Assembly (NCBI RefSeq): GCF_001258055.1
Contig: NZ_CVRM01000034.1
Location: forward strand, 1-64,000
DNA: 64,000 bases
Source of the DNA: Phaeobacter italicus
Lineage (GTDB): Bacteria; Pseudomonadota; Alphaproteobacteria; Rhodobacterales; Rhodobacteraceae
Direction of reading: 5' to 3'
Shown: positions 1 to 64,000 of the stretch, piece after piece
Layout of the letters: each line of letters starts with the position of its first letter
Position numbering within the stretch: the first letter of the stretch is position 1
The notes under the pieces: model-generated
The model's input: only the letters and a program-made list of their open reading frames with translations
What the model was told of the DNA's origin: nothing
The model's database searches: none
Translations under genes and position numbers: made by a program

Positions 1-55
1 AGGGTGGGTCAAATCTCGGTGAAAATACCGGGTCAGTTCTCAGTGACAATCAACA
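1..55. mobile_element. Terminal repeats of an IS21-family element (end only)
   Basis: Two tandem copies of a 24-bp unit starting GGGTCA are visible at 6-26 and 30-50, followed by CAACA at 51-55. On the minus strand this reads as a TGT-starting end with internal repeats, which is the layout of IS21-family ends. No transposase genes lie to the right, so the body of the element should lie left of base 1. The family call rests on the repeat layout and the terminal bases only. Confidence 0.5.
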
Positions 56-272
56 GCAAGGTGAATGGCTTGGCGCATTGCGTGGCGCTATTGATGAAAT
101 CACATCTCACGTCCGTCACCACATTGGCCGACTTGCTGCGCGAGGAGCAGAATTACGCGACGCTGCAGGCGGGGTTAGAGACCAGCTGGAAACTAGCGAA
201 AGACGCCGAGAAGCGACTGAAAGAGAGTTAAACGCGAGAGATAGCCACCGCAGCGCCGGACATTCGCTTTGA
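56..272 (+). pseudogene. Coding-like remnant cut by the IS21-type end
   Basis: The frame that stays open from the IS boundary to the stop near 272 encodes an Ala/Arg/Glu-rich helical peptide, roughly residues GEWLGALRGAIDEIT onward. It has no start of its own other than an internal codon at 78. It looks like the C-terminal remnant of a larger helical protein whose 5' part was replaced by the IS end. A second, overlapping open frame (4-231) is no more convincing. I do not recognise a family, and this may be no gene at all. Confidence 0.2.
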
Positions 273-740
273 TCTAACTGCAAATGTTGGCGTGGTTCGA
301 GGGTCAGCAGTGGGAATCTTAGATTCGTTCTACAGCAATTCACCACACGTCTGCGATTTCTTTGCTGGGTGCGTATGCGGATAAACCGGCACTTCATGTA
401 GAATGCAGCGAAAAGCTCGAACGAGCCCAAACTGCTTAGTGCTGCGTTTGGTGTGAACGGGTGCGAACCGCTCTCTGCTGCCGTTAGGTTTTAGGCAGTA
501 TGTTCGAGAAGCCGAATCTTAACCCTGGTCAGGGACGACCCGTTTGAGCTGCCATTCCATCCAAATCCCCGGAGGTCGCAGTTTCATCGGGCTTGTCATT
601 CGGTGCGTCCTCAAAATCGAGCACTGTTCGCCGGGGCAGCCTGCGGGGCAAAGCGATCACGAGCAGGAAGGGATCGAGTTCTTGCGAAGCGCTGAACAGG
701 CGCTCCGCAACACGTGCTCAGTGAGACATTCTGGAATTTC
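273..740. other. Intergenic stretch without recognisable gene
   Basis: About 470 bases with only short, unconvincing open frames. The segment around 478-487 (CTGCCGTTAG) recurs at 20348-20357 in another gene-poor gap, which suggests decayed dispersed sequence. No RNA gene, promoter or terminator was recognised. Confidence 0.4.
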
Positions 741-1703
741 TTAGGTTTCCGAGATCAAGGCCCTAATATTGGCGGGACCGGTGGGGCGAATGCCCGATGG
801 GTTCAGCGCTTTGATCGAATGATAGCCACGGGTAATGTGATCCATATTCACCGTCTCGGCGATGCCTGGCAGGCGATAGATGCGCGCCATCAATGCCGAC
901 AGCCGGGGATAGCTTGCGATCTGTCTGCGGTTTGCCTTGAAGAGACCGTGATAAGCGACGTCAAATCGGATCAGCGTAACGAACAGGCGAACATCGGTTT
1001 CGGTCAGGTGGTCGCCGAAAAGATAGTCCCCGATCAGCCGGTCTTCCAGCATCTCAAGCGTTGAGAACACGCCTTCCACGGCCTCGTCATAGGCTTCCTG
1101 CGAGCTTGCAAAGCCGCATTTATAGACGCCATTGTTGAGCTTGTCGTAGATCACAGCATTCAGCGCGTTTATCTCGGCCCCCTGTGCCTCGGGGTAAAGC
1201 CGGTGGTCGGAGGGCGCGATATGCTCGAAGGCTGTGTCGAACATGCGCAGGATGTCGGCGCTTTCGTTACTCACCATCACGCCCTGCTTTTCGTCCCAAA
1301 GAACCGGTACCGTCGCGCGTCCGGTGAAATGCGGATCGGCGCGGGTATAGATCTCGTGCATGTAACGCGCGCCGAAAAGAGGGTCTTCGTCGCTGCCGGG
1401 ATATTCGCCAAAGGACCAGCCCTGATCGCTGAGTGTCGGGTTGACCACCGTGACCGGGATCATGTCATCCAGCCCCTTGAGTTTGCGGGCGATCAGCGCG
1501 CGCGAGGCCCAGGGGCAGATCAAGGCGACATAAAGCCGGTAGCGGCCAGGTTCGGCCTTGAAGCCCCCCTCGCCGGTTGGGCCAGCGCTGCCATCGGGGG
1601 TGATCCAGTTGCGAAAGCTCGACACTTGCCGCACGAAACGGCCCTTTTCGTCCGCCTTTTGCACCGGCTGCCAGTTTTCCATCCATTTGCCGTCTACAAG
1701 CAT
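741..1703 (-). CDS. Glutathionyl-hydroquinone reductase (Xi-class glutathione S-transferase)
   Basis: A 320-residue cytosolic enzyme of the YqjG/ECM4 family, which reduces glutathionyl-hydroquinones with glutathione. The family-typical N-terminal segment (EKGRFVRQVSSFRNWI) precedes the catalytic motif CPWASR, whose Cys is the nucleophile of Xi-class GSTs; an alpha-helical C-terminal domain follows. The start at 1703 (MLVDGKW) is chosen because TTAAGGAGGG lies just upstream; it overlaps the stop of the preceding gene at 1717. The longer frame to 1760 has no ribosome site. It is the last gene of a minus-strand run with a YgiD-type dioxygenase, DoxX and an F420/NADP-like oxidoreductase, which together suggest detoxification of quinones or catechols. 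Family assignment is firm; the physiological substrate is inferred. Confidence 0.88.
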   Translation of the reverse strand: MLVDGKWMENWQPVQKADEKGRFVRQVSSFRNWITPDGSAGPTGEGGFKAEPGRYRLYVALICPWASRALIARKLKGLDDMIPVTVVNPTLSDQGWSFGEYPGSDEDPLFGARYMHEIYTRADPHFTGRATVPVLWDEKQGVMVSNESADILRMFDTAFEHIAPSDHRLYPEAQGAEINALNAVIYDKLNNGVYKCGFASSQEAYDEAVEGVFSTLEMLEDRLIGDYLFGDHLTETDVRLFVTLIRFDVAYHGLFKANRRQIASYPRLSALMARIYRLPGIAETVNMDHITRGYHSIKALNPSGIRPTGPANIRALISET

Positions 1704-1716
1704 TGATTCGCCCTCC

Positions 1717-2547
1717 TTAAGCGGCGTGAAATACAAAAGAGCGCATCGAGATCGACCCAAGGTCGATATCGTCGGTCATGAAGGTCAGCGCATCGCGCTT
1801 GTCAGACGCCCCTGCAATGGTGAGCGCGGGAAGATAGTGATCCACAGATGGATGCGCCATGCGCAGCAGTGACCCTAGACCTTTGCGGTTGCTCAACGCG
1901 GCGAAGTCCCGGTCCTTGAGCTTTTCGGCAAATAGCGTGTCGAATTCGACGGCGAAGTCCTGCGGTGCGCTGCCTGCGCCCCAACGGGCGGCGCGCAGGT
2001 TATGCACCACATTGCCTGACCCAAGGATCAGAACACCGCGGTCGCGCAGCTCTGACAGAGCCTGGCCGATCTCAAGCTGGTAGCCAAGGTCTTGTCGCAT
2101 GTCGATCGAGACCTGAAACACCGGCACATCCGCACTGGGGTAGAGGTATTTCAGCACCATCCAGGCCCCGTGATCGAGGCCCCAGAGATCGTCCTCTTCG
2201 GCATGGTGGCTGGCCAGAAGTGACACCACCTCACGCGCCAGCTTCGGATCGCCTTGAGCCGGGTATTGCTGCGCAAAAAGCGCCTCGGGGAAGCCATAGA
2301 AATCGTGGATTGTGCGCGGCATGGCGGACACATCCACCAGGGTTGTGCCCTTGCTCATCCAATGTGCGGACACGACCAGAATGGCCTTGGGTCGGGGCAA
2401 GCTGCGGCCCAGCTTGGTCCAGGCGCGGCTGTAGTCTGTGGCTTCGATGGCATTCATCGGGCTGCCGTGACCAAGGAAAACCAGCGGCATCCGGTCGCTC
2501 GGAGAGAGCCGCTCTTTGAGATCATTAAGGGATTGTGCGGTGTTCAT
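1717..2547 (-). CDS. ygiD: DODA-type extradiol aromatic ring-opening dioxygenase (YgiD-like)
   Basis: A 276-residue class III extradiol dioxygenase resembling E. coli YgiD (4,5-DOPA dioxygenase). Metal-ligand histidines expected for the family are visible in FLGHGSPMNAIE (about residue 27), VSAHWMSKG, GNVVHNLR and HPSVDHYLP. The start at 2547 (MNTAQSL) is preferred; the open frame to 2592 adds 15 residues without a ribosome site. Its stop overlaps the Shine-Dalgarno of the glutathionyl-hydroquinone reductase gene, which implies translational coupling. Its neighbours suggest it opens catechol-like rings during aromatic stress. The exact substrate cannot be read from the sequence. Confidence 0.85.
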   Translation of the reverse strand: MNTAQSLNDLKERLSPSDRMPLVFLGHGSPMNAIEATDYSRAWTKLGRSLPRPKAILVVSAHWMSKGTTLVDVSAMPRTIHDFYGFPEALFAQQYPAQGDPKLAREVVSLLASHHAEEDDLWGLDHGAWMVLKYLYPSADVPVFQVSIDMRQDLGYQLEIGQALSELRDRGVLILGSGNVVHNLRAARWGAGSAPQDFAVEFDTLFAEKLKDRDFAALSNRKGLGSLLRMAHPSVDHYLPALTIAGASDKRDALTFMTDDIDLGSISMRSFVFHAA

Positions 2548-2596
2548 GACGATGCTCCGTTGATTTGGGGGACGCCCAAAAGCGGCCCCCATGGCT

Positions 2597-3019
2597 TCAG
2601 GCGAAACGGCCCAACGTAGTTTGTAGGACAGGGATTTTCAGCGCATAGGCGCCGTTTCCAAGCAAAGCGATGGCACCAAGCACAACCGCCCAGTAGAGCG
2701 GGAATTCCCATCCGCCACCTTCACCCGAAAACAGCCATCCGTTGGATGAATGCACCCAGGTCGCGCCCAGCAGCACCGGGATCAGCGCCAGGGCGGCCAA
2801 CCGTGTGGCCACGCCTGCGATCAGGGCCACGCCCCCCGCCAATTCGGCGAAAATGGTGAGATAGGCGAAAAGGCCGGGCAGGCCGAGGCTTTCGAAATAG
2901 CCGACGGTTCCCGCGATGGTGAAGACATTCACCTTGAGAAGCCCGTGGGCCAGAAACAGCACGCCGCTGGACACGCGCAAGATGGTTGCTGCGTAGTCGG
3001 CGTTTGAATAATTGGTCAT
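2597..3019 (-). CDS. DoxX family membrane protein
   Basis: A 140-residue integral membrane protein of the DoxX family with about four hydrophobic helices and the family-typical RVSSGVLFLAHGLLK near the N-terminus. DoxX-like proteins are small quinone-interacting or redox-stress membrane proteins, and many have no defined reaction. The start at 3019 (MTNYSNADYAA) is chosen because GGAGACAGAACC lies upstream; the frame to 3058 runs into the neighbouring gene. It lies between the oxidoreductase and the dioxygenase, on the same strand with short gaps, so it is probably co-transcribed with the redox cluster. Confidence 0.82.
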   Translation of the reverse strand: MTNYSNADYAATILRVSSGVLFLAHGLLKVNVFTIAGTVGYFESLGLPGLFAYLTIFAELAGGVALIAGVATRLAALALIPVLLGATWVHSSNGWLFSGEGGGWEFPLYWAVVLGAIALLGNGAYALKIPVLQTTLGRFA

Positions 3020-3042
3020 GGTTCTGTCTCCTGTTTTTGGGG

Positions 3043-3618
3043 TTACGCGGCTTGCCATTGAGGGGCGATTTCTGCGCCCTGGCCCAGCACATAGCCAAAC
3101 TGAATGTTCATGAAGCCAAGCGGCTCAAGGTAGCGGGCGTTTTTCAGCGGTCCTGCATCCACCGGGACAAGGCCGATCTCACTTGCGAGGGCTTTCACCT
3201 TGTCGCGTGCGGCGTTGTCATCGGCGGCCACAAAGGTTTGCAAGGGCTGGTCGCCGATGGTCAGACCGGTGCCATAATGCTGGGCGAAGATGGTGTTGAA
3301 CGCCTTCGCGACCGAGGCACCGGGCAACATTGCCGCGATCTCTTCTGCAGCCGAGCTGTTTCCTGCGACCTGCAGGCCCGAGAAATCGTCTGTCACCGGG
3401 TTCGATACATCGATCACCAGCTTGCCGGTGAAATCCGCCTGTCCGGCCACATCCTTGGCCGCGCCATAGGGCGTGGCGAGGATCACGGTGTCGGCCGCTG
3501 CGACGGCGCTTGCCAGGTCGTCTTCTTTGCCATAGGCGGCGACATCGTGACCCGCCTTGGCCAGTACAGCGGTCAGGCCTGACCCGACATTCCCATTTCC
3601 AATAACTGCGATTTTCAT
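3043..3618 (-). CDS. NADPH-dependent F420 reductase-like oxidoreductase
   Basis: A 191-residue Rossmann protein starting MKIAVIGNGNVGSGLTAVL, a classic GxGxxG nucleotide-binding loop, with an F420-dependent NADP oxidoreductase-type core (VILATPYGAAKDV, KLVIDVSNPV, KAFNTIFAQHYG). Relatives reduce or oxidise NADP-linked substrates and often sit beside LysR regulators in alphaproteobacteria. It is the first gene of the minus-strand run and is transcribed divergently from the LysR gene at 3746. The 127-bp gap between them holds an inverted repeat that could be the operator. Whether it uses F420 at all is doubtful in this lineage, so a plain NADP(H) role is more likely. Confidence 0.8.
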   Translation of the reverse strand: MKIAVIGNGNVGSGLTAVLAKAGHDVAAYGKEDDLASAVAAADTVILATPYGAAKDVAGQADFTGKLVIDVSNPVTDDFSGLQVAGNSSAAEEIAAMLPGASVAKAFNTIFAQHYGTGLTIGDQPLQTFVAADDNAARDKVKALASEIGLVPVDAGPLKNARYLEPLGFMNIQFGYVLGQGAEIAPQWQAA

Positions 3619-3684
3619 GTCTTTACTCCTTTATTCGCCGCGTTGTCGCGGCCTGTGTTCTGACCCCTATTTACGGCTTGCAAA

Positions 3685-3714
3685 CATTCAACAAAATGGC
3701 GAAGCTATTGAATG
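3685..3714. promoter_or_regulatory. Inverted repeat in divergent promoter region, candidate LysR operator
   Basis: CATTCAA at 3685-3691 and TTGAATG at 3708-3714 form perfect 7-bp arms 16 bp apart, extending imperfectly outward. The site lies between the divergent oxidoreductase and LysR genes, where LysR-type regulators normally bind. The role is inferred from position. Confidence 0.45.
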
Positions 3715-3745
3715 ACTATCCACAAAGTGTTCGCAATAATTTCCC

Positions 3746-4642
3746 ATGGACCTCACCGATGAACTCAAGGCCTTCGTGGCCACCGCACAGACAGGGTCGT
3801 TCACCGCGGCGGCTGATCAGCTTGGCGTGTCGAACCGGCTGACTTCGAAATATGTGGCCGAGCTTGAGGCACGGCTTGGCGTGCGGCTGTTCCAGCGCAC
3901 AACGCGCAAGGTTGGCCTGACACCGGCAGGTGAGGATCTTCTGGCCCGCGCGCCGGCTTTGCTGGACGATCTCGATGACCTGCTGGCCGAGGTCTCTGAA
4001 GGGTCACGCGGTTTTACCGGTGTGATCCGCGTCTCGGCGCCAGTTACCTTTGGCGAGCTTTATGTCGTTGGGATGCTGCGCCGCTTTGCCGATGCAAATC
4101 CCGGCCTGAGTTTCGACCTGCGTCTCAGCGACGCCTATGTGGATCTCGCGCGCGACGGGATCGACCTGGCTTTCCGCATCGGCCGATCCGAGATGCTCTC
4201 GCTTAAGGAACGCAAATTGGGCACCTTGCGCTCTCGCCTTGTGGCCAGCCCCACCTATCTTACCGCGCAGGGGCAGCCAGACCATCCAGCGGATCTGGCG
4301 CATCATGCCTGCATCGTTGACACCAACCGCCGCGCGCCGCGCCGCTGGGTCTTTCACAGGGGGGAAGAGGATCTGGAGGTACAGGTACAAGGCCGCTTTC
4401 ATGTCAATTCCGCCCGCGCCGCAGCAGAACTGGCGACCAATGGGCTTGGCATCGCCTATGCCCCGCGCTTCGCAATCTGCGACGGGCTGTCCGCTGGCAA
4501 GCTTGTCGAGCTGATGCAGAACTATTCCGGTGACACGACCACCGTGAATGCGGTCTACTTGGAGGGTCGGGCGCTGCCCCGGAAGATCCGAGCGCTGATC
4601 GACTTTGCCGTGGAAGACATAAAAACCTCGGATGTTTTATAA
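3746..4642 (+). CDS. LysR family transcriptional regulator
   Basis: A 298-residue LysR-type regulator. The N-terminal winged helix-turn-helix is plain (residues about 3-62, FVATAQTGSFTAAADQLGVS then LEARLGVRLFQRTTRK). The effector domain follows (IRVSAPVTFGELYV and SFDLRLSDAYVDLARDGIDLAFRIG), in the style of the subgroup that includes quinone-, catechol- and aldehyde-stress regulators. It is divergent from the redox cluster at 741-3618, with an inverted repeat between, and is followed on the same strand by a SnoaL-like gene. It probably activates the divergent operon and may control its own gene. The inducer is unknown. Confidence 0.9.
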   Translation: MDLTDELKAFVATAQTGSFTAAADQLGVSNRLTSKYVAELEARLGVRLFQRTTRKVGLTPAGEDLLARAPALLDDLDDLLAEVSEGSRGFTGVIRVSAPVTFGELYVVGMLRRFADANPGLSFDLRLSDAYVDLARDGIDLAFRIGRSEMLSLKERKLGTLRSRLVASPTYLTAQGQPDHPADLAHHACIVDTNRRAPRRWVFHRGEEDLEVQVQGRFHVNSARAAAELATNGLGIAYAPRFAICDGLSAGKLVELMQNYSGDTTTVNAVYLEGRALPRKIRALIDFAVEDIKTSDVL

Positions 4643-4769
4643 TCGCAAATTGCGAACATTTTGTTCCAAGTGATACTGCAACTTCAACATTTTCGGCTGA
4701 ATTTGGCGGACCTATGTTCCGTTTATCGCATCACAGATGATGCAGAACACAGAGCAAAGGAAAGCTGAA

Positions 4770-5330
4770 ATGAAAACCGCAACCCTTATCACCGCCGCCG
4801 TTATGGCCGCCACATTTGGTACGGTTTCTGCTGCGCAGGATAACGATGTCACCACTGCCGCCCTGGCCGAACTGGCCCAGCGTCAGGCCGAAGACGCGCG
4901 CATTGCCAAGAACCTGGAAACCTTCGACATGCTCGATTTCGAAGTGTTTTCGAACCAGCAATGGGACCGGCTGCATGAAAGCCACGCCGAAGACATCAAA
5001 GTGCATTGGCCCGATGGCCGCGTGACCGAAGGTCTCGACGTGCATATCGAAGACCTCAAAGCGTTTTTCGTCTTCGCACCGGACACCCGGATCGAAACCC
5101 ACCCTGTCCGCATTGGCCAGGGTGAATGGACCGGCGTAGTTGGTGTGATCGAAGGCACGTTTTCGGAACCGATGCCGATCGGTGGCGATCAGTTCATCCA
5201 ACCCACCGGCCAAAGCTATAAGCTGACCATGGCCACTGTGGGCCACTGGACCGACGAAGGTGTCATGGATGAAGAATACCTGTTCTGGGACAACCATGCC
5301 TTTTACAAACAAATCGGTCTGATTGACTAA
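4770..5330 (+). CDS. Exported SnoaL-like (ester cyclase-type) protein
   Basis: A 186-residue protein with a signal peptide (MKTATLITAAVMAATFGTVSAAQ, probable cleavage after SAA) and an NTF2/SnoaL-like fold (WDRLHESHAEDIKVHWPDG, IEDLKAFFVFAPD, YLFWDNHAFYKQIGLID). SnoaL-like proteins include polyketide cyclases and many proteins of unknown role. The start at 4770 follows AAAGGAAAG; the open frame back to 4737 lacks a ribosome site. It lies downstream of the LysR gene across a 127-bp AT-rich gap that may carry its own promoter. Export to the periplasm is predicted; the reaction is unknown. Confidence 0.72.
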   Translation: MKTATLITAAVMAATFGTVSAAQDNDVTTAALAELAQRQAEDARIAKNLETFDMLDFEVFSNQQWDRLHESHAEDIKVHWPDGRVTEGLDVHIEDLKAFFVFAPDTRIETHPVRIGQGEWTGVVGVIEGTFSEPMPIGGDQFIQPTGQSYKLTMATVGHWTDEGVMDEEYLFWDNHAFYKQIGLID

Positions 5331-5357
5331 ACCACTATCAGATCGGTAATAATTCGA

Positions 5358-5386
5358 CGCCGTTCCAGACCCTGGAGCGGCGCTTT
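5358..5386 (+). terminator. Probable terminator after the SnoaL-like gene
   Basis: An 11-bp stem with one mismatch (CGCCGTTCCAG at 5358-5368, CTGGAGCGGCG at 5372-5382) with loop ACC, followed by a short CTTT. It lies 28 bp after the stop at 5330. The T-run is short, so strength is uncertain. Confidence 0.5.
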
Positions 5387-5828
5387 ACCAACCTTGGTCG
5401 CTGGTGTGGCATAAGCAGCGTTCAACCTGAGCGGTGCAGCGAAAGCTAACTAAGTCCCGCATTGCAGACCTTGATGTGGCCTGCGGCAAAGGTCCGCTGA
5501 GCGGACTTTGCCGACATTGATGTTTAGCCATGTTGCTGACGCAGCATTTGTTTTCTCTTGCAGCACAACCATCGCTGCGTTGCGGCCGCGAGCCGCGGGA
5601 GCGGACATTCAGAGTTCGTCGGGCCCCAAAAATCTGTTCCACTACCGAATGACGGAGGGGAGCCCGTAGTTCCAACCCTGTACCTTGCTCGAACAACCGC
5701 TAGACGTCGCCACTTCAAGGTTAACGATCGCCATCGGAGCTGAGATCTTTCCCCGTAAGCTCCTGACGCAATGACAGCGCAACTTCGGCGAGGGTATCAA
5801 TCAACTGCTTTTGAATTGGTCGGATACG
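5387..5828. other. Gene-free gap with a strong small hairpin
   Basis: No credible gene is seen in about 440 bases. AAAGGTCCGC at 5488-5497 and GCGGACTTT at 5501-5509 form a near-perfect hairpin with loop TGA. The AAGGTCCGC part recurs at 20372-20380 in another gap, so this may be a decayed dispersed intergenic repeat rather than a terminator. Confidence 0.4.
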
Positions 5829-6512
5829 TCAGGTGTCCGCGACGTAGAACTTCAGAATGTCTGGCGCGACACCCACGCCGTTGACTGGCGTGACGTCTTG
5901 AGGGCAGGCGGACATGACGGCGATGACGTCCATATCGGCGCGGAAGGTCACTTGGTCATCCGGTTTTGACACGGGTGCGACGAAACTTGTGCTGCCGTCG
6001 GCTTGCACAGGGACGTTCATCCAAAGATTGAAAGGGGCGGGAACAGCTGGCGCTTTGAGGCCAATGGCCATCAGCGCCATCCGCAGATTATCAGCGCAAT
6101 TGTCGTGGTATTCCGTGCAGCCCAATTGCTGGTACCGGGCATGATCGCAGCAGGCGATTATCGTGTCATGCACACCATCGGATGTGTCTTCCGTGATTGT
6201 CATCAAGGGGCGACGCAGGTTGGAGGTCACACTGTCACCTACTTTGGGGAATATCGAGCCTAGGGCTGTGTGCAAATGCTCCATCGAAGAATACTCACCC
6301 ACATCATCTGCTGCAAAAATCCAGAAATCGCAGACTTGATGGCCGCTGGGGTTCATCACGGTTAGCTGTTGACCTGCGCCGACGCGCACCGCCACGCCGC
6401 ATCGCGCGTCGATTGTGTAGGTGTGGTTCATTCTGGGTGTGCCGTCAGCGGAAACGGCAATCTCAAGACTGCGGTTGGTACCATCGGGTCGGGAGGGGTC
6501 GAACGAGGCCAT
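5829..6512 (-). CDS. DUF1989 / urea carboxylase-associated family protein
   Basis: A 227-residue protein of the DUF1989 family. The core is clear: TIDARCGVAVRVGAGQQLTV, NPSGHQVCDFWIF, SSMEHLHTALGSIFPKVGD and the Cys-rich GCTEYHDNCADNLRMAL. Members of this family occur next to urea/guanidine carboxylases, and two of them form carboxyguanidine deiminase. No carboxylase is nearby here. The start is uncertain: 6512 (MASFDPS) is used, 6431 (MNHTYTID, 200 residues) fits the domain edge, and 6599 is also open. It is divergent from the BtpA-phosphoribosyltransferase-PRPP synthetase run. Given a creatinase in the same locus, action on a guanidino compound is a reasonable inference, not shown. Confidence 0.78.
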   Translation of the reverse strand: MASFDPSRPDGTNRSLEIAVSADGTPRMNHTYTIDARCGVAVRVGAGQQLTVMNPSGHQVCDFWIFAADDVGEYSSMEHLHTALGSIFPKVGDSVTSNLRRPLMTITEDTSDGVHDTIIACCDHARYQQLGCTEYHDNCADNLRMALMAIGLKAPAVPAPFNLWMNVPVQADGSTSFVAPVSKPDDQVTFRADMDVIAVMSACPQDVTPVNGVGVAPDILKFYVADT

Positions 6513-6803
6513 GGGCACGGGCTTTCGTGGATTATGTCTGGGTAGTTGCATTGTTTGGCGAGGGGCCATTCGCAAAGGAGCATAGACAGTTCTCGGCATA
6601 TTGGAATGAAGCTTACGTGCTTCTCGTCGGAGACGTGCCGAAGATTAGCTCCGCTTTGACATCGGCTGGTTTTGCAAAGAACCGCAGGCGTTCTCATCGA
6701 GATGCATTCATTTCCAAGCTAAATGAACTAATAAGCACAATAAATTTTCTAAATTCCATTGCCGATGATAGCGTCCTCGCAATAACCGGGATTGAGAATT
6801 GAG
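6513..6803. promoter_or_regulatory. Divergent promoter region between DUF1989 gene and BtpA-like operon
   Basis: About 290 bp separate the two oppositely oriented genes, if the 6512 start is right. The right part (6720-6790) is AT-rich. No clear -35/-10 pair or operator palindrome was identified. Confidence 0.35.
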
Positions 6804-7541
6804 ATGGATCGACACGACTTCAAAAAGACCTTTGGCGCAACTGGTCCTGTCATTCTTCCTGTCATTCATGTGCTTGACAGCGAACAGGCCGAGCGGAACA
6901 TCAAAGCAGCCATTGCTGGCGGGTGTCCGGGGGTTTTTCTGATCAACCACGACTTCGAGAAAGAGAAACTAGTCCCGATCATCAAGGAGATGCGGCAGGC
7001 GTTCCCGGACATTTGGCTCGGGGTGAATTTTCTGGCGGTCACCGGCAAGTTTGCCTTCCCAATTCTGGGAGAGATGCAAGCTGAAGGGTGCAAGGTCGAT
7101 GGTTACTGGGCCGATGACGCACGTATGGATGAACGCCGTGCGGAAGATGATCAGCCCGAAGCAGATGAGATCGCGGCCATCCGCGAAGGAAGCGGTTGGA
7201 CCGGGCTTTATATCGGCGGCACCGCATTCAAAAAGCAGCGCGACGTTGATCCAGCACAGTATGGCAAAAGCGCGCGCATCGCGACGCACTACATGGACGT
7301 CGTTGTGACCTCCGGCGTGGCGACTGGCCACGCAGCCGATGTTGGCAAGATCGACACGTTTCGCGCGCATTGCGGCGACACGGCACTTGGCCTTGCATCC
7401 GGCATCACACCTGAAAACGCAGCGCAATATGCAGATGCGGTTGATCTTTTCATGGTCGCGACCGGCATCAATTTTGACGGCGATTTCTACAATATTGATC
7501 CTGAGCGCCTGAAGCGGCTCATGGACCTCACACAGACATAA
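6804..7541 (+). CDS. BtpA/SgcQ-like TIM-barrel protein
   Basis: A 245-residue protein resembling the BtpA/SgcQ family of TIM barrels. The N-terminus (PVILPVIHVLDSEQAERNI), the central GVNFLAV and the C-terminus (GLASGITPENAAQYADAVD, then IDPERLKRLMD) fit the phosphate-binding half of such barrels. BtpA was described as a photosystem I stability factor and SgcQ sits in sugar operons; the true reactions are unknown. The ATG at 6804 is preferred over an upstream TTG at 6792. It begins a run with a phosphoribosyltransferase (12 bp downstream) and a PRPP synthetase, so a nucleotide or nucleoside substrate is likely. Identity is moderate and function unknown. Confidence 0.6.
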   Translation: MDRHDFKKTFGATGPVILPVIHVLDSEQAERNIKAAIAGGCPGVFLINHDFEKEKLVPIIKEMRQAFPDIWLGVNFLAVTGKFAFPILGEMQAEGCKVDGYWADDARMDERRAEDDQPEADEIAAIREGSGWTGLYIGGTAFKKQRDVDPAQYGKSARIATHYMDVVVTSGVATGHAADVGKIDTFRAHCGDTALGLASGITPENAAQYADAVDLFMVATGINFDGDFYNIDPERLKRLMDLTQT

Positions 7542-7553
7542 GGGAGAGAAAAG

Positions 7554-8174
7554 ATGGCTCAAGACAAAGGACCCAGAGACGACCGTTGGTACTTCTCGCT
7601 GATGGCCCCGAACACCAAAGGCGACAAGTTTGCATGGCTTGACCCGACCTCAATCTACATCAACGGCAAGGCGTATCATGATCTGCTGGATGATCTGGTG
7701 GCTGATCTAGATGCCGATGAGATTGACGTCGTCGCGGGCCTTGATGCGATGGGCTTTGTTCTGGCGGCGGGCATCGCGGCCCGTATCGGGAAGGGGTTTC
7801 TGCCCATTCGCAAACCCGGAAAGCTCTGTGTGGATACAGACAGCGCGTCTATGACCAACTACTCCGGTCAAACCCAGTCGATGGAAATGCGCACGCCCGC
7901 CTTTGCACCCGGAACGCGGGTTTTGCTGGTGGATCAGTGGGTTGAAACCGGCGGCACGATGCATGGTGCTGTCCAGCTGGTTGAACAGCAGAAGGGCAAA
8001 GTTGCGGGCATGGTGGCGATTGTCATGGAAGAGAATGACAATACGAAGTCCTATCGCGAAAAGTACAAGGTCGTCACCGCGATCCAGCCCGGCACCGAAT
8101 GGCAGCGCCAGGCCAATGCGCAGTATCTGGAAAGCTTCAAGACCTACAAACCCGAGATGGCGTTCCCGGTCTAA
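7554..8174 (+). CDS. Type I phosphoribosyltransferase, adenine-PRTase-like, with altered PRPP motif
   Basis: A 206-residue protein with the fold of purine phosphoribosyltransferases: a hood segment (DVVAGLDAMGFVLAAGIAARIG), a flexible-loop region (SASMTNYSGQTQSMEMRTPAF) and a PRPP loop VLLVDQWVETGGTM. In standard enzymes the loop starts with two acidic residues (VDD or VED); here the second is Gln. The AGGGAGAG ribosome site supports the start. The gene sits 12 bp after the BtpA-like gene and 52 bp before a PRPP synthetase gene. That pairing suggests transfer of ribose-5-phosphate to an unusual N-heterocycle, though the altered loop leaves catalysis open. Confidence 0.72.
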   Translation: MAQDKGPRDDRWYFSLMAPNTKGDKFAWLDPTSIYINGKAYHDLLDDLVADLDADEIDVVAGLDAMGFVLAAGIAARIGKGFLPIRKPGKLCVDTDSASMTNYSGQTQSMEMRTPAFAPGTRVLLVDQWVETGGTMHGAVQLVEQQKGKVAGMVAIVMEENDNTKSYREKYKVVTAIQPGTEWQRQANAQYLESFKTYKPEMAFPV

Positions 8175-8226
8175 GGCCTGAACCCGGCGCACATCCAATC
8201 AAACTCTGACCAGAGGGGCTCGACAG

Positions 8227-9159
8227 ATGAAATTGATCTGTGGAAACAGTAACCGTCCGCTTGCTGAAGCGATTGCCGCGCATATGCGTGTCCCTCTGGC
8301 TGAGTGTAACGTGCGTCGGTTTGCCGACGAAGAAGTCTTTGTCGAGATACAGGAAAACGTGCGCGGCGATGACGTCTATGTCATCCAATCAACGTCCTAT
8401 CCAGCCAACGACAACCTGATGGAGCTGCTGGTGTTGATCGACGCGCTGCGCCGATCCTCTGCCGGGCGGATCACCGCCGTGATCCCCTATTTCGGCTATG
8501 CCCGTCAGGACCGCAAATCAGCCCCGCGCACGCCGATCACGGCAAAGCTTGTGGCGAACATGATCACGCAGGCGGGCGCGCATCGGGTGCTAACTATGGA
8601 TCTGCATGCAGGGCAAATTCAGGGGTTCTTCGACATTCCCACCGACAATCTTTACGCGGTGCCCGAAATCGTGCGGGATATCGAAAAGCAAAAGGACCGC
8701 GACAATGTGATGGTCGTATCCCCGGACGTAGGCGGTGTAGTGCGCGCACGCGCTTTGGCGAAACGTCTCTCGACTGGCCTCGCAATTGTAGACAAGCGCC
8801 GCGACAAGCCCGGCTCGTCTGAAGTCATGAACATAATCGGGGACGTCTCTGGCAAGTCCTGCATGTTGGTCGATGACATTATCGACTCTGGCGGTACGCT
8901 CTGTAATGCCGCGACGGCGCTGCTCGAAAATGGCGCGGCGGAAGTTTCTGCTTACATCACCCATGGGGTCCTGTCCGGCAAGGCTGTCGACAGGATCAAT
9001 GCATCTGATCTGACGTCCCTGGTCATCACCGACACAATTTGCGCTACCGAAGCGGTCACCGCATCATCGAAAATTCGCGAGATTTCGATTGCGCCAATGT
9101 TCGCCAAGGCGATCACACGGATCGCGAATGGAGAGTCCGTCAGCGTCTTGTTCGAATAG
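8227..9159 (+). CDS. prs: Ribose-phosphate pyrophosphokinase (PRPP synthetase), accessory copy
   Basis: A 310-residue PRPP synthetase that makes PRPP from ribose-5-phosphate and ATP. Visible landmarks are [24 protein letters not shown], the ATP-site [10 protein letters not shown], the metal-site [18 protein letters not shown] (split around residue 125) and the ribose-5-phosphate loop [10 protein letters not shown]. Length is normal for the family. AGAGGGG precedes the start. Its placement in a catabolic-looking cluster, beside an odd phosphoribosyltransferase and an importer, suggests a dedicated copy that supplies PRPP locally while a housekeeping gene sits elsewhere; the second copy is an assumption. 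Confidence 0.92.
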
Positions 9160-9189
9160 AGGGTGATCATACGATTTGCATAAAGCAAC

Positions 9190-9199
9190 TTTATCGTTG
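9190..9199. promoter_or_regulatory. Candidate LysR operator, copy 1
   Basis: TTTATCGTTG lies 34 bp upstream of the LysR start at 9233. Its exact reverse complement occurs at 10139-10148 in front of the importer operon. A shared 10-mer on both flanks of a LysR gene is suggestive of binding sites. Confidence 0.35.
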
Positions 9200-9232
9200 T
9201 TCGCTATACATTTTCAGCGCTAATGTTCTCGT

Positions 9233-10117
9233 ATGGGCGCGGTCAACCTTTCAACAGAGCTCCTCAGAGCTTTCATCACTGTCATTGAGGTGGCAAGTTT
9301 CACGCGCGCGGCCGAGATACTTGGTCGGACGCAACCTGCCATCAGCCTGCAAGTGAAGCGCTTGGAAGAAGCGGTTGGCTATCCGCTCATTGCGCGGAAG
9401 GGCAAAGAGATATCGCTCACGGAGCGGGGGGAGGCTCTGGCCATACATGCGCGCCAGATTCTGCGCCTGAACGATCTGGCAATGGCGGAGTTTGAGCAGC
9501 GTGATCCCGCAGCAAGATTGCGGGTGGGGTTGCCTGTGGACTATGCGGTCAACACCCTGCAAGCCTGTTTGACGGACGTTGTCCGACAATTCCCCGATAC
9601 ACAGATCGAAATTCGATGTGATCTGTCCAAGCATCTGCTGGCGGCCATGCGGAGCAACGAAATCGATATCGCCGTGGCATTGTTCGACGGGGACGACCAG
9701 CAGTTCCTATTCCGCAACTGGAAAGAACAACCAACCTGGGTTGGCGCCAACGGGTTCGAGATCCCGGAACATGCTGACATCCCCCTTGTCGCGCACCCCT
9801 TTGGTTGTGTGTACCGCGACCGTATGGCTACCGCTTTGAAGTTGGTGGGAAAAAGCTGGCGCATCGCTTACTCCAGTCCCGGCATTGGTGGCGTTCAACG
9901 CGCGGTCCAGGATGGCCTTGGCCTTTCGTGCCTGACTGCTCCGACGGTCCAAAGCGGCATGCGCACTTTTTCTGAACAAGACGGCCTGCCGGTTCTTGCC
10001 CCTTTGCACATCGGGCTTTTCGCACGACAGGCTCAGTTGGGTGCGGGCGGATACGCGGCCATGGATGCCATGATCAACACCTTGGAGCAACGCTCATCGA
10101 GCGCTATTGACGCATAA
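9233..10117 (+). CDS. LysR family transcriptional regulator of the N-compound locus
   Basis: A 294-residue LysR-type regulator. The helix-turn-helix is residues about 4-63 (LRAFITVIEVASFTRAAEIL, then LEEAVGYPLIARKGKEISLT). The effector domain is typical, with LRVGLPVDYAVNTLQACL and IEIRCDLSKHLLAAMRSNEI. It lies between the prs gene and the importer operon, all on the plus strand. A 10-bp sequence upstream of it recurs inverted downstream, before the substrate-binding protein gene, so it probably controls both. The effector is unknown and is likely a substrate of the importer or an intermediate. Confidence 0.9.
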   Translation: MGAVNLSTELLRAFITVIEVASFTRAAEILGRTQPAISLQVKRLEEAVGYPLIARKGKEISLTERGEALAIHARQILRLNDLAMAEFEQRDPAARLRVGLPVDYAVNTLQACLTDVVRQFPDTQIEIRCDLSKHLLAAMRSNEIDIAVALFDGDDQQFLFRNWKEQPTWVGANGFEIPEHADIPLVAHPFGCVYRDRMATALKLVGKSWRIAYSSPGIGGVQRAVQDGLGLSCLTAPTVQSGMRTFSEQDGLPVLAPLHIGLFARQAQLGAGGYAAMDAMINTLEQRSSSAIDA

Positions 10118-10138
10118 CTGCTCATTATGAAGGCATAT

Positions 10139-10148
10139 CAACGATAAA
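10139..10148. promoter_or_regulatory. Candidate LysR operator, copy 2
   Basis: CAACGATAAA is the reverse complement of the element at 9190-9199. It lies about 115 bp before the substrate-binding protein start at 10265, inside an AT-rich 147-bp gap that should hold the promoter of the importer operon. Confidence 0.35.
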
Positions 10149-10264
10149 TTTCCTAAAAGTCTCATTTTACCATACCATTCTACAAAAATCAGACTGAACA
10201 CTATGGTTCGGCGAAAAATCAAATGCTCTTTTGCTGGGAAAGAGTGACCAACCGGGAGACACAA

Positions 10265-11404
10265 ATGTACAGACCAACCGTAACTTCATCACTATTGGGC
10301 TTGAACCGCCGCCAACTGCTGAAAGCTGGCGGCGCAGCCGTTCTGACAACACCATTTGTCAGCCGCGCCTGGGCGGCAACGACCGAAATCAACATGCTTG
10401 CGTGGTACGGCCATGGAGAGGCTGATGTGGTTGCGGAGTATGAGGCTGCAAACAACGTGAAGTTCGTGCCAAAGTATTATGCTGGTGGCGACAACATGCT
10501 GGCGCTGATCGCCCAATCCCCTCCGGGCACTTACGATCTGATCCTGTCTGACGCAGAATTCGTGCAGCAGCTGAACGCAGCTGGCTACATCGAAGAAATG
10601 AACCCGGCAGATTATCCGCTGGATGACATGCTGCACGAAGACTTCTCGCAGTTCCCCGGCCACTGGGCGGACGGCAAGATGTATTCCATGATCCTGCGCG
10701 GGGGGCACTTGGGTGTTTCCTACAACAAGAACTCCGTGACAGCGAAAGAAGCGGAAAGCTATTCCTGCTTCTGGAAGCCGGAGCTTCAGGGCAAAGTGGG
10801 CCATTTTGACTGGCACCTGCCGACCCTAGGTCAGATGAGCCTTTATGATGGGAATGGCGCTGACCTTTGGAACCTGAACGACGATCAGTGGTCCAAGGTT
10901 CAGGAGACCACCATGAGCCTGCGCTCGCAGGTTGGCGGCTTCTTTGACTATGGCGGCACGTTCAATGGCCTGAAAAACGGCGAGATGCAGGCGATGGTTG
11001 GCATCGGTGACTGGATCACCGGCGTTCTAGAAAAAGACGGCGCGCCTGTCGCGTCCGTGATCCCGAAGGAAGGCGGCATTCAGTTCACTGAAAGCTATTC
11101 CATCGGCAAGGGCAGCGAAAAGGCCGAAGAGGCCAAGAAGTTCATCCAGTACATGATGTCCCCTGCAGGTCAGGTGAAATCTGCACAGATGGCGGCCTAT
11201 CCCGGCTTCTGCGTGACCAAGGCTGGCCGCGCCGCCCTGATCGAGGCTGACATGGCGGAAGCCAAGCGGTCGCACCAGGTCGATGGTGATCCGCAAGATC
11301 CGATCGCACTGATCAAGGAAGGCCGGGTCCATTACCGCGACATTCCTCAGCAGCAGACGCTGGAGGACTGGAACGACTTCTGGTCCGAGTACAAGAGCGC
11401 CTGA
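10265..11404 (+). CDS. Spermidine/putrescine-type ABC transporter substrate-binding protein
   Basis: A 379-residue periplasmic binding protein of the PotD/opine family. The N-terminus has a twin-arginine signal (NRRQLLKAGG at residues 14-23) with probable cleavage after AWA near residue 37. The mature part begins INMLAWYGHGEADVVAEYEA and carries PotD-like PGTYDLILSDAEFVQQL. GGGAG precedes the start at 10265; the frame back to 10223 is not needed. It is followed by a hairpin and then two permeases and an ATPase. Because a creatinase, a deaminase and an amidohydrolase share the locus, a cationic guanidino or amine compound is the likely ligand; PotD homology alone cannot fix it. Confidence 0.88.
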   Translation: MYRPTVTSSLLGLNRRQLLKAGGAAVLTTPFVSRAWAATTEINMLAWYGHGEADVVAEYEAANNVKFVPKYYAGGDNMLALIAQSPPGTYDLILSDAEFVQQLNAAGYIEEMNPADYPLDDMLHEDFSQFPGHWADGKMYSMILRGGHLGVSYNKNSVTAKEAESYSCFWKPELQGKVGHFDWHLPTLGQMSLYDGNGADLWNLNDDQWSKVQETTMSLRSQVGGFFDYGGTFNGLKNGEMQAMVGIGDWITGVLEKDGAPVASVIPKEGGIQFTESYSIGKGSEKAEEAKKFIQYMMSPAGQVKSAQMAAYPGFCVTKAGRAALIEADMAEAKRSHQVDGDPQDPIALIKEGRVHYRDIPQQQTLEDWNDFWSEYKSA

Positions 11405-11424
11405 TCTAGGGCCCAAAGAACCAA

Positions 11425-11455
11425 AAAAGGGCGGCCAACAGGTCGCCCCCTTTTT
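11425..11455 (+). terminator. Attenuator-type hairpin between binding protein and permease
   Basis: AAAAAGGGCGGCC, loop AACA, then GGTCGCCCCCTTTTT forms a GC-rich stem followed by T residues, 20 bp after the stop of the binding-protein gene. A partial terminator here would make far more binding protein than membrane subunits, a common arrangement in ABC operons. Confidence 0.6.
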
Positions 11456-11486
11456 CCCTTAAGACGCGAAAGCCCTGCACAGCCCC

Positions 11487-12350
11487 ATGTCTTCCAATCC
11501 TGAAAATCGCCCAAGCCTTTATGCGCTGACGTGGCGTTTGCCGATCATCTTCTGGCAGCTGATCTTCTTTGTCGGGCCGGTTCTGTTCATGGTCGCGATG
11601 TCGTTCTTCCTGGTGAAGAACTATCGCATGACCGAAGCCTTCGAGTTCGTGAACTGGTCGCGGATGCTGACGCGCGGGTTCTTTTGGGACAGCTATTGGT
11701 ACACGATAGGCATCGCCACACTGTCCACCGTCTGCGCGATGTGTATCGCCTTTCCGGCAGCCTTTGCATTGGCCTTCCGCGCTTCTGAAAGCACGCGACG
11801 CTGGGCGATCTTTCTGCTGATCATTCCGTTTTTCACCAGCTATCTGGTGCGCACATTTTCATGGTTCGTGATTCTGTCCGAAAGTGGCGTGGTAAATGCC
11901 GTGCTGGGCTACATCGGCCTTGGCCCCTACACCATGCTGAACACCAACTTCGGCACGCTGGTGGGCTACATGACTCTGACCCTGCCGCTGGTGGTCATAC
12001 TGCAAACCGTCACGATGGCCAATATCGACAAAAACCTGATTGAGGCGGCGCGCAACCTTGGCTGTTCGCCCCTGCGCACGATCTGGCAGGTGATCATTCC
12101 ACTGTCCAAGACCGGGCTGATCATCGCGGCGATCTTCTGCTTTATTCTGTCCTTTGGTGACTTTGTGGCACCCTTCTATCTGGGCGGATCGCAGGAACCG
12201 ACCCTGCCAATCCTGATCCTCGATACCACCAAGTCCGGCCAGCAATGGCCGCGCGCAGCCGTTGTCGCGATCATGATGATGGTTACGCTCTTTGCCATCG
12301 CCTTCACCGGCATTGCTTTGGCCTATCGCAAGGGGAAGGGCGCAAAATGA
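11487..12350 (+). CDS. ABC transporter permease, PotB-like
   Basis: A 287-residue inner-membrane permease with about six hydrophobic helices and the cytoplasmic EAA loop (LIEAARNLGCSPLRTIWQVIIPLSKTG split across residues about 187-213). It begins ITFWQ-like segments typical of PotB/PotH. The ribosome site before 11487 is weak. Its last bases overlap the next permease start (ATGA at 12347-12350), a sign of translational coupling. It should pair with the PotC-like protein and the ATPase to form one importer. Confidence 0.88.
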   Translation: MSSNPENRPSLYALTWRLPIIFWQLIFFVGPVLFMVAMSFFLVKNYRMTEAFEFVNWSRMLTRGFFWDSYWYTIGIATLSTVCAMCIAFPAAFALAFRASESTRRWAIFLLIIPFFTSYLVRTFSWFVILSESGVVNAVLGYIGLGPYTMLNTNFGTLVGYMTLTLPLVVILQTVTMANIDKNLIEAARNLGCSPLRTIWQVIIPLSKTGLIIAAIFCFILSFGDFVAPFYLGGSQEPTLPILILDTTKSGQQWPRAAVVAIMMMVTLFAIAFTGIALAYRKGKGAK

Positions 12351-13147
12351 AACAGAGCCGATCCCTCAACTTTATCCTTGGCATCTATGTCGTCCTGATC
12401 TTCGCCTTCGTATTTGCGCCCATCATCTTCAGCATGATCTTTTCCTTCAACTCGCAGCGCTTCCCGACGATCCCGTTGGGTGAGTTTTCGACCGAATGGT
12501 ACGCTAAGGTCCTGGCCGATCCGGACATCTGGAAAGCCGCGCGCAACAGCCTGATCGTCTCCTGCTCAACGGCTGTGATCGCGACATTCCTAGGCTTTTG
12601 CACGGCCTATTCCGACTTCCGGTACAACTTCCGATTCAAAGGCCCGTACCTTGCGCTGATCCTGCTGCCGCCCACGATTCCGCTGATCATCATGGCGCTG
12701 GCCATGCTTGCGTGGCTGTCCAAGATCGGGATGTCCGGGCAGCTTTATTCGATCATCATTGCGCACAGCGTGCTGACAGCACCTTTTGCCATGGCTGTGA
12801 TCCGCCTGCGGCTGAACCAAATGGACCCGGACCTCGAATCCGCTGCATGGAACCTGGGCGGATCGGAATGGCAGACCATGCGGCATGTGATCGTGCCGTT
12901 CTGCAAGCCTGCCATTTTTTCAAGCCTGTTCCTGACGGCCGCTGTCTCCTTCGACGAATTTGCTGTGTCATGGTTTGTCTCTGGCCTGAATTCTACGTTG
13001 CCCGTGGTCGTTCTCGAAATCGTTCAGGGCAATATTGACCCGCAGGTCAACGCCATCGGGACATTCGTCTTCCTCACATCAATGACGCTGGTTGTGCTGG
13101 CACAGCTCTTCTTCGCCAGCCGCCAAATCAAGGGCCTGCACGCATGA
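12347..13147 (+). CDS. ABC transporter permease, PotC-like
   Basis: A 266-residue second permease with six hydrophobic segments and an EAA-type loop (LESAAWNLGGSEWQTMRHVI at about residues 166-185). The true start is the ATG at 12347, overlapping the stop of the first permease and preceded by AAGGGGAAGGG; the frame open from 12245 is an artefact inside the previous gene. It ends in an ATGA overlap with the ATPase gene. PotC relatives often carry PDI(V/L)-type N-termini; this one has IFSFNSQRFPTIPLGEFSTEWY, which is typical. Confidence 0.88.
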   Translation: MKQSRSLNFILGIYVVLIFAFVFAPIIFSMIFSFNSQRFPTIPLGEFSTEWYAKVLADPDIWKAARNSLIVSCSTAVIATFLGFCTAYSDFRYNFRFKGPYLALILLPPTIPLIIMALAMLAWLSKIGMSGQLYSIIIAHSVLTAPFAMAVIRLRLNQMDPDLESAAWNLGGSEWQTMRHVIVPFCKPAIFSSLFLTAAVSFDEFAVSWFVSGLNSTLPVVVLEIVQGNIDPQVNAIGTFVFLTSMTLVVLAQLFFASRQIKGLHA

Positions 13148-14229
13148 GCAAACCGCTGGTTGTCTTTGACAAAGTACAAAAGCACTTCGGCAATTTCGTT
13201 GCAGTTAAAGAACTGGATTTCGAAATCCGCGAAGGTGAGTTCCTCGCAATCATGGGGCCATCCGGCTGCGGCAAGACCACAACTTTGCGCATGTTGGCTG
13301 GCCTCGAAGCGCCGACGCACGGCGAGATTCGCCTAAATGATCGAGTGATGAATGACGTTGCCCCGCACGAGCGCGACACGCCTTTGGTTTGGCAGTCACT
13401 CGCGCTCTTCCCATTCCTGACGGCGCGCGAAAACGTCGAATTTGGTCTCAAGATGCGTGGCGTGGACAAGGCGGAACGCAAAGAGCGTGCGATAAAGTGG
13501 CTCGACAAAATGGGGATCCTCGAATTTGAGAACCGCCATATTTCGACCTTGTCAGGTGGCCAGAAGCAACGTGTTGCACTGGCTCGTTCGCTGGTGATGG
13601 AGCCACAGATCCTGCTCTTGGACGAACCATTGTCAGCTCTGGATGCTCATTTGGTAATTCGCATGCAGGCCGTCCTCACGGACCTTCAGCGCGAGTTGGG
13701 GATTACCTTTGTCTACGTGACCCACTCCCAGTCCGAGGCCTTTGCGATGGCCGACCGCGTCATCATCATGGGCAAAGGCGAGATTGGTCAGATCGGCACG
13801 CCCAAGGAAATCTACCGCGCCCCTGCAAACCAGTTCGTCGCCGAGTTTGTGGGCCGCAACAATATTCTGGCAGGCAAAGTCAAATCTGTTGACGGCGGTA
13901 CGGCGCGCATCACAACCACCTCTGGCGAATTCACAGTACCCACGAACGAGGTGCAGCTGGTCGAAGACCACAACGCCAGCTTCGTGATCTCCGCCGATCT
14001 GGTGCACATCGCATCAGAAGAACCCGTCGGCGGGAACAAGGCGTATTGCAAGCTGATTTCTGAAGAATTCGTCGGCTCCATGGTCACCCTGTTCCTCGAA
14101 GACGCGCAGGGCCATGAATTCAAGGTCCAGATGCAGGAACGCGAACTGTCCAAGTTCGATCTGCACTCTGGTGATGAAATCTGGCTGTCGTGGGACACGC
14201 AAAGCGCCCACGTCCTGAACGAAAGCTGA
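13144..14229 (+). CDS. ABC transporter ATPase, PotA-like
   Basis: A 361-residue ATP-binding subunit. Walker A is GPSGCGKTT (residues 38-46), the signature is LSGGQKQRVALARSL (about 136-150), Walker B is ILLLDEPLSALDAH and the switch His lies in VTHSQSEA. A C-terminal TOBE-type regulatory domain follows (NNILAGKVKSVDGGTARITT). The Q-loop reads VWQSLALF where VFQSYALF is usual, a tolerated change. It overlaps the PotC-like gene by ATGA and is followed after 4 bp by the CE4-type hydrolase, so the importer and the enzymes probably share one transcript. Confidence 0.92.
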   Translation: MSKPLVVFDKVQKHFGNFVAVKELDFEIREGEFLAIMGPSGCGKTTTLRMLAGLEAPTHGEIRLNDRVMNDVAPHERDTPLVWQSLALFPFLTARENVEFGLKMRGVDKAERKERAIKWLDKMGILEFENRHISTLSGGQKQRVALARSLVMEPQILLLDEPLSALDAHLVIRMQAVLTDLQRELGITFVYVTHSQSEAFAMADRVIIMGKGEIGQIGTPKEIYRAPANQFVAEFVGRNNILAGKVKSVDGGTARITTTSGEFTVPTNEVQLVEDHNASFVISADLVHIASEEPVGGNKAYCKLISEEFVGSMVTLFLEDAQGHEFKVQMQERELSKFDLHSGDEIWLSWDTQSAHVLNES

Positions 14230-14233
14230 CGAT

Positions 14234-15127
14234 GTGATCCGCAACCCCATCCCCTGGCCCAATGGTGCCAAATGCGCCGTGGCAATTACGTTCGACATGG
14301 ATGCGGACAGCCTGATCCACATCGCCAAGCCCGAAGACAGCCACGACCGGCTCTACCCCATTTCAATGGGCCGCTATGGCCCTCTGGTCGCGCTACCCCG
14401 CATCCTCGACACCTACCGGTGTCTGGGCCTGAAGCAATCGTTCTTCATCCCCGGCTGGTGTTTGGAGACCTACCCGGATGTGGCCGAGGCGATCCTGAAA
14501 GACGGGCACGAGATCGGCCACCACGGATACTTGCACGAAGACCCTATAAAGACACGCGGGGAGCAGCGCGAGTGGTTCGAGCGCACGCTCGATGCGCATA
14601 TGCGCATCTGCGGGCAAAAGCCGCGTGGTTACCGTGCACCGGTCTACAACATAACGCAGGAAGTCGTCGATCTGATGATCGAACACGGCATTCGCTATGA
14701 CAGCTCAATGATGGCCGACGACATTCCGTACCGTTTGGACACGGCCAATGGATCTCTCTACGAAATGCCTGTGCATTGGGGTACCGACGACTGGCCCCCC
14801 TTCGCGCATTACGACGAGATTGGGTACATGATGCCAGTTGCAAGCCCGTCGCACGGGCTCAGCGGTTTCTGGGAGGAATTCGAGGCGCAGTATGACGCCG
14901 GTGGTTTCTTTATGCTGATCATCCATCCTTTTCTCACAGGGAGATTGGCGCGGTGGAAGCAGGTTGAAGCATGGATTGCCAAAACGCAGGAAACCAAAGA
15001 CGTCTGGTTTGCCACCCTTGACGAGATTGCCGATCATATGGACCAGTTGCAGGAGAATGGCACCTGGATGCCAAGCGTTGAACGGCTGCCCTACTACGAC
15101 GGGCCAATCCTGGGGGACAAGACATGA
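14234..15127 (+). CDS. CE4-fold (polysaccharide deacetylase / cyclic imide hydrolase-like) amidohydrolase
   Basis: A 297-residue NodB-fold protein with the metal site of the polysaccharide deacetylase family: TFDMDADS (motif 1), GHEIGHHGYLHED (motif 2) and GYRAPVYN (motif 3). There is no signal peptide. Cytosolic members of this branch include cyclic imide hydrolase and allantoinase-like PuuE, which open cyclic C-N bonds rather than deacetylating sugars. The start is a GTG at 14234, 4 bp after the ATPase stop; the nearby ATG is out of frame. It overlaps the deaminase gene by ATGA. In this setting a ring-opening amidohydrolase role is inferred. Confidence 0.8.
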   Translation: MIRNPIPWPNGAKCAVAITFDMDADSLIHIAKPEDSHDRLYPISMGRYGPLVALPRILDTYRCLGLKQSFFIPGWCLETYPDVAEAILKDGHEIGHHGYLHEDPIKTRGEQREWFERTLDAHMRICGQKPRGYRAPVYNITQEVVDLMIEHGIRYDSSMMADDIPYRLDTANGSLYEMPVHWGTDDWPPFAHYDEIGYMMPVASPSHGLSGFWEEFEAQYDAGGFFMLIIHPFLTGRLARWKQVEAWIAKTQETKDVWFATLDEIADHMDQLQENGTWMPSVERLPYYDGPILGDKT

Positions 15128-15567
15128 ACGCTGACGACACACGCTTGCTGCGCATCGCTTACGACGAGGCCAAAGCCGGGTTTGAAGAAGGCGGGTGCCC
15201 GATAGGTTCAGTGCTGGCGCGCGGCGGCGAAGTCGTAGCCCAAGGGCGCAATCAACGTGTCCAAAAAGGCGACCCGATTGCCCATGGCGAGATGGATGCG
15301 TTGCGCAAGGCCGGCCGCCAGAAGACCTATCGCGACACGACGCTTTATACGTCGCTCAGCCCGTGCATGATGTGCACCGGGACGATCATTCAATTCGGCA
15401 TCCCGCGCGTGGTGATCGGCGAAAACACCAACTTCGGCGGGAACGAAGAGTTCCTACGCTCGAAAGGCGTTGAAGTGATAGTCGCAGATGACCCCGATTG
15501 CATTGCTCTGATGCAGCGCTTCATCGATGAAAAACCGGAGCTCTGGGCAGAGGACATCGCGGAGTAA
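15124..15567 (+). CDS. Cytosine deaminase (yeast Fcy1-type) homologue
   Basis: A 147-residue zinc deaminase of the CDA superfamily. Zinc and catalytic residues are H54-G-E56 and the PCMMC motif (C81, C84). It resembles yeast cytosine deaminase along its length: EEGGCPIGSVL, RDTTLYTSLSPCMMCTG, FGIPRVVIGEN, and a C-terminus with Trp141 and Asp144 in the place of the yeast substrate-contacting tail. It is unlike tRNA adenosine deaminase TadA, which lacks that tail. It is coupled to the CE4-type hydrolase by ATGA. Cytosine is the default substrate; a cyclic amidine such as creatinine is an alternative raised by the locus, and only assay can decide. Confidence 0.82.
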   Translation: MNADDTRLLRIAYDEAKAGFEEGGCPIGSVLARGGEVVAQGRNQRVQKGDPIAHGEMDALRKAGRQKTYRDTTLYTSLSPCMMCTGTIIQFGIPRVVIGENTNFGGNEEFLRSKGVEVIVADDPDCIALMQRFIDEKPELWAEDIAE

Positions 15568-15594
15568 TCGCGTCCTGTGATCAAAAACGAGAGC

Positions 15595-16623
15595 ATGACT
15601 GTAGATCGGCCGGATCTCGTGCCCGCGGGGGCGTTCAGCTATCCGGTCAAGGATCCCAAGGCAACCCGGTGGTTCGGGTTCCTGCTGTTGCCCCAATTCA
15701 CTTTGCTCGCGTTCAGCGCTGCTCTGGATCCTCTGCGCATCGCCAACCAGCTGTCCCAAAAACCACTCTATGGATGGCTGGCCATCTCAGATGACGGCAG
15801 GGCTGTTTCGTCATCCTCCGGCATCGATATTGATGTGCATGGCAGCCTGGACGATCTGAACCCCGATACCTACCTCTTTGTCTGTTCGGGCAACAATAGT
15901 ATTCAGGCGGCCTCCGACGATGTCTTGGGGGGCATACGCCGCCACGCCCGGTTTGGCGGCAAGCTTGGCGGCATCTGCACCGGTGCTGCGACCCTCGCGC
16001 GCGCGGGTTTTCTCAGGGACAAGACTTTCACCCTTCATTGGGAAAACCAGCCCGGATTTGTTGAGGCATTTTCCGATCTGGAGCCCACACCACAGAGGTT
16101 CGAAAGGGACGGAAGTCTGCTGACTTGCGGTGGTGGTGTTGCGGCAACTGAAATGATGATTTCGATCATCGCCGAAGACTATGGCGAAGACTTTGCAATC
16201 GCCGTTTCGGATATGTGTTTGAACGGCCCCGATGTCGCGACCCGCAGCGAACAGCGCTCCTCAATCGCCAAGGCCATCAGCTCTCGCAATCCTCGTATCC
16301 TTGCTGTTCTGCGGGCCATGTATGACAATATCGAGGACCCGCTGACGCTCGATGAACTTGCCACAAGCGCGGGTATTTCGCGCCGTCAGATTGAACGTCA
16401 GTTCAGACAATTGCTGAACGAGGCTCCGGCGCAAACCTATCGCAACATCAGATTGGAACGCGCGCGCACATTGCTTACAGAAACCAACCTGAGTGTCATG
16501 GAAGTTGCCATGGCGTCAGGGTTCAACTCGAACAACGTATTCTCACGGCATTACAAAGAGCGATACGGCGAAACACCCTATGGGCACCGAGGGCGGCTCA
16601 AAACGGTGGGCAACAACAAATAG
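15595..16623 (+). CDS. GlxA family (DJ-1/PfpI + AraC) transcriptional regulator
   Basis: A regulator of about 342 residues with an N-terminal DJ-1/PfpI-like sensor domain (FLLLPQFTLLAFSAALDPLR, then GGICTGAATLARAGFL) and a C-terminal AraC-type double helix-turn-helix (LDELATSAGISRRQIERQF, then VMEVAMASGFNSNNVFSRHY). This subgroup includes regulators of carnitine, glycine betaine and arginine use. The start is uncertain: ATG at 15595 is used, while GTG at 15577 adds six residues. It ends 6 bp before an IS481 target duplication; before that insertion the convergent creatinase would have been its neighbour. It may sense an amine or guanidino intermediate. Confidence 0.87.
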   Translation: MTVDRPDLVPAGAFSYPVKDPKATRWFGFLLLPQFTLLAFSAALDPLRIANQLSQKPLYGWLAISDDGRAVSSSSGIDIDVHGSLDDLNPDTYLFVCSGNNSIQAASDDVLGGIRRHARFGGKLGGICTGAATLARAGFLRDKTFTLHWENQPGFVEAFSDLEPTPQRFERDGSLLTCGGGVAATEMMISIIAEDYGEDFAIAVSDMCLNGPDVATRSEQRSSIAKAISSRNPRILAVLRAMYDNIEDPLTLDELATSAGISRRQIERQFRQLLNEAPAQTYRNIRLERARTLLTETNLSVMEVAMASGFNSNNVFSRHYKERYGETPYGHRGRLKTVGNNK

Positions 16624-16629
16624 TGTCGC

Positions 16630-16635
16630 GCTAGA
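16630..16635. repeat. IS481 target site duplication, left copy
   Basis: GCTAGA directly flanks the element end and is repeated at 17668-17673. A 6-bp duplication centred on CTAG is the known target habit of IS481. Confidence 0.85.
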
Positions 16636-17584
16636 TGTGGAACCTCAACAGGTTGTTCCGATCAAAGTCTAGCCGGCTGATGGGTGGTTTTGATTTTAGC
16701 GCCGTGTGTGGGCGGTGCCAATTGTAGAGGTGGGTCCAGACCGGCAGATCGGCGGCGCGGTCGTCTGAGGTCTGATAGACTCGGGCGTAGGCCCATTCAC
16801 GCAGAGCAGTCTGGATGAACCTCTCGGCTTTTCCGTTGGTTTTGGGCGTGTAGGGTTTGGTGCGGATGTGGCGGATGCCAAGCTCGGCACAGGCGGCCTT
16901 GAAAGCATGAGATTTGTAGCACGACCCATTGTCTGTCATCACCCGCGCAACCTTCACCCCGATGGACGCATACCAGGCCACCGCCGCATTCAGGTGCGCC
17001 ACCGCGCTCACCGCCTTTTCGTCGGGATGGACCTGGGTGAAGGCCAGGCGCGAGGCGTCATCGACACAGACATGCACATGTTCCCAGCCGATCCCTCGGC
17101 TGTTCGACTGGCCTGTCCTGTCGCCCGTGATGCGGTGCCCGGCGCGCTCAAACTTGCCAAGACGCTTGATATCGAGGTGGATCATGTCGCCGGGATGATC
17201 GCGTTCATACCGGCGTACAGGCTCGGCAGGCTCCAGATCGCGTAGCCGCGAAAGGCCCGCCCTGCGCAGAACCCGGCTGACCGTCGCCGCCGAAACGCCG
17301 GTCCTTGCCGCAATATGTGCCCCGGTAAGACGCTGACGGCGCAAGGCGATGATCCGGTCTGCCACGTCATCAGGCGTAGGATTGCGCAGAGAATAAGGGC
17401 GTGAACTGCGATCCTGCAAACCTTCGCGCCCCTCCTGTTCATACCGCCGCCACCACTTCGTGGCCGTCTTGGCAGAGCAGCCGCAGATCGCCCCAGCCTG
17501 CGCAAAACTCATCCCGCATGCAATCATCCCCACTAGCCGCTCTCGACCCAATGGCGTCAGTCTGGCATTCTTGTGCACGTTCAT
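16631..17584 (-). CDS. IS481 family transposase
   Basis: A 317-residue DDE transposase. The N-terminal helix-turn-helix (ACGMSFAQAGAICGCSAKTA) is followed by the rve catalytic core: Asp in MIHLDIKRLG, Asp in VMTDNGSCYKS and Glu in NGKAERFIQ. The start at 17584 (MNVHKNARLTPLGRERLV) is the family-typical one; the frame continues to 17650 without support. The stop codon TAG is formed by the CTAG of the left target duplication, as in other IS481 members. The frame is intact, so the element may still be active. Confidence 0.93.
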   Translation of the reverse strand: MNVHKNARLTPLGRERLVGMIACGMSFAQAGAICGCSAKTATKWWRRYEQEGREGLQDRSSRPYSLRNPTPDDVADRIIALRRQRLTGAHIAARTGVSAATVSRVLRRAGLSRLRDLEPAEPVRRYERDHPGDMIHLDIKRLGKFERAGHRITGDRTGQSNSRGIGWEHVHVCVDDASRLAFTQVHPDEKAVSAVAHLNAAVAWYASIGVKVARVMTDNGSCYKSHAFKAACAELGIRHIRTKPYTPKTNGKAERFIQTALREWAYARVYQTSDDRAADLPVWTHLYNWHRPHTALKSKPPISRLDFDRNNLLRFHI

Positions 17585-17667
17585 TCGATCCCTCCGAACA
17601 AGGTTGGTGCTTGGTAACTCCAACCAACTCGGTCTGGATCGAATGGACAACCTGCTGAAAGCTCACA
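16636..17667 (-). mobile_element. Complete IS481-type insertion sequence
   Basis: The ends are inverted: the left end begins TGTGGAACCTCAACAGGTTG at 16636, and the right end read on the minus strand begins TGTGAGCTTTCAGCAGGTTG at 17667. Both are flanked by GCTAGA. The 1032-bp element holds one intact transposase gene and sits in the gap between the GlxA-type regulator and the creatinase gene. Confidence 0.92.
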
Positions 17668-17673
17668 GCTAGA
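17668..17673. repeat. IS481 target site duplication, right copy
   Basis: GCTAGA, identical to 16630-16635. Identity of both copies suggests a fairly recent insertion. Confidence 0.85.
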
Positions 17674-17676
17674 GCC

Positions 17677-17704
17677 GGTATGAGCAGCTGTAGCCGCTCA
17701 TACC
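17677..17704. terminator. Hairpin between convergent genes, probable terminator
   Basis: GGTATGAGC at 17677-17685 and GCTCATACC at 17696-17704 pair perfectly around a 10-nt loop, 16 bp past the creatinase stop. No T-run follows on either strand, so factor-dependent termination or RNA protection is as likely as intrinsic termination. It would have served both the regulator and creatinase genes before the IS arrived. Confidence 0.5.
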
Positions 17705-17719
17705 TTGGATCAGGACTGT

Positions 17720-18952
17720 TTACCCGACGACGTTGTGCTCCGGTCCGTAGGGGAAACCGGTGATGTTCTCGTTACCGTCTTCGGTGATGACCAGAATGTC
17801 ATGCTCGCGGTAGCCGCCTGCGCCGGGCTGGCCATCAGGAATCGTCAGCATTGGCTCCATCGAGATCACCATCCCCGGTTCAAGCACAGTGTCGATATCT
17901 TCCCGCAGCTCAAGCCCTGCCTCACGGCCATAGTAATGCGACAGAACGCCAAAGGAATGGCCATATCCAAAGGTCCGGTACTGCAGCATGTCGCGCTCCG
18001 CAAAGAAGTCGTTGATCTTGTGCGTGACCTCGGCGCAGGACACACCCGGCTTGAGCAAGCTCATTCCGTATTCATGGGCAGCGACATTCGCTCCCCAGAC
18101 CTTGAGGCTGGCCGGATCCACCTCCTCGACGAAAAGTGTGCGCTCGAGCGCCGTGTAGTAGCCCGAGATCATCGGGAAGGTATTGAGGCTGAGGATGTCA
18201 CCGCGCTCTAGTTTGCGGCAGGTCACAGGGTTGTGCGCGCCATCGGTGTTAATGCCAGACTGGAACCAGACCCATGTGTCGCGGATTTCAGAATCTGGGA
18301 ACCGTTTGGAAATCTCCAATTCCATCGCATCGCGTCCGGCCATGGCAACGTCGATCTCGCGCGCTCCGGTTTTGATCGCGTCCTTGATGGCATATCCACC
18401 AACGTCCGCTGTCGCGGCACCTGCTCGGATCAGTTCGATCTCTGCCTCAGATTTGTGCATGCGCAACCGCATGGTTGTCGGCGCGATGTCTTTCTTGACA
18501 GAGGGTGCCAGGAATTCATCCATCAAGCCCAGTTGTGTATAGGAAATGTGATCCCCTTCGAATCCGACTACCTTACCGGACCCCGTCACAGACTGGATCG
18601 CACGCCAATAGTTGTTCCGCTGCCAATCAGTGTAGGTGATGTTGTCACCATAGCCACGACGCCAGGGCTGTGCCGCGTCGATGCCTGCGCTGAACGTGAC
18701 GGTTTCGGTCGCTGTGACCACCTGAGCGTAAGGCCGACCAAACGCACAATACAAAAAGCCCGAGTAGTAGGAGACGTTGTGCATTGAGGTTAACACGCAG
18801 GCATCAATGCCCTCATCGGCCATGACCGCACGCAGCTTGGTCAAGCGTGCTTCATATTCGGCGTCGGCAAAAGGCAGCACCTTTTCGCCTTGGTGAAAAC
18901 GGTAAAAATCTGGGCGCTGTCCTGCAACGCCAAACTCGGATATTCCGGACAT
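17720..18952 (-). CDS. Creatinase (creatine amidinohydrolase)
   Basis: A 410-residue M24 pita-bread enzyme that hydrolyses creatine to sarcosine and urea. It matches Pseudomonas creatinase over most of its length: FLYCAFGRPYAQVVT, ITYTDWQRNNYW, FQSGINTDGAHNPVT, LQYRTFGYGHSFG, SHYYGREAGLELREDIDT, GAGGYREHDIL and ENITGFPYGPEHN. The catalytic His of the family is His240 here. The metal ligands of aminopeptidases in this fold are not expected. AGGAG precedes the start. It is convergent with the GlxA-type regulator, separated by the IS481 element. Urea could feed the urease operon at 25-30 kb. No creatininase gene was seen. Confidence 0.9.
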   Translation of the reverse strand: MSGISEFGVAGQRPDFYRFHQGEKVLPFADAEYEARLTKLRAVMADEGIDACVLTSMHNVSYYSGFLYCAFGRPYAQVVTATETVTFSAGIDAAQPWRRGYGDNITYTDWQRNNYWRAIQSVTGSGKVVGFEGDHISYTQLGLMDEFLAPSVKKDIAPTTMRLRMHKSEAEIELIRAGAATADVGGYAIKDAIKTGAREIDVAMAGRDAMELEISKRFPDSEIRDTWVWFQSGINTDGAHNPVTCRKLERGDILSLNTFPMISGYYTALERTLFVEEVDPASLKVWGANVAAHEYGMSLLKPGVSCAEVTHKINDFFAERDMLQYRTFGYGHSFGVLSHYYGREAGLELREDIDTVLEPGMVISMEPMLTIPDGQPGAGGYREHDILVITEDGNENITGFPYGPEHNVVG

Positions 18953-19388
18953 CGGTATACTCCTGTTCAGGCCGAGTGTGACGAGGAGGAGCGTGCTTCA
19001 TACCGGTTGCACCTTCCCTCACCACAAGAGCGGCAAAGCAAGATCCCGGCGTTCAGGATGGTTGGATAGGGATGCTCTAATCGGAATTCGGTTAGTGACG
19101 ACGCCATCGTCAATCCCATGGTGCACTAATAGACAAAAAGCATCGCCCAATCAAGAATGTTCACCGCCGAACTTCTGAAAAGACGCAAGCTGTTAGCTGA
19201 CTTTGGACGCGTCCTCTTGCACGCTCACCCTGACGACGACGGGAACGTCCCACAACCCTGCGGATTCGACCAAACCCAGATTTTGCAGCCGCAGGGAACA
19301 GCCGCAATGCCCGCTTCGACCGCAGCATCCGTGACTATGGGTTCGCATTTCGTTTTCGACGTCGCGTGATCTCAGATCTCTTATGATC
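18953..19388. other. Upstream region of creatinase and gene-free gap
   Basis: About 440 bases hold the creatinase promoter region at the left. A short frame at 19157-19369 has no homology signal or ribosome site that I recognise. Nothing else is supported. Confidence 0.4.
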
Positions 19389-19414
19389 TGGCGAACGGTA
19401 AGCACCGTTCGCCA
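19389..19414 (-). terminator. Hairpin downstream of the compact integrase gene
   Basis: TGGCGAACGGT at 19389-19399 and ACCGTTCGCCA at 19404-19414 form a perfect 11-bp stem with loop AAGC, 7 bp past the integrase stop. There is little T-run on the minus-strand side (GATCATAAG), so it may be a weak intrinsic terminator. Confidence 0.6.
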
Positions 19415-19421
19415 ACATTGC

Positions 19422-20054
19422 TTAGATATCGATGCGCTCCGCAATACTCAGAGCATCTTCCAACTCAACGCCTAAATATCGCACCGTACTGTCAACTTTT
19501 GTGTGACCAAGCAGAAGCTGCACCGCGCGAAGGTTGCCAGTCTTGCGATATATCTCGGCAGCTTTGGTCCGACGGAGCGAATGAGTGCCGTAACCGCTGG
19601 GTTCCAGTCCAATTGCAGTCACCCAATCACGAACAAGTCGAGCATATTGCCGCGCGGAGATGTGAGGTCGGTCATGAAATCGGCTGGGAAACACGAAAAG
19701 GCGGCCGATCATTTCAGGCGATCTAACCCAAGCAGTAACCGTTTCTCTCGTGTTTTCAGTCAGTTCAAACCGAACCGGCTGATTGGTTTTGCTTTGGATC
19801 ACCGACACTCGTTCGCGAACGCGATCATCTCTGACCAAATCGGTCACGGCGAGTTTGACTAAGTCGCACCCTCGCAACTTGCTATCAATCGCGACGTTGA
19901 ACAGCGCGAGGTCGCGAAGGTAGCCTGCAATCTCGAGCCGAGCGCGGATTGCCCAAACTTGTTTGGGAAACAGCGGCCGTTTCTGGCCGATTATCCGCCC
20001 TTTGTTCCAAGCTTTGCGTTTTGGGGTGACTGCGGGAAGTTGGACTCGTGGCAT
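19422..20054 (-). CDS. Compact tyrosine recombinase (site-specific integrase)
   Basis: A 210-residue protein consisting of little more than the catalytic domain of tyrosine recombinases. Expected residues are visible: Arg in SKLRGCDLVKL, Lys in SKTNQPVRFE, the HxxR box GTHSLRRTKA, His in LLGHTKVD and the nucleophile in TVRYLGVE. The N-terminal DNA-arm domain is reduced to about 40 residues. The start at 20054 is set by GGAGGG 7 bp upstream. A perfect 13-bp inverted repeat lies at 20083-20111 in front of it and a hairpin follows it. Standalone small integrases like this occur on plasmids and islands. Confidence 0.85.
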   Translation of the reverse strand: MPRVQLPAVTPKRKAWNKGRIIGQKRPLFPKQVWAIRARLEIAGYLRDLALFNVAIDSKLRGCDLVKLAVTDLVRDDRVRERVSVIQSKTNQPVRFELTENTRETVTAWVRSPEMIGRLFVFPSRFHDRPHISARQYARLVRDWVTAIGLEPSGYGTHSLRRTKAAEIYRKTGNLRAVQLLLGHTKVDSTVRYLGVELEDALSIAERIDI

Positions 20055-20082
20055 AACATGCCCTCCAATCCTCCCTCCAAAC

Positions 20083-20111
20083 CCAGACGTCAGCGCCGCG
20101 CTGACGTCTGG
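20083..20111. promoter_or_regulatory. Perfect 13-bp inverted repeat upstream of the integrase
   Basis: CCAGACGTCAGCG at 20083-20095 and CGCTGACGTCTGG at 20099-20111 with a 3-nt spacer CCG, starting 29 bp upstream of the integrase start. It could be a recombinase core site, an operator, or a leader hairpin that limits integrase translation. Position and symmetry are seen; the role is inferred. Confidence 0.55.
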
Positions 20112-20391
20112 AGCATAGCATCGGGTCGACACGCTGTAGCCCATCGATGGTGTTTAGCTTTTTTGCCTTGGTTTTTTGACGTGGGAAGCTCCGCGACCTG
20201 ATCCTTGAATGCCACACCAAAGCTCCAGATTGCGCGAATGGCTGCTTCTTACACCGTGTTGCAGCATCAAAACCTTCGCCAATGCAGCACAATCCGTGCT
20301 GCGAGCGCACGCAGCACAAAATAAGGACTTCCGGTGTGGGCTCTTTTCTGCCGTTAGCTGCGTTTTGCACCAAGGTCCGCACTGAGTATCG
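20112..20391. other. Gap between integrase and HNH nuclease genes
   Basis: About 280 bases without a gene. The sequences CTGCCGTTAG (20348-20357) and AAGGTCCGC (20372-20380) recur in the gaps at 478 and 5489, pointing to decayed dispersed repeat material. Confidence 0.35.
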
Positions 20392-21291
20392 TTAATGCTT
20401 GAAACAGTTCTCTCTGTGCCAGGTTACAAACTCAGTCCTTGGCCGGTTGGCGAGGCGGTCCGGCACCAAGATCTTGCCGGATGAGTTGATCATCGATGTC
20501 ACGGCTTCGATGTCATTGCTTTGGCGGGAAACCAGAATAGTCAGGTCGTCGGCTAATCCAACGAGGCCCCGATCAAACATCCAATGCGCGGTTCCGGACA
20601 GGGCGAGACCGTTGCTGACAATGTCGGGGCCGTCATGCTCTACAGGTCTGATATGAGCGGCTTCCACTTCGGCACGGCCGCCGCCATTGATCAGACGTAA
20701 ACCAGTGATGGCGCAGCGCTCGCCGTAGGCGCGCAGGACGTTCTTTCTGAAATTTCGATCGCGAACCGCGCGGTTGGTCAGCTGGTTGACGCGTTCCCGT
20801 GCAGGCAGGTGTTGGAAAGGTGTTTGAGCATCTTGAAACCCAGGCATTTGCATCATGCCGCCTACGCGAGGCAGGATGCCCTCATCTCGTCCAAGTCCAC
20901 GTTCGACTATTCGGGCAAAGTCTTCAGCTGAAAGGGCTCTTACCGCAGCTTGCGCGCGTCCAGATATCTTGCCTTGATCGTTCAGCAATCCTCTTTCGAT
21001 GATCGAATTCTCGTCCCGGAATGAAACTGGGTCGCCGAAATCAAGATACGTTCCCGGCTCAATCACGGCCAAGAACATGTCCGGTTTCCTAGGATCCGGA
21101 ATGATCTCCTGGACCATAGCGACAGCAAAATAGCCTTTGGTCTCTTTGACCTTGCTTGGCTCCAGGTAGACGATCCAATCCCCTTCGCACTGTTGGGCGC
21201 GAGAGAGGTATTGCTTGGGAAACTGATACCGCTCCGAGGGAATATCGTCGTAGATCGAGTCGCTGCGGTGGATGAAGACGCCGAAAGCCAT
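20392..21291 (-). CDS. HNH restriction-type endonuclease with N-terminal PUA-like domain
   Basis: A 299-residue protein. The C-terminal half is an HNH_2-type nuclease: YGERCAITGLRL, VEAAHIRPVEHDGPD and NGLALSGTAHWMFDRGLVGL, with the catalytic His in AAHIRP. The N-terminal 100 residues (HRSDSIYDDIPSERYQFP, GDWIVYLEP, YFAVAMVQEI) look like the PUA-like recognition domain found in nucleases thought to read modified bases; this part is a family-level impression. It is the last of three closely spaced minus-strand genes: XRE regulator, small membrane protein, nuclease, with 4-bp gaps. It sits between two integrase genes, the usual place for a phage-defence cassette. Confidence 0.78.
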   Translation of the reverse strand: MAFGVFIHRSDSIYDDIPSERYQFPKQYLSRAQQCEGDWIVYLEPSKVKETKGYFAVAMVQEIIPDPRKPDMFLAVIEPGTYLDFGDPVSFRDENSIIERGLLNDQGKISGRAQAAVRALSAEDFARIVERGLGRDEGILPRVGGMMQMPGFQDAQTPFQHLPARERVNQLTNRAVRDRNFRKNVLRAYGERCAITGLRLINGGGRAEVEAAHIRPVEHDGPDIVSNGLALSGTAHWMFDRGLVGLADDLTILVSRQSNDIEAVTSMINSSGKILVPDRLANRPRTEFVTWHRENCFKH

Positions 21292-21295
21292 CGGT

Positions 21296-21592
21296 TCACC
21301 CGCGTTGGAGACGTTCCAGTTTTCGATCGGCCGCGCGAAGGGTCAGCACCGCGCCTGTCAAAAATGGAAGTGCAAAGCCAGCCGCAGCGATGGCAAAAAT
21401 CATGATGGCGGCCAAAACCGAGTATTCGGCGGTCTGTTGTGCCAGTGATAGTCGACCCAAGCCAATCAGGAAGAACACGCTGGTTCCCAGGAAGATCAGG
21501 TAAAGCGGCCCGAAGGGTTCGATCACCTCACGGCGAGTGCGCTCCAAGACCGAATGCCGCAACATGTTCCAGCGTTTGCTTGCCTTGTTCAC
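21296..21592 (-). CDS. Small two-helix membrane protein in the HNH cassette
   Basis: A 98-residue protein with a basic N-terminus, two hydrophobic helices (about residues 29-48 and 55-83) and a charged C-terminal tail RAADRKLERLQRG. The start is GTG at 21592, inside the 4-bp gap from the preceding XRE gene, and its stop lies 4 bp before the HNH gene start. Such tight packing argues for co-translation. I do not recognise a family. By position it could be a membrane effector or anchor of the nuclease system. Confidence 0.6.
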   Translation of the reverse strand: MNKASKRWNMLRHSVLERTRREVIEPFGPLYLIFLGTSVFFLIGLGRLSLAQQTAEYSVLAAIMIFAIAAAGFALPFLTGAVLTLRAADRKLERLQRG

Positions 21593-21596
21593 CAGA

Positions 21597-22019
21597 TTAC
21601 TCCCTTACCAACTCGATCCATGTGTGCACGTCATCATCCGTCACTTCACGACCTTCGACATGCGATTGATACCAGCGCGCGACAATGGCCCCGCGCTTTT
21701 CGCTTTTGATTCTTATGCCCTCATCGGTGAGGTGCTTATCCAGCGAGCTTTCGATGTGTTTGAGCGCCTCGAAATCATGCCCAGCCCGAATGGATTTGGT
21801 GCCGAGTAGCAGCCAGGGCACGTCCACCTCGAACCGCTCACCCATCGCGACCAAGGCTTCTACAGGCATTCCGCGCTGGCCCTTTTCGTAGCTGTGATAC
21901 GCGCGGGGTGAGACGCCGATAGCTTCCGCCATGGCCGCTTGTGAGAAGCCGATTTCATTGCGAGCAATGGTGAGACGAGCACCCATTGCAGCAAAAAGAT
22001 CAGCATGTTTCTGCGGCAT
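21597..22019 (-). CDS. XRE family helix-turn-helix regulator
   Basis: A 140-residue protein with an XRE/Cro helix-turn-helix at about residues 10-65 (ARLTIARNEIGFSQAAMAEAI, then SYEKGQRGMPVEALVAMGE) and a C-terminal helical part of unknown role. The start at 22019 (MPQKHADLF) is preferred over the frame back to 22133, which crosses the operator-like region. It heads the three-gene minus-strand cassette and is divergent from the excisionase-integrase pair. It probably represses one or both promoters through repeated TTCG/CGAA elements at 22041-22078. Confidence 0.82.
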   Translation of the reverse strand: MPQKHADLFAAMGARLTIARNEIGFSQAAMAEAIGVSPRAYHSYEKGQRGMPVEALVAMGERFEVDVPWLLLGTKSIRAGHDFEALKHIESSLDKHLTDEGIRIKSEKRGAIVARWYQSHVEGREVTDDDVHTWIELVRE

Positions 22020-22040
22020 CGAAATTTTCCAATTGACTAC

Positions 22041-22078
22041 TTCGTCGAAATTCGCGAACTTTGCAAAAAATGACGAAC
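22041..22078. promoter_or_regulatory. Candidate XRE operator array in divergent promoter
   Basis: TTCGTCGAA (22041-22049), the palindrome TTCGCGAA (22051-22058) and TGACGAACA (22071-22079) lie within 40 bp directly upstream of the XRE gene. The CGAA half-site repeats suit autorepression by the XRE protein and control of the divergent excisionase-integrase genes. Confidence 0.4.
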
Positions 22079-22174
22079 ATTTACTGTTAATCACATCTGA
22101 CCACGTCAGAAGGTGCAGAACAAGCGATTCCATGCGTGTCGCCGATTCAACTTAAGCGGACAAGGACAACTGAA

Positions 22175-22522
22175 ATGGCAGAGACCAACTATTCAGACAG
22201 CTCTCAGATCCTGGGGCTCGGGAAAACGCCCGCGCAGTGGGTCGAAGTTATGGCCGGGATGGGGATCGATATTTCAGAACGCACGTTGCGTGAGCGGGCA
22301 AACGAGACGGGCGCATTTTACCGCCTTGGGCGGACCATGCTGATCACGCCCGCGCAGATCGACACGATTTTTGAAGGAGGCCAGTCATGCCGCTCCAAAT
22401 TTATAAGAGGGGCCGCGTCTATTGGGCCAAGGGGTGGATCGAATACAACGGCAGGCCAATCGCCGGCCCATACCGGCGAAGCACTAAGGCATCTACAGAA
22501 GAGGGTGCACGGGACTGGATAA
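22175..22522 (+). CDS. Excisionase-like small DNA-binding protein
   Basis: A 115-residue reading frame whose first 70 residues look like a small MerR/Xis-type winged-helix protein (WVEVMAGMGIDISERTLRERA, then GAFYRLGRTMLITPAQIDTIFEGG). The remaining 46 residues are read out of frame through the start of the integrase gene and lack a recognisable domain. AAGGACAACTGAA precedes the ATG. The 136-bp overlap with the integrase is unusual. The role in element excision is inferred from size, helix-turn-helix character and position directly before the integrase. Confidence 0.65.
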   Translation: MAETNYSDSSQILGLGKTPAQWVEVMAGMGIDISERTLRERANETGAFYRLGRTMLITPAQIDTIFEGGQSCRSKFIRGAASIGPRGGSNTTAGQSPAHTGEALRHLQKRVHGTG

Positions 22523-23481
22523 ACCATGAGACCGAACGCCAAATTCGACGCTATGTCGTGGGCGACGAACCGAGCAAGACGTTCTCTGATGCAATCATGC
22601 TCTACAACGCGTCCCCCAAAGCAGCGAAGCAGTTGATCCCGATTGTCGAAGCAATCGGTGACTTGTCGCTCGGTGCGATATCTGGCGCACTATTGAAGAG
22701 CCTTGGGCCGAAACTGAAACCCAAAGCGTCGACCGATACTTGGTGGCGCGAAATCGTGACGCCCGCGAGTGCGGTGATCAACAATGCGCACGAATTGGAA
22801 GGCACACCTCTGATCCGCGTAAAGCCTTATGATAAATTCGAGCGGATCGCGCAGGACAAGCGGCGCGGGAAGCTTAGCCGTGTAGAGCGCACGCCAGCTG
22901 ACAAGGAATGGATCGAAGCCTTTTGCGGTGCTGCTGATCCGTACAATGCCGCGCTGGTCCGTTTCATGTTTGAGACGGCTGCAAGGATTGATCAGGCCGT
23001 ATCGCTGGAGCCGGATGACCTTCGGCCGCACGAGAACAAAGTCCGAGTGAAGGCGCAGAAGGGCCACCCAGAAAGCTGGATCACTGTCTCACCTCAGATG
23101 ATGGACGAGCTTCTCGCGTTGCTGCCCAAACGCCCCAAGAACCGCAAGACCGGCAAGCTGATGAAAGCGCGCATCTTCGGCTATGGCAGCTCGACAGGTT
23201 ACAACACGCGCTGGAAGACAATCTGCAAGCGGGCGGGCATCCCGTACCTTTCTGCGCACCCAGCCGGACGGCACGGGTTCTTCACTGAATTAGTCGTCCG
23301 GCAGGGCGTCGATCCCGTCACCGCGGCCAAGGCTGGCCGCTGGTCAGACCCTAATTTGCCCATGCGCATCTATGCCCACGCCGAGACCGATGAGGCTGAC
23401 ATTAGGGCCCGTTTTCGTACAAACCACGTACAGGATGACGCTGTACAAACACCCAACTCTAAGAAATCACAAAAGGAATAG
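22387..23481 (+). CDS. Tyrosine integrase of the tRNA-Arg island
   Basis: A 364-residue phage-type integrase. An N-terminal arm-binding part (LQIYKRGRVYWAKGWIEYNG) precedes a core domain and the catalytic domain with ARIDQAV (first Arg), SAHPAGRHGF (second Arg box), AGRWSD and the Tyr in MRIYAHAE. The first His of the box is one residue further from the Arg than usual. AAGGAGG is 6 bp before the ATG. The gene ends 16 bp before the first bases of a tRNA-Arg(CCT) 3' half, the classic place for the attachment site. It should insert the island into that tRNA gene. Confidence 0.9.
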   Translation: MPLQIYKRGRVYWAKGWIEYNGRPIAGPYRRSTKASTEEGARDWINHETERQIRRYVVGDEPSKTFSDAIMLYNASPKAAKQLIPIVEAIGDLSLGAISGALLKSLGPKLKPKASTDTWWREIVTPASAVINNAHELEGTPLIRVKPYDKFERIAQDKRRGKLSRVERTPADKEWIEAFCGAADPYNAALVRFMFETAARIDQAVSLEPDDLRPHENKVRVKAQKGHPESWITVSPQMMDELLALLPKRPKNRKTGKLMKARIFGYGSSTGYNTRWKTICKRAGIPYLSAHPAGRHGFFTELVVRQGVDPVTAAKAGRWSDPNLPMRIYAHAETDEADIRARFRTNHVQDDAVQTPNSKKSQKE

Positions 23482-23497
23482 CGCTATGAACGCATCC

Positions 23498-23543
23498 CTC
23501 CTAAGGGGCAGGTTGCAGGTTCGAATCCTGCCGGGGTCGCCAG
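23498..23543 (+). repeat. Attachment site: 3' half of tRNA-Arg(CCT)
   Basis: The anticodon loop CTCCTAA with anticodon CCT at 23501-23503, a T-arm GCAGG-TTCGAAT-CCTGC and the 3' end CGGGGTCGCCA ending at 23543 are intact. The 5' half is missing: upstream bases are the end of the integrase gene and do not supply the GACCCCG needed for the acceptor stem. This is what integration into a tRNA gene leaves at the distal end of an island. The intact tRNA should lie at the other end, outside the window. Confidence 0.8.
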
Positions 23544-23641
23544 AGGGTTGGCGTTTTTCCTACAGTCCTTTGTATCGCGTCCCACGGGGGGCGCTGGCGG
23601 TTCTGCGTCGGGTTTACAGATTTTCGGGTTGCCGGACTGAA

Positions 23642-23679
23642 AAAGGCCCGACTGACGGTGTGGGGTCAGACGGGCCTTT
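23642..23679. terminator. Bidirectional terminator
   Basis: AAAGGCCCG-A-CTGAC at 23642-23656 pairs with GTCAG-A-CGGGCCTTT at 23665-23679. The stem has 14 pairs with A-rich and T-rich edges, so it can act on the minus-strand gene ending at 23702 and on anything reading out of the island. Confidence 0.8.
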
Positions 23680-23701
23680 GGATGTTGCAGTCAGCGCCAG
23701 A

Positions 23702-25021
23702 TCAGCTGTTGGAGGCGATCAGCTGTTGGGCCACGATGTCGTGGTCGAGCCACAGAACCGGTGCGCTGGGGTCGCTGGCTTCGCCGAACATCAGCTGGCC
23801 GGTGGCGTTGACCACATGGGTGCTGAGCAGATCGCTGACGAGCGCCTTGCGGTCCTTGTGCAGGGCAACGATATCCTGGGATGTGCCAACGGTCTTGTCG
23901 ACCTGTTCGGCGCTGTTGGGCATGGGCCAGGCTTCGAAGTCGGAAAAGGTCACCATGACGGGGTCTTGCTGGTAGGTGCGGACAGTCTGCAGGACAGAGT
24001 CCAGCGAGACGTCATCTTTCAGCAGGGCCTGGCAGGCCGCCCATTGCGCATCAACCCAGTCACCGCCGCCTTCATTCTTGAGTGCGGAAAGCAGTGGAAC
24101 CAGCGACAGTTCGATGCCGGCAAACACGTCGGAAGAGTTGGTGCGGATTTCCGGGCAGTTGAAGACAGTGGCCTTTACGCCGTTGTTCCAGGCTTCGGTT
24201 GCGATGCCTTCGAGACGTTTTTTGGCGTAGCCTTGGGTGTAGTTGGTGTAGGTCTGCCAGCGGTATTCATCGCCGATCAGGATGCGGGTGCCGTGGTAGC
24301 CATAGGCCGTGTAGCGGACCTGCCCGCCTTCGCCTTCGATGCGGGCACGCAGGTCGCTGCTTGCTTCGAGGAGGTGGCCAAATGTGTTGGCGGAGACCTC
24401 GTCAAAGTTTTGCAGGATCAATTTGCCCAGATCACTGTCGATCAGGGATTGGGACGACATGTAGCGCTTGCCCCGGCCCTTGTAGACACGGTTGGCGATG
24501 GCCATGAACACCTTTGCGCGGGGAATGCCGCCGGCCATGGTGTGGGCAAAGAACACGTTCTTGCCTGCCGGGATCATGGCGTCGAGCTGCGTCATGACTT
24601 CGGCGACGGAGGTTTTGAAGCGATTGACGCCAATTTCGCGGCAGCGTTCGATCAGATCCCAGTCGAGCTTGTGCTCCTGCCAGGTGTCGATGGTCATTTC
24701 ATTGACCAGATCGGTCGGATTTTTCTCGCCTTCCGGGGCGTCCATGTCAAAGCCGGCCATCAACGGAACGTTGATGATCTTGCCGCCCAGATTTGCCTCG
24801 GCTTCGGCCAGTTCTTCATCGGTGAGAGGGCGCAGGGCGTTGGTGTCGTCGCGGCGACCAACGGTGACCCCGATGATGGTCATGCCGGCCTCTTTCGCGG
24901 CATTGATCAGACCGGTGGCATAGCCGCGGCCGAACAGTTCTCCGAACAGAACAAAGATGTCGCCTTCTTTGAAGACGCTGTTCTCGCGGATGGAGGTCAA
25001 GGGATTGGATTCTTTCATCAC
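23702..25021 (-). CDS. FabMG-like enoyl-ACP reductase family protein (tentative)
   Basis: A 439-residue cytosolic protein with a Rossmann-like N-terminus (GDIFVLFGELFGRGYATGLINAAKEAG, split at residue about 30) followed by TIIGVTVGRRD. A long conserved central part follows, with MAGFDMDAPEGEK, FFAHTMAGGIPRAKVFMAIANR and AYGYHGTRILIGDEYRWQTY. My best match is the FabMG-type enoyl-ACP reductase family annotated in roseobacters, on memory of the family only. The length is much greater than FabI. It is the first core gene after the island and ends at a strong terminator. The start at 25021 could instead be 25018, since two Met codons are adjacent. Confidence 0.5.
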   Translation of the reverse strand: MMKESNPLTSIRENSVFKEGDIFVLFGELFGRGYATGLINAAKEAGMTIIGVTVGRRDDTNALRPLTDEELAEAEANLGGKIINVPLMAGFDMDAPEGEKNPTDLVNEMTIDTWQEHKLDWDLIERCREIGVNRFKTSVAEVMTQLDAMIPAGKNVFFAHTMAGGIPRAKVFMAIANRVYKGRGKRYMSSQSLIDSDLGKLILQNFDEVSANTFGHLLEASSDLRARIEGEGGQVRYTAYGYHGTRILIGDEYRWQTYTNYTQGYAKKRLEGIATEAWNNGVKATVFNCPEIRTNSSDVFAGIELSLVPLLSALKNEGGGDWVDAQWAACQALLKDDVSLDSVLQTVRTYQQDPVMVTFSDFEAWPMPNSAEQVDKTVGTSQDIVALHKDRKALVSDLLSTHVVNATGQLMFGEASDPSAPVLWLDHDIVAQQLIASNS

Positions 25022-25217
25022 GGTCTTCTAACCTGTCATGCGTATCGGGAGCGCGCAGGCGCCGAATGGCGGATGCGCAGGAGTATCAACTCCCCTCACT
25101 ACCCTGATATTGAACGATCAGGAACCGCTGGATCAACAAGAAGCGATTTTCTGGTGCGATAGTGATGCCGCTATGTTTCGCATGGGGGGGCGTGATTGGG
25201 TAAAAACCACGGTTAGA

Positions 25218-25835
25218 TCAGTTGCCCAACCCTCCAAGATCGCAGATCAGGGCACGAATTGCGCTGACGCCGTCGCGGGCCCTGAGGTTGGCGAAGACAA
25301 AGGGGCGGGCGCCCCGCATTCTTTTGGCATCACGCTCCATCACCGAGAGATCAGCACCAACATGCGGCGCAAGATCCGTTTTGTTGATAATGAGCAGATC
25401 TGAACGGGTGATCGCCGGGCCGCCCTTGCGGGGGATTTCCTCGCCCGCGGCAACATCGATTACATAGATGGTCAGATCGGCCAGTTCAGGGCTGAAGGTG
25501 GCGGAAAGATTGTCACCGCCGCTTTCAATCAGGATGAGCTCAAGATCCGGGTGGCGTTCGCGCATTTCAGCCACCGCGCCGAGGTTGATTGAGGCATCTT
25601 CGCGGATGGCGGTGTGGGGGCAGCCGCCGGTCTCGACACCCAGGATACGGTCCTGCGGCAGAATTTGCAGGCGCATGAGGGCCTCGGCATCTTCTTGCGT
25701 GTAGATGTCATTGGTGATCACCGCGATGGAGTGCGTATCGCGGAACACTTCGCTGAGCGCCGCAGTGAGGGTGGTCTTGCCCGCACCTACCGGTCCGCCA
25801 ATTCCAATGCGCAGGGGGCCGTTGAGAGTGCTCAT
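25218..25835 (-). CDS. ureG: Urease accessory GTPase UreG
   Basis: A 205-residue SIMIBI GTPase that drives nickel insertion into urease. P-loop [11 protein letters not shown] (residues about 12-22), the metal-binding Cys-Pro-His in [34 protein letters not shown] and the base motif INKTDLA are all present. The start at 25835 overlaps the ureF stop (ATGA). A frame open to 26249 is an artefact running through ureF. It is the last gene of the minus-strand urease operon. Confidence 0.96.
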
Positions 25836-26494
25836 GTGCGAAAGATCCTTGAATGCTGGGTTTCGTGTTTCATTGCGGCGATATCGGCAAGGAAGCTGGT
25901 TGAGGACAGCCGTGCGAGGTCGCCATCGTCGGTTTGTTCGGCGATGTCCCGGCATAGCGGCGCAAGGGCGTGAAGGCATGCCTGCGCCTCGCTTTGCCCG
26001 ATGGGAGCAAGCCGCTGAGCCGCCGCAACGAGATTTGCGGCGAAGGCATGAAGATAAAGCGTGGTTGTCGCGCGCAGTGGCAGACCACAGCACTTTGCGG
26101 CAAAGCCGACAGCAACGGGATAGGTGAGTTTGGAGGGAATGCCGTGCGGGTGTGTTTGCGGCCAGACTGTTCGGGTGATCTGGCAAAAGGCTGCGCCTTG
26201 CAGATCGGTTTCGCGCAGGCGTTCCAGTGACGGTGCAAAGGCGCGGCACTGGGCATCGGTCTGCGCCACTGCGTCAATATGCGGGGCATGGTAGGCTGCG
26301 GCCAGAAACAGGGCATCAGACCAACCGCCACCATCGCGCAGCACTGTCGCGATCCAATCCTGCACCTCTGTTGCGGTGCTCACCGCGTCAGATGTCATCG
26401 CCCATTCCAACCCGTGCGAATAGCTGAACGCCCCCACTGGATAGCCAGGAGAGAACCACTGCGCCAGGATCAGAAATTGGCTGTCAGTGGGCAT
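25832..26494 (-). CDS. ureF: Urease accessory protein UreF
   Basis: A 220-residue all-helical chaperone that forms the UreD-UreF-UreG activation complex. The hallmark [24 protein letters not shown] is at the N-terminus (residues 6-29, quoted in part: [16 protein letters not shown]). Starts at 26494, 26515 and 26518 are all possible; 26494 (MPTDSQ) leaves a 10-bp overlap with ureE. The longer frame to 26614 is read through the His-rich tail of ureE and is not coding. It overlaps ureG by ATGA. Confidence 0.92.
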
Positions 26495-26966
26495 GGGAAT
26501 GTCCGTGCCCGTCATCATGAGAGTGCGAGTGTGAATGGCTGTGGGTCCGGCCATGGCCGTAGGCCCCGCCTTCGGGGGTGAAGGGTTCCACCACATCGCG
26601 CAGCGTCGCGCCAAGCTTTTGCAGCATGTCCCGGATGACGTGATCGCGCTGGATCAGCAGACGATTGGCTTCGATCTGGCAGGGCATATGGCGGTTACCG
26701 ATGTGCCAGGCGAGCCTCAGGATGTTGTCTCCCGTGACTTCCAGAAGGTCCTCCTTTGCGGGGCTGACGCTGATCTTGCGCCCGTCTTCAAGGACGAAGG
26801 CGTCGCCTGCATCCAGCGATTGGGTGGACGGAAAATCGGCCAGAAACCGCAGGCCGCTATCGCTGGTCAACACTTTGCGGCGCAGGAAACGGTCTTCGTA
26901 GGTGAGGGTGATCTGGTCCTCTGCATCATGGGTATGGATTTTGTGTTGGCTCAGCGGGAGAGACAT
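26484..26966 (-). CDS. ureE: Urease accessory nickel chaperone UreE
   Basis: A 160-residue nickel-delivery protein. The peptide-binding N-terminal domain (TLTYEDRFLRRKVL) and the metal-binding domain (HIGNRHMPCQIEANRLLI, with the conserved His-x-x-Cys region) are followed by a histidine-rich tail of alternating Ser/Gly-His residues (about residues 138-160), which stores or delivers nickel. It lies 12 bp after ureC. The tail length varies among bacteria, and this one is well developed. Confidence 0.95.
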   Translation of the reverse strand: MSLPLSQHKIHTHDAEDQITLTYEDRFLRRKVLTSDSGLRFLADFPSTQSLDAGDAFVLEDGRKISVSPAKEDLLEVTGDNILRLAWHIGNRHMPCQIEANRLLIQRDHVIRDMLQKLGATLRDVVEPFTPEGGAYGHGRTHSHSHSHSHDDGHGHSHAH

Positions 26967-26978
26967 CTGCAGGCTCCG

Positions 26979-28718
26979 TCAGAAAAGGAAATAGCGCTGG
27001 GCCATCGGCAGGTTATCGGCCGGGGCACAGGTCAGAAGCTCGCCATCGGCGCGCACCTCGTAGGTTTCGGGGTGGACCTCGATTTCGGGCAGGGCTGTGT
27101 TCAGCTTGAGATCCGATTTGCCAATGTCGCGCGTGTGTCTGACCGCGCAGGTCTGTTTGGCGAGGCCAAGGTGCTGGGCTATGCCTGCCGCCTGTGCGGC
27201 CTCTGACACAAAGGTGACGGCGGAGTGTTCCACCGAGCGGCCGAAGGCTGCAAACATCTGCCGGGAATAGACGGGCTGTGGCGTTGGGATCGAGGCGTTG
27301 GGATCACCCATCTGTGCCATCGCAATCGAGCCGCCGAGCAGAACCATTTCAGGTTTCACCCCAAAGAAGGCCGGATTCCATAGCACCAGATCGGCGCGTT
27401 TGCCGACCTCGATACTGCCGACTTCATGGGCGATACCGTGAGCGATGGCCGGGTTGATCGTGTATTTTGCAATATATCGGCGGACGCGGAAGTTATCGTT
27501 TTCTCCGGTCTCTTCCGGCAATCGTCCGCGCTGCTTTTTCATCTTGTCGGCTGTTTGCCAGGTGCGGATCAGTACCTCTCCTACCCGCCCCATTGCCTGA
27601 CTGTCCGAGGCGATGATCGAAAAGGCGCCCATGTCATGCAGAATGTCCTCTGCTGCGATGGTTTCGCGCCGGATGCGGCTTTCGGCAAAGGCAACGTCTT
27701 CGGGGATGGATTTGTCGAGGTGATGGCAGACCATCAGCATATCGAGATGTTCCTCGATGGTGTTGACGGTGAAGGGGCGCGTCGGGTTGGTCGAAGAGGG
27801 CAGAACATGCGCCTCTCCGCAGATCTTGATGATGTCCGGGGCGTGCCCGCCTCCCGCGCCTTCGGTGTGAAAGGCATGGATGGTACGCCCCTTCATCGCT
27901 GCGACCGTGTGTTCAACAAAACCCGATTCATTGAGCGTGTCGGTGTGGATCATTACCTGCACGTCCATCGCGTCTGCCACTGAAAGACAGCAATCGATGG
28001 CAGCTGGGGTGGTACCCCAATCCTCGTGCAGCTTCATCGCACAGGCGCCAGCGGTGATCTGCTCTTCCAATGCGCGGGGCTGAGAGGCGTTGCCCTTGCC
28101 CGCAAAAGCCATGTTCATGGGGAAGGCATCCGCCGCCTGCAACATGCGTCCGATGTGCCAGGGCCCCGGTGTACAGGTGGTGGCCAGTGTCCCATGAGCG
28201 GGCCCCGTGCCGCCCCCCAGCATGGTGGTCAGACCGGAATGCAGCGCTTCTTCGATCTGCTGTGGGCAGATGAAATGGATGTGGCTGTCAAAACCGCCAG
28301 CTGTGAGGATGCGCCCCTCTCCTGCGATGATCTCGGTTCCCGGCCCGATGATGATTGTGACGCCGGGTTGCGTGTCCGGGTTGCCGGCCTTGCCGATGGC
28401 GGCGATGCGCCCGTCTCTCAGGCCGACATCTGCCTTGTAGATCCCGCTATGATCGACAATCAGCGCATTGGTGATAACCGTGTCGACTGCACCGTCAGCG
28501 CGGCTGGCCTGTGATTGCCCCATGCCATCGCGGATCACCTTGCCGCCGCCGAATTTCACCTCTTCGCCATAGCCGAGCGCAGTGCCGCCTCCGCTGGCTT
28601 CAGCGATCAGATCGCGCTCCACCTCGATAATCAGATCGGTGTCTGCCAGACGCAGGCGGTCGCCGACTGTCGGGCCAAACATTGCCGCATAATCGGCACG
28701 GGTGATCTGGGCGGGCAT
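26979..28718 (-). CDS. ureC: Urease subunit alpha
   Basis: The 579-residue catalytic subunit, which hydrolyses urea to ammonia and carbamate. Nickel and active-site residues are visible: HIHFICPQQ, the carbamylated lysine in [36 protein letters not shown] and the flap [21 protein letters not shown] (key His in CHHLD). The start at 28718 overlaps the ureB stop by ATGA; the GTG three bases earlier is less likely. Length is standard for a separate alpha subunit. Confidence 0.97.
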
Positions 28719-29023
28719 CACAGATCCCCCATGATGGCAGCATTAAAGCCAAAGATGCGGCGCGCGCCTGACATCGGGATCAGCTGGACCTCGCGGCGCT
28801 GGCCCGGTTCGAACCGCACGGCGGTGCCCGCCGCGATATCAAGCCGCTGGCCCCGCGCGGCGGTTCTGTCAAAGTCGAGCGCCGGGTTTGCCTCTGCAAA
28901 ATGATAGTGTGATCCGACCTGGATCGGGCGGTCACCGGTGTTGGCCACCATCAAAAGCGTCACGGGGCGATCAGGGTTGAGGTCCAGACTGCCAGCGGCG
29001 GGGATCAGCTCGCCGGGGATCAT
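28718..29023 (-). CDS. ureB: Urease subunit beta
   Basis: A 101-residue structural subunit with the family start [11 protein letters not shown], the [17 protein letters not shown] motif and the C-terminal [18 protein letters not shown]. The frame open to 29251 is a read-through of the preceding genes in another phase. It overlaps ureC at one end and the small membrane-protein gene at the other, each by ATGA, so translation is coupled. Confidence 0.95.
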
Positions 29024-29187
29024 TTGCGCCGCCACAGAAGGCTTGCGCAGCCGACGACGACGGTCGCAACAAGTGCCGCGATAAGCCAGGTGTCTGCACC
29101 GTGGGGATGCATATGTGCACCGCCGTGGGCAAAGGCGGGGCCGCTGCCTAGCAGCAGGGGCAAGAGAAAGGCAGGGCGCAGTGTCAT
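29020..29187 (-). CDS. Small His-rich membrane protein inside the urease operon
   Basis: A 55-residue protein between ureA and ureB. It has a signal-type N-terminus ([20 protein letters not shown]), a His-rich stretch [13 protein letters not shown], and one transmembrane helix ([20 protein letters not shown]) ending in RRK. AGGAG lies 11 bp before the ATG at 29187, and the stop overlaps the ureB start by ATGA. The layout recalls the first part of HupE/UreJ nickel permeases. Possible roles are nickel capture at the membrane or urease membrane attachment; none is shown. Confidence 0.65.
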
Positions 29188-29210
29188 AGGGCGGTGTCTC
29201 CTGAATGGGA

Positions 29211-29513
29211 TCAACGAATGGGGTTGTGGACGGTGACGAGTTTGGTGCCATCGCGAAATGTCGCCTCGACCTGGATGTCGTGAATCATCTCTGCGACGCC
29301 TTCCATACAGTCGTCGCGGGTGATGACCTCGGCGCCCGCTTCCATCATGTCGGCAACGGAGCGCCCATCACGGGCCCCTTCGACGACGGCGTCAGTGATG
29401 AGGGCAATGGCTTCTGGATGGTTCAGTTTGACACCGCGGCTCAGGCGGCGCCTCGCGACCTCTGCGGCCATCGCGATGAGGAGTTTGTCTTTTTCGCGTG
29501 GGGTCAAGTTCAT
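29211..29513 (-). CDS. ureA: Urease subunit gamma
   Basis: A 100-residue subunit with the family start [20 protein letters not shown], central [21 protein letters not shown] and C-terminal VTVHNPI. It lies 1 bp after the ureD stop and 23 bp before the small membrane-protein gene. Confidence 0.96.
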
Positions 29514-29514
29514 G

Positions 29515-30402
29515 TCATGTCATCCATGGCTTGGGGAGGGGCGCGGCAAGCAGATCTGTCAGGATCGGCATCAGGACTTTGCGCAGGGCATAGCTGTCTG
29601 GTGCGAGCGCCCGCAGGATCAGGAGGTCGGACCCAATGAGGCTGGCGCCGGCGGTGGAGCCGAGCATTCTGCGCAAAGGTGCGAGCCGACCTTCAGCGTC
29701 GGGGGCAACAAAAATGACTGTGGCCAATGCCCCGGCCCCGGCTGCCACTGTTGGCTTGGCCAGATGGGCCGCGACATCGCCGCAGAATGTCATCGCGTCC
29801 TGAAACAGTGGCTGATCGCAACGTCGGATGTCGATGCGGTCCTGCATGACCCCATCGGTGAGCCGCTCGCCCATCGCGGCGCGCCCAAATACGAGGGCCT
29901 CGCACATCAGGAGACGGGATGATGCCTCTAGATCGATCTGTAGATGCCGATCGAGACGACACCCCTGAAACAGGATCGTTTCCTGTGGCAGCCAGTTCGC
30001 ACGGGCCCCGTCGCCAACGACGAGATGGGTGCGGATCCGGCCGGTTTCGCCCGGTTGGGCCCGGTAGGCACGCTCTGCCGCTTGTGTGGTCAGGGTGAGT
30101 TCGGTGCCTGCCGCTGCCGTTGCAGTCAGGTCAAAACGGTCGCCGCCGGTGACACCCCCGGCCGTGTTGATCATGACGGCCTCAAGCGCGGGCTGGTGGG
30201 GGCGGGGGAACAGCAGTTTCAGCGAGCCGGAATGGCGCAGGCTGTTGAGGACAGATGTGTTGCCTCGGGCCTTTACCGATAGACTTGCCGATCCACGTGC
30301 GCGCGGCTGTGTACACCCGATGCGGGGGGCATCAGGCGTATTGGCAGGTCGATCTGCCATCGCGCTGGGCGTCGCGCGAGGAGATGAAGAAACAGGCGTC
30401 AT
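29515..30402 (-). CDS. ureD: Urease accessory protein UreD
   Basis: A 295-residue scaffold that binds apo-urease and recruits UreF-UreG. Typical segments are [47 protein letters not shown] and [15 protein letters not shown]. The N-terminal 40 residues are poorly conserved and no ribosome site precedes 30402, so a later start such as 30360 ([10 protein letters not shown]) is possible. It is the first gene of the minus-strand operon ureDA-x-BCEFG. Confidence 0.92.
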
Positions 30403-30936
30403 GCCGACAATTTCATCATGCCACCCCAGAAGCGCGATTGCGAACCGTAGCGGACGCCGCGTGAAGGGGCTGGCCTGCCCAAAATTACGGCAAGATTCGC
30501 GGTCTGTGCTGCCAAACTGAGCAGCGGTGCGTCCTGATTCCGTGCTTAAAGCCGCATCGGAGTGCTAGCGATAACAAAATCTCTGACCCGCACCTTCTGT
30601 CCAGTTGGCGGGTGCGGATTGTCGTTTTCGCGGCCTTTTCTCTGCCTGCGCTGTCGTTCTTGGCGGTTGAAATGTCCGATTTGAAACCGACACCTTTGTC
30701 CATTCCCCGGACAAAGCTCGGAATGCGAACAAAATGGCCCTTTCCAGATTGGCTGTCGCCGTCCTCATTTTGCCGGTTTCGAACCGGGCGGGCGGAGCTG
30801 TGGTCAGACAGGTTGGGCAAAAAGCGGACGCATTGGTCGACCTCTGCAGATGGTGTCGATCCTAAAACCTGCCCCCGAAGCGCCTGGGGGAGCGGGTCAA
30901 AAAACAGTGGCGCATCACAGCTAACAGGGAACACTC
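30403..30936. promoter_or_regulatory. Divergent control region between urease operon and BCCT transporter
   Basis: This 534-bp gap separates two divergent transcription units and should hold both promoters. A frame of 149 codons on the minus strand has no coding signal I trust. I looked for a sigma-54 or NtrC-like element and saw none that was convincing. AGGGAAC precedes the transporter start. Confidence 0.4.
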
Positions 30937-32751
30937 ATGTCGATAAAACCACCATTCACGGACCTTGAGATCGAAAAGGCTCCGTCAGGATTTTATGAGG
31001 GCTACAGTCTGCCCATCGCATTGATCAGTAAAACAGTGATGACCGCGCTGGTCCTCTGGGCGCTGATCTGGCCGGGCAACGCAAATTCTGTCCTGTCCGC
31101 CGTCAACAGCACGCTGCTGAACGGGTTCAACTCCTTCTACATCATCTCGGTCGGCCTGTTTGCCGTCTTCCTTTTCATCCTCGCGATTCTCCCGTCGACA
31201 GGCAGCAAGAAGCTGGGCCCGGCTGATGCGACGCCGGAGTTCAACAACTTTTCCTGGTTCTCGATGATGTTCGGCGCCGGTCTGGGTGTTGGTCTCATGG
31301 TTTTTGCCACCGCCGAGCCGCTTGGCCTGTGGGGCTCTAACCCCGTGGTTCTGTCCGGTGCGGTTGAGGCCAATTCCGAGGCCGCAGTGCAATCAGCGTA
31401 CCGCTACACGTTTCTTCACTACGGGTTCCATGCATGGGCCATCTACGTGATGACCGGTCTGTCGCTGGCCTATTACGCCTATACACGTGATATGCCGCTG
31501 ACCATTCGCTCGGCGCTGACCCCGCTGCTGGGCAAGGCCGCGAACGGGTTCATTGGCCACCTGGTCGATGTGCTTGGCGTTGTGGCAACCATCCTTGGCG
31601 TGTCGGTAACCATCGGCTTTGGCGTCAGCCAGTTCGTCAACGGTGTCTATGCGGTGTCCGGAATGGAATGGCTGATGAATGGTGACGCAGAGGCGCCGCA
31701 GCCGGGTGTCGTCGGGCTGATTGCCGCGCTGGTCGTTATCATGGGGCTGTCGATCCTGTCGGCGGTGTCGGGTGTTGGTCGCGGCATCAAATATCTGTCG
31801 AACCTGAACCTGGTTCTGTCTCTGATCCTGTTGCTGACATTTGTCTTCTTCGGGTCCTTCTTCTTTGCCATGAGCAAATTCGGTAGCGGTCTGGTCGACT
31901 ACATCCTGCATTTCCTGCAGCTGTCTTTCGGTGCCTATGGCCCGCAGACCGCAGATGCGTTTGCGGCAGCGATCCCATCTGCTGCGCAGTCCCTGCCGGC
32001 TGAGGATCTGAGCGCGGTCTACAGCTCGGCCACCTCGCCGTGGGGTTCGTTCAGCGGCTTTGCTGAAGGTCTGCCTGCCTCTGCCGCAGCATTGGATGCA
32101 GAGGCGATCTATGCCGCAGGTGAACAGGGCCGTCAGTTTGGTTGGCAGGCTGGCTGGACCACATTCTACTGGGCTTGGTGGATCGCGTTCTCGCCGTTTG
32201 TTGGTTTGTTCCTGGCACGCATTTCCCGTGGTCGCACCGTGCGCGAGTTCATCTTTGGCTGCGTGATCGCTCCGGCAATCGTCTGCTTCCTGTGGATGAC
32301 CATCCTTGGCGGTACCGCAATTGATCTTGAGCTGAATGGCGATGCCGCTGGCGCACTGATTGGTGCCAGCAACACGGCAAAGCTGTTTGCAACGCTTGAG
32401 CAGATGATCTCTGGCGGGTTCCTGGCCGGCATCACCATCATGTGCGTGGTGCTGATCCTGACCTTCCTCGTGACCTCTGCCGACTCGGGCATTCTCGTGA
32501 TGAACACCATCATGTCGGGTGGTGAGCAGGAAACCGGGATCAAGCACCGCATCATCTGGGGTCTGATCCTGACCGCTGTAATCGGCGCGCTGATCATTGC
32601 GGGCAACAGTGGCGCAGCTGCGAACCCATTCGGTGCGTTGCAGAATGCGATGATTATCGGTGCTCTGCCCTTTACCATCGTGATGGTGCTGATGCTGATT
32701 TCGCTGATCAAGGCGCTCTATCGCGACAATCTGCGCGAAAAGGCTGATTGA
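30937..32751 (+). CDS. BCCT family betaine/carnitine/choline transporter
   Basis: A 604-residue inner-membrane secondary transporter with about twelve helices. The Gly-rich MMFGAGLGVGLMVFATAEP and the aromatic signature FYWAWWIAFSPFVGLFLARISRGRT (split around residue 410) are diagnostic. A longer loop near residues 335-395, rich in Ala and Ser, separates helices. There is no long cytoplasmic tail of the osmosensing type, so it is more likely a nutrient importer. It is divergent from the urease operon and ends at a strong terminator. The substrate (betaine, choline, carnitine or a sulfonium compound) cannot be read. Confidence 0.92.
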   Translation: MSIKPPFTDLEIEKAPSGFYEGYSLPIALISKTVMTALVLWALIWPGNANSVLSAVNSTLLNGFNSFYIISVGLFAVFLFILAILPSTGSKKLGPADATPEFNNFSWFSMMFGAGLGVGLMVFATAEPLGLWGSNPVVLSGAVEANSEAAVQSAYRYTFLHYGFHAWAIYVMTGLSLAYYAYTRDMPLTIRSALTPLLGKAANGFIGHLVDVLGVVATILGVSVTIGFGVSQFVNGVYAVSGMEWLMNGDAEAPQPGVVGLIAALVVIMGLSILSAVSGVGRGIKYLSNLNLVLSLILLLTFVFFGSFFFAMSKFGSGLVDYILHFLQLSFGAYGPQTADAFAAAIPSAAQSLPAEDLSAVYSSATSPWGSFSGFAEGLPASAAALDAEAIYAAGEQGRQFGWQAGWTTFYWAWWIAFSPFVGLFLARISRGRTVREFIFGCVIAPAIVCFLWMTILGGTAIDLELNGDAAGALIGASNTAKLFATLEQMISGGFLAGITIMCVVLILTFLVTSADSGILVMNTIMSGGEQETGIKHRIIWGLILTAVIGALIIAGNSGAAANPFGALQNAMIIGALPFTIVMVLMLISLIKALYRDNLREKAD

Positions 32752-32773
32752 TCCCCGCCATTTCGCCAGTTGA

Positions 32774-32805
32774 GAAGGGCCGCGCATTGCGCGGCCCTTC
32801 GTTGT
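32774..32805 (+). terminator. Strong intrinsic terminator after the BCCT gene
   Basis: GAAGGGCCGCGC at 32774-32785 and GCGCGGCCCTTC at 32789-32800 form a perfect 12-bp stem with loop ATT, followed by GTTGTTT. Confidence 0.88.
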
Positions 32806-32921
32806 TTCCGGGGTCTGGAACCAATCTATGAGCTTTACTCATATAGGGGTGCTGCAATCTCATTGGAAAATGACATCGGATTGGGCAATAAAAAAACCCA
32901 GTAAGATAAAGGGGTACGGCC

Positions 32922-35111
32922 ATGGATCGCGCCGAAATCGTGCATCAGAACTTTCTTGACCATGCGGTGAAGGGCAACTTGCCCGAAGGTGCGGCCCCAT
33001 CAGGCAGGCTTTCACCTGATCTGGCCGTCTCCATCTATCGTGCTCAGGTCCTCAGCCGGGCGCTTGATCGCACCAGCCGCGCTATGCAGAAGGCGGGTCA
33101 GGGGTTTTACACCATCGGATCGTCCGGGCATGAGGGCATGGCAGCGGTGGCTAGGGCGCTGCGGCCAACTGATATGGCGTTTCTGCACTACCGCGATGCC
33201 GCGTTCCAGATTGCGCGCGCCGATCAGGTGCCGGGACAGAATATCGCTTGGGACATGCTTTTGTCCTTTGCCTGTTCGCGAGAGGATCCGACATCGGGCG
33301 GGCGCCACAAGGTGCTGGGCTCCAAGGCGCTGATGATCCCGCCCCAGACCTCGACCATTGCCAGCCACCTCCCCAAGGCGGTTGGTGCGGCCTATTCGAT
33401 TGGCGCTGCGCGGCGGCATGATCCAGAGCACCGCGTCCTGCCGCAGGATGGTCTCGTGATGTGCTCCTTTGGGGATGCTTCGGCCAATCATTCGACCGCT
33501 CAGGGGGCGATCAATACGGCCTGCTGGGCGTCGGTGCAGTCGACCCCGCTGCCGCTGCTCTTTGTTTGCGAAGACAATGGGATCGGCATCTCGACCAAAA
33601 CACCCAAGGGGTGGATCGAGGCCTCCATGTCGCATCGTCCGGGGATGCGCTATTTTCAGGCAGATGGTCTGAACATTCATGACACCTACGAGGTGGCCTG
33701 CGAGGCCGCAAGATACGTGCGAGAGCAACGCAAACCGGCGTTCCTGCATGTTCGCACCGTGCGTCTTTATGGCCATGCGGGGGCCGATGTTCCCACCACA
33801 TATCTGTCAAAGGCAGAAGTGGAGGCGGATGAAGCCAATGATCCCCTGCTGCACAGTGTGCGATTGCTGTCACAGGCCGGCACCCTGTCGCGGCAGGAGG
33901 CCGCCCAGATCTATACCGACACCTGCGCGCGGGTAGAGCGGATCCGCTCGGAGGCGGTTACCAGGCCGCATCTTGAAACCGCAACCGATGTCAGCGCCAG
34001 CCTCATTCCACCGGCGCGCACCTGCAGGTCCGGTAATGGCCCGAGCCCAGAGGCCCGAGCCGAGGTTTTCGGCAGCGATCTGCGCGCTCAGTCAGAGCCG
34101 CAACCGATGAGCCGTCTGATCAACTGGGCGCTGACCGATCTGATGCTGGAGCATGGCGAGCTGGTCGCCATGGGCGAAGACGTCGGCCGCAAGGGCGGTG
34201 TTTATGGCGTGACGCAGAAACTGCAGCAGCGGTTTGGTCCGGATCGGGTGATTGATACGCTGCTGGATGAGCAGTCCATTCTGGGGCTGGCGATCGGGAT
34301 GGGGCATAACGGGTTTGTTCCAATCCCGGAAATCCAGTTCCTTGCCTATCTGCACAATGCCGAAGATCAAATCCGGGGAGAGGCGGCGACACTTCCGTTT
34401 TTCTCTAACGGGCAATTTGCCAACCCTATGGTGCTGCGGATTGCAGGTCTGGGGTATCAAAAGGGGTTTGGTGGGCACTTTCACAATGACAACTCGCTCG
34501 CGGTGCTGCGCGACATTCCGGGCATCGTCATTGCCTGCCCATCAGATGGGGCCGAGGCCGCAATGATGCTGCGGGAGGCGGTGCGTTTGGCTCGCGAAGA
34601 GCAACGTGTCGTCGTCTTTATCGAGCCGATCGCGCTCTACCCCATGCGTGACCTGCATGAGGCCAAGGATGGCGCGTGGATGCGCAGCTATCCCTCGCCG
34701 GATCAGCGGATCGCTCTGGGTGATGTTGGCGTACACGGAGAAGGGACAGACCTTGCCATCGTCACCTATGGCAATGGGCGTTACCTGTCGACGCAGGCTC
34801 AGGCAGAGCTGCACAATCAGGGCATCAATGCGCGCGTCATCGACCTGCGTTGGCTGGCGCCGCTTCCCAAAGATGCGCTGTTGGCAGCTACCAAAGAGTG
34901 CAGCCGCATTCTTATCGTCGACGAATGCCGGACAACGGGAAGCCAGTCTGAGGGGCTTATGGCCATGTTCCATGAGGCAGGCACCAGCCAATTGGCCCGC
35001 GTCGTGGCCGAAGACTGTTTTATTCCCACCGGCCCGGCCTATGCCGCGACCCTGCCGTCAAAAGACAGCATTGTTGTAGCAGCCTTGCGTCTGATTGGAG
35101 AAGATCAATGA
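32922..35111 (+). CDS. Fused 2-oxoacid dehydrogenase E1 (alpha-beta) component
   Basis: A 729-residue thiamine-diphosphate enzyme with both E1 halves in one chain. The alpha half (residues about 1-350) has SSGHEGMAAVARAL, YRDAAFQIA and the cofactor motif FGDASANHSTAQG with CEDN; the usual GDG is GDA here. The beta half (about 390-729) has VAMGEDVGRKGGVYGVTQ, RVIDTLLDEQSILGLAIGM and HFHNDNSLAVLRDIPGI. AAAGGGG precedes the start. No E2 or E3 gene is nearby, so it must borrow them or act as a decarboxylase. It overlaps the next gene by ATGA. Branched-chain oxoacids are the most likely substrates. Confidence 0.87.
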   Translation: MDRAEIVHQNFLDHAVKGNLPEGAAPSGRLSPDLAVSIYRAQVLSRALDRTSRAMQKAGQGFYTIGSSGHEGMAAVARALRPTDMAFLHYRDAAFQIARADQVPGQNIAWDMLLSFACSREDPTSGGRHKVLGSKALMIPPQTSTIASHLPKAVGAAYSIGAARRHDPEHRVLPQDGLVMCSFGDASANHSTAQGAINTACWASVQSTPLPLLFVCEDNGIGISTKTPKGWIEASMSHRPGMRYFQADGLNIHDTYEVACEAARYVREQRKPAFLHVRTVRLYGHAGADVPTTYLSKAEVEADEANDPLLHSVRLLSQAGTLSRQEAAQIYTDTCARVERIRSEAVTRPHLETATDVSASLIPPARTCRSGNGPSPEARAEVFGSDLRAQSEPQPMSRLINWALTDLMLEHGELVAMGEDVGRKGGVYGVTQKLQQRFGPDRVIDTLLDEQSILGLAIGMGHNGFVPIPEIQFLAYLHNAEDQIRGEAATLPFFSNGQFANPMVLRIAGLGYQKGFGGHFHNDNSLAVLRDIPGIVIACPSDGAEAAMMLREAVRLAREEQRVVVFIEPIALYPMRDLHEAKDGAWMRSYPSPDQRIALGDVGVHGEGTDLAIVTYGNGRYLSTQAQAELHNQGINARVIDLRWLAPLPKDALLAATKECSRILIVDECRTTGSQSEGLMAMFHEAGTSQLARVVAEDCFIPTGPAYAATLPSKDSIVVAALRLIGEDQ

Positions 35112-36142
35112 CCCGTACCGCCGTTCTCATCTGCCCCGGTCGCGGCACCTACAACAAGGCCGAGCTTGGCTACCTGTCACGGTTTCACGGTGACAAGGCG
35201 GATTTGTTGGCAGGGTTTGACGCGCAGCGCGTGGACAGGGGGCAGGAAACGGTGACCGCGTTGGATGGGGCTGATCGGTTTTCGATGGCCAAGTTCTCGC
35301 GGGGTGATGTCGCCTCCCCTCTGATCTATGCCAGTGCGCTCGCGGATGCGCAGTCACTGGCAGAGGATATCGAGGTGGTCGCCGTGACCGGCAACTCTAT
35401 GGGGTGGTACATTGCACTCGCAGCGGCCGGAGCGCTGAGCGATCAAGCCGGTTTTGAGGTCGTGAACACAATGGGCGGGCTGATGCAGTCGCAGTTGATT
35501 GGCGGGCAGCTGGTCTATCCCTGTCAGAGCGAAGACTGGCAGCTGGACCTTGTTGCCAAGGCTGAGCTGTTGTCGAAGGTCGATGAGATCAATCAACGTG
35601 CGGAACATGACCTCTCTCTGTCGATTGATCTGGGAGGAATGCTGGTTCTTGCCGGAAACGAAGCCGGGCTTTCGGCTTTTGAAAAAACAGTGCCTGTGCT
35701 GCAGGAGCGGTTCCCGATGCGCCTGCCCAATCATGCGGCGTTCCACACCAAGCTGCAGGAGCCTGTGGCCGCTGAAGGCCGCGCCCGGCTGTCTGCTGAT
35801 CTGTTCCGCCAGCCTGTCAAACCGATGATTGATGGACGCGGCCAGATCTGGTGGCCCGGCGCAAACACGGTTGAGGCGCTGTGGTCCTATACCCTTGGTA
35901 CCCAGGTGGTCGAACCATACGACTTTACTCGTGCGGTTCAGGTTGCGGCACGCGAATTCGCGCCGGATCTTTTTATCATTACCGGGCCCGGCACCACGCT
36001 GGGCGGTGCCATTGCGCAGTCGCTGGTTCAAATCAATTGGTGTGGCCTGTCGGGTAAAGCGGACTTCAAGGCGCGTCAGGCTGACAATCCGGTGGTCATC
36101 TCGATGGGCGATGCTGAGCAACGCAAAGTGGTCACACCCTGA
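35108..36142 (+). CDS. Malonyl-CoA:ACP transacylase-like protein
   Basis: A 344-residue acyltransferase of the FabD superfamily. The N-terminal ICPGRGTYNKAELGYL replaces the FPGQGSQ of FabD. The nucleophile elbow is VTGNSMGWYIAL (Ser within GNSMG) and the catalytic His lies in LPNHAAFHTKLQEP. It is translationally coupled to the fused E1, which suggests that the acyl group made by E1 is its substrate or that both belong to a fatty-acid priming step. It ends directly against the stop of the convergent cyclase gene, with no spacer. Family is clear; substrate is inferred. Confidence 0.78.
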   Translation: MTRTAVLICPGRGTYNKAELGYLSRFHGDKADLLAGFDAQRVDRGQETVTALDGADRFSMAKFSRGDVASPLIYASALADAQSLAEDIEVVAVTGNSMGWYIALAAAGALSDQAGFEVVNTMGGLMQSQLIGGQLVYPCQSEDWQLDLVAKAELLSKVDEINQRAEHDLSLSIDLGGMLVLAGNEAGLSAFEKTVPVLQERFPMRLPNHAAFHTKLQEPVAAEGRARLSADLFRQPVKPMIDGRGQIWWPGANTVEALWSYTLGTQVVEPYDFTRAVQVAAREFAPDLFIITGPGTTLGGAIAQSLVQINWCGLSGKADFKARQADNPVVISMGDAEQRKVVTP

Positions 36143-37714
36143 TCAGTCAAGTCGAGAGGAAAGATCCGCGAGGGGGATCGCGTATGCCTCCACCGGGCGA
36201 GACACATTGTGCAGGCTGACAGCCCCAAGAGAGATGCCATCCTCCGCATCGCCCAAGAGATCGCGACTGACAACGATTGGATGGCCACAGGTCTTGCCAT
36301 AGTCCCCCAACCGGGCCGCGATGTTTGCGGCCTGGCCAATGACAGTGAAGTCCAGCCGTTCGCGCGAACCAACATTGCCATATGTGACACCGCCATACGC
36401 AAGCCCGATCGCGCACTCGCTGCGTTGACCGGTGTCTTCGTGAACGGCCTTGTCTAGATGAGCAACAATGCAGCGAGCGGATTTCAGGGCTTGCGCGCGG
36501 GCTGCGTCTGGCGTGTCGCCTGCAGGGAACACCGCCAGAACCGCGTCGCCGATGAACTTCAGCACCTCGCCGCCGTGATCATGGACGATGGTCGATGCGG
36601 TTTCAAAAAAGGTGTTGAGCAGGTCGATGTAGGCTGTCCGTCCCAGCTCCTCTTCGAGGCGGGTTGAGTTGCGCAGATCGCAGAACATGATGGCGGCATC
36701 GATGTCATCCCCGTCACCCCGGCGAATTTCACCCCCGAGCACCCGCGCGCCACTGCGTTTGCCGACATAGGTTTCAAGCAGTGATTGCGCATTCTCGCGC
36801 TGCATGAACACCTCGTAGAAGCGGGCGATCACCGCAGAGCATTCAAAGATCAAACCTAGGTTCTCGGTCGAGAACCCGTCAGGGTGATTTGAGGCGACTG
36901 TCAGCACATTGATCCGCCCGTCGGAAAAAGGCAGTGGCATCGCGACATAATCGGTTGCGCCGTCTTCCTGCAGATCCTTGAGGATGGGAAAGGCATCGCT
37001 TGGCTGGTCTGTACCCAGCCTGTGACGGATGCCACCCAACCCGTTTGACACATGGCGGAGCGGGCTGTTTTGAAACGCTGGGTGGTCGTGGATTTCGTAA
37101 CTCGGTGCGTAGGTGGTGACGGAACTGTCCTTGCGGCTCCAGATGAAATTCTTGCCCGCAATCATGGGATGGAGCGACCAGGCCATCACTGACAAGCGCG
37201 ACAGATGAACCCCGTGTTCCACCAGTTTCTCCGCCAGATTCTGGGTGAAATCCTCGGGTGTTGCGTGTTGTGCGGCCTCTCGCATCAGCCAATCGACGAG
37301 TGGGCCGGAGATGCTCCCGTAGTCCGGGGCGTCAAGGGTGTTGGTTCCAAGGTCGATTTCAACCTCGGAATTCGGCATGAAACTCACATGGCCCGCGATG
37401 CCAGCGGCTTCGGGCAGGGCATCATCATAGGACCAGACCGAGTTTTCCAGATGCTTTTGGCCGATGTCCAGATCCCGGTAGCCCGCTGTCCCCTTGAAGG
37501 GGCAAAATGTCTGGTGGCCGTTTGCTGCGCCGATACAGCTGTGCACGTCTTCTTGCGGGAAGTAGACCGCAGGTGGAAGGCGGGTTTCGTACATCACCTT
37601 GGCTTGCGTGCTCTGAGCGATGATGCGCCCTCCGAGGCGAGCGGTGACGGGTCCGCGCAGGGGTTCTACGAGGATGCCATAGGCCGGGCGGGCGGAAGCG
37701 GCGCGCATGTTCAT
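36143..37714 (-). CDS. DUF427-class III adenylate cyclase fusion protein
   Basis: A 523-residue protein. Residues about 15-115 match the DUF427 domain (TRLPPAVYFPQEDV, CPFKGTAGYRDL). A middle region of about 200 residues resembles a sensor, possibly GAF-like (TDYVAMPLPFSDG). The C-terminal cyclase domain has both metal aspartates (MFCDLRNSTRLEEEL and VLKFIGDAVLAVF) and the Asn-Arg pair in VIGQAANIAARLGDYG. Lys in LKFIGD and Thr in FTVIG fit ATP use. There is no transmembrane segment. The DUF427 fusion is unusual; what it senses is unknown. The gene ends back to back with the malonyltransferase-like gene. Confidence 0.82.
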   Translation of the reverse strand: MNMRAASARPAYGILVEPLRGPVTARLGGRIIAQSTQAKVMYETRLPPAVYFPQEDVHSCIGAANGHQTFCPFKGTAGYRDLDIGQKHLENSVWSYDDALPEAAGIAGHVSFMPNSEVEIDLGTNTLDAPDYGSISGPLVDWLMREAAQHATPEDFTQNLAEKLVEHGVHLSRLSVMAWSLHPMIAGKNFIWSRKDSSVTTYAPSYEIHDHPAFQNSPLRHVSNGLGGIRHRLGTDQPSDAFPILKDLQEDGATDYVAMPLPFSDGRINVLTVASNHPDGFSTENLGLIFECSAVIARFYEVFMQRENAQSLLETYVGKRSGARVLGGEIRRGDGDDIDAAIMFCDLRNSTRLEEELGRTAYIDLLNTFFETASTIVHDHGGEVLKFIGDAVLAVFPAGDTPDAARAQALKSARCIVAHLDKAVHEDTGQRSECAIGLAYGGVTYGNVGSRERLDFTVIGQAANIAARLGDYGKTCGHPIVVSRDLLGDAEDGISLGAVSLHNVSRPVEAYAIPLADLSSRLD

Positions 37715-37818
37715 TCGGATGTCCCGGATCTGGTCGGCAGGGACATGTCCCTGTCAAATGTCAAAACCGATGTGGTGCGCCGGGTCAGGATTTTCCAGAC
37801 CTGATCCGGCAATTGGCA

Positions 37819-38520
37819 TCATACCATACGGATGACATCCTTGTTGATCGACAGGACATAGCCCCGTTTGGCAATGTTCTTGACCAGCAACTCGCTGACC
37901 ATTTGGTTGCCCAACGTATCACGCAGACGCTTGATCCGGGTTGCGCCAGCGGCCTCTTCGCAGTCGATGGCGGGACGGCCAGAGATCATCGCCTCGATTT
38001 CCGCACCTGACAGGACGTCGTCGTCCAGGCGGGCTTCTGCGAGAACCGATAGCGTCTCCATCGCCGCAGCGCTCAGCTTGAAACCCATGTTGTTGAGGTA
38101 GACGGTATTTTCCTCGCGGCTGATCAGCAGCTCTGTCACCTGGATACCCGCCCGTTCGATCTGTGCCATGCGTCTGTTCAGCATCACGAGCATCGCCAGC
38201 ACGACCAAGGCCGCAACCATCATCATGGTCGCAAAAACCAGCAGCACGAAAATCACCATCCGGTAGCTGGTCAGTGTTTCAGCAAAAGCCGTCCCGGACT
38301 GTGCGAGGATTTCCAGCAGCTTGATTTCTGCCTGGGTGGTCAGGTCATTTTCAATAAACACCCGCTCGACCCGGGCGTTGAATGCGTTGGCGTCGGGTAG
38401 GGTCAGAAGCAAAACGGTGCCGGCAATAGCCAAAAGCGCCACGATGGCCGCAATCCCCAGCGCGATCACCCGGCTCCCCGCTGCGCGGACCTCAGAAACG
38501 GAGATAGTAGGGTCCGGCAT
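37819..38520 (-). CDS. Membrane-anchored winged-helix regulator
   Basis: A 233-residue protein with two transmembrane helices (about residues 18-41 and 86-113) and a C-terminal OmpR/PhoB-type winged helix (FKLSAAAMETLSVLAEARLD, then TRIKRLRDTLGNQMVSELLV and RGYVLSINKD). This inverts the ToxR/CadC order, in which the winged helix is N-terminal. A short periplasmic loop of about 40 residues lies between the helices. The start at 38520 is preceded by AAAGGAAAG, inside the previous gene, which it overlaps by 29 bp. It may sense the periplasm and bind DNA from the membrane; partner and targets are unknown. Confidence 0.7.
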   Translation of the reverse strand: MPDPTISVSEVRAAGSRVIALGIAAIVALLAIAGTVLLLTLPDANAFNARVERVFIENDLTTQAEIKLLEILAQSGTAFAETLTSYRMVIFVLLVFATMMMVAALVVLAMLVMLNRRMAQIERAGIQVTELLISREENTVYLNNMGFKLSAAAMETLSVLAEARLDDDVLSGAEIEAMISGRPAIDCEEAAGATRIKRLRDTLGNQMVSELLVKNIAKRGYVLSINKDVIRMV

Positions 38521-38797
38521 CGGCTTTCCTTTGGGCCAGTCCTTCGGGTCCGAAAACCGACATGACATTGAGAAGGGTCCAGCCTTCCGCCGACAGGCGA
38601 CTGGCGATTTCAGCCTTGGCGGCAGGCTTGCTGCAGGCTCCGCCGATCTGCGCCACACCATAGTGGAGCCGCAGAGGTGAATCCTGTTTGGCTTTGTAAT
38701 CGGCATAGCATTCCGCTGCCGACGCTGGTCGCGCATCTGCGATCAGTCCACCCACAAGGGCTGCGATCAGTGCACAGGGAAGAAGCATGTGTTTCAT
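38492..38797 (-). CDS. Small exported protein coupled to the membrane regulator
   Basis: A 101-residue protein with a signal peptide (MKHMLLPCALIAALVGGLIADARPASA) and two cysteines (AECYADY and GGACSKP) in the mature part, which could form a disulfide. The C-terminal EGWTLLNVMSVFGPEGLAQRK has no family I can name. Start 38797 is chosen; the frame back to 38839 lacks support. The 29-bp overlap with the winged-helix gene implies coupled translation, so it is a candidate periplasmic partner or ligand of the regulator. Confidence 0.62.
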   Translation of the reverse strand: MKHMLLPCALIAALVGGLIADARPASAAECYADYKAKQDSPLRLHYGVAQIGGACSKPAAKAEIASRLSAEGWTLLNVMSVFGPEGLAQRKADAGPYYLRF

Positions 38798-38965
38798 GCC
38801 ATCACCCTGCGCGTTCGGGACGCGATATTCAATAACCACAGGCCGTTGCGGGCGTTGATATCGGATATCAAGCGGGCGTTATTGCCTGTCCGGCGGGGGT
38901 GGAGACAGGCTGACTGCATCGGTCCCAGGACCAATTGATTTGCAGCTTCTCAGGAAGGATACACC

Positions 38966-39463
38966 ATGTTCCGCATTCGCAGCGCCGCCAAGGACATCGC
39001 TGGTCAGACAACCGGCAAGACCAAACACCACCATAGGTTCATCACGCTTGTCGTGGCCGCAGCGGTGGCCATCACGGGTTTTACTGCTGCACCGGCCCGC
39101 GCTGATGAAGATGTTGCAAAGGTTCTCGCGGGTCTTGCCGTGCTGGGCATCATCGGGGCGATTGTCAACAAGGCAGACGATAACGACAATCACCATGTCA
39201 GCCGCCCGCATCACCCGCATCGGCCCAAGCCGCTGCCCCCGCGTATCGCCCGATATGACCTGCCTGCGCAGTGCGTGAAGTATTTCCCCCGCTACAGCCA
39301 GAGCCGCACGCTGATCGGGCGGGGCTGCCTGCGCAAGAATTATCGCTACGAGCACGACCTGCCGAGCGCCTGCCGCGTGACCTTTTGGAACGGTCAGCGC
39401 AACCGAACAGGATACCGCCCCGAGTGCCTGACAAACCGTGGCTATCGCATCACACGTCGCTGA
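38966..39463 (+). CDS. Hypothetical exported His/Pro-rich protein
   Basis: A 165-residue protein. After a basic lead (TTGKTKHHHR) comes a hydrophobic export segment (FITLVVAAAVAITGFTAAPARA). A second hydrophobic patch (VLAGLAVLGIIGAIV) precedes a His/Pro-rich linker (NHHVSRPHHPHRPKPLPPR) and a C-terminal domain with four Cys (QCVKYF, GCLRKN, ACRVTF, ECLTNR). AGGAAGGATACACC precedes the start. I recognise no function. The cysteines and export suggest a disulfide-bonded envelope protein. A strong terminator follows. Confidence 0.68.
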   Translation: MFRIRSAAKDIAGQTTGKTKHHHRFITLVVAAAVAITGFTAAPARADEDVAKVLAGLAVLGIIGAIVNKADDNDNHHVSRPHHPHRPKPLPPRIARYDLPAQCVKYFPRYSQSRTLIGRGCLRKNYRYEHDLPSACRVTFWNGQRNRTGYRPECLTNRGYRITRR

Positions 39464-39491
39464 AATAAGGCGACGGGTGTCGAGCAGACCT

Positions 39492-39515
39492 GGGGGGCCT
39501 TTGCCCCCCTTTTTT
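39492..39515 (+). terminator. Intrinsic terminator
   Basis: GGGGGGC at 39492-39498 and GCCCCCC at 39503-39509 with loop CTTT, followed by six T residues. It closes the transcript of the His/Pro-rich protein gene before rnhB. Confidence 0.92.
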
Positions 39516-39570
39516 GCTGTTTGAGAGCGTGTGGCTTGCGCCGCGCCGCAAAACCGGATCAGACAGTCAT

Positions 39571-40188
39571 ATGGAACATCCTGATTACAGTTTGGAAGCG
39601 GCCGCCATCGCGCGTGGCCATAGACGCATCGCTGGCGTGGACGAGGTGGGCCGTGGCCCTTTGGCAGGGCCGGTCACGGCTGCGGCTGTCATTCTTGACC
39701 CGGACGCCATTCCCGACGGGCTGAATGATTCAAAAAAGCTGAGCGCCAAAAAACGAGAGGCGGTAGAGGCTGACATATTTCAGTCGGCAGAGGTGTCTAT
39801 TGCACACGCTAGCGTGGAAGAGATTGATTCATTGAACATTTTGCGCGCGTCGCATCTTGCGATGGAACGTGCTGTCGCTGCGCTCGACCCTCCCCCTGAC
39901 TATCTGTTGATTGATGGCAACCTGATCCCGAAGGGTGTGCAGCAGCCTGCGGAATTCGTGATCAAGGGCGATGGCAAATCAGTTTCGATCGCCGCGGCCT
40001 CGATCGTCGCAAAGCTGGCACGCGATCGGATCATGGTGGATTTGGCGCAACAGTTTCCGGGATATGGTTGGGATAAAAATGCGGGCTACCCGTCCAAACA
40101 ACATCGCGAAGCGCTGATCGAGATCGGTGTGACCCCACATCATCGTCGTTCCTTTAAGCCGGTACACAAGATATTGTATCAAGAGTGA
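39571..40188 (+). CDS. rnhB: Ribonuclease HII
   Basis: A 205-residue enzyme that removes ribonucleotides from DNA-RNA hybrids. The catalytic segment GVDEVGRGPLAGPVTAAAVI is near residues 21-40, with further conserved DSKKLSAKKRE, LLIDGN and GYPSKQHREALIEIGVTPHHR (split). The start at 39571 (MEHPDYSLE) is chosen; a frame open to 39514 overlaps the terminator. It precedes ccrM by 110 bp, an order common in this group. Confidence 0.94.
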   Translation: MEHPDYSLEAAAIARGHRRIAGVDEVGRGPLAGPVTAAAVILDPDAIPDGLNDSKKLSAKKREAVEADIFQSAEVSIAHASVEEIDSLNILRASHLAMERAVAALDPPPDYLLIDGNLIPKGVQQPAEFVIKGDGKSVSIAAASIVAKLARDRIMVDLAQQFPGYGWDKNAGYPSKQHREALIEIGVTPHHRRSFKPVHKILYQE

Positions 40189-40224
40189 AGCGCACGGCGT
40201 TGTTCTAAAAAACAAATTGACCTC

Positions 40225-40229
40225 GATTC
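40225..40229. promoter_or_regulatory. GANTC methylation site in the ccrM upstream region
   Basis: GATTC lies 70 bp upstream of the ccrM start, just after a TTGACC that could be a -35 element (40217-40222). A GANTC within the promoter would let the methylase feed back on its own gene, as reported for Caulobacter. Position only; no test of activity. Confidence 0.35.
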
Positions 40230-40262
40230 CCCGATAACTCATCCTGTGGACAACCAAAATGA

Positions 40263-41402
<1,140 letters not shown>

Positions 41403-41465
41403 TCCCACCCTTTTCACAACCTGTGTGAAACCGCAGGCGCCGTCCATTGGGGCGGCGCCAGACTT

Positions 41466-41492
41466 GCCCCGCCCGTCCGGCGGGGCCTTTTT
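41466..41492 (+). terminator. Intrinsic terminator after ccrM
   Basis: GCCCCGCC at 41466-41473 and GGCGGGGC at 41479-41486 form an 8-bp stem with loop CGTCC, followed by CTTTTT. Confidence 0.85.
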
Positions 41493-41616
41493 GCTATCTG
41501 GGGTGTCCTCGTGCGGGTGCGGCCCGGACGCACATTCCGACCTTTTCGCGCGCGTGATACGCACGTGCAAACGATCCCGTCAGCAGTTAGTTTGATGGCA
41601 GGACAGGCGCTGATGC

Positions 41617-43005
41617 ATGGAACCCAGCACGATGGAAAAAACGGCCCCGCCGCCACCATTGGATAGTGATGCAGCTCTGGCGAGCCAGGAAACGCCCTAT
41701 GCGCTGGACGCGCTGACAGAGCACAAACGTAACGGTCTTGAACTGGCTGTGCGGGCACGTTGGATTGCGATGGCGATCACGGCGGTGTTCCTTGTCTACA
41801 TCAACCCGCACTGGGATGTTCTCTACTACCATTTCATTCTGGCCCTGATCTGCATCAACGGCTGGTTCATCCGTCGGGTCGGGCGTGTCGGCCAGTCCCG
41901 GATGGAGCTTTTGCTGATCTACATTGATCTGGCGATCATGACCTTTGGCATGGTGGTGCCCAATCCGTTCAGCGACAATTCCACCCCACTGCGGATGCAA
42001 TATCGGTTCGACAATTTCCTGTATTTCTTCATCATTCTTGCAGCCGGAACGCTGGCCTATTCGTGGCGGACCGTCATGGCCATAGGCGTCTGGACGGTCA
42101 CGATGTGGCTGGTGGCCGCGCTGATTGCCTGGTGGCTCACGGACCCTGTGCCGGGGCTGACAGAAGGTGTCATGGCGGTGGTAGGGTACGACCCGATCAT
42201 GGCGGAGTTCATGGACCCCAACAGCTTTGGATTGCAGCTGCGGCTGCAAGAGGCCGTGGTTTTCCTGATCGTCGCAGCGACATTGGCGGCGTCCTCGCGT
42301 CGTTTCTATATCCTGATCCAGAACAATGCCGGGCTGGAACGGGAAAGAGCCAACCTGTCGCGCTATTTCTCGCCCAATGTGGTCAGCCAGCTGTCCCAGA
42401 ATGACGAGCCGCTGAAACAGGTCCGCAGGCAGGATGTGGCCGTGATGTTCATCGACATCATTGGCTTTACCAAACTCGCTGCAGAGCAGGACGCCTATCA
42501 CGTCATTCAGCTCTTGCAGGAGTTCCATGGCCGGATGGAGACGGAGGTTTTCCGCCATGATGGAACCTTGGACAAGTACCTGGGAGACGGGCTTATGGCG
42601 ACATTCGGGACGCCGGTCGCAGGCGCAAGGGACGCCACAAATGCGCTTGCCTGTGCCCGATCAATGCAGCTCACCCTGGAGCGCTGGAACACTGACCGTC
42701 GCCGCGCGGGTGAACAAGAGATAGAGGTCGGCATTGGCGTGCATTTTGGTGAAACGGTTCTGGGTGATATCGGCGCGAACCGGCTGGAATATGCGGTGAT
42801 CGGAAATACGGTGAACGTTGCGGCCCGGCTGGAAGAGCGCACCAGACGACTGGGGGCGCAGATCATCATCAGCGATGCCCTGTTGCAGCGCGCGCGGGAG
42901 GAGGGCGGAGACCCCGACCTGTGGGAGGGATTTGTTGCCCACCCGGATCAGGAGCTGCGCGGATTGAACCAACCCCTGTCGCTCTGGGCTCTGCCGCGGG
43001 TTTGA
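41617..43005 (+). CDS. Membrane class III adenylate/guanylate cyclase
   Basis: A 462-residue protein with an N-terminal membrane domain of about five to six helices (residues 45-225), a short linker (ERERANLSRYFSPNVVSQL) and a cyclase domain. Both metal aspartates (VMFIDIIGFTKLAAE and LDKYLGDGLMATFG) and the Asn-Arg pair (VIGNTVNVAARLEER) are present. Lys in DKYLGD fits ATP; the second specificity position is Ala (YAVIG), so nucleotide preference is not fixed. The RYFSPNVV linker is typical of this group. It should make a cyclic nucleotide in response to a membrane signal. Confidence 0.88.
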   Translation: MEPSTMEKTAPPPPLDSDAALASQETPYALDALTEHKRNGLELAVRARWIAMAITAVFLVYINPHWDVLYYHFILALICINGWFIRRVGRVGQSRMELLLIYIDLAIMTFGMVVPNPFSDNSTPLRMQYRFDNFLYFFIILAAGTLAYSWRTVMAIGVWTVTMWLVAALIAWWLTDPVPGLTEGVMAVVGYDPIMAEFMDPNSFGLQLRLQEAVVFLIVAATLAASSRRFYILIQNNAGLERERANLSRYFSPNVVSQLSQNDEPLKQVRRQDVAVMFIDIIGFTKLAAEQDAYHVIQLLQEFHGRMETEVFRHDGTLDKYLGDGLMATFGTPVAGARDATNALACARSMQLTLERWNTDRRRAGEQEIEVGIGVHFGETVLGDIGANRLEYAVIGNTVNVAARLEERTRRLGAQIIISDALLQRAREEGGDPDLWEGFVAHPDQELRGLNQPLSLWALPRV

Positions 43006-43035
43006 TCGGGCGGGGCGTGGTCCTTTGGGCTAATC

Positions 43036-44181
43036 CTAGGTAGGCTCTGGCCGGTCAGAGGCTGGGAGGGCCTTGTTGTAGGGGGTCCAGTCGGTGATCT
43101 CCGGATAATAGGTTTGCCGCCAGTTCCGGACCCTTGGGTTCATCACCCTGCGCCAGAGCGGCGGAACCATCGCAGCAACGGTCATCACTGGATAGCCATA
43201 GGGCAGTTGAGGCGCATCTGTTTCGGTGTGGTTCTGCAACAAGGGAAACCGCCGGTCCGGTTTGTAGTGGTGATCGGAATGGCGTTGCAGATTGATCAAT
43301 AGCCAGTTCGACGCCTTATGAGCGGCATTCCATGAATGTCGCGGCAGTACATGTTCGAATTTTCCGTTTCCCAGATATTTCCGGGTCAGACCGTAATGTT
43401 CGACATAGTTGACCAGTTCCAGCTGCCAAATCGCGACGCCGGCTTGAACGCAGAACAGCATCAGACCGCTCAGCCCTCCGGAAAGAAACGCTATCAGCAG
43501 CATCGCCCCCTGCAGAGCCCAGTAGCGATAGAACGGGTTACGGGGATGGGTCCAGTGCTGGTTTCGGCGCGAAAGCTGTTCCTTTTCGGCCCGAAAGGCC
43601 GACAGCCAGCATTGCCGCAGCACACGGGGGTAAAACCGGTGAAACCCTTCGTTGTAGCGCGCGGTAACGGGGTCACGGGGGGTGGCGACATGCCGGTGGT
43701 GCACCAAAAGATGTTCTGAGCGGAAGTGCGAATACAGCACCATCGCCAGAAGGAGATCAGCCAGCCAGCGCTCCAACCTGCTTTTCTGGTGCATCAGTTC
43801 GTGGCTGTAGTTGATCCCAACCGTGCCACTGAGAACGCCCATCCCGAAAAAGACACCGATCCGTTCAACTGTCGACAGATGGTCAGCCTGTGGCACATAG
43901 ATCAGAAGACCGATCAGCAGAACAAACTGCACAGGCACCCATGCCATCGTGAGAGCGGTATACCAGCGCAGATCACTGTCCGGTGTCATCGGGTCTGCGT
44001 TTTCGGTGTTCAATCCGAAAACGCCATCAAGCGCCGCAAACAGATACCAGGTCGCCAAAGGGGGCAGCAGGATGAACCAGCCGCCAAACAGCGCAGAGAC
44101 GACCAGCAGGGGAACAAGCAGAAATGACAGCCAGAACGGCAGGGCTGTCTGCCAACTGCGCAGTTTGTCAGGGGCGATCAT
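43036..44181 (-). CDS. alkB: Alkane 1-monooxygenase (AlkB family)
   Basis: A 381-residue integral membrane di-iron hydroxylase. Histidine boxes are visible: HELMHQK, HLLVHHRHVATPRD, the intermediate NYVEHYGLTR and LQRHSDHHYKP. About six hydrophobic helices surround them. The enzyme hydroxylates the terminal carbon of medium-chain alkanes with electrons from rubredoxin. No rubredoxin, reductase or alkane regulator is adjacent, so electron partners must be encoded elsewhere. The gene is convergent with the membrane cyclase and is separated from mutY by 72 bp. Confidence 0.93.
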   Translation of the reverse strand: MIAPDKLRSWQTALPFWLSFLLVPLLVVSALFGGWFILLPPLATWYLFAALDGVFGLNTENADPMTPDSDLRWYTALTMAWVPVQFVLLIGLLIYVPQADHLSTVERIGVFFGMGVLSGTVGINYSHELMHQKSRLERWLADLLLAMVLYSHFRSEHLLVHHRHVATPRDPVTARYNEGFHRFYPRVLRQCWLSAFRAEKEQLSRRNQHWTHPRNPFYRYWALQGAMLLIAFLSGGLSGLMLFCVQAGVAIWQLELVNYVEHYGLTRKYLGNGKFEHVLPRHSWNAAHKASNWLLINLQRHSDHHYKPDRRFPLLQNHTETDAPQLPYGYPVMTVAAMVPPLWRRVMNPRVRNWRQTYYPEITDWTPYNKALPASDRPEPT

Positions 44182-44253
44182 GGGCCGGGGCCTCCTATCT
44201 CAGGCTGCGAGATTGGGCCAACTATGGCGTTCTTGCACCCAAATGAGAAGGGA

Positions 44254-45318
44254 TCAGCGGCCTTTCCAAAGGTCAAATGCCTTGCGCATGACCGTCGGCA
44301 GGTCAGATGGTCTGAAGTCATGCCGGGCGATGATCTGTTCTGACCCTTGGGGATGATAACCGGTTGGCAACTGTGCAAGTTTTACACGCAGGATCAGGTG
44401 GAAGTGCGTGAATGTATGGCGCACCTCTGCGCCGAGTTCTTGCCAGTCGGCGTCAAACGGCGGCCTGTCCACCGGATCTTCGTTCCAGTCGCTTCCGGGC
44501 CAGCCCAACATCCCGCCAAGCAGCCCCTTGTCCGGCCGCTGTTCCAACAGCCAGTCACCAGCCTCGCTGCGCGCCAGATAAATGAAGCCAAGCCGGGTTG
44601 GTTTGGGTTTCTTTGGTGTCTTCTTGGGGAGTTCGGTGGCTGTTCCCGCGAGCCGCGCAGCACAGGGGGTGCGCCAGGGACAGATGCCGCAGGCCGGGTT
44701 GCGCGGAGTGCAGATTGTCGCCCCCAGATCCATGACAGCCTGTGCGTGATCGCCCGGACGGCCTGTGGGGGTCAGATCCGCGGCTTTTTCCTTCAGCTCT
44801 GGTTTTGCCGCCGGAAGAGGCGTGTGGATGTCATACAATCGGGCCATCACCCGTTCGACATTGCCATCCAGCACCGTTTCTTTGCGGTCAAACGCGATCG
44901 CAGAGATGGCCGCCGCAGTATAAGGTCCGATCCCCGGAAGTTTGATCAGACCGTCATAGGTGTCGGGAAAGACGCCCCCATGATCCTGCGCAACCACGCG
45001 CGCACATTTGAGCAGGTTGCGGGCGCGGGCATAATAGCCAAGTCCTGCCCATTCTCCCATAACATCGGCATCTTCGGCTGCGGCGAGGTCTGCAACTGTT
45101 GGCCAGCGGGTGGTGAACCGATGGAAGTAGTCCTTTACCGCGGCAACCGTCGTCTGCTGAAGCATCACTTCGCTCAGCCAGATTCGATAAGGATCAGGCC
45201 AGACCCCCTGTGCGCGATCCGCAGGGCTGATCCGCCAGGGCAGATCGCGGGCGTGCTGATCGTACCATTCCAGCAGGGTGTCGCTGTGTGGCTTGGGCTG
45301 GCTGTCTAGGTCACGCAT
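44254..45318 (-). CDS. mutY: A/G-specific adenine DNA glycosylase
   Basis: A 354-residue base-excision enzyme that removes adenine mispaired with 8-oxoguanine. It has the catalytic Glu segment (LSEVMLQQTTVAAVKDYF), the helix-hairpin-helix KLPGIGPYTAAAISAIAF, the Asp region VLDGNVERVMARL and the iron-sulfur ligands in CTPRNPACGICPWRTPC (C-x6-C-x2-C-x5-C). A C-terminal NUDIX-like domain recognises 8-oxoguanine. It is divergent from the DUF721 gene. Confidence 0.95.
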   Translation of the reverse strand: MRDLDSQPKPHSDTLLEWYDQHARDLPWRISPADRAQGVWPDPYRIWLSEVMLQQTTVAAVKDYFHRFTTRWPTVADLAAAEDADVMGEWAGLGYYARARNLLKCARVVAQDHGGVFPDTYDGLIKLPGIGPYTAAAISAIAFDRKETVLDGNVERVMARLYDIHTPLPAAKPELKEKAADLTPTGRPGDHAQAVMDLGATICTPRNPACGICPWRTPCAARLAGTATELPKKTPKKPKPTRLGFIYLARSEAGDWLLEQRPDKGLLGGMLGWPGSDWNEDPVDRPPFDADWQELGAEVRHTFTHFHLILRVKLAQLPTGYHPQGSEQIIARHDFRPSDLPTVMRKAFDLWKGR

Positions 45319-45402
45319 TCTTTATCTCTTTTGGCCGGGTTTCGCTGGCGCTTGCATTGCAGCCCTTTACATTAGGGCGGGCAGTCAAGCAAAATCATGA
45401 TC

Positions 45403-45930
45403 ATGGCAACGCAACGGACAAAATCTCGCGGTTTCAAACGCACGTCGCAGCTTCTCAACGACCAGATCCGCAAGGCTGGCGAAAGCCGGGGCTTTGCGGT
45501 GTCACGGCTGTTGACCCATTGGGAAGAGGTCGCGGGCCCGGATATCGCGCCAATCGCCAGACCGGTGAATGTGAATTACGGTCGTGGTGGTTTTGGGGCG
45601 ACACTGACTTTGCTGACAACCGGTGCCAATGCGCCAATGCTTGAAATGCAAAAGGAAACGCTGCGGGCCAAGGTGAATGCGGTTTATGGCTACAATGCCA
45701 TTTCCAAGGTGCGCATCACCCAGACCGCGCCCACCGGTTTTGCCGACGGGCAGGTTTCGTTCAAATACGCCCCCAAGGTGCAAAAGCCCCAACAGCCGGA
45801 TCCGCAAGATGTAGCTGCGGCAGCCAAGGCGGCGACCGGGGTTGAAAATGATGACTTGCGCGCGGCCCTTGAACGGCTTGGGCGCAATGTTCTGACCAAA
45901 CAAAAATCACTCAGAAAGGGGTACGAATGA
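45403..45930 (+). CDS. DUF721 / DciA family protein
   Basis: A 175-residue protein with the DUF721 core: residues about 20-110 (FAVSRLLTHWEEVAGPDIAP, then LTLLTTGANAPMLEMQKETL and INAVYGYNAI-like). DciA members load the replicative helicase in bacteria that lack DnaC. The C-terminal part is Pro/Gln/Ala-rich and likely unstructured, then has a charged helix. The start at 45403 (MATQRTKS) is preferred over 45397, which adds two residues. It overlaps the DsbA-like gene by ATGA. Confidence 0.82.
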   Translation: MATQRTKSRGFKRTSQLLNDQIRKAGESRGFAVSRLLTHWEEVAGPDIAPIARPVNVNYGRGGFGATLTLLTTGANAPMLEMQKETLRAKVNAVYGYNAISKVRITQTAPTGFADGQVSFKYAPKVQKPQQPDPQDVAAAAKAATGVENDDLRAALERLGRNVLTKQKSLRKGYE

Positions 45931-46598
45931 CCCGTTTGATGTCCGGTATCTTTGCGTCGCTCGCGGTAGCGGCTGGCGTTTATGGTTATGCCTCATTCCA
46001 GGGGAGCTCTGCCCTGCCGAGTAACCCGCTGATTGGCGCCGCCCATGCGCAGGAGGCCGAAGTCGATACCTCCACCATCATCGAAATGGTGCAGGGAGCC
46101 GAAGATGCGCCCGTTACGCTGATCGAATATGCGTCCTACACCTGCCCGCATTGCGCGAACTTTCACCAGGGCGCGTACAAACAGCTGAAAGAAGACTACA
46201 TCGACACCGGCAAGGTGAAATTCATCTACCGTGAAGTCTATTTCGACCGCTACGGTCTTTGGGCTTCGATGATTGCGCGTTGTGGTGGCCCAGAGAAGTT
46301 CTTTGGCATCAGCGACCTGATCTACAAGGGCCAGTCTGACTGGGCTCGCGCGGGCGGCGCGACCGAAATCGTCGATGCGTTGCGCAAGATCGGCCTTCTC
46401 GCGGGGCTGGAAGAAGAGCAGCTCGAAGCATGTCTGCAGGATGGCGCCAAGGCGCAGACCCTCGTGAACTGGTATCAGGAAAACGCGACCGAGCACGGCA
46501 TCGAATCCACGCCGTCCTTCATTCTGAACGGCAAGAAGATCTCCAATCAGTCCTACGCAGACTTCAAGGCGCTTATTGATGCGGAACTTGATGGCTGA
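45927..46598 (+). CDS. Periplasmic DsbA family thiol:disulfide oxidoreductase
   Basis: A 223-residue thioredoxin-fold protein with an N-terminal export segment (MTRLMSGIFASLAVAAGVYGY, later AAHAQ). The active site is CPHC in YASYTCPHCANFHQGAYK, the conserved cis-Pro lies in ESTPSFILNG. It resembles the DsbA/BdbD-like group called DsbA family in alphaproteobacteria. It is coupled to the DUF721 gene by ATGA overlap, an order often seen in this lineage, and is followed by an intrinsic terminator. Confidence 0.9.
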   Translation: MTRLMSGIFASLAVAAGVYGYASFQGSSALPSNPLIGAAHAQEAEVDTSTIIEMVQGAEDAPVTLIEYASYTCPHCANFHQGAYKQLKEDYIDTGKVKFIYREVYFDRYGLWASMIARCGGPEKFFGISDLIYKGQSDWARAGGATEIVDALRKIGLLAGLEEEQLEACLQDGAKAQTLVNWYQENATEHGIESTPSFILNGKKISNQSYADFKALIDAELDG

Positions 46599-46628
46599 GT
46601 TGCAAATGATGTGATCCGGGACAAACAA

Positions 46629-46654
46629 AACCCGCCCAAGAGGGCGGGTTTTTT
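46629..46654 (+). terminator. Intrinsic terminator after the DsbA-like gene
   Basis: AACCCGCCC at 46629-46637 and GGGCGGGTT at 46642-46650 with loop AAGA, followed by TTTT. Confidence 0.92.
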
Positions 46655-46691
46655 GTATCTGTCGCGTGTTTTGGTTCGACCACTTCCATCG

Positions 46692-47696
46692 CTAGGGTGG
46701 CGGTGGTGCAATCTCACGCAGTTGCGCCAACAGTGCATCTTCGCCCGCAATCTGAAGCCGGACAGGCAGGGTGATGACCTTGCTGCGAAAGCTATCGGGG
46801 AGGCGAACGGCGTCCTTTTCCGTCGTGACCAGCTGCGCGCCCAAAAGCTTGGCTTCGTTTTCCAGCCGGGTCATCAGGGCAGCGGACAAAGGCTGGTGGT
46901 CATCCAGCGCCTCGGCCCGGCGCAGATCAGCCCCCAGGTCCCGCAGGGTTGCAAAGAATTTTTCGGGATGTCCGATGCCGGCGAAGGCCAGAACCGGGGT
47001 GCCAGCCCAGGGCATACCCGTCTGCAGCGGCTGTAGTGCCCCGGTGAAATGGGGCAGCGGAGCGATGCTGTTTGACCAATTCTGCGCAAACGTCTGCTGG
47101 GCAGCCGCTGACCCAAGGGACAAAACAAGGTCTGCGCGTTTCAGCCCGGCCTGAACTGGTTCGCGCAAAGGACCGGCAGGCAGACAGCGGCCATTGCCGA
47201 ATCCCCGTGCTGCATCGACCACGACCACAGACATGTCTTTGGCCACGCTCGGATTCTGAAAGCCGTCGTCCAGCAGGATGACCGTGGCACCGGCCGCCAC
47301 AGCCGCTTTGGCCCCGGCGGCGCGGTCCTCTGCTTTCCAGACCTCGCCAAAGGCGGCCAGCAGCAATGGCTCATCTCCGACCTGGCTCGCGCGGTGGCGG
47401 CTGGGGTCGACCTGGACCGGACCCTTGAGCGCGCCACCATAGCCGCGGGTCACGACATGGGGATCGTGCCCCATATCCCGCAGGCGTTCCTGAAACCAGA
47501 TGACGGTGGGGGTCTTTCCGGTGCCACCGGCGTTGATATTACCGATGCAAATGACAGGGATAGGGACGCGCAGCCCCTCGGTCTTTGCAATCCGTCGAGC
47601 TGTGGCATGACCGTAGATTTGGCCAAGCGGCGCCAACAGGGTGGCGCGCAGGTCAAAGTCACGTGGGGGTTTGTCCCAGAAATCAGGAGCTTTCAT
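46692..47696 (-). CDS. lpxK: Tetraacyldisaccharide 4'-kinase
   Basis: A 334-residue inner-membrane-associated kinase that phosphorylates lipid IVA precursor. The P-loop region is [18 protein letters not shown]; other family marks are [10 protein letters not shown]-like [31 protein letters not shown] and [11 protein letters not shown]. It overlaps the Kdo transferase gene upstream by 14 bp, so lipid A phosphorylation and Kdo transfer are genetically linked. Confidence 0.95.
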
Positions 47697-48879
47697 ATCT
47701 GTCCTCTCTCCTGTCCAGCAGGTCCTGGATCAGTTCCAGAAGATGATCTGTCATGCCTGCCCCTTCGGTTACGATGTCCCATCCGGCAAGAGCCATTTCG
47801 GCAGCTCGATCCGGGGCAGACAGGCTCAGCACCCCTTGTGCCAGTCCTTCCACGCCGTCAACCTCTAGGGCGGCACCGGCATCATGCAGGCGTTTGTAGG
47901 CGGCGTGATGGGTGCCAAGACCGGGACCGTGCAAGATCGCTGATCCAAGCGCGGCTGCATCTAGCGGGTTCTGACCGCCATTGCCCCGCGCCAGACTGCC
48001 CGCCAGCAGCGAGAGAGGCGCGAGCCTGTACCAAAGCCCGCTGTCTTCGGAGGAACACAAAAGAACCTGTGTGTAATCGTCGGGCTCTTCTCCACTGTCC
48101 CAATCTGCGAGCTGGAGGCCACTGTGCTGAATTGCGTCGCGGGCCTCAGCAAGATCATCTTCGTCGCGCATCGCCACCACCAGCAGAAGGCGGTGTAGCA
48201 ATTTCAGAACGCTGCGATGAGCGTTCAGTATCGTATAGAGGTCCTGCAGATCGGTGTCTGAGGAAAACCAGATTGGCCGACTGCCGAGGATGGACTGCAT
48301 ATGGACAAGTTCGTCGTTGTTGCAGCCTGGCGGCGTTGCAGACAACCGCAGCGGATCACTGAGCGTCAGCTTGTCCCGCGCCACACCGATGCGCAGAAGC
48401 CGTGCCTCAGCTTCATGAGAAGGGGTTAGGATTTCCGTAAACCGATCCAGCATGCGGCGGCGTTGATCCGGCAGCCAGCGGCTGGTGCGTTCGGGCAATT
48501 CCTTTGGGGTGATGTCGACAAGAAGCGTGTCGATCTGCCGTTCGGCCAGTTGGCGCATCAGAACCCGGCGCAGATCGCCCCCGGACCAGATACAGAGATC
48601 AGGTCGCCAATGATCGAGAAACAGGCGAACATCGGATGGGGTATCCTCTGGCGGGGCCCCAATAGCGAGATCGCAGCCTTCAATCTTGGGGCGCGTGGTG
48701 ATTTCTGGTCCCCAGGACACGAGGATCGACAGATCAGGGCGCAGCGATTTCAGGCGATGGCCGACGTCGCAGAGCGCCATGTATCGTTCCGTGGTGCTTG
48801 CGTGGACCCAAAGCAGCTCTCCCGCGGGGCGCGGGGGCCATTGCAGGCTGCGGTCTTGTAGGGCTGTCGGCCTCACCAT
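47683..48879 (-). CDS. waaA: 3-deoxy-D-manno-octulosonic acid transferase (Kdo transferase)
   Basis: A 398-residue glycosyltransferase of the GT30 type. The N-terminal part ([22 protein letters not shown], split) and the C-terminal [24 protein letters not shown], which carries the family's donor-binding loop, are recognisable. The middle is divergent. The N-terminus is shorter than in E. coli WaaA and lacks its membrane anchor. It overlaps lpxK by 14 bp and follows an inositol-phosphatase-like gene. A second Kdo-transferase-like gene may exist elsewhere, so its exact acceptor is open. Confidence 0.83.
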
Positions 48880-48909
48880 TGCGTTGATCTTCCTGCAAAC
48901 GCGCCGCTG

Positions 48910-49725
48910 TCAAAGCGGGCGCAGGCCCGGGCTCTTGGGGTCGAGCGCGGCAATCAGTTGACGGTGCAGAGACGGCGCGGCCGCCACTACCCCGTTAAGC
49001 GTAGGATGAGGATTGTTGAACCGCAAGTCGCGGCCAAATCGGTCGCTGCAGCGCCCCCCCGCTTCGCGCAGGATCAGATCTCCGGCTGCGATGTCCCATT
49101 CCCAGCTGGGGCGCAGCGTCAACATCCCGTCAAAGCGCGCATCGGCAACCCGCGCCATGCGATACGCCAGCGAAGGTCGGTGGCTGCGGCGGAAAGGGGG
49201 GACATTGCCGTCCAGCCAGTGAACAGGATCCTGCATCGGGCGGGCTGCCAGGATCTCTGCGTTTTCGAGATCCACCCGGGGTGAGATGGTAATTGCGGTG
49301 CCGTTACATTTGGCGCCTTCGCCGACAGCGGCGGTATACATCAGCTCGCGCTGGGGCAGATAAATGACCGCTGCCGTAATGCGACCGCGATCGGCAACAG
49401 CCAAGGCGTGGGCCCAGGTGCGCGAACCTTCGGCAAAGCTGCGGGTGCCATCAATCGGGTCGATGATAAACAGCCGCTCATGCGAGAGCCGGTCTGTGTT
49501 GTCTTCCGTTTCCTCGGACAGCCAACCGTAGTCGGGCCGTGCCGCAGGTAGCAGATCCGCCAGTGCTGCGTTGACTGCCAGATCTGCCTCTGTCACGGGG
49601 CCCGCACCATCGGGTTTGTCCCATTTGCGTGCATCAGGCCCGGAATACCGGCTTGCGGTATCTCCGGCGATTTCCGCCGCCCTGATCAGAAGCGCAAGAT
49701 CTGTCTCCGGGTCAGTTGCCGGCAA
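48910..49725 (-). CDS. Inositol monophosphatase family (CysQ-like) phosphatase
   Basis: A 271-residue metal-dependent phosphatase. Motifs are DLAVNAALADLL, SEETEDN, the metal-binding IDPIDGTRSFAEG and the C-terminal WEWDIAAGDLILREAGG. Relatives hydrolyse inositol phosphates or 3'-phosphoadenosine 5'-phosphate, and the sequence does not decide between them. It overlaps pmbA by 14 bp and precedes the Kdo transferase gene by 30 bp, a run common in this family of bacteria. Confidence 0.86.
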   Translation of the reverse strand: MPATDPETDLALLIRAAEIAGDTASRYSGPDARKWDKPDGAGPVTEADLAVNAALADLLPAARPDYGWLSEETEDNTDRLSHERLFIIDPIDGTRSFAEGSRTWAHALAVADRGRITAAVIYLPQRELMYTAAVGEGAKCNGTAITISPRVDLENAEILAARPMQDPVHWLDGNVPPFRRSHRPSLAYRMARVADARFDGMLTLRPSWEWDIAAGDLILREAGGRCSDRFGRDLRFNNPHPTLNGVVAAAPSLHRQLIAALDPKSPGLRPL

Positions 49726-51058
49726 GTGTCATCCCCTCGACCAGCAGTGATGGAACAACCCGCGACAGGTGGCTGCGGGCGTCATTGGCGGGCACGATGC
49801 TGCGCAACATGTCGCGCAGGTTGCCTGCGATGGTGCATTCATTGACCGGGTAGGCAATCTCTCCGTTCTCCACCCAGAAGCCAGCCGCCCCGCGGGAATA
49901 GTCGCCGGTGTTGGGATTGATGGTGGATCCGATCATGGATGTCACCAAAAGACCAGTGCCCATATCGGCCAACAGTTGTTCGCGCGACTGGTGTCCCTGG
50001 GTCAGGGCGATATTCCACTGCGACGGCGAGGGGACAGACCCAATGCCGCGTGCCGCGTTGCCCGTGCTGCTGAGCCCCAGTTTGCGCGCTGAGGCAAGAT
50101 CGAGTGTCCAGCCAGTGAGAATACCGTCCTTGATGATGGCACGCCTTTGGGTTGGCAGACCTTCACCGTCAAACGGACGCGAGCCAGCCATCCGAGGGCG
50201 GTAGGGATCTTCGAGCACGCTGAGTGTATCGGGCAGGATCTGCTCTCCCATTGCGTCCTTCAGCCAGGAAGATCCCCGCGCGATAGAGCCACCGTTCACT
50301 GCAGCCAACAGATGGCCAATGAGTGACGAGGAGACCCGTTCGTCAAACAGGACAGGGTAGCTGCCTGTCTTGGGACGGCGTGCGTTCAGGCGGGCAATAG
50401 CGCGTTCGCCTGCCTGCTGGCCGATGTCTGCGGCGCTGCGCAGATCGGACTGAAATGTCCGCGAATCCCCGTCATAGTCCCGCTCCATCCCTGTTCCTGT
50501 GCCAGCGATCGCAGTACAGGAAATCGAACGGCTGGAACGTTTGTAGCCCCCGGAAAAGCCGTTGGTCGCAGCGAGGTGAACGGCGTGACTGCCGTATCCA
50601 GCCGCAGCGGATTGGACCTGTGTGACGCCTTCAATGGCCAGACCTGCTGCCTCAGCCGCGAGTGCATCGGCCTGCAGCATCGCGGGGGCCGGTTCCTCTG
50701 CCGGATCGAAAAGTTCCAGCGCGTCCAGATCCCAGTCCGTCGCGAGCTGTTCTGCAGCTGCCAGCCCGGCATATGGATCTTCGGGGGCTTCCTTTGCCAT
50801 AGCGACCGCGCGTTCGGCCATTGCCTCGATGGTTTCGGCGCGGGTGTCCGAAGCCGATACTGTGGCTTGGCGCTGCCCGATGAAGACCCGCAGCCCGAGA
50901 TCGATACCTTCAGAGCGTTCGGCGTGTTCCAGTGCACCCTGACGGACCTCGATAGACAGAGAGCTGCCTTCAGCGGCCATTGCATCGGCAGCGTCAGCGC
51001 CCGCTTTGCGAGCGGCGTCAATCAGGGCTTGGCAGAGGCTTTCTGGGGTCTGTGTCAT
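49712..51058 (-). CDS. pmbA: PmbA/TldD family metallopeptidase subunit
   Basis: A 448-residue TldE/PmbA-like protein. Expected segments are EVRQGALEHAERSEGIDLGLRVF, FDERVSSSLIGHLLAAVNG, RPFDGEGLPTQRRAIIKDG and VTSMIGSTINPNTGDYSRGAAGFWVENG. PmbA pairs with TldD to process peptides such as microcin B17 and quinone cofactor precursors; TldD carries the metal site. ATG 51058 follows GTAGG and is preferred to GTG 51064. No tldD gene is seen in the window. Confidence 0.92.
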   Translation of the reverse strand: MTQTPESLCQALIDAARKAGADAADAMAAEGSSLSIEVRQGALEHAERSEGIDLGLRVFIGQRQATVSASDTRAETIEAMAERAVAMAKEAPEDPYAGLAAAEQLATDWDLDALELFDPAEEPAPAMLQADALAAEAAGLAIEGVTQVQSAAAGYGSHAVHLAATNGFSGGYKRSSRSISCTAIAGTGTGMERDYDGDSRTFQSDLRSAADIGQQAGERAIARLNARRPKTGSYPVLFDERVSSSLIGHLLAAVNGGSIARGSSWLKDAMGEQILPDTLSVLEDPYRPRMAGSRPFDGEGLPTQRRAIIKDGILTGWTLDLASARKLGLSSTGNAARGIGSVPSPSQWNIALTQGHQSREQLLADMGTGLLVTSMIGSTINPNTGDYSRGAAGFWVENGEIAYPVNECTIAGNLRDMLRSIVPANDARSHLSRVVPSLLVEGMTLAGN

Positions 51059-51127
51059 GTGCACCTACATCGGTTTGGTTGCACCTAGAGCTAGACAGAC
51101 CCGCCAGCCGTCGCAAGGGCGCAGACG

Positions 51128-51157
51128 AAAAAAGGGGCCGCAAAATGCAGCCCCTTT
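51128..51157 (-). terminator. Terminator of the DUF2125 gene (minus strand)
   Basis: On the minus strand AAAGGGGC (51157-51150) pairs with GCCCCTTT (51138-51131) and is followed by TTT. The 11-nt loop holds a second small stem. It lies 25 bp past the stop at 51182. Confidence 0.8.
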
Positions 51158-51181
51158 GAGAGATTGACGCAGGAAATGCGA

Positions 51182-52705
51182 TTACTTGATGCGCTGGCCG
51201 TTTGCTTTGATCTGGCCATCCTCGGTCAGTTCGATCTTGGAGGTCAGAGTATCTTCGCCGTCGCCCGGTACAGCCAGCAGACCCATCATCATGCGGGCGC
51301 CCATTGCGTCGCTGTCAGACACCAGCCCCATGCTGATCAGGGTGTCGAGCAGGGTGTTGGCGCCGACAAGTTTGAGATTGGCCTCACCAGAAGGTGCGGG
51401 CATGCCATCGTAGGTTTCCAGATCATCGTTGTTGAAGGTAAAGTCGCCGGTTCCAGTCAGTTCGGCGCCTGCCACAGAGACTTCGAGCGCATTGACCGAA
51501 AGGGCATTCAGCTCACCCGGAGCCAGCTCACCGTTGTCGATTGCTTCCATCGAGGCCGGGTCAAACATGTCAAACGCCAGCTTGGCCTTGCCTGCCAGAT
51601 CAATCGCGATGGTTGCCGGATCGTGAGGCAGTGCGCCGGTCGGGTCAACCATACCCCAGAGCACCTCGGGGACGTCGAAGTCGCGAAGGAACACTGCCAG
51701 GCCAAAGTCCTGCTCTTCGTCCGATTTGGTCACAGGCACCATGAGCTTAAACCCGGTCTCGGCCATGGAAAGGGCCAGGGGGAACGGAATGTCCGACCCG
51801 CTGATGTTCAGCTCGGTCTGGTTCTGACGCACATCATAGGTGAGGCCTGCGTCGCTCATGTCAAAGGAGATCGAACCCCCTTGCGACGCGCTTTCCATTG
51901 CAAAACTGTCGCGACGCTCGCGGCCGGAGATTGCGCTGTTGCCGCCGGCAAAGTCGAAACGACCCGAGGCGCTCAGACCATTGCGCAAAAGTGCGGCCAT
52001 GTCGGCGCTTTCCGTTCCGTCAGGAATGGATGTCGTGCCGTTGAACGTCAGTCCCTGCAAAGCCCCTTTGAAGCTGCCCTCACCCTTGCCTTCGGGGTCT
52101 GTGACGCCAAAGTCATAGTCCAGTGACGCGCTGGTCAGGGTCTGCTCGTAGCTACGCAGATCGGTTTTTGTCATTACCGTCTTTGTGACCACATCGGTCA
52201 GCGTCGCTTTGAATTTTACAGCCTCTGCCGGAATGTCCTCTCCCGGGACGCTCAGACCAGAAAGGGAGAACCCCATAAGGGCAGTGGCATAGTCATAGGT
52301 CATTTCATCCGTATCACCGGAGACCAGCATCGGGCTGCCGTCATGGGAGTAGATGAAGGTGCCTTCGACCGCGCCGTCGGGGCCATCCATCTTGAACTGC
52401 AGCGGCATTTCCTTTGGCAGGAGAATGTTTACGGTTCCGTCGCCGTTTTCGACGAACTGAATGTTCGGCATTGCGATGGAACCGCTTGCCTCAGCGTCCA
52501 TCACCGGCATTTCCAGAAGCAGATCGGAGACTGTCAGCGTATTGCCTGACTTGGCTTCTGTCCCCGTGACCTTATAGCCCGTGGTCGTCATGTAGGACTT
52601 CCAGTCCGACCAGACGTCCTGTGCAGACACATCGGCCAGTGCGGCCTGCGCGGACAGGCTCAGGACAATCGCTGCGCCGCAGCTGCGTGCGAATGAAACG
52701 GACAT
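51182..52705 (-). CDS. DUF2125 domain exported protein
   Basis: A 507-residue protein with a signal peptide (MSVSFARSCGAAIVLSLSAQAALA) and a long beta-rich body of repeated strand-like units, typical of DUF2125, an alphaproteobacterial family of unknown role. The start at 52705 follows AAAGGTATTCTC; an upstream ATG at 52720 adds five residues. The open frame continues to 53467 antisense to the SDR gene and is not coding there. It is monocistronic with a terminator. Periplasmic or outer-membrane-associated location is likely. Confidence 0.85.
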   Translation of the reverse strand: MSVSFARSCGAAIVLSLSAQAALADVSAQDVWSDWKSYMTTTGYKVTGTEAKSGNTLTVSDLLLEMPVMDAEASGSIAMPNIQFVENGDGTVNILLPKEMPLQFKMDGPDGAVEGTFIYSHDGSPMLVSGDTDEMTYDYATALMGFSLSGLSVPGEDIPAEAVKFKATLTDVVTKTVMTKTDLRSYEQTLTSASLDYDFGVTDPEGKGEGSFKGALQGLTFNGTTSIPDGTESADMAALLRNGLSASGRFDFAGGNSAISGRERRDSFAMESASQGGSISFDMSDAGLTYDVRQNQTELNISGSDIPFPLALSMAETGFKLMVPVTKSDEEQDFGLAVFLRDFDVPEVLWGMVDPTGALPHDPATIAIDLAGKAKLAFDMFDPASMEAIDNGELAPGELNALSVNALEVSVAGAELTGTGDFTFNNDDLETYDGMPAPSGEANLKLVGANTLLDTLISMGLVSDSDAMGARMMMGLLAVPGDGEDTLTSKIELTEDGQIKANGQRIK

Positions 52706-52840
52706 GAGAATACCTTTCATGGTCAAAAAATTTGCGCCAACATTGGCAGGTCGGACAGCCGAAACAAGGGGGCATCGCTCTGGACCGTTCCCCGTAAGCA
52801 GTCTACCACATTTCAAAACAGGGATTTGGAGATTTATCAG

Positions 52841-53590
52841 ATGGACATCAAGGGCAAGACAGTTGTGATCACCGGCGCCAGCCGAGGTATCGGGGCCGAT
52901 GCTGCCCGTGTTTTTGCAGCCGAGGGCGCCAATCTGGCCTTGCTGGCAAGGAGCAAAGACAGCCTGACAGCGCTGGCAGAAGAGATCGGCGAAAATGTGC
53001 TGACCTTTGCCTGTGATGTGTCCGACTATGCTGCTGTGGCCGACGCAATTGAAAAGACCCATGCGCATTTCGGTTCCCTGGATGTCCTGATCAACAACGC
53101 TGGCGTCGTGGATCCGATTGCCCGGCTGGAGGCCGCAGAGCCCGATGATTGGGGCAAGCTGATTGATATCAACGTCAAAGGCGTTTTCTACGGCATGCGT
53201 GCAGCGCTTCCCGTCATGAAGGCAGCGGGTAAGGGAACCATCCTCACCGTTAGTTCTGGGGCCGCACATAACCCTGTCGAGGGATGGAGCGGCTATTGCA
53301 CATCCAAGGCTGGGGCGGCGATGCTGACCCGCAGCCTGCATCTGGAAGAGGCGGAAAACGGCATTCGCGCCATGGGGCTGTCGCCGGGAACAGTTGCTAC
53401 CGAAATGCAGCGCGTGATCAAGGCAAGCGGCGTCAACCCTGTCAGCCAGCTTGATTGGTCTGTCCATATTCCGGCCGAATGGCCCGCCCGTGCGTTGCTA
53501 TGGATGTGCGGCACGGATGCGGATGAGTTTCTGGGCGAAGAGATTTCACTGCGCGAAGAGGCCATCCGCAAACGGGTCGGTCTGATATGA
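52841..53590 (+). CDS. Short-chain dehydrogenase/reductase
   Basis: A 249-residue classical SDR. The NAD(P) site TGASRGIGADAARVF (residues about 12-26), LINNAG, and the catalytic Ser-Tyr-Lys (TVSSGAAHNPVEG, then YCTSKAG) are all present. The start at 52841 follows GGAG. It overlaps the crotonase-like gene by ATGA, so both are made together, and is divergent from the DUF2125 gene. The pair suggests acyl-CoA or hydroxyacid metabolism; substrate unknown. Confidence 0.9.
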   Translation: MDIKGKTVVITGASRGIGADAARVFAAEGANLALLARSKDSLTALAEEIGENVLTFACDVSDYAAVADAIEKTHAHFGSLDVLINNAGVVDPIARLEAAEPDDWGKLIDINVKGVFYGMRAALPVMKAAGKGTILTVSSGAAHNPVEGWSGYCTSKAGAAMLTRSLHLEEAENGIRAMGLSPGTVATEMQRVIKASGVNPVSQLDWSVHIPAEWPARALLWMCGTDADEFLGEEISLREEAIRKRVGLI

Positions 53591-54207
53591 TCCAGCTGGA
53601 TATCGCGGAGAATGGACTTTGGACGGTTACGTTGAACCGTCCCGAAAAGGCAAATGCTCTTACGGCACAGATGCTGGAAGAGCTCTGTGATATCGCTGGG
53701 CAGGCTCATGTCGCGCGCGGCCTGATCCTGACAGGGGCGGGCAAGGTGTTCAGCGCCGGCGCCGACCTTGATGCTGCGCGGGCAGGGCTTGCCACCTCTC
53801 CCCTGTGGGAGCGCCTGTCAGGCGCGATCGCGGATTTGCCCTGCCTCACGATTGCGGCGCTCAATGGCACGCTGGCCGGTGGGGCAAACGGCATGGCCCT
53901 TGCCTGTGATCTGCGAATTGCAGTGCCGACGGCCAAGGTGTTTTATCCAGTGATGAAGCTTGGCTATCGCCCGCAACCGTCAGATGCACGGCGAATGACA
54001 GCTTTGATTGGTCCGGCCCGTACCAAGCTGATCCTTGCCGCTGGGCAGAAAATACCCGCAGAGGACGCCTTTGCGTTCGGTCTAGTGGACCGCATCGTCC
54101 CGCCGGAGGAACTGCTGGACACCGCTCGGGAGCTGATGGCCGATGCGCTTGCCGCGGATGCGGCAACAGCGGCAGCCATTCTTGCGGACTGCACCCGCGA
54201 GCTTTGA
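53587..54207 (+). CDS. Crotonase-like protein lacking both catalytic glutamates
   Basis: A 206-residue member of the enoyl-CoA hydratase/isomerase superfamily, shorter than the usual 255-265. The CoA-binding region (LNRPEKANALTAQML, SAGADLDAAR) and oxyanion-hole region (LAGGANGMALACDLRIA) are recognisable. Where classic hydratases have Glu in GGGCEL there is Asn (GGANGM), and where they have PEI(K)LG there is PVMKLG, so both acid-base glutamates are absent. It may act in another crotonase chemistry or be non-catalytic. It is coupled to the SDR gene. Confidence 0.8.
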   Translation: MIQLDIAENGLWTVTLNRPEKANALTAQMLEELCDIAGQAHVARGLILTGAGKVFSAGADLDAARAGLATSPLWERLSGAIADLPCLTIAALNGTLAGGANGMALACDLRIAVPTAKVFYPVMKLGYRPQPSDARRMTALIGPARTKLILAAGQKIPAEDAFAFGLVDRIVPPEELLDTARELMADALAADAATAAAILADCTREL

Positions 54208-54213
54208 CCCGGC

Positions 54214-54522
54214 TTACCTTTTGCGCCGCCCGCCCGTCACACGTGACCGGAATGCGGGCGGTCGCTTTTGGATCCACGCAATGAATTTGGCGAGACGCGG
54301 ATGGGTCCGCAAGGCAGCAACCGTGTTGTAACTACGTGCCAGCTCAGCTTCGCTCAGCGTTGCATGGATTTCCTTGTGGCAGATGTGATGCAGCAGCACC
54401 GTGGGGCCACCCTTGCCGCCTTTCAGCTTTGGGATCAGGTGGTGCAGGCTCTGGTCAACATCCGCAGGGATCGGGCGCCCGCACAAGGGGCAGATCGGCG
54501 GCGTTTCGGCAGGCGGTGACAT
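54214..54522 (-). CDS. Small HNH endonuclease family protein
   Basis: A 102-residue protein with an HNH-type fold: zinc Cys pair CPLCGRPIP, the His motif LHHLIPKLKGGKGG and the second half LHHICHKEIHATLS. The C-terminal tail is basic (RKRPPAFRSRVTGGRRKR, read in part). The start at 54522 (MSPPAETPP) is chosen; the open frame to 54873 runs antisense to the flavoprotein. Small HNH proteins of this type are common and of unknown role; some nick DNA. Confidence 0.8.
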   Translation of the reverse strand: MSPPAETPPICPLCGRPIPADVDQSLHHLIPKLKGGKGGPTVLLHHICHKEIHATLSEAELARSYNTVAALRTHPRLAKFIAWIQKRPPAFRSRVTGGRRKR

Positions 54523-54624
54523 TTGCAGGCTCTCTGGGTATGGCTGGGCGATGATGCAAAGATGCAGCGCGCACGGCTGATGACAAGCGGTGAGGCGGCA
54601 ATCCGTAATTAGAGGCATGAGAGA

Positions 54625-55830
54625 GTGGCGAAACAGCAGGCAGAGATCTGGGACGCTGTGGTCGTGGGGGCCGGACCCGCAGGTTTGCGTGCGGCCGAAA
54701 CGCTGGGCGCGGCCGGCTATCGTGTTCTGATTGCCGACGCCAAACCGTCGGTCGCCCGAAAGTTCCTGATGGCAGGCAAGTCGGGGCTGAACCTGACCAA
54801 GGACGAACCCCGCGAGCAGTTGCAGGCAAACTATGGCGACAAGGCTGCCTGGCTTGCACCCATGCTGGCGCATTGCAGCGCGCAGGAGGTGCAGGACTGG
54901 GCCCGTGGATTGGGCGTGACGCTGTTTTCCGGCTCAACCGGGCGGGTGTTTCCTGTCGAAATGAAGGCGTCACCCCTATTGCGGGCCTGGCTGTCCCGGC
55001 TCGACAGCTATGGGGTAGAGCGCCGAACCCGATGGCGTTGGCAGGGCTGGGACGGCGACGCGCTTTTGTTTGACACCGTGGAGGGCCCGCAACGCGTTGA
55101 TGCCCGCTGCACGGTTCTGGCAATGGGCGGCGCGAGCTGGTCGCGCTTGGGGCCAGATGGGGCCTGGGCCGATGTCCTGATGCGCAAGGCCGTGCCGCTG
55201 GCACCTTTCAAACCGGCAAATGTTGGTCTCTTGGTGGACTGGTCTGCCTATATGGCGTCCCATTTTGGTGCCCCGCTCAAGGGGATCGCCCTCATGGCGG
55301 GTGATCTGGTGAGCCGGGGAGAGGCCGTGATTTCGGATCGCGGTCTTGAAGGGGGTGGTGTTTACACTGTCTGCGCGGCAGTGCGCGAGGGGGCGCCGCT
55401 GACGATAGATTTGCTGCCGGATCTGAGCGCGAAAGAAATCGCCCAAAGGCTGGCGCGCCCGCGCGGCAAGGCCAGCTGGTCCAGCCATATGCGAAAAGTG
55501 CTGAAGCTTAGTCCACCGCGGCTTGCTCTGCTGCAGGAGTTTTGCCGCCCGCTGCCCACTGATCCTGAGGCGCTTGCCGGTGTATTGAAATCGATCCCTG
55601 TTCAACACGCCGGACTGCGGCCGATGGATGAGGCGATTTCAACTGCGGGTGGGGTGACTGTTGAGGCCTTGGATGACCAGCTGATGCTGCGTGCGCTTCC
55701 CGGCGTGTTCTGCGCTGGTGAAATGCTGGACTGGGAGGCCCCGACGGGTGGGTATCTGCTTACCGCCTGCCTGGCCACAGGTCGCTGGGCCGGGCAGGGC
55801 GCAATTGCATATCTGCGCGATCTTACTTGA
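54625..55830 (+). CDS. HI0933/TIGR03862-type flavoprotein
   Basis: A 401-residue FAD-dependent oxidoreductase-like protein. The dinucleotide-binding VVVGAGPAGLRAAETL (residues about 12-27) and the family segment KFLMAGKSGLNLT are diagnostic of the HI0933 group; the C-terminal FCAGEMLDWEAPTGGYLLTACLATG (split) closes the FAD site. No biochemical role is established. The start is GTG at 54625 with AGAGG upstream. It is convergent with a glutathione S-transferase gene, with an 8-bp overlap at the stops. Confidence 0.88.
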   Translation: MAKQQAEIWDAVVVGAGPAGLRAAETLGAAGYRVLIADAKPSVARKFLMAGKSGLNLTKDEPREQLQANYGDKAAWLAPMLAHCSAQEVQDWARGLGVTLFSGSTGRVFPVEMKASPLLRAWLSRLDSYGVERRTRWRWQGWDGDALLFDTVEGPQRVDARCTVLAMGGASWSRLGPDGAWADVLMRKAVPLAPFKPANVGLLVDWSAYMASHFGAPLKGIALMAGDLVSRGEAVISDRGLEGGGVYTVCAAVREGAPLTIDLLPDLSAKEIAQRLARPRGKASWSSHMRKVLKLSPPRLALLQEFCRPLPTDPEALAGVLKSIPVQHAGLRPMDEAISTAGGVTVEALDDQLMLRALPGVFCAGEMLDWEAPTGGYLLTACLATGRWAGQGAIAYLRDLT

Positions 55831-56413
55831 CCGAGGCCGCGACCTTCTGAAACGCGGGCCGACTGCGCATCCGCTTGCTGTATTCAAGCAGCGCCTTGTT
55901 TTCGAGCGGAAATTTCGCAGAGTATGCCCAGTTTAGGCAGTGCGTGCAGATGATGTCTGCGATGGTGAAGTCTTCCCCCATCAGGTAGGGGCCCTGCATG
56001 CGCGCTTCGAGCCGGTTCAGGCTGCGGGCAAATTCCCATTTCAGACTGTCTTTCAGCTCAGGAACGCGTTTGTCCTCTGGCAAGATGAAGCTGTGGCGTG
56101 CAGCCGTCCAAAGCACGGCGTCCAGTTCATCAAGCAACATATGCGTCACGGCGTCCTGTTTCGCCCGTGCAAGCGTACCAGCTCGGGCGGTTAACTGTCC
56201 GTGCTTGTCAGCGAGATAGGTGATGATCGCAGTCGAATCCGTGATCGCCTCGCCGTCTTCGACCAGGATCGGCACCTTACCCGACGGATTGAGCGCAAGG
56301 ACATCCGGGCTCTGCGGTAGGGCGGGGTTCAGATCATACTCCTGCCCCAACTCTTCCAGCGCCCAAAGAACACGATAGCAACGGGTAAGCTGCTTGCCGA
56401 TGACGGTGTACAT
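55823..56413 (-). CDS. Glutathione S-transferase
   Basis: A 196-residue cytosolic GST. The N-terminal thioredoxin fold starts MYTVIGKQLTRCYRVLWALEELG with the glutathione-binding KVPILVEDGEAITDSTAIITYL (split), and the C-terminal helical domain has SLNRLEARMQGPYLMGEDFTIADI. The start at 56413 follows GGGAGATTGG; the frame to 56473 has no support. It is unrelated to the Xi-class enzyme at 741-1703. Substrate unknown. Confidence 0.9.
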   Translation of the reverse strand: MYTVIGKQLTRCYRVLWALEELGQEYDLNPALPQSPDVLALNPSGKVPILVEDGEAITDSTAIITYLADKHGQLTARAGTLARAKQDAVTHMLLDELDAVLWTAARHSFILPEDKRVPELKDSLKWEFARSLNRLEARMQGPYLMGEDFTIADIICTHCLNWAYSAKFPLENKALLEYSKRMRSRPAFQKVAASVK

Positions 56414-56521
56414 AACGTCCAATCTCCCTAACTCTCTTACGCGAAAGGAAGCGGTTTGCAGGGCGCAGGTCAAGCCAGCCTCACCCGGCTGTGAAGGCGA
56501 CGCAGCGTCGAAGTCGTCGGC

Positions 56522-57550
56522 TCAGTTCACTCGGCTGAGGCGGGCCAGCTGAATAAGCGCGCGCTCCATCAAGGCCAGGGCCGGCGCCGTCTGCCCGGCA
56601 GACCGCAGCTGCAGATCCGTGTCGGTAAGCAGCGTCAACGCAGTTTCCAGTTTGAAGGCGCCCCAGCTTTGCGCCTGGCGCAACAGGCGGTCGCGCCGTT
56701 TCCCGTAGGCGGGAGGCCGAAGCCGTCCGATGCCCTGTGCGGGGCCACCGGGGTCTGATGCGATGGTGTAAAGGGTGCGGAAATGCCGGGTTGCCCCGAT
56801 ACAGAGCGTAACCGCGTTGGTGCCCTGGGCTTGCAGTCGGCCCATCAATGGTCCGATTTCCGCTCCGCGCCCCTCGGCCACGATATTGAGCATGTCATCC
56901 AGCGCAGCTTCGGTGGATTGCGGCGCGACGGCCTGAATGTCGTCGAGCGTCAGGGGAGAGCTGTCTTCGTATTTGTACAACGCGAGTTTTTCCACCATGC
57001 GGGAAAAATCGCCGGGGCCAATATCGTTGGCGATGTCGACCAGTGCGGACATGCTGTCCCCGGGCACATCGCGAATCTGCGCTTCGCTCAGAATACGTTC
57101 GATTTCGCTGCGCGAGGGTGGGTCGTCATAGATGCCGGTGGCATAGGCATTGCCGTGCCCTTCGAAGGCTTTTCGCAGTTTGGATGTCGCCTTGAGCTGG
57201 CCGGCCGTCACGACAATCTGCGCGTCTCCCGGCTGCCAGGCCTCAAGAGCCGAGATGATCGCTGGCGTCGCGGTGTCGTTGGCGTCCTCGACAAAGACCG
57301 CCCGGATACCTGGGAAAAATCCAACGGCCTTGACCGCATCCATCAACTGGGCCGGATCCTTGCGCAGATCAGAGGCGGGCATCCGGGTCAGGCGCATTTC
57401 CTCTTCGGCTGTTGGGCCAAGCAGGGCCGCAAGCATCTGCTGACGCTTGAGAGATACGCGCATCGCATCGGACCCATAAATCAGGATACCGGTCTTGCCC
57501 GAATCCGGGCGGGCAAAATAGCCCTCGGCCTCGCGCGGGCTCAGTTTCAT
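56522..57550 (-). CDS. holA: DNA polymerase III subunit delta
   Basis: A 342-residue clamp-loader subunit that opens the beta clamp. The N-terminal ILIYGSDAMRVSLKRQQML and the central AIISALEAWQPGD, then SMSALVDIANDIGPGDFSRMVEKLALY are typical. It overlaps lptE by 4 bp and belongs to the minus-strand operon leuS-lptE-holA, which is conserved in alphaproteobacteria. Confidence 0.93.
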   Translation of the reverse strand: MKLSPREAEGYFARPDSGKTGILIYGSDAMRVSLKRQQMLAALLGPTAEEEMRLTRMPASDLRKDPAQLMDAVKAVGFFPGIRAVFVEDANDTATPAIISALEAWQPGDAQIVVTAGQLKATSKLRKAFEGHGNAYATGIYDDPPSRSEIERILSEAQIRDVPGDSMSALVDIANDIGPGDFSRMVEKLALYKYEDSSPLTLDDIQAVAPQSTEAALDDMLNIVAEGRGAEIGPLMGRLQAQGTNAVTLCIGATRHFRTLYTIASDPGGPAQGIGRLRPPAYGKRRDRLLRQAQSWGAFKLETALTLLTDTDLQLRSAGQTAPALALMERALIQLARLSRVN

Positions 57551-58086
57551 TCCCCGGCCTGTTCCGTTGATTGGCGGCCCTCGGCCAGATTGACCGTGGT
57601 CAGCAGTTCGATCGTGATCTGATCAGCAAGAATCGTCATCAGTCTGCGCTGCGCGTCGCGTTCGCCAGCAAGTGTTTCCACCGTGCTGCCCGTTGCCGAA
57701 TAGCCCGTGAAGTTCTGCACATTGCCGCTGGCAACGATCATGCCGTCGGCCTGACGGGTCAGAATGTAATCCACGTAACCGACGACGGAATAGCGGGTGA
57801 TTTCGTTGTCGGCGGTGATCGCCTGACCTTCGCTGCGGGTGCGCAGGTTCAGATCAAGCGTATAGGCCCCTGTTGCGGTTCGCCCCAGTCGTTCCTCAAG
57901 GTTTTGAACGAGAAAATAGGCGTCCGAATCGTCCTTGGCCCCAAGCGTTTCGGGGGCCTGAACCGTCACGGCACCATAAAGAGCCGTGCCCGTGCCGCCC
58001 GGCGCGTAGACCGGCGTAAACCCGCAGGCCGCAACCAGAAAGGTTGCGGCCAAAGCGGCGAGATATCCGTGTTTAAGCCACGACAT
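57547..58086 (-). CDS. lptE: LPS-assembly lipoprotein LptE
   Basis: A 179-residue outer-membrane lipoprotein that plugs the LptD LPS translocon. The signal ends in a lipobox-like [11 protein letters not shown] with Cys near residue 21. The [10 protein letters not shown] and [17 protein letters not shown] segments fit the family. It lies between leuS (14-bp overlap) and holA (4-bp overlap), its usual place. Confidence 0.93.
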
Positions 58087-60634
58087 TCACAATACGACCC
58101 GGCACAACGATCACCTTTTTCGGGGCGCCGCCATTCAGCGCCTTTTGCACAGCTTCATGCGCGAGGGCGAGTTTTTCAACCTCCGCCTTGTCGAGATCCT
58201 TGGCAACGGTGATTTCACCACGACGTTTGCCGTTGATCTGGATGGGCAGGGTTACGCTGTCTTCGACCAGCATCGTGTCGTCGGCCACCGGCCAAGACGC
58301 CGTTGCGCAGAGACCTGCGCCACCTTGATGATGCCAGATGTCCTCTGCCAGGTGCGGGGTCATGGGTGACATCAGCTGTGCCAGCGTCATGATGGCCTGC
58401 TTTTGTGCCGCAGTACCCGCCTTGGATTTCGCCAGCGTGTTGGTAAAGCCATAAAGCTTTGCGATCGCGGCATTGAACCCGAAGGTTTCGATGCTGAGGG
58501 TTACATCCCGGATCGCCTTGTGCATTTCGCGCAGCAGCTCGTCATCACCGCTGCCTGTCGCGTCGGGCTCCATGCTGGCGATCTTGTCGCAGAGGTTCCA
58601 GACACGGTTCAGGTGTTTGTGCGCGGCTTCTGCACCTGCGGCGGTCCATTCCACGTCCCGCTCGGGCGGGCTATCGGACAGCACGAACCAGCGCGCGGTG
58701 TCCGCACCATAGGACGAGATGATCTGTAGCGGATCGACAACGTTGTTCTTCGACTTCGACATCTTGGCGGATGGAATCACCTTGATCGCTTCGCCGGTGT
58801 CTTTGACGTAGACGCCGCCATCCCGTTCTTCCACCTCTTCGGGGTAGTGGTAGATCGGGCGCCCATTCTCGGTCTTGCGTTCTGCGTTCTCGTAGATCGC
58901 ATGGGTCACCATGCCCTGTGTAAAGAGCGCGTTGAACGGTTCTTTTGCCTTTTCAGGCAGGTGGCCACAGATCTGCATCGCACGAGCAAAGAAGCGCGAA
59001 TAGAGCAGGTGAAGAATCGCGTGTTCGATACCGCCGATGTACTGATCGACATTCATCCAATATTCCGCGTCCTCCATCCGGGTCGGAGTATCTGCATCCG
59101 GCGCGGTGAAGCGGGCAAAGTACCAAGACGAATCGACGAATGTATCCATCGTGTCGGTTTCACGTTTGGCCGGTTTGCCGCAGGTCGGGCAGTCGCAGTC
59201 ACGCCAAGTCGGGTGACGATCCAGCGGGTTGCCGGGCTTGTCAAAGCTGACATCGTCGGGCAGGCGGACAGGCAGGTTCTCTTTCTTTTCGGGAACGACG
59301 CCACAGCTGTCACAATGGACGACGGGAATCGGGCATCCCCAATAGCGCTGACGGGACAGACCCCAATCGCGCAGACGGAACTTGGTTACGCCTTCGCCCC
59401 AGCCGTCAGCCTCCGCCTTGTCGACGGCCGCATTCACGGCCTCTTCGCCGGTTTGTTCGCCGTTTCCGGAGAAACCTTTTACGTAGCGAACTTTCTCGGC
59501 CTTTGTCGGGACGTAGGCTTCGCTCAGATCGCCGCCTTCACTGCTGGGATCTTCAAACACCGGGATGATCGGCAGGTCGTATTTGGTGGCGAATTCGAAA
59601 TCGCGCTGATCGTGAGCCGGGCACGCAAAGATCGCGCCAGTGCCATAGTCCATCAGAATGAAGTTCGCGATCCAGACAGGCAGTTCCCAGTTCGGATCGA
59701 GGGGGTGTTTCACTTTGATGCCGGTGTCATAGCCCAGCTTTTCAGCGGTCTCGATGGCTTCCTCTGTGGTGCCGCCCTTGCGGCACTCGGCAACAAATGC
59801 CGCGACTTCGTCCGATTCGGCCTCCAGCGCTTTGGCAATCGGGTGGTCGGGCGAAATGCCGACAAAGGACGCCCCCATCAGCGTGTCGGGCCGTGTGGTG
59901 TAGACTTCAATCGCTTCGCCGCCATCGGTGCGTTCAAAGGAGAACTGCAATCCGCGCGACTTGCCGATCCAGTTTTCCTGCATCAGGCGGACCTTGGCAG
60001 GCCAGTTCTCGAGGCTGTCGAGCGCGTCCAGAAGCTCTTCTGAATAGTCGGAGATCTTGAAGAACCACTGGGTCAGCTCACGCCGTTCCACCAGCGCGCC
60101 CGAGCGCCAGCCGCGCCCGTTTTCAACCTGTTCGTTGGCCAGAACGGTCATATCGACCGGGTCCCAGTTCACCACCGCGTTCTTGCGGTAAACCAGGCCT
60201 TTTTCAAGGAAATCAAGGAAGAGGGCCTGCTGCTGACCATAGTATTCCGGATCACAGGTCGCAAATTCGCGGCTCCAGTCGATCGACAGTCCCAGAGGCT
60301 TCATCTGACCGCGCATGTCCGCGATGTTTTTGTAGGTCCAGTCTTTAGGATGGCCCCCGGATGCCATCGCGGCGTTTTCTGCGGGCATCCCGAAGGCGTC
60401 CCATCCCATCGGATGCAGCACGTTGTGGCCGGTCGACAGCTTGTAGCGGGCGACAACGTCACCCATGGTGTAGTTGCGCACATGTCCCATATGAATACGT
60501 CCGGACGGATAGGGGAACATTTCCAGCACGTAATATTTGGGTTTGTCGTCTGTGCGGTTTGCCTGAAAAATCCCGGCTTTTTCCCAGGCGTCCTGCCAAC
60601 GCGCTTCGATTTCCGGGGCAACATAACGGGGCAT
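58073..60634 (-). CDS. leuS: Leucyl-tRNA synthetase
   Basis: An 853-residue class I synthetase. The HIGH-type motif is [13 protein letters not shown] (about residues 40-52), the KMSKS motif is [15 protein letters not shown], and the CP1 editing domain and a Cys-rich insert ([11 protein letters not shown] and [10 protein letters not shown]) lie between. The start at 60634 ([13 protein letters not shown]) is used; GTG 60637 is adjacent. It heads the leuS-lptE-holA operon and is separated from the DUF3576 gene by a terminator. Confidence 0.97.
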
Positions 60635-60654
60635 CACAGCAGTCCTTCGTAGAT

Positions 60655-60680
60655 AAAAACGCCAGGTTTTTGGCCTGGCG
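60655..60680 (-). terminator. Terminator between DUF3576 gene and leuS
   Basis: On the minus strand CGCCAGG (60680-60674), a 7-nt loop and CCTGGCG (60666-60660) are followed by TTTTT (60659-60655). It separates the DUF3576 transcript from the leuS operon although all point the same way. Confidence 0.85.
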
Positions 60681-60741
60681 CTTGTGATAGTGATGTTTGC
60701 CCAGCTGTTCCAGTGGGCAGAAAAGGGGGGGGCGCCTCGCG

Positions 60742-61230
60742 TCAGAGCTTGCGATCGGCAATCCGCAACTGGCGGGCCCGCGAGAGAATCGCATCCTCAA
60801 TCGCGCGGGCGGTACTGGCGCTGACGGGACCATTCCGGGTCTGCAGCGAGACATTCAGTGAGCGGGCATCCAGCGCCGGGTCTTTGATGTGAACAGTCGC
60901 GCGATAGGCCCGACCACCACCCGGAGGTGTGCCATAGCCTGTCACGATAACGCCGGTGTAGGGTTCAACCGTTTGAAGCGGCAGGAAATCCAGCACATCC
61001 AGCGTCGCAGTCCAAAGATAGCGATTCACCTGAACGATCTGCTCGGCCTTTGTCGGTTTGAAGGCGTCCCAGATAGTGGTCCCCTTGTATGTGTCCGGAT
61101 CCCGAGGGTTTCCGCCAATCACGTTTTCACTGTAGGTAGACGGGCCTTTGCGGCTCTTGCCGCCAAATGCACCACAGCTGGCTGTTACAGCCACAAGCGA
61201 AAGAAGTCCGAGAGTCGTAAGCCAGCGCAT
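60742..61230 (-). CDS. DUF3576 lipoprotein
   Basis: A 162-residue lipoprotein of the alphaproteobacterial DUF3576 family. The signal ends in the lipobox TASCGAFGG (Cys near residue 19). The body has the family marks [20 protein letters not shown] and [21 protein letters not shown] (split). ATG 61230 is chosen over TTG 61239. It is located upstream of leuS, as in related genomes. Function unknown, likely outer-membrane. Confidence 0.88.
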
Positions 61231-61511
61231 GATGGGCAAGATCCGTTACTATTACCGGTTGCGGACTAGTCCTAGACAAGCGATCAGGCGGCAACAAGCC
61301 TATTCTTTAATAGACTCCCCCTGTGCGAAGCCGTTGATGCGGCAAGGGTTAAGATACTGTGGCATCGATGCATCAACTTACCCTCGAAAGGTTTGCGCCT
61401 CTCCTCCCACGCTTGCGCAACCACCCCAAAAAGAGCGAAACGGATTGCGTACTCAGACTTGTGCCACTCAGCGCCTGTTTGAGCTTGGAAATTTAAACCC
61501 GAGGGAAAAAC
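61231..61511. other. Intergenic region between DUF3576 gene and porin gene
   Basis: The 281-bp gap carries divergent promoters. GAGGGAAAAAC lies just before the porin start. A long 5' leader is possible, but no specific motif was identified. Confidence 0.35.
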
Positions 61512-62456
61512 ATGAAAAAGATTCTCTTCGCTTCGACTGCGCTGGTCGCAACCGCTGGTGTTGCAGCTGCAGACGTTTCGTTCGGTGGCTACGGCCGCTT
61601 TGGTATCGGTTACGTTGAAGATCGCACCGTTGGCGGCACCTCCGACACCGTGATCGTAAGCCGTTTCCGTCTGAACATCGACGGTTCTGCAGAAACCGAC
61701 GCAGGCGTGAAATTCTCCGCTCGCGTTCGTCTGCAGGCTGACGAAGATGCTGCTTCCGGCGAAGCAAACGCAGCTGGCCTGAACGGCGCGCGTTTCTCCG
61801 TTGAGTACGGCGGTCTGCGTGTTGACGTAGGCAACGTTGCTGGCGCAATCGACAACCTGCCCAACTACTACGGCAACGAGCCGGGTCTGGAAAACTTCGT
61901 CGGTCAGTACTCCGGTGTTGACTACGGCTTCCTGGGTTACTCCTCCGGTGGCGCAGGTTCCAACGGCGTGTACGCACGTTACGCAGTTGGTGACTTCGCA
62001 GTCGCAGCGTCTTACGACCAAGCACCGAACGGTGGCGACGGCGACCGTTTCGACATCCACGCTGCTTACACCTTCGGCAACATCACCGCTGCTCTGGCAT
62101 ATGGTGAGACCGACAACGGTGCAGCTGAAGACGACGACATCGTTGTTCTGTCGCTGGGCGGCTCCTGGGGCGCATTCTCCGGCACCCTGCTGGTTGGTGA
62201 CGAAACCATTGGCGGCAACGTTGCAGCTTCTGACACCTTCTACGGTGTTTCCGCAGCGTACGACGTAAGCTCTGCAACCACCCTGACCTTCGCTTACGGC
62301 GACGGCTCCGGCGACGCAGACACCCGCAACGTTGGTCTGGGCGTGATCCACGACCTGGGCGGCGGTGTCTCCCTGCGTGGTGGTATCGGCGAGTCCAAAG
62401 CGGGCAACGCCGACGGTCAGATGCGTGCCGACTTCGGTGCTCAGTTCAGCTTCTAA
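61512..62456 (+). CDS. Outer-membrane porin (Rhodobacter type)
   Basis: A 314-residue beta-barrel porin with signal peptide MKKILFASTALVATAGVAAA. The body starts DVSFGGYGRFGIGYVED and has alternating hydrophobic/charged strands with Gly/Asp-rich turns, ending in RADFGAQFSF, the C-terminal Phe needed for BAM-mediated assembly. Codon use is strongly biased towards C/T-ended codons, as in highly expressed genes. It follows a strong AGGGAAAAA ribosome site and ends at a terminator. It should be a major porin for small solutes. Confidence 0.92.
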   Translation: MKKILFASTALVATAGVAAADVSFGGYGRFGIGYVEDRTVGGTSDTVIVSRFRLNIDGSAETDAGVKFSARVRLQADEDAASGEANAAGLNGARFSVEYGGLRVDVGNVAGAIDNLPNYYGNEPGLENFVGQYSGVDYGFLGYSSGGAGSNGVYARYAVGDFAVAASYDQAPNGGDGDRFDIHAAYTFGNITAALAYGETDNGAAEDDDIVVLSLGGSWGAFSGTLLVGDETIGGNVAASDTFYGVSAAYDVSSATTLTFAYGDGSGDADTRNVGLGVIHDLGGGVSLRGGIGESKAGNADGQMRADFGAQFSF

Positions 62457-62480
62457 GTTGATCTGAACCACACGGTTCGA

Positions 62481-62512
62481 GGGCGGGCTCATAGGAGCTC
62501 GCCCTTTTCTTT
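62481..62512 (+). terminator. Intrinsic terminator after the porin gene
   Basis: GGGCGGGCTC (62481-62490) and GAGCTCGCCC (62495-62504) with one mismatch and loop ATAG, followed by TTTTCTTTT. Confidence 0.9.
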
Positions 62513-62564
62513 TGTGCAAAAACCGTGTTTCTCTGCGCGCGATCAAGACTTCAGAGAGGCCGTC

Positions 62565-63221
62565 ATGTCACTTCAAGACATTCAATCCCGCATCCACACC
62601 GCAGAGGAAAAGGCCGGTCGCGCCGTTGGCTCGACGCAGCTGATCGCTGTGTCCAAGGTCCAGCCCAACGAGCGGGTTGAGTCGGTATTGAACGAGGGCC
62701 ATCGCTGCTTTGGCGAAAACCGGGTTCAGGAAGCTGCGGGCAAATGGCCTGATTTTGCGACGCGGTTTGATGGGTTGGATCTGCATCTGATTGGTCCGCT
62801 GCAAACCAACAAGGCGCGCCAGGCGATGGAGCTGTTTCAGAACATTCACACTGTGGATCGCCCGAAACTGGCAAAAACCATTGCCCGATTGGCGCAGGAG
62901 CTGGGGCATTGCCCTAAACTGTTCATTCAGGTGAACACTGGCGAAGAACCCCAAAAGGCCGGAATCGCCCCCCGTGATGCGGATGCATTCGTTAAGGAAT
63001 GCCGCGACATGGATCTGGTGATCGAAGGTCTGATGTGCATTCCCCCCGCAGAAGAAGAGCCCAGCCTGCATTTCTCGCTTTTGCGCAAGATTGCAGAGCG
63101 CAATGGCCTGACCGGGCTTTCGATGGGGATGAGTGGCGATTTCGAATCGGCCGTCGCACTTGGGGCGACCCATGTACGCGTAGGGTCCGCCATTTTCGGC
63201 GCGCGTGCCTACGAAATCTGA
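62565..63221 (+). CDS. yggS: YggS family pyridoxal-phosphate homeostasis protein
   Basis: A 218-residue PLP-binding TIM barrel. The PLP lysine lies in [13 protein letters not shown], and [26 protein letters not shown] and [27 protein letters not shown] (split) are the family marks. YggS proteins bind PLP and keep its level in balance; no catalysis is shown. ATG 62565 follows GAGAGG; the frame to 62514 is inside the terminator region. Confidence 0.94.
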
Positions 63222-63259
63222 CAGCCCTGCTCGCAGGCAATAGGTCGCCCTATGGGGCG

Positions 63260-63814
63260 CTATTGCCCTGACGATCCAGCAACTGTTTTGCTTGCGAGCG
63301 GTGGCACGATCAGCCTTGTGCCAATGGTGATCCGGCGGGCGAGCCACAACAGGTCGCTACGGGAAAATGCGATGCAGCCCTCGGTGCCAAATCGAGGGCG
63401 GCGCCATTGGTGGATGAAGATTGCAGATCCACGACCAGGTGTTGCCTTCGGCCAGTTCCAGTCGGTGATGAACACAAGGTCGTAAAGCGGATCAGCGCGT
63501 CGCAGCGCTTCGTGGCTCTTCGTATAGGGGGCCCGGACATGATGATTGTATGCGGCATCGTCTGTGTCATCCGACCATAGATCACGCGGTCCGATCATCT
63601 CAGCCCATGGCGCCGGTCGCGAGAGACGGTCTGGACGATACAGCATCCCGACGATCCGGTGACATCCAACAGGGGTGGCTCCATCCCCTTCGACTTTGTG
63701 ATTGCTGAGCCCGCCCTTGCCGATGGAACAGGGCAGGGTACGCCCCTGAAACCGTACCCCGCGTGGGGTCAGCACCATGTCTTCTGGGCGTGTGCCCCGT
63801 AGAAGATCAGCCAT
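63260..63814 (-). CDS. L,D-transpeptidase family (YkuD) protein
   Basis: A 184-residue protein with a YkuD-type core. The catalytic box is IFIHQWRRPRFGTEGCIAFS, with His, then Cys in TEGC. The N-terminal GRTLPCSIGKGGLSNHKVEGD and TPVGCHRIVGMLYRPDRL (Gly/Thr substrate-approach strand) fit the fold. There is no obvious signal peptide, which is odd for an enzyme that cross-links or anchors peptidoglycan in the periplasm. Its start overlaps the ribA stop codon by one base. Confidence 0.85.
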   Translation of the reverse strand: MADLLRGTRPEDMVLTPRGVRFQGRTLPCSIGKGGLSNHKVEGDGATPVGCHRIVGMLYRPDRLSRPAPWAEMIGPRDLWSDDTDDAAYNHHVRAPYTKSHEALRRADPLYDLVFITDWNWPKATPGRGSAIFIHQWRRPRFGTEGCIAFSRSDLLWLARRITIGTRLIVPPLASKTVAGSSGQ

Positions 63815-64000
63815 TACAGCATGTGTCCTGACTTGGCGGCCTTTGTCGCCAGATAGTGCTGATTAAAGGCAGTTTCGCCGACTTTCAGCGGCACCCGTTC
63901 GGCTACCTTGATGCCCGTATTCTCCATCATCCTGATCTTGTTGGGATTGTTGGTAAGCAATCGAACAGAGGAAAATCCCAGTTTCTTAAGAATGGCAGAG
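63814..64000 (-). CDS. ribA: GTP cyclohydrolase II, C-terminal part (cut by window end)
   Basis: The last 62 codons of a minus-strand gene whose start lies beyond base 64000. The protein ends LLTNNPNKIRMMENTGIKVA, then ERVPL, NQHYLATKAAKSGHML, the typical end of RibA, which makes the first riboflavin intermediate from GTP. A fusion to RibB cannot be judged from this fragment. The stop TAA overlaps the L,D-transpeptidase start codon. Confidence 0.88.
   Translation of the reverse strand, partial: SAILKKLGFSSVRLLTNNPNKIRMMENTGIKVAERVPLKVGETAFNQHYLATKAAKSGHML

Follow-up and report, generated by a model that had tools for sequence, protein, structure and literature searches.

A block of importer, regulator and enzyme genes in the window (the whole 64,000-nucleotide stretch of Phaeobacter italicus DNA that was analysed) has a creatinase gene at its edge and no recognised creatininase, which raises the question of what the locus takes up and how that compound is degraded. 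The initial annotation had described a locus built around creatinase and encoding a possible hybrid or new route. We give a probability of about 0.5 to a reading in which creatinine, or a cyclic guanidine very like it, is imported and then broken down without the help of creatininase.

Organization of the locus

The features are listed below with the match that identifies each of them.

5829..6599, minus strand: DUF1989 protein, optional member (Pfam PF09347, 170.5 bits)
6807..7541, plus strand: BtpA-like barrel (Pfam BtpA, 32.7 bits; alignments A1 and A3)
7554..8174, plus strand: phosphoribosyltransferase (PRT), adenine-PRT-like (Pfam PF00156)
8227..9159, plus strand: PRPP synthetase, optional member (NCBIfam NF002320, 487 bits, cut-off 297)
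9233..10117, plus strand: LysR-type regulator (Pfam)
10223..11404, plus strand: importer substrate-binding protein (SBP_bac_8)
11487..12350, plus strand: importer permease 1 (BPD_transp_1)
12344..13147, plus strand: importer permease 2 (BPD_transp_1; longest ORF listed from 12245)
13144..14229, plus strand: importer ATPase (ABC_tran and TOBE_2)
14234..15127, plus strand: CE4-family hydrolase, proposed hydantoin-ring opener (Polysacc_deac_1)
15124..15567, plus strand: Fcy1-type deaminase, proposed to act on creatinine (and cytosine) (yeast cytosine deaminase in the PDB)
15577..16623, plus strand: GlxA/GbdR-like AraC-family regulator (Pfam)
about 16636..17667: IS481 insertion element, outside the pathway (transposase ORF 16631-17650, minus strand; NCBIfam NF033577)
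17720..18952, minus strand: creatinase, optional gene at the edge of the locus, convergent with GlxA (PDB entries 7yto, 1chm and 1kp0)

The family names given initially were borne out for DUF1989, the BtpA-like barrel (a weak match), the PRT, the PRPP synthetase and LysR, as they were for the four-gene polyamine-type importer, the CE4 hydrolase, the Fcy1-like deaminase, GlxA and, by sequence, the creatinase. The DUF1989 protein lies under the cut-offs of the urea-amidolyase-associated models, and the GlxA/GbdR-like regulator scores 263 bits with the NCBIfam GbdR model, below its cut-off of 480. The open reading frame of the BtpA-like barrel was listed from a TTG at 6792; the ATG at 6807 is the start used by relatives. 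The IS481 element, missing from the initial annotation, is identified by its transposase (324.7 bits in NCBIfam, cut-off 224); it stands between GlxA and the creatinase and is flanked by the 6-base repeat GCTAGA, and the uninterrupted site is present in L075 and L076.

Among 80 BtpA loci, the PRT adjoins BtpA in 77 (and is fused with it in L106, L140, L146 and L227), while a binding protein is found in 64, CE4 in 40, the deaminase in 26, PRPP synthetase in 17, DUF1989 close to BtpA in 12 and creatinase in six. By sequence comparison, the core recurring unit consists of the BtpA-like barrel and PRT, LysR, the ABC importer, the CE4 hydrolase and the Fcy1-type deaminase, with DUF1989, PRPP synthetase, GlxA and creatinase as optional members. 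Because the gene set is syntenic across many genera, its conserved order indicates that it is not a chance neighbourhood; the worry that the genes might be confined to this strain, voiced when the locus was first described, is thereby removed. The unit is patchy, since BtpA occurs in only 4 of the 385 genomes of the class sample. Matches were found in 18 plasmid records, and in none of them does the match reach 80% of the locus.

The importer and the creatininase neighbours of its relatives

Relatives of the importer point to the substrate. In a sample of 295 genomes of the family, the importer occurs at 58-62% identity without BtpA in seven genomes, and in all seven creatininase and creatinase adjoin it, together with a LysR of the same type (41-45% identity); no deaminase or CE4 match was found beside the importer in these seven loci. 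Since the BtpA-free relatives adjoin creatininase and creatinase, the substrate is most likely to be creatinine, in keeping with the creatinine-like compound first suggested, and uptake of such a compound is, on this sequence evidence, the claim that we hold with most confidence. By contrast with the seven of seven BtpA-free loci, all 13 loci of the family sample that have BtpA lack creatininase (Fisher P = 1.3e-5, with no correction for kinship), a count drawn from 27 importer-bearing genomes that leaves out six with importers at 42-53% identity and G212, in which the importer (82% identity) lies on a contig that ends after the ATPase in a genome that is 62% complete. The lack of a recognised creatininase, an initial observation on the locus, holds genome-wide: a PF02633 search of the organism's own genome gave 0 matches, with the control positive in 6 of 14 genomes.

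The split between enzyme sets has exceptions. L135 carries the importer, LysR, creatininase (PDB entry 1j2t, E = 1.6e-108), creatinase and BtpA; L227 carries the importer, two creatininase-family genes, an Fcy1-like deaminase and a fused BtpA-PRT; and L089 lies in one genome with L241, where creatininase, the binding protein, two permeases, the ATPase and creatinase stand in one row. At the same time, the creatininase genes that accompany the importer in L135, L227 and L241 speak for a creatinine substrate. A tree of 93 binding proteins needs five changes of creatininase label, the placement of the long-branched L227, L253, L241, L198 and L132 being unsure. Neither enzyme set, nor any amidohydrolase or arginase-family gene, accompanies the importers of G086, G128 and G200 (50-53% identity), which counts against creatinine. 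Like the gene identities and the synteny, the pairing of a single importer lineage with more than one enzyme set is shown by comparison.

A proposed deaminase and CE4 route

We infer the substrate, the order of the steps and the entire role of the BtpA/PRT pair. The ABC importer would bring in creatinine, the Fcy1-type deaminase would convert it to N-methylhydantoin and ammonia, and the CE4 hydrolase would open the hydantoin ring to give N-carbamoylsarcosine; the edge creatinase would handle creatine. The comparison tips the balance slightly towards this deaminase and CE4 route replacing creatininase and creatinase. The comparison supports the deaminase with a ring hydrolase, as initially proposed, as an alternative to creatininase; it does not support the central place of creatinase.

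The deaminase matches yeast cytosine deaminase in the PDB with E = 5e-45, and its residues N43, H54, E56, C81, C84, F104, W141 and D144 are invariant in 30 rows. In the alignment it retains what we take to be the zinc ligands, catalytic Glu and base-pocket residues of the yeast enzyme; this resemblance to the pocket of a cytosine deaminase counts against the creatinine reading. The CE4 hydrolase matches PDB entry 3rxz (E = 7e-56) and PuuE allantoinase (E = 3e-10), although with the PuuE model TIGR03212 it reaches 55.2 bits against a cut-off of 424.6. Its CE4 domain has the Asp-His-His set, presumably in the roles usual for these residues, and D21, D23, H97 and H101 are invariant in 57 rows.

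Of the 54 loci that extend 2.6 kb or more past the ATPase, 29 have an Fcy1-type deaminase, seven have a CodA type in its place and 18 have neither, and the two types never share a locus. Twelve of the same 54 have CE4 without a deaminase and six are without both, which also counts against creatinine; L198 has no deaminase, CE4 or creatininase. Within the family sample the deaminase is present in 8 of 12 BtpA loci excluding our own, or in 10 of 13 counting our own and G187, whose deaminase and CE4 sit on the same contig but at its opposite end (L039); G054 and G104 have CE4 without a deaminase and G077 has neither. L046 and L047 have a CE4 at 67-70% identity, accompanied by a large amidohydrolase and by an amidase.

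Parts of a published account (PMC8864220) describe a creatinine deaminase route in Corynebacterium glutamicum that runs from creatinine through N-methylhydantoin and N-carbamoylsarcosine to sarcosine with CodA, HyuB and CshA, CodA being reported to convert creatinine to N-methylhydantoin. The proposed route resembles it in placing a deaminase first and ring opening second, and related loci have CodA-type deaminases. It differs in its Fcy1-type deaminase, in a CE4 enzyme instead of a Hyu-type hydantoinase, in its ABC importer, in the presence of BtpA/PRT and in the absence of carbamoylsarcosine amidase from the locus. Within the locus we saw no gene that would cleave N-carbamoylsarcosine, which counts against the route, and none of its module proteins that were scanned had a Pfam match of HyuA/HyuB type. 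With the creatininase and creatinase route the locus has in common the importer lineage and LysR type, shared with relatives, and the creatinase at its edge, but neither the locus nor the genome has a creatininase.

Cytosine or uracil as a possible substrate

Cytosine and uracil are also indicated, because the deaminase is followed by URC1, URC4 and UPRTase in L136 and L143, UPRTase adjoins BtpA-PRT in L089, L091, L092, L094 and L127, and a stand-alone deaminase copy overlaps CTP synthase in L220. The last is the only informative case among eight loci (L218-L225, mostly with one or two neighbours scanned) in which the deaminase lies outside the module in mixed contexts. In a URC-like pyrimidine locus, imported cytosine would be deaminated to uracil, the PRT would form the nucleotide, CE4 would open the ring and BtpA would split phosphoribosylurea into ribose-5-phosphate and urea, with PRPP synthetase closing the cycle. 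The cytosine deaminases of both Fcy1 and CodA type and the recurrence of PRPP synthetase also fit. However, this scheme gives no account of the creatininase and creatinase that accompany the same importer. Of 16 module genomes, 15 have a D-hydantoinase/dihydropyrimidinase above the cut-off, which makes a separate route for uracil probable, and DUF1688 (URC4) is found in two of those 16 genomes, with 0 matches in our own. The hydantoinase count and the creatininase and creatinase beside the importer (L241 and the seven of seven loci) lead us to demote a pyrimidine substrate, which we consider unlikely.

The phosphoribosyl genes

We know of no place for BtpA, PRT or PRPP synthetase in the known creatinine routes, and this counts against creatinine as the substrate. 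If creatinine is nevertheless imported, the barrel and the PRT would act jointly on a 5-phosphoribosyl compound in the deaminase branch, and PRPP synthetase, where present, would refill PRPP; we hold their placement on the hydantoin side to be doubtful.

The barrel clears the Pfam cut-off weakly (32.7 bits against 30, over the C-terminal part only), scores 32.5 bits against a cut-off of 153.4 with the BtpA/SgcQ subfamily model TIGR00259 and has no PDB sequence relative at E = 0.01. The nearest folds to its AlphaFold model (mean pLDDT 92.6) are phosphosugar barrels. The modelled fold does not allow a reaction to be assigned: hexulose-6-phosphate synthase, KDPGal aldolase, TrpF, ribulose-phosphate epimerase and others differ by no more than a few Z units, and families outside the list of matches may fit as well. 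The PRT profile matched 23 PDB sequences, adenine PRTs best, and its best score with curated adenine-PRT models is 100.7 bits against a cut-off of 170. TrpD and TrpF form a pair of steps in which a phosphoribosyltransferase is followed by a phosphoribosyl isomerase; unlike that pair, the present one shows 12% identity, has a PRT of the adenine-PRT family and catabolic neighbours, and finds other barrels scoring as high or higher.

A more specific and still more doubtful idea is that of a removable phosphoribosyl handle, in which the PRT would join N-methylhydantoin, the product of deamination, to PRPP, CE4 would open this phosphoribosylated ring, BtpA would remove ribose-5-phosphate and PRPP synthetase would recharge it. 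N-Methylhydantoinase (EC 3.5.2.14) requires ATP; the phosphoribosyl group would replace this ATP-dependent enzyme by paying for the unfavourable ring opening. As in URC uracil catabolism, in the parts of PMC7530994 that describe it, the proposed model has the base phosphoribosylated before opening, and URC genes co-occur with the module in two loci; unlike there, an APRT-like PRT, CE4 and BtpA replace UPRTase, URC1 and URC4, and DUF1688 was not found in our own genome. The handle, if real, would mean that the principle of the URC pathway had arisen a second time, independently. It would also give a BtpA-type barrel a role in catabolism, the first to our knowledge.

For 40 of 218 papers on BtpA/SgcQ, titles and opening lines of abstracts yielded nothing on function. 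A search covering few subscription journals found no paper tying BtpA to phosphoribosyltransferase, catabolism and deaminase, or the BtpA family to TIM barrel and nucleoside, and an earlier description is possible. Four of the five topics of creatinine, creatininase, phosphoribosyltransferase, ABC transporter and hydantoin came together in a single paper found there, on a mycobacterial transcriptome.

Other guanidines, creatinase and polyamines

Some other guanidine, whether cyclic or open, such as glycocyamidine, could be imported and met by the same kinds of enzyme. The importers of G063, G116 and G239 (42-44% identity) have creatininase-family (45-46%), amidohydrolase and arginase-family genes alongside, and the recurrence of DUF1989 is consistent with such a compound; closer importer relatives, however, adjoin a creatininase and a creatinase that closely resemble the characterised enzymes, and we rate this substrate below even the pyrimidines.

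By sequence the edge gene is a creatinase (predicted activity EC 3.5.3.3), with 513, 505 and 495 bits against 7yto, 1chm and 1kp0 (E from 1e-147 to 5e-153) and a proline dipeptidase next at 88 bits. That the remaining genes feed it is suggested by the GlxA-creatinase pair beside the module in L075, L076, L079 and L085, by creatinase near BtpA in L135 and L149, and by the occurrence of a creatinase in every one of the 13 family-sample genomes with BtpA (P = 0.005, uncorrected). The gene is, however, convergent with the module and was not found in 74 of the 80 BtpA loci (many on short contigs; 36 of the 41 with long flanks); L183 and L184 have the tail-to-tail pair but not the module, and 199 of the 295 family genomes have creatinase anyway. 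The six of 80 loci, the module-free pair and this background lead us to reject a central role for creatinase as very improbable. It is an optional gene at the edge, cut off here by IS481, and a second creatinase lies elsewhere in the genome.

A polyamine importer standing by chance beside unrelated enzymes is very improbable, and polyamine import is rejected as the main reading, because, although the best named relatives are of PotA-PotD and PotF types (those of the binding protein in the PDB being weak PotD/PotF ones), every importer gene lies far below the curated PotA-PotD/PotF-PotI cut-offs (for example, PotD 49.2 against 582 bits and PotC 161.9 against 326), and importer and enzymes are kept together across many genera.

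Implications

According to parts of a 2022 paper (PMC8864220), Roseobacter denitrificans grows on creatine without a homologue of the creatine-transport protein CreT. The locus provides a concrete importer candidate, common to two kinds of creatinine locus, a candidate hydantoin opener in the CE4 enzyme and, for the conserved BtpA-PRT pair, a role that can be tested. Taken together, the comparisons suggest that a gene cluster of a marine bacterium, common to many of its relatives, probably imports creatinine, and that deamination and ring opening probably take the place of creatininase and creatinase.

Gene content of the locus and its flank

Searches of Pfam, NCBIfam and the PDB confirmed the gene families named in the initial annotation, with two corrections. 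The first is an IS481 transposase, which was absent from its list, and the second concerns the BtpA-like protein, the match of which is marginal (32.7 bits against a cut-off of 30) and marks a divergent branch of the family. The module proteins were matched at 100% in a locus on a contig titled Phaeobacter sp. QD34_24 (L072).

16631-17650, minus strand, IS481 transposase open reading frame (NCBIfam)
about 16636-17667, IS481 element, with the 6-base repeat GCTAGA flanking both ends

The element separates the stop codons of the convergent GlxA and creatinase genes. The site is uninterrupted in the related loci L075 and L076, and the gap between the same two genes in L079 and L085 is likewise too small for an element. 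Beside the creatinase gene, positions 19422-23481 encode two tyrosine-recombinase-type integrases, an HTH protein and an HNH protein similar to restriction enzymes that bind phosphorothioated DNA, at a score of 110 bits where the cut-off is 180; this is a possible mobile segment. No tRNA was found in the 64,000-nt window. A urease alpha subunit is encoded at 26979-28721 (Pfam), approximately 8 kb from creatinase, an enzyme that would release urea.

Conservation of the module

Scanning genome contigs with a BtpA profile yielded 216 confirmed relatives, the best 80 of which form the basis of the locus counts; presence was set by identity thresholds and many of the contigs are short. Among these 80 loci, the most frequent neighbours are the phosphoribosyltransferase (PRT; 77), the importer binding protein (64), permeases (62 and 56), LysR (55) and the ATPase (51), followed by CE4 (40), the Fcy1-type deaminase (26), PRPP synthetase (17) and DUF1989 (12). 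UPRTase (7), creatinase (6), GlxA (5), CodA-type deaminase (3), URC1 (2), URC4 (2) and creatininase (1) occur less often. In 41 of these loci the contig extends more than 7.5 kb to either side of BtpA; the counts among them are 39 for PRT, 34 for the binding protein, 27 for CE4, 21 for the Fcy1-type deaminase and five for creatinase. In the family sample (295 genomes, including our own), with a separate E-value limit for each search, BtpA was found in 13 genomes, the deaminase in 16 and CE4 in 31. Within the class sample, four of 385 genomes have BtpA. The module is common to many genera but patchy, and no description of it was found in the papers searched.

The initial annotation was mostly right in its gene families but not in placing creatinase at the core: the locus had been described as built around this enzyme, which was found in six of the best 80 BtpA loci (L075, L076, L079, L085, L135 and L149), and the GlxA-creatinase pair is also found without the module (L183 and L184). 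Creatinase homologues are present in 199 of the 295 family genomes (E <= 1e-80), and a second creatinase (77% identity) is encoded elsewhere in our own genome. All 13 BtpA-bearing sample genomes have creatinase (hypergeometric P of 0.005, ignoring genome size and kinship). Creatinase is an optional neighbour of the locus.

BtpA and PRT are fused in a single protein in L106, L140, L146 and L227, and a named plasmid (L088) carries BtpA, PRT, PRPP synthetase and LysR in a row from which the importer is absent. BtpA-PRT is found beside UPRTase among housekeeping genes, with the importer absent, in five Oceanospirillaceae/Pseudomonadales MAG loci (L089, L091, L092, L094 and L127). In Shinella, L149 1-10768 offers a ribose-linked setting for BtpA, which is encoded there with creatinase, LysR, a PfkB kinase, RbsD and a ureidoglycolate-lyase-like protein but with no match to PRT.

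The importer as a clue to the substrate

The binding protein was found in 27 of the 295 family genomes (E <= 1e-90), 13 of which carry BtpA. In seven further genomes (G010, G035, G106, G267, G274, G275 and G285; 58-62% identity) it is adjoined in every case by genes for creatininase and creatinase and by a LysR gene of matching type, and none of the seven gave a match to CE4, either deaminase or BtpA in the 20 kb taken. Their creatininases are 68-75% identical to that of L135, which itself matches a solved creatininase in the PDB (E of 1.6e-108). Of the last seven genomes, one is G212, where the contig runs out; the other six are more distant, and creatininase-family, amidohydrolase and arginase-family genes are present in three of them and absent from three. 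The same three families accompany distant importer relatives in L254, L255 and L256, perhaps another guanidino-compound locus. The order creatininase, binding protein, two permeases, ATPase, creatinase is seen in L241, a separate locus of the Oceanospirillaceae genome carrying L089. Mapping the creatininase label onto a tree of 93 binding proteins requires five changes, against an average of 12.4 for shuffled labels; the label is therefore clustered, yet has moved more than once. Of the evidence for creatinine, or a very similar compound, as the probable substrate, we regard the importer common to these loci as the strongest.

Proposed deamination and ring opening

The importer is accompanied by creatininase and creatinase, by a deaminase and a ring hydrolase or, in L227, by two creatininase-family hydrolases and an Fcy1-like deaminase. 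Each of these sets is either a known first attack on creatinine or a chemically plausible one. At least 2.6 kb of sequence follows the ATPase in 54 loci: CE4 and Fcy1 are both present in 28 of them, CE4 alone in 12, CodA alone in six, Fcy1 alone in one, CE4 with CodA in one, and none of the three in six; Fcy1- and CodA-type deaminases occur together in none of the 54. The locus deaminase retains the zinc-site and pocket residues of yeast cytosine deaminase. In L220 (8100-10222), a CTP synthase gene overlaps that of a close homologue (84%) of the locus deaminase. CodA-type deaminases occur in seven loci (L053, L132, L140, L146, L197, L200 and L201), the L140 copy matching Escherichia coli CodA with an E of about 1e-114 to 1e-113. 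According to one paper, Corynebacterium glutamicum converts creatinine to N-methylhydantoin and ammonia, a step to which CodA is related and which is a dead end in the strains that have no further enzymes (PMC8864220).

CE4 is related to PDB entry 3rxz and more distantly to the allantoinase PuuE. L046 and L047 encode a CE4 of 67-70% identity, with a large amidohydrolase on one side of it and an amidase on the other (L046 amidase and L047 amidohydrolase assigned by Pfam, L047 amidase by 56% identity), the order expected for deamination, opening and cleavage. The full rows (L046 7361-12259 and L047 7754-12671) comprise DUF1989, the amidohydrolase, CE4, the amidase and a protein of 155-156 residues with no Pfam match; BtpA and PRT are absent from both. 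No recognised gene for N-carbamoylsarcosine cleavage was found at the locus. The pathway first proposed has fared better than the title given to it. Taken together, the comparisons suggest a deaminase and ring-hydrolase locus for a creatinine-like compound, in which creatinase would be optional.
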